Part shown: positions 1 to 40,458 of the stretch, piece by piece
Position numbering within the stretch: position 1 is the first letter of the stretch
How the letters are laid out: every line of letters begins with the position of its first letter
From: Candidatus Omnitrophota bacterium
GTDB lineage: Bacteria; Omnitrophota; Gorgyraeia; Gygaellales; Profunditerraquicolaceae
Length of the DNA stretch: 40,458 nt
Assembly (NCBI GenBank): GCA_028718225.1
Contig: JAQUMI010000008.1
Span: 1-40,458 of the forward strand
Direction of reading: 5' to 3'
The notes under the pieces: generated by a model
What the model saw: only the letters and a program-made list of their open reading frames with translations
What the model was told of the DNA's origin: nothing
The model's database searches: none
Translations under genes and position numbers: made by a program

Positions 1-279
1 CCCTATTCCCTGGCTGCCGAATGTTTTGTTAAATTAACCCATCTTCAGTTGTTTGATGAAGCAAATAAACGCACCGCCTGCCTTTTATTGAACTTTGTCC
101 TTTTAAAATTAGCAGCCCATTATTGTATCTTAAGCAAGGATAATGCCCATAGATATTTCAAGATAAGCAATGATATTGATTTTCGCCTGGGGAGTATTCC
201 GATCTTTCCGCTGAATAACATCTGGGAAAAGAGGTTAACCCAGCAATTCGCCAAATTTTTAAGCCAGAACTCTTTAAAA
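1..279 (+). other. Fic/Doc-like module, C-terminal part only, degenerate catalytic motif
   Basis: Translation THLQLFDEANKRTACLLLNFVLL resembles the Doc/Fic signature HxFxxANKRTA, but the expected His two residues before F is Gln (codon 46-48). Confidence 0.55.
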
Positions 280-3200
280 TCTTCCTCTAGCCCGGTAGAT
301 CCTGACGGAATATCAGCGAAGATTAGGAAAGAGTACGGTCCGGAGTTGTTGAAAATAACAAGATTATTGGAAAGAGGGGAATTTGAATCGCTGCTAAAGG
401 GTTTTGAAGCGCTTATCAGAAAGGCTTTCCCCGAGGCCAAGCCGTATTTTCTCGCTGAAAAAGGAGCAGTGCTTTCCCGGTTAGGAAGATATTCTGAGGC
501 CATTGACTTATACCGGCAAGCTTACGAAATAGCAAGAGCGGCAGGAATAAGCGATGAAGGTTTTTCTCTTGAGGTTAAAACAAGTGTTGAAATGAACCAG
601 GTCCTTAGTATCTACCAGCATTATAAGATGGAAAGAGAGCCTTTGGTTAAAGTTATTGAGAAGATCGAGCAATCCGTCCAGTCCTATCCGGAAGATATCG
701 ATGTATTGAGAATGGCTGCTTCTATATTGGCTAAGGAGCGGGTTTTTGGCCGGGCAGTTACGATTGCGCAGGCCGGGCTTAAGCTTAACGGGAATGCTTC
801 CGATAAAGCCGAGCTATGTCTGATTATCGGCAGTGTTCACGGCGCAGGTAAGAAGCTAGAGGAAGCAAAAGAGGCCTTTGTGGCTGGTTTGGAATTTTAT
901 CAGGAGAGCTTAAGGGATAAGCATTTTAGGTTCGCCGCAAAGGAAACCGCGGAGAAATTATATACAAATCTAGGAGAGATCTATCAGGAACAGGATAAGC
1001 CTGAAGAGGCTATAGCAGCATGGGAAAAAGCTGTCAGGTTATCAGGGGGGAATAATAGATTAACAGAAAAGATTGCTTTAGCCTGCATAAATTTTGCGCA
1101 TTACCAGAAAGCCCGGGAATATATACAGAATATCTTTAGTAATCATTTTGACGAAGTTCAGGAGTTATTAAGCCAGGTCGATACAGAAGAAGGTTACCGG
1201 TTGATTTTCCAGGAAGGCTTTTCAGGCGCAGAAGAAAATAAACGTAAGAGGTTCGCCGAGAAAATCCTCCAGGCAGAACTGAAGGAACAAGGGAAGGCCG
1301 TTATTGCCCTAAGAGAGATTATAGAAGAAGGCTTGGTTTCGGCGGCAAAGAAAATGAAAGGGAAGCTTAAGCCCCGGCATACCCGCATGCTTGAAGAAGC
1401 AGTGCCGGTTTTGATGGTTTTAGAAGGCCAGTTTTGCGTTAACCCTTATCAGGTCCCCCCGGAGATTAAACGCCGGATCCCCGAGCTCATGGAGTTAGAG
1501 GAAAGAAGCGGAAAAATTTTGCAGTGGTTCAGGAAAGCTTATGCTGATTTTTTAAGCGCTCCGGATGAACAGGCGCAATTTGAGTTTTGTATTAAAAAGT
1601 CCTTGGCTAACCGTAATAATATAATCATCCTGCTTAATTCAATTGATACGCTGGTGGATATAATAGATAGAGAAGTTTGCGTTGTTACAGATGAGCCGTA
1701 CATTGAAAAAATAGATTTTGTTTATTCCAAAGGGGATCCGGACTGCTTGGCCAGGGTTTATGAAGATGCCCAGGCAGGGCGGTATTTTCTTTCTTATGAA
1801 TTTAATCTTGCCTGTGAGCCCGGCTTCCTTGATGAAGAAGAGACAAAGAGAGCCGGTGAATACTTGTCGCAGCGCAAAAGAGCATACCAGGAGGTATTTA
1901 GATATAACCAGGTATTTAATAAAAAGCTGATTGCGGCATTGGCGGATAAGCGTTCTGCCAGAGGCCCTATAGCGGATATAAAGAAAAAGATAGGTTTTCT
2001 GCAGTCAGAAGTTGCAGGGATCACCGTTGGCCCAACAGGGAAATTGGAATTAAAGCCTAAAGAAGACTTATTTTCGGCTTTAAATGAGATGGCTGCTACA
2101 GCCGCAAAATTAAATAGCTCCAGCCCTCTCTTGCCTTTGGAGATTACAGAGGTTGAAGGATTAAAAACCCGGATTGAAGAAGCCGCTGCCAAATTGGACA
2201 AGGCAGGATTTTTTACTGTTCTTGAAAAGGAATTTTTCCATATTTTTAAAATAAGGGGTAATTGGGTCATTTGTGTCCCGGCAAGCTACATTCTAGTAAA
2301 TTTGCTGAAGAAAATATTAGACTTGTCATTTGAGAGGAATGGCGGTTTTAGCATCGGGATGATTTTCGGGGGCGTGGCTGTTAACGGAGAAAAATACGAA
2401 ATAGTTGACCACACCTGGCTAACGGTTTACTCCGGAAACAAAAGGATAATAAGCATAGACCCCACCTATGGGCAGTTTGACGGGGAATTCATCGGCAAAT
2501 TCTTAATTGTTGATTTTGAAGAGTCAAAAAATGCGGGATACCTGGAATGGGATGAATTTTTAGAAACCGAATTTGAAAAATACAGAAAGAGAAATTTCGG
2601 TCAGACCCCCGAAGAGATAATTTATAATTTAAGGAAGAGTTTCCGGGAAATGGCGGAAATCGAGCCGTTGAAGTTTTTATTCCCTCCTAGGCTGCTTCTG
2701 CTTTACGACGAAGGGTCTAAGACAAGAAGGGCAGAAGAAAATCCAGGCGTTATTCTGCCTATATTCAGGGAGAACCCGTTATTTGAAAACATCGATTTTG
2801 ATGCTATCGTAGAACGCCTGTATAGTTACTATTGTTCCAGTTCTCCGCTGGAATATGACTATATATATAGGATGCTGGCTCGGGGTGGCTTTAGCAGCAG
2901 CCCGGTTGAAATTAGTCCAATGCTTAAGCCTTTAAATATTACGTTAGATGACTACAGCATTTATTCTAAATTCGCTGATAATAAGTTGCAGGAAGGCGGC
3001 AAAAAAATAAAGGAGGGTAAGCCTAAAGAGGCATTAAGTTTTTATTTAACAGCCTTAGAGCACCCCTTATTCGGGTATAAGGCAATGCTTGGAAAATTTC
3101 CGCTTCGGCATAAGCTCTATCCTGAATTCGAACAGCAAATTTTAGCGCTGGAAAGCTGCTGCCAAGAAATTATTTCCAGTTACGGGCCAGAGCTAAATAG

Positions 3201-6200
3201 GCAGACCCCGGCAATGTCTTTTACTTATCAGGGGAGATTAAAGGCACTCCATAGCGAACTCAGCAAATTTTTAAAAAAAGACGGCCGGGACATGGATTTG
3301 CCTTTGATAGTGGTGGATGTTGGTATTGGCTCAGACGGCGCTCCTACTACTTTTGACTTAGCCGAAAGTTTATCCGAAGCAGGTTTTAAAAACTTAAGAA
3401 TTTATGGGATTGATAATAATACAGCCTTTTTAAAAAAAGCTGAAGATGCATTAGCCCGCAATGCACTGGCAAGTAAGCCTAACCTTAAGATTAAGTTCCG
3501 GTACGCCCAAGATTTTGATTTTTCCGGCCTAAAAGAGCTGTATGACAGAGAGGCTAATACCGGTAAGGTGGATATGGTTATTGCAGCCAATGTCTTAATG
3601 TATTACGATTCCTATAGCAGAAAAGTAGCTATAGAAAGGATGCTAAAGGTATTGAACGAAAAAGGCATCCTTTCCTTGTCCACCGGCCCCAATGTTGTAT
3701 ACCATGAATATATAGACTTTTCCATCTGTGCCAAGGATGGCATGTATATAGAAGGTTATGAGCAAAGGAGATTATTTGAAGGTTATGGGCGTAAGAGATT
3801 ATTTGCTGATAACAAGCCCTCTTTGTCATTAGAGAAGATTTTGAAAAAGGTCCCTCTTGATTCAGGAAATGGCCTGCTTATAGGCGCGATGAGAAACCCC
3901 AAGGGTACCTTTGTCATAAGGGAAAGAGTTTATGACCAAGAAGATTTTTTACATCTTATTTTAAAGGTTGATACTGATAATTTCAGTGAAGAATTAGCGG
4001 GGTGGAATAATTTTTCGTTAAAAGGGGATAAACTTATTGTTGGATCAAATCGTGATAAAGACGAGATTGAAGTAAAAAAGTTACGCTCTGGAGGGTTAGG
4101 TTCTTTTCTTATCTATTGCATGCTGTGTAAGGCTATAGAAAATTCAGCCAAAGAATATTTTATCTTTTCTCCCCGAACGCCTCTATTTAGCCATTTCGGC
4201 ATCAACCAGGAAAAAGTAGGCAGGAAAACCGGGTATTATATTTATACGGATAGCCTTAAGCCGGAGCAAATCGAACAGGCGCTTATTACTACCAGATCCG
4301 GCGAGAGAAAATTGAATTTTGAATTTATTTATAAAGAAAGAAAAAGCTCTTCGCCTGTAGTGGGCCCGCATCGGGGGCAGGCGGTACCTTTGTCAAAGGA
4401 TACCATCCAATGCAGCACGGAGCTTATTCTGGAAGAGTTAAGGCTTGTACCTTTGCAGTCCGCAGAAGAAAGGCAGATCTATCGCTATAATGGCGATTTT
4501 TTTACCCGGAGGGCCTGGGGAGTTATCGATAACGGCAAATCAAGGGCACTCTTTATCCGTATAGGGTATTTATTTTTCCTGGATTCTACAGCCTACTCCC
4601 GGTTAAGCCCGGCTTTAAAGGAAATTTTGGGACCCAACGTTATTTTATTGCGTAAGCTGTGGTTAAACGAAATAGCCAAATTCCCATTTTCCTGGTATAA
4701 CGCCCCCGTAATTATAAGCATGATGGAGAGAAGGATTACCGCGGATAAAACTATCTTGGATATAGGCGCCGGCTATGGGATTATTTCCTTAACAGCCTTA
4801 AAGCTTGGCTCCTCTTTTGTGCACTTGGTGGATTCTTATTGGCCGGCGTTACTTATTGCAAATATACAGTTAGAATTAAACGGCAAAGTAAGGGGCTTGG
4901 ATTTTCAGTTTCACTGCGGGGATATTACACAGAAGCCCTTTGTAAAAGAGCAGGTGGGAGTGATCAGGAATAATATCCGTGATAGCTCAGAAGAGATACT
5001 TGTTGTTTCAAATATCGGAGTATGGCCGGGAGTGTATACGGCGACAAATGCCCACAGTATCGGTTTAGTCAAGCATTTTCCTGAAATTACACATTTTACC
5101 GGAGCAGGATATACGTATACGCCCTCCCTGAATTTTAAACAGACAAGGCACGACTATGCTTTTATCCGGCGTTTGGGTTTTGAGGTTGAGCCTGAGCCGG
5201 TAAGGGTGGGCCGTACGGAATTAATCGCTAGCTGGAATGCGAAAAGAACCTCTTTGCCTCTAAATAAAATCAGGCCCGGGGCGGCTGCGCTTTCATCTAA
5301 AACCTCTGGTTCTCCGGTAGGTAAAATTGATATCTTTGATTTTGCCAAAATTGCTGGAGATATCATCGGCCGGCAGAGTATTCAAGGGGTGCTTATAGGA
5401 AATAGGTCATCCGGAAAAGTCTTGCTCATTTTAGGCCTTCCAGGTATCGGCAAATCCAGTATCGCTAGGCTATTAGTTTGTGATAAGGAGAGTAGTTACT
5501 TAGAGGAAAATAGCGGCCTTGATTGGGTTTTTCTGGGAGAAGAGATACTGATGCTGATTGTTATGAGCTTTCATGGAGATACTAAGCTGTTCTGTGAAGT
5601 TAGTGAATCCATTCGAGCAGGAGTTTTAGACGCATATCTTTCTTTCCGCTTAGGGAGGGATAATAGCAAGTATATTACGGATATTAAAAGTAAAAATGGA
5701 ATATATGCGCTTAGCGATATACTGGTCTTGGGGTATAACGAAGCAGGTATTTATAATCAAATAAAAATCCTGGAGAATAAGTTGGGCATTAGCTTCCCAG
5801 GCAAAGTCGAAATAAGATCACAAACTATTAAAGAGAGAAGTTTAGAAGAATATTTTAATATTGCTGACAGTATAAGGGCTTTGTCCGGTAATCCTGGCGG
5901 CAGTAAAATAAGCGGTTTAGTATACAGACCCCTTCCTTCCAGTTCGCCGGTGGAAAAAGGAGCCGGGGCAGCGCTAACTTATTCCAGAAAACTTAATTTT
6001 CCGATCACAGATTTTTCGAAAGCTGTTTTCCCGGGAATCAAGATATTTGATTTCGGCTGTGGCCACCCCATGTATCGTAACGTAAGCTGGGAGCAAAGCC
6101 TAAAAAAGCGCTATAAGGGGTTAGAGTATTATGGGGTAGATAATGATGGTTTATGTTTTGCCGAAATCATCGTTGATGCCGCAGGGGCTCTTCTGAACAG

Positions 6201-9200
6201 GTTGTACCGGGCAAGGAGAGATTTAGTTAGAAATATAACCGAGTATAGACGCCAGTCATATCTTGCTAATCTTCCGAAAAGATGGGGCAAGGCGGATATT
6301 GTTACATTACACTCCCCGTATGTTAAGGAAGATTACCTTATGCAGGTTGAGAACGGTACTGTTGTAAAAGCGGTCTATGATAATTTGAAGCCGGGAGGAG
6401 TGGCGCTTATTTTAACAGAGTGGCATATCTATGGGTTAAATGGGGATTTAAACATTACTCCGAAAAGAGTAGTGCGTAAGGCTTTCATGAAGAGCCTAAG
6501 AAATATTTTTGGGCGTGAGAATGTCAGAGAAACGCCGATCCCATCGGGGTATTTCCAAGAAGCATTAGTTTCATACAAGCTTTATAAAGGAAGGAATTCA
6601 AATAATGCTGATTTCGGCATAAGTTTTTTGCAGGCGCAAAAAATACAGCGTCCGGAGGCTAAGAATATATCGGCGGATAGAAATTGTGCTAGCTCTCCGA
6701 TAGCTGTTTCGCCGTGGCCGGCTAACCTAGTGCCTAAGTTGCGCCGGGTAGCGTCCGAATATTTCCCTTATGTTTTTAATAATTCTACGCTGGCAGAGGC
6801 CAAGGATGTTTTTAATCAACGAAGCAATAATTTTTTAAAGGAATTGCTCTCTCTGGTTGGCGGCAGGCCTCTGTCGAATTTAAGTTGGGATTATGAATAT
6901 CCTGTGAGAAGTATAAGATGGCTTGAACTAGCCCTGAAGGATAAATTAAATAATGCTTTTGATGCCGCAATATCATTATGCGAACCGGATTGGGTTGAAA
7001 TAAAAGGCCTTAAAGTCCCCGCAAGCTACCGCGGCAGAGTTAGCTTGAAGGTATTCTTTGATGGCAGGGACTTACATATTATTGTTACTGATAATGGCCC
7101 GGGATACGGGAATGCAGCGGATACTAATTGGAAACGTAACAGAGATATTTATTTCGGAAAGAGGGGCGGAGGTATCGCTTCTATCCGGGATATAGCTAGA
7201 GGTATTATTGTGCCGCATGCCGAAATCAAGAGGGGTGTTATTAGGTCAATAAAATTTAACTTATCCGTAGTGAGCGAATTAAAAAATAGGCTTATCCAGT
7301 CCGTATATATGGAAGACAGGAAAGAAGGGGATAATTTAAAATTTAATCTTCAAGAAACCAGGGAAATCTCAGAAGCCTCTAGCGGCAGCGAAAAATTCAA
7401 ATTTATCAGTAAAGAATTAGAATTCAGTTCGAATGACGCCAGGCAGGTTACGGTAACCGAGTTGATTATCCCCCGGGAATTTTTACAGCCTGTGAGAATG
7501 GCAAAAGAATTAACCGTTAAATATGGGATTATGCCGAAGGGGCCGGTATCTTCTTCGCCTGTAGAAATAGAACAGGCCTTAGCAGTTCTCTATGGAGAAG
7601 AGCGGCTGGAGTATTTCAGAAAAATTAAAAACGCGATTCTTCCTGGGGCAGCGGTGTTGTTCTATCCGGGGTTTGGTTCAGATGTCATATTGCCGCTGTA
7701 TCTTTTTAATCCTGCCGTAATCCTTGCGACAGACGAGCTTCCCTTCTCAGAGGAGGGGTCTAACGGCAGCCGATGGATAGAAGAATACGAGAGATATAAA
7801 GAGGAATATATGTACGATAAGCTTTTCTACGGGTTTTCCAAAACGGAATTACTGGAGGCAATCCGCTTTTTGGGCGCGCCGATTATATGGGAGCTGGAAT
7901 TATTAGGGGTAAAAAGGGAGGATATTAATATCGACGCATACAATAACAACATTGCGAGGGTATCCTTTATGTGGCACTCAAAGGATAAGGGGGATTCGTT
8001 ATATGAAATACGTTTCTTTGGCGGGATGGACCTGAATGATGTCGATAGATACCCTGATTTTTTAAAAGAGTCGATGGAAAAAGCGGACAGTTTTATGCAG
8101 AAAGCTCTCTGGTCGGTAAAGAATAAGTCGCCGGATATGCCGCTCCCAGCCGCTTTAAATTATATCGTTAGCAATTTAAACGGCCCTAAATCCACGGTTT
8201 TATCAGACAGGCGGTTAGGGCTGGACTTTGATTGTTGGGAAGAGGCCTACTATTCAGATGTTCAGTTTGGCCATTACAATGGAGTTGAGAAGGGAGGTTT
8301 CATTTACCGGCGTAAAACGCCGCTTATCCTTTCTGCTGAAAATATTGCCAGTTCGCCGATTATCCGGGATTCAAAAATAAGAGAAGCAATAAGGATCGGG
8401 CCCCTAAAAAGCTCTTCGCCATTAAAGGTATTATTTATAGATTATGAAGGTACATTAGTTTATGACCTTAAACCCAGAAGTGAGGCAGAGCGTCTTTATC
8501 GTTTCCAGCTGGAGTCCGGCGAGAGGATCTTCGTGCCTTTTGATGGCGCAGTCGCTTTTTTAAAAGAACTAAGGAAGCGAAAAATAGAAATAATATGCGT
8601 TTATGGCCTAACGGGAGCCGTTATCTATAAGGCGATAGAAGAAAATCTTTCCGGATTGCGTCCGGTTGACCACGTTAAGGGCGAGAGCAAGAAAAAGATA
8701 ATAGAGGTAGTTTTAAGCAGGAGAGGTATCCCTGCCAGGCAGGCAGCGTTTATTGATAACTTAGCTTCCGAAATCAAACAGGCAGTAGAAATTCCCGGGC
8801 TCACTGTTTTGGGTTTTTCGGCAGGCAACGAGAGTGCGGCAGGAGAATTAATCGCTGCCGGAGCCAGGGGGATTATAAGTGATTATTATGATAACGGCAG
8901 GGAAGCACTTAGGCTTTTGGGAATTATCTCTAAAGAGCCAGCATCTTCCCCTTTAGGCGGCTTTACAAATGATATAGTCCTCTTTCCGGAGAAGGGGAGT
9001 TCGCCCGTAAGAAATTATAATAAGGCATGGCAGCGCCCAATGGTGGGCAGGGGCGGTAGTATCGTAGAAGAGGCTTTTGCCTTACGCGTATCAGTTCAAG
9101 GCTATGCCCAGAAATTATTGAAGATCTTGAGTGATAATAATATACCTGTAAATGGAGCCCTCACCTACGCTATACCTAAAGTTGAAGAGGCTACAAAAGA

Positions 9201-12200
9201 TAAGCCGGCTAAGTGGTTCAAAATGGCAATGCAGCTGGGCATAGAGCTTATCCGGGATGAAGGGATACTCCCCTGTCCTGTTTTGGCTTTAGGCGTCCCG
9301 CCGGCGGTTAATTCTTCCGAAGGATGTATTAATGGATATGCAGATAACCTTAGACGCCTAAGGTCTTTGGTTATGGAAATAAATGAATCTACAAGAGAAG
9401 AGATGCTGAGAAAATTTGCTGCAACCTGGGAACGCCCCTCTGGCAAAGCAGCGGAACAGGTGTTAAGGAAAGAAGTTTATCGGAGGATCACTAGGGTATT
9501 ATCATCCTCCAGCTCTCCGGTAGAAGCGTATTTAGCGAAGCAGTTAAGCGGTTATGGCTATAACGATACTCTGCGCCGCAAGGGCTATGTTGATTGCCAT
9601 GAACAGAAGATAAGGGTTAATTTCTACGGAGAAAGCTACTCCAGAAAGGCCGAGACTTATTTTTATCGTTCCGGGAGGATAATCGTTATAGATAATCATT
9701 ATCTCCATTTATTCAATTTAGCGAGATTTACTGAAGATGGGGTGGTAGCGATAGGCGTAGATATATTGGATATGCTTCGGGAGGGTTACGCTTACGACTC
9801 TAGATCCTTTCAGCAATGGACCGTCGGATGCCTGTTGGCGATGCAGGAGCTTGAGTTTAAAGATAAAATAGTAGTGGATGCCGGCAGCGGCGACGGAGTA
9901 ATAACGTTTGCCGCCCTAGCTTTAGGCGCAAAAAAAATATACGCCCTGGATATGTATGAAGGCTCCCGGAAGGTCATTTTAAAGTCGCTCGGGATAAACG
10001 GTTTTCCGCAGGAGAAAATAAACTTCCAGTATCTCGGATATTTATTTTCTGAATTGAAGAGAAAGGCGCCTTTTGACAAAAAGGCAGATATCTTAGTAGC
10101 TAATTTGACGCAGTTCGGCATTCCCGGGTTAGCCGGGGATTATGATAACTGCCTGAAGAACGACGATTTGGCTGACCTGACCGACTTTTTTAGACCAAAG
10201 ACGGTTATTATTTCCGGCAATGGGAATATCGGGTATCTGAAGCAGCACTTAGCCAGAAAAAAGTTCGCTTACAGGGTTGAGAGAGAATTATATTTTGAAA
10301 ATGAATTTATAGGGGGGGTTTTAAGAGAAGCATCCAGTTCTCCGGCAGTGGGGCTTATGGATACTGCAGCCGGAAGATTAAGAATTCTGGATAATTATCT
10401 ATTCGAACGTTTGATTCGGGAGCCGGGCTTGGATTATAAAAAAGAACTCCTTATCGCAGATGTGGGATGCGGCAAAGGCGCAGTGACCAGCATTGAATTA
10501 AGTGATTACGCCAAGAGAGCCGGTAATTCCCCAAAAGTAACAGTAATCGCCTTGGATAGCAGCCAAGAGGCTTTCGAGAACATCAATATGCTTGATTCCG
10601 AAGGAGTAATTTTTCAAGAAGCAGATTTTCGCTCAAAATATTATTCCGGATTAAGGGTGGACATAGTAAGGTGTATTAATGTCATCCGTTGGCTTAATCC
10701 GTGCGATTTCATTGAAAATATCGCTGCTTTAGCCGGGCCTTTAACCGAAGGCGGAATTTTGATAGTCGGAAATAATGATATAGATGACTACAGGATACTT
10801 ATGGCATTTGTTTATCAGAAAAAAAACAGCGGTCTCTTAAAGAGGCAGATCTTGTTTGGTTTTGTTGGTGAGCGTCTGGATGAAAGATTTCTGGAGGTAA
10901 TTAAGGGTTTCCCGCAAGGAGATAAAGATATCCTCTCTTTCCGCAAGGATATCCCGGAAGCCCGAAGCGATTTCAAGAACGGATATGTTTTTAGCTTTGA
11001 AAGAGGGCTAGGGCAGCTGGGCTATGGAATTGTAAATAAAGACGGCTACAGGCTAACGGTTAAAAATTTTAACCCGCCTAGAATCGGAGCAATTCCGGTC
11101 CTGAATACCTCCAGCTCTCCGGCCAGGAAAGCTACTACTGTCAATCAATTATTTAATCAGCGCCAGATGGTTGCCTTAGAGCTTTTGTGCCAAAATGAGC
11201 CTTATAAAGAAATAGGCAGGGTTTTAAATTTAAGCCACCAGGGAACGGTAAAGAAAATCGTTCATTCAGTCCTTGATGCCTTTGGGCTGGAGCATAATAC
11301 CAAGAAAGCTTGGCCTCAACTGGTAGAGAAGGCTAAGGAATTTTATCCCGGTATCCTGATTAATCCGTTGACTGATACGGAAAAAAATATTTTAACCCTG
11401 ATACAAGAAGGCAGGATAAAGTCTAGGGATATTGCCAGTAGCAGGCACGTGACAGTAGAAGCAAACAAGAGGCATATTCGCGGGATTAAAAATAAACTTG
11501 GTATTAAGGGAAAAGGATTTGGTCCGGCGGTAGCCGAGAAAATCCTGAAGCAGGCCTTAGAGATGAAATTACTTTCTCATATGCAGAATAAGGCGGTATT
11601 CCTTTCTGATGTGCAAATAAATGCATTATCGTTGAGAGCGGCAGGTCTTTCTTATGGAGAGATCAATACGCAGCTTGGGATAGCCAGAAGTGATGTTTTG
11701 TGTAGTCCTGCGTATATCAAGAAAAGGGCGAGGCAGCAACAGATTAAGATAACGCTGAAAAGCGGAAGCCATAATACGCCGTTCGCTACATCTTTGATTT
11801 TAATCAGGGCATTACAAGCTCAAGGCCAACTGCCCAAGGAGCTTGATCTGTCCAGTTTGCAATTAAGGGCAAAAAAGGAAAAATTTGGCTTCGCTAAACT
11901 TGAAATATTGAGGCTCTTAGCTTGCGGGAAGGATCTTAATGAGGTTATGGAGATACAAAAAAGGTCATCTTACGGTTCCCTTTGGGGCCTGCTTAAGAAA
12001 TCTTGCCAAGCCTTAGAGGTAGATATCGAGATTTCAGAGAAGGCCGATTTTCTGCCTCTTCTACAGGCTGCCAGGCGGGAGGGCTTAATAGAAGGATATC
12101 TGACTATGGATGAATTAATTGCTGAAATGGAAAAGAAAATCGAATGCTTAGTTTCCATAGGTATCTTAAAAACAAGAGGCCAAGTATTAGCAGGGTTGGA

Positions 12201-15200
12201 AGAAAGAGCCAAGCGCCGAGGGGATATTATTAGTTTAGCTAGGATAGAGCGTTATTATCAAAACGTCGAGCCGCGTATTAGCATGGAATCTAATTCCATC
12301 AGCGCCGGCTCTCCGTTAGCGAAGAACCATATGGCCAGTCCCCTTTATAAGATGCAGGAGCAGGCATTTACCGGTAGATTATCCAGCTCTCCGGCGGTTC
12401 AAGATTCGGCATTAATGCCGATGAAGTCTTTTTTTGTGAATGCCAGAGTATGGAGCGAACTACCCGATTACTTTACCGAGATAATCACAAGGTCAATAAG
12501 CTGGGCAGAGGGAGATATTTATCCTTATGGTATAAGGGGGAGAAGGACCGCGGTATTTCCTTTAAAGCGCCCTGTTGAATGCAGCAACGGTAAAATTATC
12601 CGGGCCCTGGAGATCAAAGGCATCTTATTTAAAGAAGGAGACTCAGTCAGTCATCCTTTGAAAGAATTATACCGGGTTTTCAAGGTCCCGGAATTGGATG
12701 CGCAGGGTCAGATAATCCTTCGTGATTCAACAGATTTAAAGGGCGGCTTGGCGTATAGAGCTTCCGTCAACGAATACCGGATACTAAAGGAACTTAACGG
12801 CAGAGTCGACAATGACTATGCTTATCCTGTCGGTTACGGCCAATACCGTGATTACCGGAATAAAGATGAGGCTTTTGGGTTTTTCATAAGGGGGGTGAGC
12901 CAATATCCCGGAGAGCGGATATGGGATCTTTTAAGGAGAAGGCACGGGAGCAATCTTTACAATAGTATTTCTTTATGGAGGAAGTACTCCGGTTTATTGG
13001 AAAAGTACGGTTTAGCCCTGCGCGATTTTCATGACGCCGGTTTCTTTCATAATTATCCGCATTTAGGGAATATCTCCTGGAATAGGGAGAGGGAGAGGAT
13101 AATCTTTCACGATTTTGAAACCTGCTTGAGCATAAAAGACGAAGCCCGCGAAAGAAAGGTCAGCTACCGCCTGATGGATTTATTTTCCGCCTATGCCCAC
13201 TTCCTGAATTTTGCTTTTGGCAAACACGAGAATTTTCAGGATTTGTTTTCTTTGGACAGCAGGTTAAGCGCACGCCAAAACCCTTTTATTCCTTTCTTTA
13301 AGGGGTACTTTAACAGTGCGGAAGCAGATTTGCATTCTTTATCCCCGCAGGTTATTGACGGATTCTTCTCCGCAATGATCGAGCCGGTTACAGAAATAGA
13401 TAATGAGATTATCCGGATGCTCTTGGACAGCGAAGTTCCGGGGCAGGATACCGGCAGCAGCCTTTCTTCTAAGGCAAGCTCACCTTTAAATAACCTCCTT
13501 CAAAAAACAATTTCAGTACTGTGCGGGGATTCGGAGGTTAGGCCGGAGCTTTTCCGTTTTATAGAGGAAATTCGCCGCCAGGCACTTGTTCTTCTTTTTG
13601 CCGGTTCTGATATGCGGGAGAATAATGCGTTAGTAGATTATAAATGCCGGGAGCATGATAATTATGATAGTTTATATAGCGAGATAAAACCATTTATCAG
13701 GTTTATCTCCGTTACTCCACTGTATAGCAATATTCTGTGCTTTTTGGCCTGTACCCTAGAGAATTTGAACTGGCATGTGAGGGACGGATTAGCCTTGATA
13801 GTAGTGTATTTTACCAAGGATATGTGGATAATTTCAGTAAACGACAACGGAAGAGGTTTTCGCGATAAAAAAGGGCGGCCGGTGAGAACCGATGAAGTCA
13901 TAAAATGGAAGAAAAGTCTGGGGAAAAACGGCCGAGAAGGCAAGGGACTTACCGTAGCAGCAGGGAGGGAAGCCGACTTAACGGTTATCTCTCAACCCCG
14001 GGAAAGTTCAGTAATAGCTAAGCTGCCATTTATCCTGCATCCTAAGTGCCGCTCTGTATTTAAGATTGAAAATGATCGCAGAAGGGGAACGAGTATAACC
14101 GGTTATTTTTATAGGGGGTTACTTACTCCGGATAAGCAGGAGTGGAAAGAAGAAACTATCGGCCGCCTTGAAGCGGATTTAAAACAGGGGATTTATTCGC
14201 CGATAATTTCCAGTTCGCCGCTAAAAAAGGACCCTAATCAGCAACTTTACCGAAAGGCTATTTTTTATCTTAGGTTTAGAAATGTCGCTGAGGCGAGCAG
14301 GGCGGCTTTGGAATTGGCGTATAAGGATCCAAAATTAGCCTACGATTTTTACTTGAGGTTTATAAGGTTGAATAAACCGGGAGTTTTGGAAGAAGTCCAT
14401 AAAGGCGCTCTAAGGTTGTTGATCGCTTATGATGTTTTGGGGAATGAACTTTTTAAGGAGTTGGCTAGGGTCCGGAACCGTTCCAGTTCTCCGGTTAAAA
14501 TTGGCCGGAAGCATATAGTTGAGATCTGCGGGGCAAGGTTGAAATTGATCCCTTACGGAGATTTTGCTAATGCAAGGGTAGAAATACGCACCGGCGACGG
14601 TAGGGAGGTAGGATTTATATATGGAGTTGGGGAATTTTGTTCTGACGGCCTCAAGAGGTTTGGCCTGAGGGGTATGAAATTAGAAGCGGATTTTAGAGGT
14701 ACGAATCTATCCCTGGGATTAATCAGGGAGTTTATGAAGATTTTTCCCGCAGACTGGATGCATAGAAACCACAATCCTTTGTTAAGTATCATATTCAAGG
14801 AGCATTTTGGATTTGGCCCGGTTAATCCTGATTTTCGCAACCGGGTATATGTTGGCAGGCCAGATGAAAATAAGATCATTCCGCTATTTTTCCCTTACCA
14901 TCAAGAGCCGCAGAAGGCAATTCCGGATAATGGATTGAATTTAGGATTTAAAATAACCAGTACAACCCCTCATCCCTATACGAAAACTTATATTATGACA
15001 GAATATACAGGCTGCGGGAGTTTGCCGGCGGGGGCACTGGTGAGGACTTATAGTTCTGCCGCCTCCTCGCCGTTATATAATAAAAATTTTGAATTAACTC
15101 AAACTAATTTTACTTTAGATAAGGCGTATTCATTATTACGAGAGTGTAAATTTAGCGGAGATTATGATTTAGTATATTCCAGGGCATTATTACGTGAGAT

Positions 15201-18200
15201 TTTAAACTATCCCATTGAAAAAATTATGGTAGTAGGTATGGGATTGAGATATTTACCGTTATTATTGGCTATGGTAGGTAAACAGGTAGTTTTTGTAAAT
15301 AAAGATATAGCACGTCTAAATATTGTGCAGAATGATGCGCGTACAATAAATGCACTTTTAAAAGAGCCAAGGAAAAAATTGCGCATAGAATTTATTCAGG
15401 GTGAGATAGGTTCTTTGGACATAAAAGCCAATAATTTAGAACCAGAAAGTTTTGACCTAGTTACATTCGTTGATTTGATTGGCGGTATCCCTCAAGGAAA
15501 TCCCAGAGATTGGCTTTTAAAGGCCAAAGTATTGCTTAAGCCAGAAGGCTATCTGGTTATTGATGAAGATAAGGCCAGGGAAGGCCAAAGTAGCCTCATT
15601 GATTACTTTTCTGATATTTTTCCTGAATATGAACAGCTAGCAGGGGGAGCTTACCTTAAAGGGGCATGGAATGGAGAACGCAGTAAGAACCGTTTCCTTA
15701 AAATTAAATCATCTATCGGCGCGCCCAAGAGATTATTTGAGGCAGGTTCTTCTTCCCCTGTTTTTTCTTTAAGCTCGGTAATACTATCTGAATTGAAATA
15801 TTGGATGGACAATTATCCGCCGCTAATTAAAAATAAAAAAGCCACTAAATATAATGAATGGGAACCGACCTGTGATGAACCATCAGGGCTAATAGAGCCG
15901 CTGCCGGTTTTAAAAAGACGCCCGCTGAACTATGCTGGTAATGGAGATAAAGGAGAAAAACCTAACTGGAAGACACTAGAAGTAAAAAATTATTTTACTG
16001 TGCAATTTCCCAGTAGAAAAGCCCAAGGGATAATATATCGGGAAATAAAACTCGGCAATAAAGCAGCCCTACGCATGTTTATAGATATAGGATTAGCAAG
16101 AATAGCAGCTCTAGCGGTTAGCTTTATAAAAAGCCTCCCCCGCAAAATAATTCAAGATGAAGATTGCTATGCTGGCGCCCTTGATATCATTCAACATCCT
16201 TTAATTTACAGGTATGTGAGGGATTTAGCGGTAGCTTTTAATTATTTTCCAGATAACGGTACTTTTGAAGGGTTTATCGAAGAGTATTGGAAAAATTTCT
16301 GGCGTAAGGAAATGGCGTGCGAATTAAATAACGGGATTATTCCAGTCCCCCATAATTTTTATCAGCGTAGACACAAAGTAGTAGAGGCAGCACGGGTTTT
16401 AGAAGAATCAGGCCTGTGGGCGAGTTATGAAAGAATCAGCCAGGTATCCGGTATGGATCTGGATAGTGTTCACGCTATGATTGGCGGTTGCCCTCTTGAT
16501 GGAAATATAGTATCTTTTGAGACACCTATCTCTGATAATAGGGAAGAGAGTTTTACATTAGAAGATACTATCGGGTTCGAACCGAATAGCTGGACAGGGA
16601 AATTGACCGTTCTTATAAATTATCTAACTGAGAGAATGAAAAAATGCAGGGTAGGATGGCAGCAACAAATTGTATTTATATACTATCAAATCTTGAAATA
16701 TGGGTGGGCTGAAACCAATGAAGAGTTAGCCAAGAGGGGCTTTACTCCAAAAAATAATCGTAAGCGTATTCACCAAATGGCGCAGGAAGCTGTCAAAAAG
16801 TCCGGATTAAATGCGGAAGTGCTAGAAAAAATTCAAGATGAATTAGGTATAGGCAGTTCTTCTTCGCCGGCAGAACAAAATATCTCTACTCCTTACGTTT
16901 TTTCTATGTCAGCGATTAATCAGAATTATAGGTATACCTTTGATAACTCTATTTATACAATTGCTTTAAGTTTTAGGATACCTCCTTCCCAGATTTTATT
17001 AGCTTTACCGTTTCGGATGAGAATGAACTGGCGTAAAGAAGAGAAACAGTTTATGAAGATCGAGAAGGTATTAGGACGGTTTAATTGTTCGGGCCTGGAA
17101 GAGTTACTTGAGCGCGCATCGGAAATAAGAATAAAAGCTACAAGAGAAGGGTGGAAGGAAACGCAAAAATTGCTTATGTCATTATTCCCTTTTTTACCTA
17201 AAGAAGAGAGAGAACCTAAGTTGGATTTTGTCCCTGAATTTGACTGTAATGAACTTTTTATATTAAACCGGAGCGTTGCTTCTCTGTCTAATCCTGTCTG
17301 TACATCGGGAGATTTTCAAACTACAGACCCTTTTAGCCACGCTAAGGATAATTTTACCTATATAGTGAAAGTATTGCAACTGGAAAGGTTGTTGCATAAT
17401 AATAATGTAGAGGTAAACGCTCTGATTATTTTTTGCGATAATTATTTTACAGAAGCATTGCATTCGTTGATCCGGAAAAATGAGCAGAAGATAAAAATAC
17501 TGCGATATGCCAGGGATCGTGGTTTGCCGATTGTTCTGATACCTTCGCGTCTTTGTGATGATCCAGGGCTCTATGAATATACCAAACAAGCTGAAAAATG
17601 TATCGACGGGTATTCTTATCGTCGGGAGGGGCTGTTAATTCCTTCCAGCTCGCCGTTGCTTAAAGGGCGCAGCCCGATGACAGATAAAAATAACGTTTCT
17701 TTTTTATCAGGAGTATTTTTAGGGGAACTGGGGGTGATCTCTTCGGGTTATGCAGAGTTGAATAGTGTGGTTATTCGGATTTTGAAAAAGCTTAGCGGCC
17801 AGTATTCTTATACCCGGGTTCATTCTGAACGGGTGGCACAATATAGTTTGCTTTTGGCTGAAGAGTTGGCGCAAAAAAAGAATGGTCCGTTTGATTGGGC
17901 AGACTTCCTCTTGAACGCCTATCTTGCCGGGCTCCTGCATGATATTGGTAAGGTTAACATTCCTAAAAAGATTATTAATGGTAAAGCTGGCCTCAATGAA
18001 AAGGAGCTTATCAAAATAAAAACCCATGTTTCTGGAAGTGTCAGGATCCTTAAAAAATATCCTATTTTCCCAAGAGAGGTGATAGACGGCGTCCGGTTCC
18101 ATCATCAGAGATGGAACGGGCAAGGTTACCCATATCAGTTAACCGGAGAGAACATTCCATTAATAGCTTCTATTGTTTCTGTGGCAGACGTATTTGATGC

Positions 18201-19572
18201 TACAACAAATAGGCGCCCTTATCATAAAAAAGTTTTGGATCCTCAAGCTACTAGAAAAAAAATTATATTAGGCAGGGGTACGCAGTTCAACCCTAAAGTA
18301 GTGGATAGTTTTGAAGAGTTATGTTTTGAAAATAAAATTGAGCCTATTATGGAAAATGAGGTCAGTGATTATGTGAGAACGATTATGTCGGGAATAATCG
18401 AGCAGAAAAAAATAGAAACCGCCAGCTCGCCGGTAGACAATTACAAAAAGACCCTTTTCCAGACCTTTAGTTTAGCGATGCAAGGCAAGGATTACCCGGC
18501 CGCATTGAATTGTCTGAAGAAGATTTTATTCCGTTACCCTCACGATGCAGAAGCCATGACTGCTTATCTTAAGGTTACCCGGGAAGCAGGCTCTCTTAGG
18601 GAGGATGCTTTTAGAGATATAAACGAAATAATCCAGGCTAAGCAGTTTTCTTCGGCTGCGTATTATATCCGTTCAGTTTTATACTATGATAAAAAGGATT
18701 TTGCGAATTGTCTGGCGGATTTGTGCCGCGCAGTTGAATCCGCCGACGGAGTAAGCAGTCATGTTTTACAGCTTTTGAATAAAATAATCCGCCTGGATAT
18801 GATATTAGAGAAAGAGCATAAGTTTTACGTCGCCGGTATCTCCCTGGTTCAAGAAATAGAAGATACCGTCCGCAAATTTTTGACCCGCAAAATGTCGCTA
18901 AAGGATTGGGATGTTTCTATCTGGGAAGGGATAAGTTACATAATCCTGGCCAATGCTTTATTAAACAGCGGCAGATACGCAAAAGCTCAGGAGAAACTGG
19001 CTATTGCCCTATCCGCTGAAAATATTGCCGGGATAAAAGCAAGTGGGTTAGAATTAAGCAGGTATTTATCCCGAGGTTTTAATCTGCGGGCGAGCATATC
19101 TTTATTTTTGGCGGAAGAGTCTTTAATCAAGGCAGAATTGGGCTGGGTGAACGGCCTTATTATTTCTAACGAAGATAAATCAGAGATTGAAAAAATGCTC
19201 AGGCAGGCGGATGAGAATATAGCCATGGCCGAGGCCAGCGACAGGACTTATATTGACGGAATTAACCATTTGTGGATACGAGACTTAAGGGGCAAGCTGC
19301 AGTTTATTATTAATAATGATTACGCGCGGATTTTATTAACGATCCCCCATAAAGAGGGCTTACGGGTCTTGCATCAAGCTATTGCGGCGGTCTTACGGAA
19401 AAAGGGTGGCCGCAGGTTCAATCTCGATGAAGTAAATGCTGTTGGAATCAGTCTAAATATGAAAGATGTGGAATGCCTCAAATCAATAGAGGTAATTCAT
19501 ACTATCCAGGATTATCCCCGGACATATTATTATTCCGGGATGAAATTATTTATTGTTCCGTTGCCAAAATAA
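1..19572 (+). CDS. Giant modular polyprotein-like protein, 5'-truncated by the window edge (at least 6,507 aa as tracked)
   Basis: Single open frame to the TAA at 19570-19572. Frame is also open from base 1 ([16 protein letters not shown] before the TTG at 49). 26 recurrent [SAG][SG]SP[VLAI] motifs separate recognisable domains. Confidence 0.93.
   Translation, partial: [6523 protein letters not shown]
298..2115 (+). other. TPR-rich module
   Basis: TPR-like helices such as [27 protein letters not shown] and [28 protein letters not shown]; bounded by SSSPV (283-297) and SSSPL (2116-2130). Confidence 0.7.
2131..2835 (+). other. Transglutaminase-like / cysteine-protease-fold module
   Basis: Cys in WVICVPASY (codon 2272), His in [14 protein letters not shown] (2410) and Asp in [11 protein letters not shown] (2458) fit the Transglut_core C-H-D pattern (HxWxxVYxxxxWxxxDPTxGQ). 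Confidence 0.5.
2908..4344 (+). other. SAM-dependent methyltransferase module (CheR-like) with possible GNAT-like C-terminal part
   Basis: [24 protein letters not shown]...LRIYGIDNN...[13 protein letters not shown] resembles Rossmann methyltransferase motifs; [19 protein letters not shown] resembles a GNAT acetyl-CoA loop (weaker). Confidence 0.55.
4360..5304 (+). other. Class I methyltransferase module (PrmA-like)
   Basis: [48 protein letters not shown]. Confidence 0.65.
5320..5937 (+). other. P-loop NTPase/kinase-like module (possibly HPr-kinase-like)
   Basis: Walker A in [20 protein letters not shown]. Confidence 0.55.
5953..6687 (+). other. Methyltransferase-like module
   Basis: [16 protein letters not shown]...[17 protein letters not shown]...[11 protein letters not shown]...[11 protein letters not shown]. 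Confidence 0.5.
6703..7548 (+). other. GHKL-type ATPase module 1
   Basis: N-box-like [13 protein letters not shown], G1 box [9 protein letters not shown], G2-like [14 protein letters not shown]. Confidence 0.7.
7564..8346 (+). other. Unassigned module (about 261 aa)
   Basis: Bounded by SSSPV (7549) and ASSPI (8347); no recognised family motif. Confidence 0.5.
8425..8940 (+). other. HAD-like hydrolase module with altered motif I
   Basis: [14 protein letters not shown] (DxE instead of DxD), ...[17 protein letters not shown]..., GRPV-type [38 protein letters not shown]. Confidence 0.55.
9010..9501 (+). other. Unassigned module (about 164 aa)
   Basis: Bounded by GSSPV (8995) and SSSPV (9508); no recognised motif. 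Confidence 0.5.
9523..10332 (+). other. Class I methyltransferase module (PrmA-like)
   Basis: [36 protein letters not shown]...[13 protein letters not shown]. Confidence 0.65.
10348..11109 (+). other. Class I methyltransferase module
   Basis: [18 protein letters not shown]...[16 protein letters not shown]...[13 protein letters not shown]...[11 protein letters not shown]. Confidence 0.65.
11125..12303 (+). other. Tandem LuxR/GerE-type HTH-like module
   Basis: [92 protein letters not shown]; two weaker repeats follow. Confidence 0.6.
12397..13473 (+). other. Protein-kinase/APH-fold-like module, probably pseudokinase
   Basis: [39 protein letters not shown] aligns by eye with HGDLHPGNI...DFG/DFE, but the catalytic Asp position is Tyr. 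Confidence 0.5.
13489..14208 (+). other. GHKL-type ATPase module 2
   Basis: [19 protein letters not shown] (G1) and [24 protein letters not shown] (G2). Confidence 0.6.
14497..15060 (+). other. Possible GNAT-like module
   Basis: [28 protein letters not shown] resembles a GNAT substrate/CoA segment; weak. Confidence 0.3.
15076..15747 (+). other. Methyltransferase-like module
   Basis: [38 protein letters not shown]...[15 protein letters not shown]...[13 protein letters not shown]. Confidence 0.5.
15763..16854 (+). other. Sigma-70-like module (regions 2/3 and possibly 4)
   Basis: [26 protein letters not shown]...[48 protein letters not shown]...[49 protein letters not shown] follows sigma-70 region 2 to region 3 order (IRIPVH..., ISLDTPIGED...). 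Confidence 0.6.
16873..17643 (+). other. Unassigned module (257 aa)
   Basis: Bounded by SSSPA (16858) and SSSPL (17644); no recognised motif. Confidence 0.5.
17659..18420 (+). other. HD-GYP domain module
   Basis: [89 protein letters not shown]: full HD and GYP signatures. Confidence 0.9.
18436..19572 (+). other. C-terminal TPR-like module
   Basis: [48 protein letters not shown] and similar helical repeats. Confidence 0.55.
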
Positions 19573-19682
19573 CTTATAGGCAGCTGCTGAAAAAATTAAT
19601 TTATTTATTGGACATTTTAGTAAATAGCAGGATAATATTGTTAAGTTGGCTTGTCTCAGCAGGTTAGAGCAAGGAGGGTAAA

Positions 19683-20039
19683 ATGGAAGAGCGCCGGAGC
19701 GTAGCGCGGTGGCAGATTAATAAAGAGGCGGGCTTGACCGTAGAGGAAGGGTTAAAGCCTATCCCTTGCGTGGTGGAAGATATAAGCATTCAGGGAATGC
19801 GCATCTCTTCGCGCAAGGCACTTTTTCCGGAAGTTTTCGCAAATTTTAACCTGGCCCTGACGGAAGATTTCGCGTTTAAGGCCGGGGCACAGCTAGCCTG
19901 GCAGGATAACGCATATGAAAGGAATATCTACGGGCTTTCTTTTAACCGGATCGAAGAATCGGCGAGAAACCGGATAAGCGAATATGTCAAAGATAATTTT
20001 CCCGGCGAGTTAGCCAAACAATGGTGGAAAGGCTTATAA
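19683..20039 (+). CDS. PilZ domain protein
   Basis: RRSVAR (RxxxR) and EDISIQGMRIS (DxSxxG); SD AAGGAGGG upstream of the ATG. Confidence 0.8.
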   Translation: MEERRSVARWQINKEAGLTVEEGLKPIPCVVEDISIQGMRISSRKALFPEVFANFNLALTEDFAFKAGAQLAWQDNAYERNIYGLSFNRIEESARNRISEYVKDNFPGELAKQWWKGL

Positions 20040-20699
20040 ATGCAGGAGCATAGAAAATTACCCAGATGGCTGGTGAACCGGCAAGCCAGTATCAAGTTGG
20101 AAGGCCAGGCCCGGGAAATCCTTTGCCGGATTAAAGACATTAATTTTAAAGGCATGCAGATTGCCTTAAGCTATAAACTTAACGTAGATAGCTATGTAAG
20201 ATTTAGCCTGGCTTTGTCCGGTGAGTCTTTTTTAGAGACTCAGGCCTGGGTGGCCTGGCACAAGCAGCTAGACGGCTGCGATATTTACGGTTTATATTTT
20301 AATAAATTGAATAAAGAGGATGAAGACAAAATTTATCAATTTCTTTACCATAATATTCAAAAGGGAGCTTCAAAAGGAGGTGAGAATATGGAAGACCGTA
20401 GAATATTCCAGAGGTTCAACTACAGGCTGGGGGCCAGGTTGCTTAACCTGAATAATGGTAATGAAATGGCAGCTGAAACCAGTGATGTCAGCGCCAAGGG
20501 TATCGGGTTAGTGCTTAAACAGGAGGTAGTCATTAATACTCCGCTTGAGGCCTGGCTTCATATCCCGGACACAAGCGAGCCGCTTTATGCCAGGGGTATC
20601 GCAGCCTGGTCAAAACGGGATAGCGATAATCAGTACCGTATAGGCATGGATTTAGAGAGGGCAGATTTGATGGGTTTGTCCAGAATTTTAAGAGTTTAA
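20040..20699 (+). CDS. Tandem PilZ domain protein (two PilZ-like domains, internal start candidate at 20388)
   Basis: HRKLPR / KDINFKGMQI and RRIFQR / SDVSAKGIGL. Confidence 0.78.
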   Translation: MQEHRKLPRWLVNRQASIKLEGQAREILCRIKDINFKGMQIALSYKLNVDSYVRFSLALSGESFLETQAWVAWHKQLDGCDIYGLYFNKLNKEDEDKIYQFLYHNIQKGASKGGENMEDRRIFQRFNYRLGARLLNLNNGNEMAAETSDVSAKGIGLVLKQEVVINTPLEAWLHIPDTSEPLYARGIAAWSKRDSDNQYRIGMDLERADLMGLSRILRV

Positions 20700-20717
20700 A
20701 AAAGAGTTTAAAAGAGC

Positions 20718-20746
20718 TTGACCTTGCCTTAAAAATATGTTAAATT
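20718..20746 (+). promoter_or_regulatory. Candidate promoter of the sugar ABC transporter operon
   Basis: TTGACC (20718-20723), 17-bp spacer, TAAATT (20741-20746). Confidence 0.4.
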
Positions 20747-20791
20747 TTATATTCTTACCTAAATAAAGTAAGGAATAAAATCTAACTTAAT

Positions 20792-20811
20792 CCTGCCTGC
20801 CGACAGGCAGG
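20792..20811. repeat. Palindrome CCTGCCTG-CCGA-CAGGCAGG
   Basis: Perfect 8-bp stem; related palindromes at 27342-27360 and 33951-33967. Confidence 0.8.
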
Positions 20812-20834
20812 GAGAAAGGCGAGGGTTAGCAACT

Positions 20835-22133
20835 ATGCGTCAGAGTAAACTATTATCAATTCTTATAATAACCGCGTTTTTATTCCTATCCGCAGGGTGC
20901 ACCGCTAAAGGCGATTCCGGCAAGAATATTACTATCTGGCACTGGATGACTGACCGCGAGCCGGCGTTTAAGGAATTAGCTAAAAGATATGAAGCTAACT
21001 CCGGCATAAAAGTAAATTTTGAGCTTTATGCGCCATCGGATGCTTATTCGCAGAAGGTGCGCGCAGCCGCGCAAGGCTCAAACCTTCCGGATATCTTCGG
21101 GATATTAGGAGAGAAGAGAGATTTTGCTTCTTTTATCAAAGGCGGCTTTATCTTGGATCTTACTCCTTATATGCTGGAGGATAAGGCGAAGTGGAAGAAC
21201 AGCTTTTTTGCCAAAGCCCTGGCGGTAGATGAATTTAGTGCCGGAAACAGCTACGGCGTTGCCCCGGGTATTTATGGCGTGCCTATTGATATTATGACCA
21301 TAGAGATGGTTTATAACAAGTCTTTATTTAAGCAATTAGGCCTTAATCCCAACCAACCTCCGCAGACCTTTGAGAGGTTATTAGAGATTGGCAGGAAGCT
21401 GAAGGCAGCCAATCTGCAAGGGTTAGTTTCCGGTTGGGGCGAGATCTGGATGATCGACTGCCTTGCCAGTAATTACGCCTTTAACATAATGGGCAAGGAT
21501 AAGGTTATTGCCACCATAAAGGGCGAAGTGCCCTATACGGACCCGGGCTGGGTCAAGGTTTTATCTTTATTTAAAGATATGCAGGAATCCGGCCTTTTGG
21601 CCAGCGGCGTAGTGACCATGGTCAATAAGACTGCCGAACAGCTATTTGCCAATGAAAAAGCAGTCTTTGCTTTTAACGGTTCCTGGTGCGTGAATGTTTA
21701 TAAGGGGATGAATCCGCGCCTTGAATACGGCGCGTTCCTGCCGCCCAAGGCTTCCAATAAATATCCGATGGCTATCTGGGGAGGAGCAGGTTCATCCTTT
21801 ATGGTCAGCAGCCGCTCAAAAAATAAAGAAGAGGCAATCAAATTCCTGCGCTGGCTTACCGAAGCGCCTCAGCAGGCTTACCTGGCAGAGAGTACCAATA
21901 ACCTTCCGGCAAATAAAAATAGTTTGAATTGGATCCCGCCGGTTATGGCGGATTTTGCCAAGGCGATGGATAATGCCACGCATCCGAATGTCTGGGGGGT
22001 CTCGGAATTTTCTCCGGTCATTGAAGCCTTGGACAAGGGGATCCAATCCATAATCATCGGAGAAAAAACTCCGGAACAGGTAGCCCGGGAAGTTCAGAGG
22101 GTTAAAGAACGCGAATTAGCCAAAAAGAGATGA
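20835..22133 (+). CDS. Sugar ABC transporter extracellular solute-binding protein (family 1, lipoprotein)
   Basis: Lipobox LSAGC; ITIWHWMTDREPAFKELAKRYEANSGIKVNFELY; fits SBP_bac_1-type proteins. Confidence 0.9.
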   Translation: MRQSKLLSILIITAFLFLSAGCTAKGDSGKNITIWHWMTDREPAFKELAKRYEANSGIKVNFELYAPSDAYSQKVRAAAQGSNLPDIFGILGEKRDFASFIKGGFILDLTPYMLEDKAKWKNSFFAKALAVDEFSAGNSYGVAPGIYGVPIDIMTIEMVYNKSLFKQLGLNPNQPPQTFERLLEIGRKLKAANLQGLVSGWGEIWMIDCLASNYAFNIMGKDKVIATIKGEVPYTDPGWVKVLSLFKDMQESGLLASGVVTMVNKTAEQLFANEKAVFAFNGSWCVNVYKGMNPRLEYGAFLPPKASNKYPMAIWGGAGSSFMVSSRSKNKEEAIKFLRWLTEAPQQAYLAESTNNLPANKNSLNWIPPVMADFAKAMDNATHPNVWGVSEFSPVIEALDKGIQSIIIGEKTPEQVAREVQRVKERELAKKR

Positions 22134-23002
22134 AAATTAAAGCCTCTTTAGAAAACTACCTTTTTGTTTTACCTGCCGTAACCATTTTCGCGATATTCTA
22201 TATCATACCTTTTATTTCCGTTTTCCAGCTTAGCTTTTACGATTGGGATGGGATACTTCCCACCAAGATTTTTATCGGCTTGAGTAATTTTAAGGAGATT
22301 GTCGCGGATAGGATCTGGTGGCAGTCGCTCTGGCAGTCAGGGTACATAACTTTAATCGCGCTTACCTTTCAGAACGCTATTGCTTTTTTGCTTGCCTGGG
22401 CCTGCGACCGCGAAATCCGGATGAAACATTTTTACCGGGTGATCTTTTTTATCCCGCCGGTCCTCTCCGAAGTAGTCGTCGGCCTGGTCTGGCAGTGGAT
22501 ATTAAACGGAAATTACGGGATTTTAAACCACTGGCTGGCTTATTTTGGTTTTACGAATTTAACCCATAATTGGCTCTCTGACCCGAATACGGCCTTGACC
22601 ACCGTCGCGATTGTGCACTGCTGGAAAGGTTTTGGCTGGGGGTTTTTATTATTCCTGGCGGGCCTACAGACTATCCCGCGCGAGCTTTATGAGGCAGCGC
22701 GCGTTGACGGCGCCAATGCCTGGAACTCTTTTAAGAACGTTACGATACCCCTTATGATACCGGTAGTGGTATTGGTAGGGATACTGACGATCTTGGGGAC
22801 AATGCAGGTTTTTGTTTTGATTTATACGATGACCGGAGGCGGGCCGGGATACCATACGGAGGTCCCGGTATTAAGAATATTGGCTTCTATGCGCGGTTCA
22901 TCGCGTTTTGGCTATGCCTGCGCGCAGGGTATAACGTTCGGCGTGATTTTATGTATGGTTTCTTTTGCCCAATACCTGATTAACAAGAAAGCGAAAGCTT
23001 AA
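22130..23002 (+). CDS. Sugar ABC transporter permease (MalF/UgpA-like)
   Basis: Multiple TM segments; EAA loop ELYEAARVDGANAWNSFKNVTIPLM; ATGA overlap with the upstream gene. Confidence 0.92.
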   Translation: MKIKASLENYLFVLPAVTIFAIFYIIPFISVFQLSFYDWDGILPTKIFIGLSNFKEIVADRIWWQSLWQSGYITLIALTFQNAIAFLLAWACDREIRMKHFYRVIFFIPPVLSEVVVGLVWQWILNGNYGILNHWLAYFGFTNLTHNWLSDPNTALTTVAIVHCWKGFGWGFLLFLAGLQTIPRELYEAARVDGANAWNSFKNVTIPLMIPVVVLVGILTILGTMQVFVLIYTMTGGGPGYHTEVPVLRILASMRGSSRFGYACAQGITFGVILCMVSFAQYLINKKAKA

Positions 23003-23005
23003 AAA

Positions 23006-23854
23006 ATGCGTTCAGCCCTTTACTACAAAGCAAAAAATACAGGAATAAATCTAGTCATCCATTTCTTTATGCTGACTGTAGCAGTGACCTGTATTTTCCC
23101 CCTGCTCTGGATGATCTCCTCAAGTTTGAAGACCCAGGAAACAATTTTTAAAGACATGTCGCTTATCCCTAAAGTCTTCCACTTTGAAAATTACTACCGG
23201 GCATGGGTTGAAGGAGGCTTTGGCCGCTATTTTCTGAACAGCGTCTCCTATACGGTAATTGTGGTCGTCGGAATAATTATTATTTCTTCCATGGCTGCTT
23301 ATGCTTTCTCGCGGCTGAAGTTTCCCGGGAAGAATATCCTCTTTTTCATGTTTATCGCGGCGATGATGATTCCTATACAGGGGAGCTTTGTGGCGCTTTA
23401 CGTGCTGCTGAATAAGCTGCATTTAAGGAATACGCCGTTGGGTTATATCCTCTGCATGATTAACGTGGGGCTGTCCGCCAGCATATTCTTACTGAAGACT
23501 TTTTTTGACAAGATGCCTAAGGAATTGGAAGATGCTGCGCGTATCGACGGTTGTTCAAAGCTCGGTATCTGGTGGCACGTGGCTTTGCCTTTATCCAAGC
23601 CGGTATTAGCGGTGGTGGTGGTCTTAAACGCGCTGAATGTCTGGAATGAATTTATCCTGGCCTTGATTATCTTTGATTCCCGGCCGCTTATGCCGCTGCA
23701 GGTGGCTTTGATGGCTTTTCAGGGAGAATTTGTCACGCAGTATCCGCTTTTAATGGCGGGCTTAACCATCGCGGTGCTGCCTATTATAGGCCTCTATCTT
23801 TTGATGCAGAAATATATTATCAAGGGAGTTACGCAGGGAGCGGTTGTCGGATAA
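23006..23854 (+). CDS. Sugar ABC transporter permease (MalG/UgpE-like)
   Basis: EAA loop ELEDAARIDGCSKLGIWWHVALPLSKP; multiple TM segments. Confidence 0.92.
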   Translation: MRSALYYKAKNTGINLVIHFFMLTVAVTCIFPLLWMISSSLKTQETIFKDMSLIPKVFHFENYYRAWVEGGFGRYFLNSVSYTVIVVVGIIIISSMAAYAFSRLKFPGKNILFFMFIAAMMIPIQGSFVALYVLLNKLHLRNTPLGYILCMINVGLSASIFLLKTFFDKMPKELEDAARIDGCSKLGIWWHVALPLSKPVLAVVVVLNALNVWNEFILALIIFDSRPLMPLQVALMAFQGEFVTQYPLLMAGLTIAVLPIIGLYLLMQKYIIKGVTQGAVVG

Positions 23855-26112
23855 TGTTTAAAATCAAATTAACTTCCAGTCTGGCATTTTGTTTACTTGT
23901 TTTTACGTTGGCTTGTTTTGCCGCGCAGGATAAACCTTCCAGCGGAGAGTTAATCAATAAGGCTTGGGCCAGCCACGGTAAAAAGGATATAGAGGCTACC
24001 CTTAAATACACCCAGGAGCTTATTGATTTATATAAGGATGCAGCGGATAAGCAGGAGGCATCGTTAAAAACAATGCCTAAGGCCAAAAATGAGATTGAAG
24101 ACGTGCAGGTCTTAAATGACGTTGCTACCGCCTATTTTATCCAAGCTGAGTCTTATATGCGCCAGGATAAAACGGAAGAGGCTAAAAGGATTTTTAAAGT
24201 AATTATCAATAAATACCCTTACGCCCAGGCCTGGGACCCGCGCGGCTGGTTTTGGTCGTTGAAACTAGCGGCAGAACAGAGTATTAAGAAGATTGAGACC
24301 GGTTCTATTGAAATCGAGCAAAAAAAGAAAGTCAGCCAGCTTCCCACCAAAATTGTATTGTATGATGCTGGCCGGGAAGATTTTGTCAATTACGAAAAAT
24401 ACGGGGAATTTAAAGATAAAGGGACCAAAGACTATAAATATATTGTTAAAGACCAGGAAGGTTTAAGCGCCGCCGTAGGGGAAGGCATTTATCCGAATAC
24501 CACTTCGGTAAGACGGGACCCGGAGCTGAAAAAGGCGAGAAAAGAGAAGCGCTTAGAAGGGGATGTTTGGGATTTTGTGCATTCCCCGGACCTGGAAGCG
24601 GCATTTTTAAAATGGGCTACCGGCACTGAGCCGCAGGGAGTAAGGTTGTTTTACACTGCGCTTATCCTGGAGAAATCCGGCCTGATTAAACACGCGCTTA
24701 AATGCTATTATTCTATAATCGTGCATTATCCAGCCAGCTACGGCTGGACTTATTGGCATACGCCCTGGTATGTGGGCCAGGCCGCCATTGCCAAGATAAA
24801 TTTTATCCTGAAGAATAATCCGCAACTGGGGACCAGCCTGGAGGGTGCGGATATTAAAATAATCAATGGTTATGATAACGATGTTTCTAACGATATAGCG
24901 GTGGTCAGCCCCGGTAAATTTGTTAAATCCGCAGCCCCCAAAGAATTAAACCCGGCTTTGCCGGAGCCGAAGGTCAAAAAAACTTCCGGCAGCGGTAAGG
25001 TCTATTGCGTGCAATATGAAAACGGGGATTGGCAACTGTTGGTTGATGGCGCGCCTTTTATTATCCAAGCTATTACCTATTCGCCGACTAAAGTGGGAGA
25101 GTCTCCGGATGAAGGAACGCAGACCAGCTGGATGGAGGATGATTTTAACCATAACCACAAGGCCGACGGCCCGTATGACGCCTATTTAGATACGGACCCG
25201 CAAAAAACCCCGCTAGGCGATTTTAAGCTTATGCAGGATATGGGTGTAAACGCCATAAGGCTCTACCATCACCCGATGAAGATAAATAAGGAAGTCCTGC
25301 GGGATATGTATAATAAGTACGGCATACGCGTGATCATGGGTGATTTTCTCGGTAAATACGCGCTCGGCTCAGGCGCTGCCTGGAACCCCGGGACTGATTA
25401 CAATAATGCCGAGCACAAAAAAAATATGCTGGCCTCGGTCAGGCAAATGGTCAATGAATACAAGGATGAGCCTTTTATATTATTCTGGCTCTTGGGTAAT
25501 GAAAATGTTTACGGGTATGCCTGTAATGCCGACACCCAGCCGGACGCCTTTTTTAAGTTTGCCAATGAAGTAGCCAAGGAAATTAAGGCTATTGACCCGG
25601 ATCATCCGGTAGCCCTCGGAAGCGGCGATATTTTATTCCTGGATAAATTCGGCAAAGACAGCCCGGATATTGATATTTTCGGAGTTAACGCTTACCGTGG
25701 GGATTACGGCTTTGGCCGCCTCTGGAAGAGCGTAAAAGAAGAAACAGATAAGCCGGTTTTTGTTACGGAGTTCGGCTGCCCGGCTTATGCCGAAGGGAAA
25801 ACTCCTCAGCAAGCCGAAGACTTACAGTCAGAATATCATCAGGGCTCCTGGCAGGATATCCGGGAGAATATGGCTTTTCAACCCGGAGCCGGTAATGCCT
25901 TAGGCGGCATAGTCTTTGAGTGGCTGGATGAATGGTGGAAGGCGTACGAACCGTATATCCATGATACCAAAGGTTTATGGGCCGGCCCGTTTCCCGACGG
26001 CTTTATGCATGAGGAATGGCTGGGGGTTTGCGGCCAGGGAGACGGTAAAGAGAGCCCGTTCCTGCGGCACTTACGCAAAGCTTATTATACTTATCAGGAA
26101 TTATGGAAATAA
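23854..26112 (+). CDS. Secreted TPR-like plus clan GH-A-like glycoside hydrolase
   Basis: Signal peptide; LLVDGAPFIIQAITYSP, MQDMGVNAIRLYHHP, FWLLGNENVYG (acid/base-type NE), KPVFVTEFGCP (nucleophile-type E). Confidence 0.7.
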   Translation: MFKIKLTSSLAFCLLVFTLACFAAQDKPSSGELINKAWASHGKKDIEATLKYTQELIDLYKDAADKQEASLKTMPKAKNEIEDVQVLNDVATAYFIQAESYMRQDKTEEAKRIFKVIINKYPYAQAWDPRGWFWSLKLAAEQSIKKIETGSIEIEQKKKVSQLPTKIVLYDAGREDFVNYEKYGEFKDKGTKDYKYIVKDQEGLSAAVGEGIYPNTTSVRRDPELKKARKEKRLEGDVWDFVHSPDLEAAFLKWATGTEPQGVRLFYTALILEKSGLIKHALKCYYSIIVHYPASYGWTYWHTPWYVGQAAIAKINFILKNNPQLGTSLEGADIKIINGYDNDVSNDIAVVSPGKFVKSAAPKELNPALPEPKVKKTSGSGKVYCVQYENGDWQLLVDGAPFIIQAITYSPTKVGESPDEGTQTSWMEDDFNHNHKADGPYDAYLDTDPQKTPLGDFKLMQDMGVNAIRLYHHPMKINKEVLRDMYNKYGIRVIMGDFLGKYALGSGAAWNPGTDYNNAEHKKNMLASVRQMVNEYKDEPFILFWLLGNENVYGYACNADTQPDAFFKFANEVAKEIKAIDPDHPVALGSGDILFLDKFGKDSPDIDIFGVNAYRGDYGFGRLWKSVKEETDKPVFVTEFGCPAYAEGKTPQQAEDLQSEYHQGSWQDIRENMAFQPGAGNALGGIVFEWLDEWWKAYEPYIHDTKGLWAGPFPDGFMHEEWLGVCGQGDGKESPFLRHLRKAYYTYQELWK

Positions 26113-26152
26113 TTTTTAAGGAGAAAAGCAGCAATCTTATTATGAAAGGGAG

Positions 26153-27304
26153 GTGTTTATGAAAAAGTTAGTTGCGATTTTAGCGGTCCTGGCTTTAGCT
26201 ATGCCGGTTTTGGCCCTGGCTCAAACCGATACGGCGCAGAAGGAGTTTGTGGTTTATAGCAATAAGAACGCCAGAAATAATCACTATATCCCCTCGGGAT
26301 GGATGGGGGATACCGGCGACATTAAGATGAATGACCAGTCAGCGGATAATCCTAAAAACGGCGCAACATCTATCCAGTTTATTTACAGCGCCAAGAAAAC
26401 TCAAGGTCAGGGTTGGGCAGGTGTTTACTGGCAGAACCCGGCGAACAACTGGGGGAACAAGAAGGGCGGTTTTGATTTAACCGGTATGAATAAACTCACT
26501 TTCTGGGCCCGCGGCGCCAAAGGCGGCGAGGTTCTGCAAAAAGTAATGGTCGGCGGGATAAAAGGTACCTATCCGGATACGGCAACCGTTGAGGTCGGCC
26601 CGATTGAACTCACGGAAAACTGGAAACAGTATACGGTTAACCTTACGGGGCTGGATCTTTCCTATATTAACGGCGGATTCGGCTGGGCGACAACTTCAGA
26701 TTTAAATCCCGACGGAGCAACCTTCTACATTGATGATATTAAATTTGAAGTGGACCCGGCCTTAAAGCCGGAAGGCAAAAAGCAGGAAGCCATGCCTTTT
26801 TATATCTACTCTGACCGCTCCACACCCAGGAACCATTTTATCCCTTCGGGCTGGATGGGCGATTACGGAGATGTAAAATATGACGGCGCTTCCAAGGAAG
26901 ACCCCTACCTCGGGGATAGCTGTATTAAAATAATCTACAATGGCCAGAGGGCTCAAGGTTCAGGCTGGGCAGGTATATTCTGGCAGAACCCGGCGAACAA
27001 CTGGGGGACTGTTGACGCAGGCTTTGATTTATCTAAAGCCACTAAGCTTACTTTCTGGGCCCGCGGCGCCAAAGGCGGCGAGCGCATTGAAGAATTTAAG
27101 GTTGGTGGAATAATGGGCGAGTTTTCTGATTCAGACAGCGTAGTTATCGGCCCGGTCCTCTTGGATAAAGAATGGAAACAATACTCCATTGATCTAAAAG
27201 GTAAGGATATGTCTTATATTATCGGCGGTTTCTGCTGGTCGGCAAATGTCGATAATAACCCTGAAGGCGCTACTTTCTATCTGGATGAGATTAAGTTTGA
27301 ATAA
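26153..27304 (+). CDS. Secreted protein with duplicated CBM-like beta-sandwich domain
   Basis: Signal peptide; two ~184-aa repeats (SGWMGD...WQNPANNWG...LTFWARGAKGGE...ATFYxDxIKFE). Confidence 0.7.
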   Translation: MFMKKLVAILAVLALAMPVLALAQTDTAQKEFVVYSNKNARNNHYIPSGWMGDTGDIKMNDQSADNPKNGATSIQFIYSAKKTQGQGWAGVYWQNPANNWGNKKGGFDLTGMNKLTFWARGAKGGEVLQKVMVGGIKGTYPDTATVEVGPIELTENWKQYTVNLTGLDLSYINGGFGWATTSDLNPDGATFYIDDIKFEVDPALKPEGKKQEAMPFYIYSDRSTPRNHFIPSGWMGDYGDVKYDGASKEDPYLGDSCIKIIYNGQRAQGSGWAGIFWQNPANNWGTVDAGFDLSKATKLTFWARGAKGGERIEEFKVGGIMGEFSDSDSVVIGPVLLDKEWKQYSIDLKGKDMSYIIGGFCWSANVDNNPEGATFYLDEIKFE

Positions 27305-27320
27305 GGCTAGTCTACAACTT

Positions 27321-27416
27321 AGGGACGGTTCTCAACACAAGGCCTGCCTGTCCGGCAGGCGGACAAAAGTATCCCCCTATCGGGGACGCTTTAAAATTGG
27401 CTTGAGAACCGTCCCT
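27321..27416. repeat. Composite inverted-repeat (REP-like) element
   Basis: AGGGACGGTTCTCAA (27321-27335) perfectly inverted at 27402-27416; encloses GCCTGCC-tgtcc-GGCAGGC and a TCCCC...GGGGA hairpin. Confidence 0.8.
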
Positions 27417-28634
27417 ATTATCTGTATCGTCTTTTTATTTTTCCTTTCCGGCTGTAAGCAAGAGCCCAGGGTTTATGTTAAACACTTTAAGAATAAGGAT
27501 TATCAGCTTAGGGTTGACGGCCGCCCTTATATCGTCAAAGGCGTCTGCTATAGCCCTATTCCTATCGGGAAAAACCATGAATATGACTGGTGGTCTGACC
27601 CGGGCAAACCCTGGCTGGTTGATGGTAAATTGATGCAAGAGATGGGTATTAATACGATCCGGCTTTATCAGGCGCACGATGATATTGAAAAAGTAAAGAT
27701 GGTCGTGGGGGATCTATACGAGAAATACGGTATCCGCACTATTTTAGGCAGCTGGCTGGGTTTTTGGGAATACCCCTGCCCATTCTACGGAGACAAAAAA
27801 TTCCGGGATAGGGTAAAGCAAGAAGTAGCGGATATGGTGAATTCCCTTAAGGATGAACCCGGAATACTCCTGTGGGTCTTAGGGAATGAAAATAATTATT
27901 CCTGCCTCGGCCACGTTAACCCCTGGTCAAGCGAAGAAATTGACCGCGAGCCTGACCCGCAGAAGCAAAAAAACATGCGCGCCGAAATTTATTATTCCTT
28001 TGTGAATGAAATCGCCGAAGAGCTGCACAGAATCGATCCAAACCATCCAGTGGCCCTGGGTAACGGGGAGCTGGTGGGTTTAGAATACGCCAATAAATTT
28101 GCTCCAAAAGTGGACCTGGTCGCCTGTATTATCTACCGCGGCAAGACTTTCGGCAACCTTTTTCGGTCATTAAGGGCAACATTCGATAAGCCGGTTTTGA
28201 TATCGGAATTCGGCGCGGATTGTTATGACGCGTATTCAAAAAAGGAAGACCAGAATATGCAGGCGTTTTTTCTAGAGTCGCAGTGGCGCCAGATTTACGA
28301 AAACCTTGCCGGGAATAAAAATGGAGCGGGAAATTGTTTAGGCGGGACAATGTTTGAATGGACGGATGAGTGGTGGAAACATAACCCGGATGACCCTGCC
28401 GGTTGGGGCGGGCATGATAAGGCCTCTAATTGGACTAACGGCAGTTATTATTATGATATTAAGGTAGAAGGCAATAAGAATATGAACGAGGAGTGGTTCG
28501 GGATAGTGGCTCTATCCCCAGGCCCCGCTAGCGAGTTGGATATACGCTCTCCGCGCAAGGCCTACTATGTAATCAGGGAGTTTTGGAAAAAGCCCGATTT
28601 AAATAATAGGAAAAAGAAAGTGAAAACCAGATGA
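27402..28634 (+). CDS. Lipoprotein clan GH-A-like glycoside hydrolase (tracked ORF begins at 27246; TTG at 27402 is more plausible)
   Basis: Lipobox FLFFLSGCKQ; LRVDGRPYIVKGVCYSPI, LWVLGNENNYS, KPVLISEFGAD; similar to the 23854-26112 product. Confidence 0.7.
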   Translation: MRTVPIICIVFLFFLSGCKQEPRVYVKHFKNKDYQLRVDGRPYIVKGVCYSPIPIGKNHEYDWWSDPGKPWLVDGKLMQEMGINTIRLYQAHDDIEKVKMVVGDLYEKYGIRTILGSWLGFWEYPCPFYGDKKFRDRVKQEVADMVNSLKDEPGILLWVLGNENNYSCLGHVNPWSSEEIDREPDPQKQKNMRAEIYYSFVNEIAEELHRIDPNHPVALGNGELVGLEYANKFAPKVDLVACIIYRGKTFGNLFRSLRATFDKPVLISEFGADCYDAYSKKEDQNMQAFFLESQWRQIYENLAGNKNGAGNCLGGTMFEWTDEWWKHNPDDPAGWGGHDKASNWTNGSYYYDIKVEGNKNMNEEWFGIVALSPGPASELDIRSPRKAYYVIREFWKKPDLNNRKKKVKTR

Positions 28635-30271
28635 AAAAATCCAAATTTCAAATTAAAAAATATTTAGTTTTTTTGTTTGCCGCCGGAATTTTTAATTTCA
28701 TTTATCATCCGGGTTTGGGCAGCGGTTATTTATCTGCCGCGGAATTAGAGCCAAAGACCCCGGAGGCCTTAACTAAATGTATCCGGGAAGCAGGCAAGGC
28801 CAGTCCGGCTTGCCTGGAAGAATTAAAAAATATATATTTTAAAGATAACCGCTACGGCGATTTTGTAGAATTATTGAAGGGTCTGTTTCCGGCAGATAAG
28901 GCAATTGAGCCTTCCCTGAATTACTATATTGCCTTGAGCCGTTACTCCCAGCTTAAATATCTGGAGGAAGCTAAGAGTTGGGACGAATATTTTGCCCGGG
29001 GCAATGAATATCGCGATGATATCGTCAACGCCTCAGAGAAAGCGATTAAAGCTACCAGTTTGGCTGAACCGGTGCAGGTTTATAGCAAGCTTTTATTATT
29101 CCAGTTTCACAAAGACCAGCAGGATGCTTTTGCAGACGGCGCTTTAACGGACCTGGTGGCTTCGGCTATGGCCTATGCACGGTCCGGAGGCGATATAAAG
29201 ACCGTTAAAGATATCGCGGATAAACTTTCTTACTATGGCGAAAAAGGCAAGGCCAAAGAACTGTATAAAATCTATGCCCAGAAATTATCCGGTTCCCAAA
29301 TCCAGGATAAAGGGGTAAAGGATATTGCCGCTAATTTTTATAAAGAAGGCAACCTGGAATTAGCCGAGAATATCTACGATATTTATATTAATAGGATTTT
29401 TCCGGCCTTACCTCCAGAAGAGATGGCCCAGGAGCTAACCGATATAGCCAGGGATTTTGTTTATAGGGATAACGCTCTTTGCGATACGTCTTATGCCGAG
29501 AAACTATTTAGGAAGATAGAAGAAGTAGGAGGTCAACAAGCCTTTGACGAGGAGCTAATGTACTTGCGCGGATTCAACTTAGAGAAATCCAAGGCTTATG
29601 CTCAAGCCAAGGATATTTACCTTGATTTTATAGCCCGGTTCCCGCATTCTAGCCATAAAGATGAGCTGATTTATAAAATAGGAATTATCCATACCTATGT
29701 ATTAAGGAATTTAGAAAAAGGCAGGGATTATTTCAAACAGTTGAGCCAGAAGCTTTCTCTTCTGCCTTATGATTTAGCCGGTTTGTACCAATTAGGGCTG
29801 TTAAGCCAATGGAAAGGTTCTTTATCCGAAGCCAAGGGGTATTATGATAAGTTGCTGCAAAAGATCGGCGATACTGACCCGGATAGATTGGCCCTGACTC
29901 AAGAAAGATTAGCAGAAATAGCGCAAGGCGCGCCTCTTGAGTACAATCTTAAAATGGGCCTGGATACAGCTTTAAAAGAAGAATACGCCAATCTGGATAT
30001 GAGCAGGCTCAGTTTAGAATCCAGTTATTATCAACCGGGTAAAAATACAGAACTTGATTTATCCTCTGTTTCATCTTTGGGTCCTAGCGGATGCCTGCAG
30101 GTGGAGTTACAATACCTCTGGTCAGGAGATTTGGGAGGGGCCAGGCCCGCCGTAACCCAGCCCGCATTCAAAACTTCTTATAGAGCAGCCGGCACAGAAC
30201 TTATCATTTTGGTTTTAGTTTCACCAGAAGGCATAGCTGAGCGCAGTATTGACCTGATTGACGTACATTAA
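28631..30271 (+). CDS. Secreted TPR protein
   Basis: N-terminal hydrophobic segment; TPR-like repeats; ATGA overlap with the upstream gene. Confidence 0.65.
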   Translation: MKKSKFQIKKYLVFLFAAGIFNFIYHPGLGSGYLSAAELEPKTPEALTKCIREAGKASPACLEELKNIYFKDNRYGDFVELLKGLFPADKAIEPSLNYYIALSRYSQLKYLEEAKSWDEYFARGNEYRDDIVNASEKAIKATSLAEPVQVYSKLLLFQFHKDQQDAFADGALTDLVASAMAYARSGGDIKTVKDIADKLSYYGEKGKAKELYKIYAQKLSGSQIQDKGVKDIAANFYKEGNLELAENIYDIYINRIFPALPPEEMAQELTDIARDFVYRDNALCDTSYAEKLFRKIEEVGGQQAFDEELMYLRGFNLEKSKAYAQAKDIYLDFIARFPHSSHKDELIYKIGIIHTYVLRNLEKGRDYFKQLSQKLSLLPYDLAGLYQLGLLSQWKGSLSEAKGYYDKLLQKIGDTDPDRLALTQERLAEIAQGAPLEYNLKMGLDTALKEEYANLDMSRLSLESSYYQPGKNTELDLSSVSSLGPSGCLQVELQYLWSGDLGGARPAVTQPAFKTSYRAAGTELIILVLVSPEGIAERSIDLIDVH

Positions 30272-30294
30272 TTTCGCTTACCCGTTAAAAATAC

Positions 30295-30323
30295 TTGACT
30301 TATAATCTGATTAGTAGTATAAA
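30295..30323 (+). promoter_or_regulatory. Sigma-70-type promoter upstream of the ROK regulator
   Basis: TTGACT (30295-30300), 17-bp spacer, TATAAA (30318-30323). Confidence 0.55.
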
Positions 30324-30364
30324 TAATTGACAATATTTGCCACGGAGCAAAGGATTATGAGTTG

Positions 30365-31597
30365 ATGCGTGCAATTGATTTACAAAAAGAAGCCCTTAGC
30401 GAAAAAGAAAGACGCAATATCGAGATATTGGATATCTTAAGGAAGCGTGGACCGATAAGTCGTCCGGATATTTCGCGGGATATGGGCATAAATGTGGTAA
30501 CCATCTCCAGTTGCATAGATGAATTCATAAAACATAACCTGGTCTTTGAAAAATCACTGGATGTCTCTGAGGGCGGCCGCAGGCCTGTCCTGTTGGATTT
30601 AAATTCCAAGGCAGGTTTTGTCATCGGCGTGGGTTTAAACCTTATGAATATGGTCGGGCTATTGGTAGATTTTAAGGGCAATATTATTACCAAGACCCAG
30701 GTTAGCCGGCCGAAGGCTTCGGTGAGTGAGATTTCCGAATCTATACTGGAAATCGTGCGCGAGATATTACGGCGCTCCAAAGAATACGCCTCCAGTATAC
30801 ACGGTATCGGCGTAGGGATTGCCGGGTTGATTAATAAGAATGACGGCTCGATTCACTGGCCGCAGAAGACCGGCCATTATTATACTTATGCGACGGTAGA
30901 TGTGCCGTTAAAGGACTTGCTGGAAAAAGAATTCAATCTGCCTACTTTAATGGAGAACGATGCTACCAGCGCTTGTTTTGGGGAATATTGGCTGGGCCTG
31001 GGAGATAACTACAAGAATATCCTGTATATGTTTTCCGGCGTAGGATGCGGTATAATGATTAACGGCGACCTTTACCGCGGCGCTCAAGGGTATGCCGGAG
31101 AAGTCGCTATTTATAATTACAAAGAGCAGGATAATTTTAATTGTCAGTCAGGCAATGATTGTTTTCTCAAGCGTTGGGATATAGACTTGGGGATTGTGGA
31201 AGATGTAAGAGCAAGTCTGCTTAGGGATACAGAAAAAGAAGAAGAGTTTTCCAGGGTTACCCGGACTGCGGTAGAAAATATAGATTTAAAAACGGTATTT
31301 ACCGCAGCGCGGGCGCAGAATGTCCTGGCTTTAAGGGCCCTGGAAAGTGCCGCCAGGAGGCTGGGCGTTAAGATTGCTTACCTGGTTAACCTGCTTAACC
31401 CGCAAATAGTAGTTATTGGCGGGGGCCTGGAGGAAGCAGGCGATGAGTTCTTAAGGAAGATAAGTTCCACGGTAAAAGAGTGGGCATTCAGAGAGTCGGC
31501 CGAGAGTTTAAAGATTACCTATTCACAGTTAAGAGAAAATACAGTTGCCTTGGGCGCAGCCAGTTTAGTAATGCAAAGGGTCTTTGCACAGCTTTAA
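30365..31597 (+). CDS. ROK family transcriptional regulator/sugar kinase-like
   Basis: N-terminal HTH (RKRGPISRPDISRDMGINVVTISSCIDEFIKHNLV) plus ROK domain GIGVGIAGLIN, MENDATSACFGEYWLG, GVGCGIMINGDLYRGAQGYAGEV. Confidence 0.9.
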   Translation: MRAIDLQKEALSEKERRNIEILDILRKRGPISRPDISRDMGINVVTISSCIDEFIKHNLVFEKSLDVSEGGRRPVLLDLNSKAGFVIGVGLNLMNMVGLLVDFKGNIITKTQVSRPKASVSEISESILEIVREILRRSKEYASSIHGIGVGIAGLINKNDGSIHWPQKTGHYYTYATVDVPLKDLLEKEFNLPTLMENDATSACFGEYWLGLGDNYKNILYMFSGVGCGIMINGDLYRGAQGYAGEVAIYNYKEQDNFNCQSGNDCFLKRWDIDLGIVEDVRASLLRDTEKEEEFSRVTRTAVENIDLKTVFTAARAQNVLALRALESAARRLGVKIAYLVNLLNPQIVVIGGGLEEAGDEFLRKISSTVKEWAFRESAESLKITYSQLRENTVALGAASLVMQRVFAQL

Positions 31598-31613
31598 TCC
31601 ATAAGGAGGATAA

Positions 31614-32771
31614 ATGGAGCAGAAGGCAAAGTTGATTATAGTGGGTTTGGCTATATTTACTCTAGCCTGCCTTTTTCTTTTTATACAGGCATCTGGCGGG
31701 AAACAAGGCCTGATTCGCGAGAGGAACGACTTAAAGGCGGAAAATACAGCCCTTAACGCCAAGGCGGATAGATTAACTGTTGCTATACGCGGCTACGAAA
31801 CTAGGATTACCTCTTTAAGCCAGGATTTTGAAAATATTTCCGCGCAGAAGGAAAGCCTGGAAAAGAAATATGCAGCTGCGCTTAGGGAGAAAGAAGACCT
31901 GGAGAAGAAAATAAAAGAACAGGCTGATTGGCAAGCAGCAATTTCGCGGCAGGAAACTGTTTCCCAGACCGGCGATGAATATTGGGCGGGAATCTTAAGG
32001 GCCAAAGGAGAACTGGAATTACAACTGAGCAGTCTAAGGAGCGAGTTTAAATCACTGCAGATAAATAATGAACAGCTTCAGAGAGAAAAAGAAAGCTTTG
32101 GGCTGGACCTGAATAACTTAAAGCGCGAAAATGACGATTTGAAGCGCCAGGTTGATTATAACCAGAAATTAATGGATAGTATCGCCCAGGAATTAGTCCG
32201 GGAAAAGAACGATAAGGCGCAAATTCAGCGTAATTACAGAATGGTGAAAAGCGAAAATTCGTTATTGACCCGTCAGGTACAGAGCCTGAATAATCGCAAG
32301 ATAAGCCTGGATAAAAAGATTAAGGAGCTGGGAGAGGGTAAGGATGTGTTAGAGCGCAGGCTTTCTGAAATGGAAAATATGCTTACCAGCGGAGTTGCGC
32401 AGATAGATAGTTTGCAGACCTCCGATATTAAAAGCGGCGCCGCAACAGAGGCGATCCAGGGGGAAAAGCGGGATTCCGTAGAACTACCGGCAATAGTGGT
32501 AAGGCCACAACCCGAAGGGGCATCAGATAAGACAAGTAGTCCTGCCGGCCTGGACTTAACCAATAAAATCCTGGCAGTAAATAGGGATAATGGTTTTGTG
32601 ATTATAGATTCAGGCCAGGAAGCAGGCCTAAAGGAGGGAGACGCCTTTAAGGTATACAGGGGCGATAAGCCCATTGCCAGTATTGAGGTAATCCAGGTCA
32701 GACGGAATATTTCCGCCTGCGACATAAAGAGAGAAGCCGAGACGATTAAGATCGGCGATATAGTCAAATAA
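31614..32771 (+). CDS. Membrane-anchored coiled-coil protein with C-terminal beta domain
   Basis: N-terminal TM, long heptad-like coiled coil, C-terminal FVIIDSGQEAGLKEGDAFKVYRGDKPIASIEVIQV. Confidence 0.65.
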   Translation: MEQKAKLIIVGLAIFTLACLFLFIQASGGKQGLIRERNDLKAENTALNAKADRLTVAIRGYETRITSLSQDFENISAQKESLEKKYAAALREKEDLEKKIKEQADWQAAISRQETVSQTGDEYWAGILRAKGELELQLSSLRSEFKSLQINNEQLQREKESFGLDLNNLKRENDDLKRQVDYNQKLMDSIAQELVREKNDKAQIQRNYRMVKSENSLLTRQVQSLNNRKISLDKKIKELGEGKDVLERRLSEMENMLTSGVAQIDSLQTSDIKSGAATEAIQGEKRDSVELPAIVVRPQPEGASDKTSSPAGLDLTNKILAVNRDNGFVIIDSGQEAGLKEGDAFKVYRGDKPIASIEVIQVRRNISACDIKREAETIKIGDIVK

Positions 32772-32794
32772 TTCCTAAACCGTTTTTATTATAA

Positions 32795-33823
32795 ATGACA
32801 CGCACTAAGAAAAGTCCCTCCAAAAGTATATCTATTGAAGATGTTGCCCGCCTGGCCGGGGTTTCCATTACTACCGTCTCGCGCGTAATCAATAAAGTAG
32901 GCCAAGTCCAAGAAAAAAACCGCGCCAGGGTAGCCAATGCCATTAAAGAGTTAAAATTCCAGCCTTCCATATTCGCCCAGCGTCTGGCTACAGGCAAGAG
33001 CAATGTTGTGGCTTTACTTATCCCGCGCTATGAAGGAGTCTTCTATTCATTCTACGCTTTGGAATTGATCCGGGCAACCGGCACGCTCTGTGAAGCATTT
33101 AAGCTGGATTTATTATTGCATTTAACCGATAGCCATAGCCGTGAACCTTTAAACCTAAGGGGTGTAGGCGGGGTAATATTTTCGGATATTATCGGTACGC
33201 GCCATCAGATCGAAGAGGCTATTAAAACCGACTTGCCTTGTGTAGTAATTAATAATTACGTTGAAGATTTACCGGTAAGTTGCATTGCTATTGATAATTC
33301 CGGAGGGGCTAAAAATGCAGTTAATTATCTGATTAATCTGGGGCATAAAAAAATAGCGCATATAAGCGGCGATATAACGACTCAGGCTGCGGCTAAGCGC
33401 TTACAAGGTTATGTAGAGGCGCTTAAGGAGAATGGTATCGCCATAAAAGAGGAGTATATATTAAAGACAGATTATTCCCGCGGGCAGGCCAGGGGCGCGG
33501 CAGAAAAATTATTCAAAATGCCCGATGGGCCCAGCGCTGTATTTGTAGCTTCGGACTCTATGGCCCTGGAAGTAATGGCGGTAGCCAGGGAATTAGGAAA
33601 GAATATCCCCGCGGATCTATCGCTTATTGGTTTTGATGATAACCCTTCGGGATTGTACGGCCCGGTGGCTTTGACCACCGTAAGGCAGCCGCTGATTAAA
33701 ATGGCTGAAGAAGGGGTCAAGGAATTGAACCGTTTAATGAGCGCCAAAAAAGGCGCGCTTCCCAAGAAGATCGTCCTGGAGACGGAACTGGTTGTCCGGG
33801 AATCTTGCCGGCCTTTAAAATAA
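32795..33823 (+). CDS. LacI family transcriptional regulator
   Basis: SIEDVARLAGVSITTVSRVINKVGQV HTH and periplasmic-binding-like domain (PADLSLIGFDDNPSGLYG). Confidence 0.95.
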   Translation: MTRTKKSPSKSISIEDVARLAGVSITTVSRVINKVGQVQEKNRARVANAIKELKFQPSIFAQRLATGKSNVVALLIPRYEGVFYSFYALELIRATGTLCEAFKLDLLLHLTDSHSREPLNLRGVGGVIFSDIIGTRHQIEEAIKTDLPCVVINNYVEDLPVSCIAIDNSGGAKNAVNYLINLGHKKIAHISGDITTQAAAKRLQGYVEALKENGIAIKEEYILKTDYSRGQARGAAEKLFKMPDGPSAVFVASDSMALEVMAVARELGKNIPADLSLIGFDDNPSGLYGPVALTTVRQPLIKMAEEGVKELNRLMSAKKGALPKKIVLETELVVRESCRPLK

Positions 33824-33829
33824 GTTCTT

Positions 33830-33876
33830 ACACAATCTGTTGTATAAATTAAAACTAATCACACAATATATTGTAA
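33830..33876 (+). promoter_or_regulatory. Pair of NrdR-box-like palindromes
   Basis: ACACAATCTGTTGTAT (33830-33845) and ACACAATATATTGTAA (33861-33876), start-to-start distance 31 bp; close to the NrdR consensus acaCwAtATaTwGtgt. Confidence 0.8.
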
Positions 33877-33883
33877 TTTTTTG

Positions 33884-33912
33884 TTGACAAGGATTAAACC
33901 GGATGTTATTAT
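33884..33912 (+). promoter_or_regulatory. Sigma-70-type promoter for nrdJ
   Basis: TTGACA (33884-33889), 17-bp spacer, TATTAT (33907-33912). Confidence 0.75.
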
Positions 33913-33980
33913 TGTCTGTCAAAAATAAACTAACTTTTTAATTCTTACGGCCTGTCCTTTCGGCAGGGAGGGAGCTAATC

Positions 33981-36293
33981 ATGGATTTAAAGCTATCTGA
34001 AAATGCCTTAAAGGTTTTACAAAGAAGATACCTTAAGAAAGACGAAGATGGCAGGATAATTGAAACGCCCGAAGAATTGTTCAGGCGGGTCGCTTCGGCG
34101 ATCGCCTTGGCCGAGAAGCTTTACGGTAAAAATGAAAAAGAGATACAAAAGTTAGAAGATGATTTTTACCGCGTGATGACAGCTTTTGAATTTCTTCCGA
34201 ACTCCCCCTGCCTTATGAATGCCGGGAAGGATCTTGGGCAGCTCTCGGCATGTTTTGTACTTCCGATAGACGATTCAATGGAGTCAATTTTCGAAAGTTT
34301 GAAAATTACGGCGATGATTCATAAATCCGGCGGCGGCACCGGGTTTTCTTTTTCCCGGCTGCGCCCTAAAAATGCGGTAGTTAAGACTACCGGAGGGATT
34401 GCTTCCGGGCCGATTTCTTTTATGCGCGTTTATGATGCCGCGACCGAAGCCGTAAAACAGGGGGGAACACGGCGCGGCGCGAATATGGGTATCTTAAGGG
34501 TTGATCATCCCGATGTCATGGAATTTTCCACTTGTAAAGAAAATAATAGACAGATCACGAACTTTAATATTTCGATTGCTATTACCGATGAATTTATGCG
34601 CAAATTGGAGCAGGGCAGGAATTATGACCTGGTTGACCCGCATACGCATAAACCGGTAAAGCAGGTTAACTCCAAAGAAGTATTTGATTTAGTAGTTAAA
34701 CAGGCGCATAAGAACGGTGAGCCCGGAATCATATTTATTGACCGGATGAACGAATTCAATCCTACTCCGAAATTGGGAAAGTATGAATCAACGAACCCTT
34801 GCGGAGAGCAGGTTTTATTGCCTTATGAAAGCTGTGACCTGGGCTCCATAAATCTATCCGTCCTCTGTAAAAAAGCGGGGATGCGCTATGAAATTGATTG
34901 GGATAGGCTCAAGGAAGTTACGCACCTAGCCGTGCACTTTTTGGATAATTTAATTGATGTGAATAAGTTTCCCCTGCCCCAGATCGAGAAAGCTACTAAA
35001 GCCACGCGTAAGGTCGGCTTAGGGGTTATGGGTTGGGCCAGCCTTTTAATTCGCCTGAATATTCCTTATAATAGCGATGAGGCGGTGGCCTTAGCGGAAA
35101 AGATAATGTCATTTATCCTAAATGAAGCTACCCGGAAATCTTTGGAATTAGGCTCGGCTAAAGGCACATTCCCGGCTTTTAAGGGGAGCATTTATGACAG
35201 GAAAGACGGTTCAACCAGAATGCGTAACGCCACGCTCACGACTATTGCGCCTACCGGGACAATCAGTATTATTGCCGGCCCTTGTTCTTCAGGGATCGAA
35301 CCTTTATTTGCCATATCTTATTACCGTAACGTCATGGATAATGATAAATTAGTGGAAGTTGAGCCTTTGTTTGAAGAAGTGGCCAAAGACCGGGGGTTTT
35401 ATAGCCGCGAGTTGATGGAAAAAATCGCCGAGAGCGGTTCGCTCCAGCACATTGAGGGGATTCCCGAAGACGTAAAAAGGGTCTTTGTTACCGCGCATGA
35501 TATCGCGCCTGAATGGCATGTACGCATGCAGGCGGCCTTCCAGAAATATGTGCATAATGCCACTTCCAAAACCATAAATTTTCCGCATGAGGCTAGCATC
35601 GAGGATGTGCGTAAGGCTTATTTATTGTCTTACAAGTTAGGTTGTAAAGGTATAACGGTTTATCGCGATAAGAGTCGTGAAGAACAGGTTCTGAATATCG
35701 GTAATTCCGAACAGAAAAAAGACGGTCAAAAGCAAAGCGCCGCCGCCCCGGATTTTAAGAAAGAGATTGCCCCCCGGCCGCGTCCGGAGGTAATCATCGG
35801 GACTACGACCAAGGTCTCTACGGGGTGCGGGAATCTTTACGTTACCATAAATGTAGATGAGGAAGGCCAGCCTTTTGAGTTATTCACCCAGATGGGTAAG
35901 GCCGGCGGTTGCGCAGCCAGCCAGCTGGAGGCAATCGGCCGCCTGGTTTCCCTGGGGTTCCGCGCCGGCATAGAAGTCAAAGCGATCATTGAGCAGTTAC
36001 GTAATATCCGTTGTCCGTCGCCTTCCTGGGAAAAGGGACAACGTATTTTTTCCTGTGCCGATGCCATTGCCCGAGTGGTTGAAAGAAGATTGGTGAATAA
36101 TAAAGCGGCAAAAGCGGCTTTAGAAACTACGCCCATTGCAATGAAACATGCCTGTGACGATGAGCCGGCTAGCGTAGACGTAAGCAGTGATTTAAGAGGC
36201 GATATTGTGGGAGTTTGCCCTGACTGCGGAGGGGCGCTGCGCCATGAAGAAGGCTGCATGAAATGTTATGCCTGCGGTTTCTCGAAGTGTTAA
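33981..36293 (+). CDS. nrdJ: Adenosylcobalamin-dependent (class II) ribonucleoside-diphosphate reductase
   Basis: STNPCGEQVLLPYESCDLGSINLS, HKSGGGTGFSFSRLRP, C-terminal zinc-finger-like CPDCGGALRHEEGCMKCYACGFSKC. Confidence 0.95.
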   Translation: MDLKLSENALKVLQRRYLKKDEDGRIIETPEELFRRVASAIALAEKLYGKNEKEIQKLEDDFYRVMTAFEFLPNSPCLMNAGKDLGQLSACFVLPIDDSMESIFESLKITAMIHKSGGGTGFSFSRLRPKNAVVKTTGGIASGPISFMRVYDAATEAVKQGGTRRGANMGILRVDHPDVMEFSTCKENNRQITNFNISIAITDEFMRKLEQGRNYDLVDPHTHKPVKQVNSKEVFDLVVKQAHKNGEPGIIFIDRMNEFNPTPKLGKYESTNPCGEQVLLPYESCDLGSINLSVLCKKAGMRYEIDWDRLKEVTHLAVHFLDNLIDVNKFPLPQIEKATKATRKVGLGVMGWASLLIRLNIPYNSDEAVALAEKIMSFILNEATRKSLELGSAKGTFPAFKGSIYDRKDGSTRMRNATLTTIAPTGTISIIAGPCSSGIEPLFAISYYRNVMDNDKLVEVEPLFEEVAKDRGFYSRELMEKIAESGSLQHIEGIPEDVKRVFVTAHDIAPEWHVRMQAAFQKYVHNATSKTINFPHEASIEDVRKAYLLSYKLGCKGITVYRDKSREEQVLNIGNSEQKKDGQKQSAAAPDFKKEIAPRPRPEVIIGTTTKVSTGCGNLYVTINVDEEGQPFELFTQMGKAGGCAASQLEAIGRLVSLGFRAGIEVKAIIEQLRNIRCPSPSWEKGQRIFSCADAIARVVERRLVNNKAAKAALETTPIAMKHACDDEPASVDVSSDLRGDIVGVCPDCGGALRHEEGCMKCYACGFSKC

Positions 36294-36294
36294 T

Positions 36295-37578
36295 ATGAAA
36301 AAAATATTATATATAGTGCTTGATGGGTTAGGAGACTTGCCCTTAAAACAGTTAGGTGATAAAACTCCGCTGGAAGCAGCGCTTACCGTTAATTTGGACC
36401 GCTTGGCGCAAAAGGGCAAAACCGGCATGGTTTATCCCGTAGGAAAAGGTATTGCCCCTGAATCGGATATCGCGGTAATCAGCCTTCTGGGCTATGACGC
36501 GCATAAATATTATACCGGCCGGGGGCCGTTAGAATCATTTGCCGAAGGCCTGACTGTAAATGACGGGGATGTGGCTTTCCGCGTAAACTTTGCCACAGTC
36601 GCTAAGGATGGAAAAACAATTCAAGACCGTCGCGTAGGCAGGAACCTGTCTACCGAAGAAGCAGCGGCCTTAGCCAATGAAATTAATTCTAAGGTTACCT
36701 TATCCAGCGCTACCTTTGAGTTCAAAAGTACAATCGGCCACCGCGGGATACTGGTAATCAGGGGTATGCATCAGAAGCTCTCCGGATGGATCACCAATAC
36801 TGATCCGGCCTATGACCGCGAAGGTGTCTTTGGGGTAGCTAAGGAAGAATTTGAAAATATAGTTTCTGTATCCAGCCCTATGCCCGGATATGAAAATTCT
36901 CCGGAAGCCAAGGAAGCATCCAAGCTTCTTAACGAGTTTACCGAGAAATCCATCAAGGTTTTAAACGCATCGGCGGTAAATAAAAGACGGATGAGTGAAG
37001 GAAAAATGCCGGGAAATCTGGTTCTCTCCCGGGATGCCGGAGACCATCTGCCTGAATTTACGCCTATCACCAGCGTATTCAATTTAAAATTCGGTTCATT
37101 TGTCCAAATGCCGGTTGAAAAGGGGATTGCCCTTTTAACCGGCATTGATATTATTGATGTGCCGCAGTCAAGCGGCCATCTGGATGTGGATTATCCTGTC
37201 TGGGCAAAAATCGCCCTGGATTCCATCCAGAAATATGACGGTATCTACGTGCATATCAAGGGTCCGGACGAGCCGGCGCATGACGGAGATTTCCAGAAGA
37301 AGAAAGAGTGCGTCGAGGCGATTGATAAATATTTCTTTACCAGCCTCTTAAGCGAGTTAGACCTTTCTAATACTATCATCGCCGTAACTGCGGATCACTC
37401 TACGGTCTGCGCAGTGAAGGCGCATACCGCTGATCCTGTGCCGCTACTTATCTGCGGCGGGAATATCCAGCCGGACGGCTCAATGAGTTTTTCCGAGAAG
37501 GCGGCTAAACTTGGTTCAATCGGAGAGATGCTCGGTCGCGAAATCCTGCCCCTCCTCGTAAAACTCGCCAAAGAATAA
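36295..37578 (+). CDS. apgM: 2,3-bisphosphoglycerate-independent phosphoglycerate mutase, archaeal type
   Basis: MKKILYIVLDGLGDLPLKQLGDKTPLEAA, PESDIAVISLLGYD, HIKGPDEPAHDGD, VTADHSTVCAVKAHTADPVPLLI; ATG at 36295 preferred over tracked 36268. Confidence 0.9.
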   Translation: MKKILYIVLDGLGDLPLKQLGDKTPLEAALTVNLDRLAQKGKTGMVYPVGKGIAPESDIAVISLLGYDAHKYYTGRGPLESFAEGLTVNDGDVAFRVNFATVAKDGKTIQDRRVGRNLSTEEAAALANEINSKVTLSSATFEFKSTIGHRGILVIRGMHQKLSGWITNTDPAYDREGVFGVAKEEFENIVSVSSPMPGYENSPEAKEASKLLNEFTEKSIKVLNASAVNKRRMSEGKMPGNLVLSRDAGDHLPEFTPITSVFNLKFGSFVQMPVEKGIALLTGIDIIDVPQSSGHLDVDYPVWAKIALDSIQKYDGIYVHIKGPDEPAHDGDFQKKKECVEAIDKYFFTSLLSELDLSNTIIAVTADHSTVCAVKAHTADPVPLLICGGNIQPDGSMSFSEKAAKLGSIGEMLGREILPLLVKLAKE

Positions 37579-37587
37579 AGATAAAGA

Positions 37588-37636
37588 GGACGGTTCTAAT
37601 TTTTTGCTAAAGCGATACTCAAAAATAGAACCGTCC
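37588..37636. repeat. Inverted repeat sharing the GGACGGTTCT core; possible terminator
   Basis: GGACGGTTCTA...TTTTT paired with AAAAATAGAACCGTCC, followed by CTTTT; same core as 27321-27416. Confidence 0.7.
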
Positions 37637-37647
37637 CTTTTATTACG

Positions 37648-37656
37648 TGGTATAAT
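37648..37656 (+). promoter_or_regulatory. Extended -10 promoter directly upstream of mnmG
   Basis: TGGTATAAT, six bases before the ATG at 37663. Confidence 0.5.
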
Positions 37657-37662
37657 ATTTTT

Positions 37663-39522
37663 ATGAATGATTATGATATTATAGTTGTTGGCGCCGGGCA
37701 TGCAGGTCTGGAAGCAGGTTTGGCTGCCAGCCGCCTGGGTTGTAAAACACTTATGCTGGTCATGGATATCAACTCCATCGGCCGGCTGAGTTGCAATCCG
37801 GCAATCGGAGGCGTAGGTAAGGGCCAATTAGTTAAAGAGATTGATGCTCTTGGCGGAGAAATGGCCAGGGCAGCAGATACCTGCGGAATACAATTCAGGA
37901 TCCTTAATGCTTCTAAGGGCGCGGCGGTGCAGTCATCGCGCGCTCAAATTGATATGGATAAGTACAGCCGGTATATGCGGGAGCTGGTTAAGAATACATC
38001 CGGCCTGGAGGTAAAGGAAGCGGAAGTTAAAAAATTAATTGTTAAAGATAGCCGCGCAAGGGGAGTAATTACTGCTAGAGGCGAGGAAATCGCAGCCGAG
38101 GCGGTGGTGATTTGTCCCGGGACTTTTTTAGACGGCCTGATCCATATCGGTTTAAAGCATTTTAGCGGAGGCCGGATTAATGAAGCGGCTTCAGAAGGGC
38201 TGGCTAGTAACTTAAAATCTCTAGGATTTAATCTCTTAAGGTTTAAGACCGGGACCTGCAGCCGCCTGGATAAAAAGACAATAGATTATACCAGGCTGAT
38301 TATCCAAAACGGAGATGAGCTACCCCGGCCTTTTTCCTTTTTTAACACAGTACTTACGCAGAAGCAAATACCGTGCCATATAACCTACACCAATAAAGAT
38401 ACGCATAAGATAATCCTGGATAACTTAAGTCGTTCTCCGCTTTATACGGGAGTAATTAAGGCTACCGGCGTGCGCTATTGCCCTTCCCTAGAGGATAAAA
38501 TCGTTAAGTTTAAGGATAAGGCAAGGCACCAGATATTTTTGGAGCCGCAAGGCCTGGATTCAGAAGAGGTTTATCCCAACGGCATCTCTACAAGTTTACC
38601 CGAAGATATCCAGCTTAAAATAATACATTCCATTGAGGGCTTGGAAGGCGCAAAGGTAATCCGTTTTGGTTATGGGATAGAACATACGGTGGTTGAGCCT
38701 ACGCAATTGTACCCCACACTGGAAACAAAGCCGGTAAAAAACTTGTATTTAGCCGGCCAGGTTAACGGCACTACCGGCTATGAAGAAGCAGCAGCGCAAG
38801 GCCTGGTTGCCGGAATTAACGCGGTTTTAAGAGTAAGGAATAAAGAACCTTTGATTTTAGACCGCTCCACCAGCTATATTGGAGTTTTAATCGATGATTT
38901 AACGACTAAAGGCACGAATGAGCCGTACCGTATGTTTACCTCGCGGGTAGAGTACCGCTTAATCTTACGCGAGGATAACGCGGATACACGTTTAAGTAAA
39001 ATCGGGCATACTCTAGGGTTATTGGATAAAGAGAAATATAAGCGGGTACAGAAAAAAGCTAAAGATATTGCCGCGGGGATAAGCTTTCTTAAAAATACCA
39101 GAATCAGTCCGGGGATAGAGGTGAATACAATGTTCGAGCGCCTGAATACCGCCGCGCTTAAGAAAGATATAAGCTTAGAGGCATTATTAAAACGGCCACA
39201 GGTCAGCCTGAAGGATATTTATGGGATAGGCGGTTTGAAGATCGCTATCCCCGAATCCGCTAGGCAGGAAATAGAAGTTGAGGTAAAATATAGCGGGTTT
39301 ATTCAGCGCCAGCTTAAAGACGTAGAAAAATTCAAGAACCTGGAAAAAATCCGGATTCCCGGAGAAATAGATTATGCAAAGATACCTGGCCTTTCGGCCG
39401 AGATTAAAGAGAAACTGGATAAATTTAAGCCGTTTAATTTAGGCCAGGCCTCGCGCATATCCGGGGTAACGCCTGCAGCAATATCCATCTTGATGGTTTA
39501 TTTGAGGAAATTTAATGGATAA
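37663..39522 (+). CDS. mnmG: tRNA uridine-5-carboxymethylaminomethyl synthesis enzyme MnmG
   Basis: YDIIVVGAGHAGLEAGLAASRLGCKTLM, CNPAIGGVGKGQLVKEIDALGG, TSRVEYRLILREDNADTRLS. Confidence 0.97.
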   Translation: MNDYDIIVVGAGHAGLEAGLAASRLGCKTLMLVMDINSIGRLSCNPAIGGVGKGQLVKEIDALGGEMARAADTCGIQFRILNASKGAAVQSSRAQIDMDKYSRYMRELVKNTSGLEVKEAEVKKLIVKDSRARGVITARGEEIAAEAVVICPGTFLDGLIHIGLKHFSGGRINEAASEGLASNLKSLGFNLLRFKTGTCSRLDKKTIDYTRLIIQNGDELPRPFSFFNTVLTQKQIPCHITYTNKDTHKIILDNLSRSPLYTGVIKATGVRYCPSLEDKIVKFKDKARHQIFLEPQGLDSEEVYPNGISTSLPEDIQLKIIHSIEGLEGAKVIRFGYGIEHTVVEPTQLYPTLETKPVKNLYLAGQVNGTTGYEEAAAQGLVAGINAVLRVRNKEPLILDRSTSYIGVLIDDLTTKGTNEPYRMFTSRVEYRLILREDNADTRLSKIGHTLGLLDKEKYKRVQKKAKDIAAGISFLKNTRISPGIEVNTMFERLNTAALKKDISLEALLKRPQVSLKDIYGIGGLKIAIPESARQEIEVEVKYSGFIQRQLKDVEKFKNLEKIRIPGEIDYAKIPGLSAEIKEKLDKFKPFNLGQASRISGVTPAAISILMVYLRKFNG

Positions 39523-40183
39523 AAATAAGAATTATGCCAGCTTAAAAAAATTCTGCCTGGACCAGGGGATTGACCTGTTCGGAGTAGCAGATATCCGGAA
39601 AGTAAAAAAAGATTTTCAATTATCCGAGAATTCTCTGGCTGGGTTGGATAAGGCGGTTTGCCTGGGCCTTAGGCTGTCAGGAAGCATACTGGGCGAGATA
39701 TCCCTTGCTCCTACGCGGCTTTATTTTCACCATTACCGTACAGTGAACGCGTGCCTGGACCAGATAGCCTTAAAGGCAGCTAATTTCATCCAGAGAAAAG
39801 GTTTTTCGGCACTGCCTATACCCGCTTCAATAATTTTAGATTGGGAAAATCAGCGAGCCCATCTTTCGCATAAACAAGTGGGAGTTTTAGCGGGCCTGGG
39901 GTGGATAGGCAGGAATAACCTATTAGTGAATAGAAGGCTGGGCAGCCAGTTTCGCTTGAGCAGTATACTGACGGATATGCCCTTAAAACTGGATAAGCCG
40001 TTAAAAGATGATTGCGCTTCCTGCCGCCTTTGTGTTAAGATATGCCCGGCGCAGGCGATCAAGGATAACCCGCAGGATTTTGAACATATTCGTTGTTTTG
40101 AAAAATTGAAAGAGTTCCAGAAGCAAAAATTAGTTGACCAGTATATCTGTGGCGTATGCGTTAATGTGTGTAAAGGCAAATAA
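39515..40183 (+). CDS. Double 4Fe-4S cluster protein, QueG-like but short
   Basis: CASCRLCVKICPAQAI and ICGVCVNVCKGK; GVLAGLGWIGRNNLLVN as in QueG-type proteins. Confidence 0.75.
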   Translation: MDKNKNYASLKKFCLDQGIDLFGVADIRKVKKDFQLSENSLAGLDKAVCLGLRLSGSILGEISLAPTRLYFHHYRTVNACLDQIALKAANFIQRKGFSALPIPASIILDWENQRAHLSHKQVGVLAGLGWIGRNNLLVNRRLGSQFRLSSILTDMPLKLDKPLKDDCASCRLCVKICPAQAIKDNPQDFEHIRCFEKLKEFQKQKLVDQYICGVCVNVCKGK

Positions 40184-40186
40184 CCC

Positions 40187-40458
40187 ATGGGCGATCTATA
40201 TTTAACCAAGGCAGGCCACCGGAAGTTACTCGAAGAGCTGGAATATTTAAAGACGGTCAAGCGCAGGCAGCTCTCTAAGGCCATCGGCGAGGCTCGGGCA
40301 CACGGCGACATATCCGAGAACGCTGAATATGACGCGGCTAAAGACGCCCAGGGGCTTAACGAGAAGAAAATCGCGGAATTAGAGCAGAAGTTAGCTTCGG
40401 CGCGCATTCTGGATGGGGATATCCGTACGGATGAAGTTCTAATCGGCGCTACTGTCCG
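40187..40458 (+). CDS. greA: Transcription elongation factor GreA, 3'-truncated by window end (absent from supplied ORF track)
   Basis: MGDLYLTKAGHRKLLEELEYLKTVKRRQLSKAIGEARAHGDISENAEYDAAKDAQGLNEKKIAELE. Confidence 0.93.
   Translation, partial: MGDLYLTKAGHRKLLEELEYLKTVKRRQLSKAIGEARAHGDISENAEYDAAKDAQGLNEKKIAELEQKLASARILDGDIRTDEVLIGATV

What the first reader, a model, noticed from the sequence alone, without database searches (positions are those of the whole stretch)
1..19572. Giant polyprotein-like ORF punctuated by 26 [SAG][SG]SP[VLAI] motifs between unrelated domains
Seen directly: a stop-free frame of more than 19.5 kb with motif cores starting at nt 283, 2116, 2836, 2893, 4345, 5305, 5938, 6688, 7549, 8347, 8410, 8941, 8995, 9508, 10333, 11110, 12304, 12382, 13474, 14209, 14482, 15061, 15748, 16858, 17644 and 18421. 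S-P is invariant; the next residue is V (11), L (9), A (4) or I (2); position -3 is S (18), A (7) or G (1). Each copy falls between recognisable domain types rather than inside one. Nearly all modules look like soluble cytoplasmic signalling or modification enzymes, unlike adhesins, NRPS/PKS or known giant surface proteins. Inference: the motif is either a processing site that releases the modules, or a standard linker used in module shuffling. I know of no described system with this combination.
Basis: partly seen in the sequence, partly recalled or inferred. Interest (0 to 1): 0.92.

Follow-up and report, generated by a model that had tools for sequence, protein, structure and literature searches.

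The report
Motif-jointed giant bacterial polyprotein array
In the uncultured bacterial phylum Omnitrophota, enormous single genes string together dozens of unrelated enzymes separated by one short conserved tag (Ser-Ser-Ser-Pro-Val type) at which whole enzymes are swapped in and out, and which probably also marks where the chain is cut, so giant bacterial proteins may be polyproteins.

Summary
The frame is stop-free (6,523 aa, running off the contig start) and all 26 motifs are where stated, against 0.18 expected. The window is an Omnitrophota genome; giant ORFs are known in this phylum (PMC10066038), but a motif was not found described. The same motif is the most enriched tetrapeptide in giant ORFs of related genomes, up to 57,099 aa, and as SSPA in Ca. 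Velamenicoccus archaeovorus. Homologous modules start and stop at the motif. Between two close relatives modules were gained, lost and moved, with homology switching inside the 15 motif nucleotides. SSSP is under protein-level purifying selection inside fast-evolving linkers. No motif lies in a Pfam domain (0/96). Tat and lipoprotein signal peptides often directly follow motifs. Complete ORFs begin with a signal peptide plus a C39-like peptidase and sit between Tad-pilus and PilZ genes. So the motif is a standard module joint (shown) and probably a processing site (inferred). Against: one congeneric genome has the modules but no motif, and no protease is identified.

The parts
1..19572 (+). 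Giant ORF, 6,523 aa seen, 5' end beyond the contig
   Evidence: dN/dS 0.255 against G005
1..282 (+). Module 1 (C-terminal part): Fic/DOC-like end
   Evidence: PF02661 E 0.0039, below cutoff; homologues in G005, G018
283..297 (+). joint SSSPV
298..2115 (+). Module: TPR protein, absent from G005 at this joint
   Evidence: PF07719 E 4.6e-12
2116..2130 (+). joint SSSPL
2131..2835 (+). Module: transglutaminase-like Cys/His/Asp pattern by eye (DHTWLTV..DPTYGQF), no Pfam match
2836..2850 (+). joint SSSPL
2893..2907 (+). joint SSSPV
2908..4344 (+). Module: CheR-like methyltransferase
   Evidence: PF01739 E 4.7e-7
4345..4359 (+). joint SSSPV
   Evidence: conserved in G005
4360..5304 (+). Module: PrmA-like methyltransferase
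   Evidence: PF06325 E 5.7e-7
5305..5319 (+). joint SGSPV
5320..5937 (+). Module: P-loop NTPase-like
   Evidence: PF20720 E 9e-4, below cutoff
5938..5952 (+). joint SSSPV
5953..6687 (+). Module: Rossmann methyltransferase-like by eye (FDFGCGHP), no Pfam match
6688..6702 (+). joint ASSPI
6703..7548 (+). Module: GHKL ATPase-like (DNGPG box)
   Evidence: PF02518 E 0.09, weak
7549..7563 (+). joint SSSPV
   Evidence: conserved in G005
7564..8346 (+). Module: unknown, shared with G005 and G010
8347..8361 (+). joint ASSPI; left edge of a G005-specific insertion
8410..8424 (+). joint SSSPL
8425..8940 (+). Module: HAD-like hydrolase
   Evidence: PF00702 E 0.005, weak
8941..8955 (+). joint ASSPL
8995..9009 (+). 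joint GSSPV
9010..9507 (+). Module: unknown; homologue in motif-less G004
9508..9522 (+). joint SSSPV; site of a 58-aa insertion in G005
9523..10332 (+). Module: PrmA-like methyltransferase
   Evidence: PF06325 E 3.7e-11
10333..10347 (+). joint SSSPA
10348..11109 (+). Module: methyltransferase, shared with G005, G001
   Evidence: PF13649 E 1.9e-5, below cutoff
11110..11124 (+). joint SSSPA
11125..12303 (+). Module: LuxR/GerE-type helix-turn-helix, two copies in G018, absent from G005
   Evidence: PF00196 E 3.2e-7
12304..12318 (+). joint AGSPL
12382..12396 (+). joint SSSPA
12397..13473 (+). Module: ABC1/aminoglycoside-kinase-like, catalytic HxD looks degenerate by eye
   Evidence: PF03109 E 0.009, weak
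13474..13488 (+). joint ASSPL
   Evidence: conserved in G005
13489..14208 (+). Module: GHKL ATPase-like by eye (DNGRGF), no Pfam match
14209..14223 (+). joint SSSPL; G005 has a response-regulator module inserted here
14224..14481 (+). Module: small 91-aa segment, shared with G005 and G001, joints at both ends
14482..14496 (+). joint SSSPV
14497..15060 (+). Module: acetyltransferase-like by eye; 44% identical to a motif-bounded module of the V. archaeovorus giant ORF
15061..15075 (+). joint ASSPL
   Evidence: conserved in G005
15076..15747 (+). Module: methyltransferase
   Evidence: PF13847 E 1.5e-4, below cutoff
15748..15762 (+). joint SSSPV
15763..16857 (+). Module: unknown
   Evidence: no match
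16858..16872 (+). joint SSSPA
16873..17643 (+). Module: unknown; translocated relative to G005 (aa 6957-7219 there)
17644..17658 (+). joint SSSPL, in a segment with pLDDT<50
17659..18420 (+). Module: HD-GYP-type phosphodiesterase
   Evidence: PF13487 E 1.7e-24
18421..18435 (+). joint ASSPV, exactly at a pLDDT<50 gap between two helical domains
18436..19572 (+). C-terminal TPR-like module that also ends the giant ORFs of G005, G006 and G010
19683..20039 (+). PilZ gene, conserved downstream neighbour of the giant locus
20040..20699 (+). Double-PilZ gene, conserved downstream neighbour

Best explanation
This is the 3' part of the Omnitrophota giant gene, which lies between Tad-pilus and PilZ genes. 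It encodes a chain of complete, unrelated protein modules separated by a standard joint, [SAT][SAG]SP[VLIA]. Shown: modules are gained, lost and moved with breakpoints inside the joint; the SSSP core is kept by selection at the protein level; the joint lies between folded domains. Inferred: the joint is also recognised in trans, most likely by a protease that releases the modules as separate proteins, so the gene works as a polyprotein. Probability: standard exchange joint about 0.92; cleavage at the joint about 0.5.
For: Enrichment: 26 vs 0.18; SSSP or SSPV is the most enriched tetrapeptide in the giants of six relatives without being searched for, and SSPA (32 vs 0.15) in V. archaeovorus. 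Joints at module edges: 13 of 20 G000-G005 block ends lie within 15 aa of a motif in both genomes (random 0.25); over all pairs 64 of 214 (random 1.2). Three clean empty-site/filled-site events switch homology inside the motif. Selection: SSSP changes in 5/81 codons (most of them misaligned breakpoints) vs 97/341 in the flanking 10 aa, p=5e-6, with equal synonymous change. Different codons for the same peptide in another family, G029. 0/96 motifs in Pfam domains; pLDDT gap at the joint. Processing in particular: 7 of 11 Tat-like and 4 of 8 lipoprotein-like signals lie within 60 aa after a motif (random 1.2 and 1.0), and a PF10518 TAT_signal match, E 6.5e-10, begins 5 aa after an SSP; hydrophobic segments are enriched just after and depleted just before motifs. 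Genome-wide dialect: G002 tolerates A/G at position 2 in both of its motif-bearing families.
Against: G004, same genus, has a 35,009-aa giant ORF with homologous modules and the same head domain but no motif, and no other joint was found. The motif is not avoided in ordinary proteins (13 vs 6.5 expected). No responsible protease is identified; family S9 is absent in 12 genomes, and the C39-like head also occurs where the motif does not. Internal signal peptides could be relics of captured genes. The whole ORF starts, in complete relatives, with its own signal peptide, which fits export in one piece as well. Pairs of motifs 18-26 aa apart are not explained. No peptide data could be examined.
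Confidence: 0.5

Rival explanations
1. Joint without cleavage. SSSP[V] is a preferred hinge between modules of one uncut giant protein; it is kept because it spaces the domains and because new modules enter at it. The giant works in one piece, possibly exported or surface-bound.
For: All the exchange evidence fits. Complete ORFs start with a signal peptide. Published work treats the V. archaeovorus giant as one protein forming a coat (PMC10066038). G004 has modules without any motif.
Against: A plain Ser/Pro hinge would not need an almost invariant tetrapeptide while its neighbours change at 28%. It does not explain Tat and lipoprotein signals starting right after motifs.
Confidence: 0.34
2. 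Exported multi-effector protein. The modules are effectors, sent out together by the Tad/Sec route and cut apart outside or in prey cells, as in MARTX toxins (a sub-case that overlaps with the best explanation).
For: Signal peptide and Tad neighbours; effector-like activities (Fic, methyltransferases, GNAT, kinase- and phosphatase-like); a second Sec-led family with the same joints; predatory lifestyle reported for V. archaeovorus (PMC10066038, PMC12583861).
Against: Internal Tat and lipoprotein signals would be useless outside the cell; many modules look like ordinary cell enzymes (PCMT, PEP-utilising enzyme, response regulator); no delivery evidence.
Confidence: 0.2
3. DNA-level site: the 15-nt sequence (TCCAGYTCGCCGGTA) is the target of a recombinase or cassette system, and the peptide is a by-product.
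For: Codon bias in motifs (TCG 0.45 vs 0.08, TCC 0.57 vs 0.16); breakpoints inside the motif; in G001 every exact copy lies in the giant ORF on its coding strand.
Against: Synonymous sites in motifs change as fast as elsewhere while amino acids do not; G029 uses other codons for the same peptide. The bias is better read as shared descent of copies.
Confidence: 0.07
4. Assembly artefact or decaying gene fusions.
For: Most genomes are MAGs; a few modules look catalytically degenerate by eye.
Against: Long frames in many independent assemblies including the closed V. archaeovorus chromosome; dN/dS 0.255; conserved locus across the phylum.
Confidence: 0.02

Closest known systems
Omnitrophota giant ORFs, e.g. 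the 39,678-aa ORF of Ca. Velamenicoccus archaeovorus (Kizina et al. 2022 as cited in PMC10066038; Seymour et al. 2023, PMC10066038)
   Same: Same gene family and locus: C39-like head in relatives, Tad genes upstream, PilZ downstream, SSP joints, and one module 44% identical between window and V. archaeovorus with joints at the ends.
   Different: Joint motif, module exchange and internal signal peptides are not in that report as far as I could read it; it describes few annotated domains and poor conservation.
MARTX toxins (multifunctional autoprocessing RTX), from own knowledge
   Same: One very large protein with several exchangeable effector domains, release by a cysteine protease.
   Different: No MARTX cysteine-protease (CPD) or RTX match in any Pfam scan; cleavage there follows Leu in linkers without a fixed joint motif; far fewer modules.
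Viral polyproteins, from own knowledge
   Same: One ORF, many unrelated proteins, repeated short site at the borders.
   Different: Not viral; module content and order vary greatly between close relatives; no protease or cleavage shown.
Peptidase family C39 (double-glycine leader peptidases such as 6mpz, ComA 3k8u)
   Same: Head domain of the giants: profile E 4.4e-7 and fold match to 6mpz, Cys and His aligned.
   Different: Not attached to an ABC transporter; motif is not Gly-Gly; also present in motif-less giants.

Membership tests
Omnitrophota giant ORF family | ORF longer than 20 kb in an Omnitrophota genome | tested here: inconclusive
   19.5 kb seen, cut by the contig edge; a same-locus relative has a 90-kb frame; relatives' records are titled Candidatus Omnitrophota.
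Omnitrophota giant ORF family | PilZ genes and sugar ABC transporter directly downstream | tested here: met
   Window 19683-23854 and G001, G006, G018, G004, G029, V. archaeovorus.
Omnitrophota giant ORF family | Signal peptide plus C39-like head and Tad genes upstream | not testable with these tools
   Upstream part is missing from the assembly (one search found no head in G000); present in G001, G004, G029, V. archaeovorus.
Omnitrophota giant ORF family | SSP-type joints | tested here: met
   but absent in G004 and G031.
Processed polyprotein | Conserved recognition site at module borders | tested here: met
Processed polyprotein | Cleavage at the site | not testable with these tools
   Needs proteomics or biochemistry.
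Processed polyprotein | Cognate protease | tested here: inconclusive
   C39-like head present but also in motif-less giants; S9 absent.
MARTX toxins | CPD autoprocessing domain and RTX repeats | tested here: not met
   No such match in Pfam scans of the pieces examined.
NRPS/PKS megasynthases | Carrier, condensation or ketosynthase domains | tested here: not met
   No such match.
Peptidase C39 | Catalytic Cys and His in the C39 fold | tested here: met
   For the head domain of relatives: C117 and H202 invariant in 63 sequences, PF03412 above cutoff, Foldseek 6mpz E 3.2e-6.

The most novel reading that the evidence does not exclude
Omnitrophota giant genes are protein-level operons: dozens of complete proteins, some with their own Tat or lipoprotein signals, are translated as one chain of up to tens of thousands of residues and cut apart at a phylum-wide SSP joint by a dedicated protease, while the same joint lets whole modules be exchanged between genomes.
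Probability: 0.45. Interest if true: 0.96.

Novelty: categorically new. Interest (0 to 1): 0.88.

Why it matters
Giant bacterial proteins are an open puzzle: reports describe them as poorly conserved with few domains (PMC10066038), and a survey says that some might be cleaved but that motifs and proteases are hard to predict (PMC11573180). A joint motif that predicts module borders makes them readable, explains the poor conservation as module turnover, and makes cleavage testable with public data. If cleaved, they would be bacterial polyproteins on a scale that I know no description of.

Tried and rejected
Chance or composition: rejected (reversed-motif control). A repeated DNA element inserted in coding sequence: rejected as sole cause, codons vary. 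Motif as a general linker of all proteins: rejected, 301,114 aa of other genes show no SSSP excess (3 vs 3.2), with the exception of one modular secreted family. Avoidance of the motif elsewhere as a protease signature: tested, not found. An alternative joint in motif-less G004: none found. Post-proline S9 peptidase as the protease: absent. Former start Met after the joint: no Met excess. Standalone copies of the modules: in 97 family genomes at E 1e-12 almost all hits of the first half lie in frames of more than 5,000 aa; the two exceptions are frames of 1,198 and 1,696 aa, not examined further. Search for one unknown module in 85,462 species genomes by peptide patterns found nothing. A density correlation between the two motif families over 8 genomes was not significant.

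Full report
Observation. The window is G000:C8:1-40458, a 1.04-Mb genome in 53 contigs, 83% complete. Frame 1 is open from the contig start to the stop at 19570-19572, 6,523 aa. Codons differ between copies, so this is not one DNA repeat. Since the ORF runs off the contig, the true gene is longer.

What the modules are. Cutting at the motifs and scanning Pfam gives a Fic-like end, TPR proteins, several methyltransferases (five with Pfam matches), a GerE helix-turn-helix, an HD-GYP-type domain (E 1.7e-24), and weak NTPase, HAD, GHKL and kinase-like matches; about nine segments have no match. Some assignments (transglutaminase-like, second GHKL) are by eye only.

Organism and gene family. Relatives found through the head domain are nearly all titled Candidatus Omnitrophota, including Ca. 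Velamenicoccus archaeovorus LiM. Giant ORFs over 20 kb are already reported in this phylum as poorly conserved, with few annotated domains (PMC10066038). A search of 40 relatives with the second half of the ORF found its modules only in other long frames, in a changed order, except the HD domain, which is common. Frames of 10,499 (G005), 18,962 (G018), 30,185 (G001), 7,253 (G010), 2,728 and 7,597 (G006), 57,099 (G002) and 42,913 aa (G029) carry the motif far above expectation. Counting all tetrapeptides without a prior, SSSP or SSPV leads in the giants of G000, G001, G002, G005, G006, G010 and G018, and SSPA (32 vs 0.15) in V. archaeovorus, where [hydrophobic]-SSPA recurs with a median spacing near 290 aa. 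It is absent in G004 (35,009 aa) and G031.

One locus across the phylum. In G001, G004, G029 and V. archaeovorus two T2SSF (TadB/TadC-like) genes, with Flp-pilin-like genes further out, lie upstream of the giant gene; PilZ genes and a sugar ABC transporter lie downstream there and also in G000, G006 and G018. The window shows the downstream half. Complete ORFs start with a signal-peptide-like segment and a C39-like peptidase domain: PF03412 E 1.3e-7, invariant Cys and His over 63 sequences, profile match to the double-glycine protease 6mpz at E 4.4e-7, AlphaFold pLDDT above 90 over most of the catalytic part, Foldseek best hits all C39. The V. archaeovorus giant has the same head. In 61 of 64 head-domain loci the frame stays open to the end of the stretch fetched.

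Exchange at the joint. G000 and G005 share blocks of mostly 81-91% identity in a changed order: several modules are present in only one of them and one is translocated (G000 aa 5620-5882 = G005 aa 6957-7219). Of 20 block ends, 13 lie within 15 aa of a motif in both proteins (random 0.25); over all pairs 64 of 214 (random 1.2), and 49 of 184 among blocks below 60% identity (random 0.9). In three clean cases the shorter form matches the left copy up to the motif (21-24 of 24 nt) and the right copy after it (19-22 of 24 nt). A module at G000 aa 4829-5003 is 44% identical to V. archaeovorus aa 37450-37622 with joints at the ends of both.

Selection and structure. In orthologous blocks the SSSP core differs in 5 of 81 codons (most of them misaligned breakpoints), the flanking 10 aa in 28%, the bodies in 13%; synonymous change is equal everywhere. 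Core against body alone is p=0.066. dN/dS of the modules is 0.255. In G029 the same peptide is written with other codons. No motif of 96 lies in a Pfam domain (15 expected), and a model over the last two modules falls below pLDDT 50 at residues 269-274, the joint. A PCMT module in G001 is a complete enzyme with about 17-25 aa to each joint.

Signals for processing. In V. archaeovorus three Tat signals follow joints, one a Pfam TAT_signal match 5 aa after SSP. G001, G002 and G006 have lipobox signals directly after joints. By simple rules 7 of 11 Tat-like and 4 of 8 lipoprotein-like segments lie within 60 aa after a motif (random 1.2, 1.0). Such signals make sense if the module's N-terminus is freed, but they could be relics. 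A genome-wide dialect (A or G at position 2 in G002, in both motif families) suggests recognition in trans.

A second family. Outside giants the motif is not enriched as SSSP (3 vs 3.2 in 301,114 aa); the looser motif is 13 vs 6.5, and more than half of those hits fall in two members of a Sec-led family. That family has a constant N-terminus, a variable middle and a constant C-terminus, often in many copies per genome; the variable parts of 23 sampled members hold 41 strict motifs against 1.07.

Verdict. The joint is real, found across the phylum, and the place of module exchange. Whether the chain is cut there is open: selection, signal peptides and dialect point to it; G004, the missing protease and the leading signal peptide of the whole chain point the other way. 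I marked the novelty 'categorically new' for the organisation, not for the existence of giant ORFs, which are known; the literature available here excludes bioRxiv and many journals.

Noticed in passing
L217:15558-19919 (G000:C1), L235:6797-10129 (G002:C3), L267-L286: Multi-copy secreted family with constant N- and C-termini and a variable middle with the same joints (metallophosphatase, GNAT, methyltransferase modules), found in 31 of 40 genomes searched.
   Followed up: partly
G004:C9:33540-138569 (L071-L076): 35,009-aa giant ORF of the same genus with homologous modules and head but no joint motif of any kind found.
   Followed up: partly
G002:C6:1-171300 (L173-L181): Open frame of 57,099 aa, cut by the contig start, with tandem repeats (KEVLGGKIDEQ) at its visible N-terminus.
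   Followed up: no
L051:10119-19805 (G001): OprB porin, a complete Fic gene with HTH gene, and a run of Flp-pilin-like genes just upstream of the giant; the window's first module is also Fic-like.
   Followed up: partly
12 Omnitrophota genomes: Peptidase family S9 (PF00326) absent in all 12, present in 13 of 14 control genomes.
   Followed up: yes
end of the G004 giant (L071) and window:27246-28634: By eye the C-terminus of the G004 giant (NKNMNEEWFGIVA) resembles the glycosidase-like gene at window 27246-28634, as if a neighbour had joined the giant.
   Followed up: no
L190-L196 (V. archaeovorus aa 19393-32725), L186-L188 (G002:C6): Long stretches read N in the supplied sequence, so motif counts there are lower bounds.
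   Followed up: no
window:2131-2835; G005 aa 4815-5058: Module with a transglutaminase-like Cys/His/Asp pattern, a second possible cysteine protease inside the array, but only in G000 and G005.
   Followed up: partly
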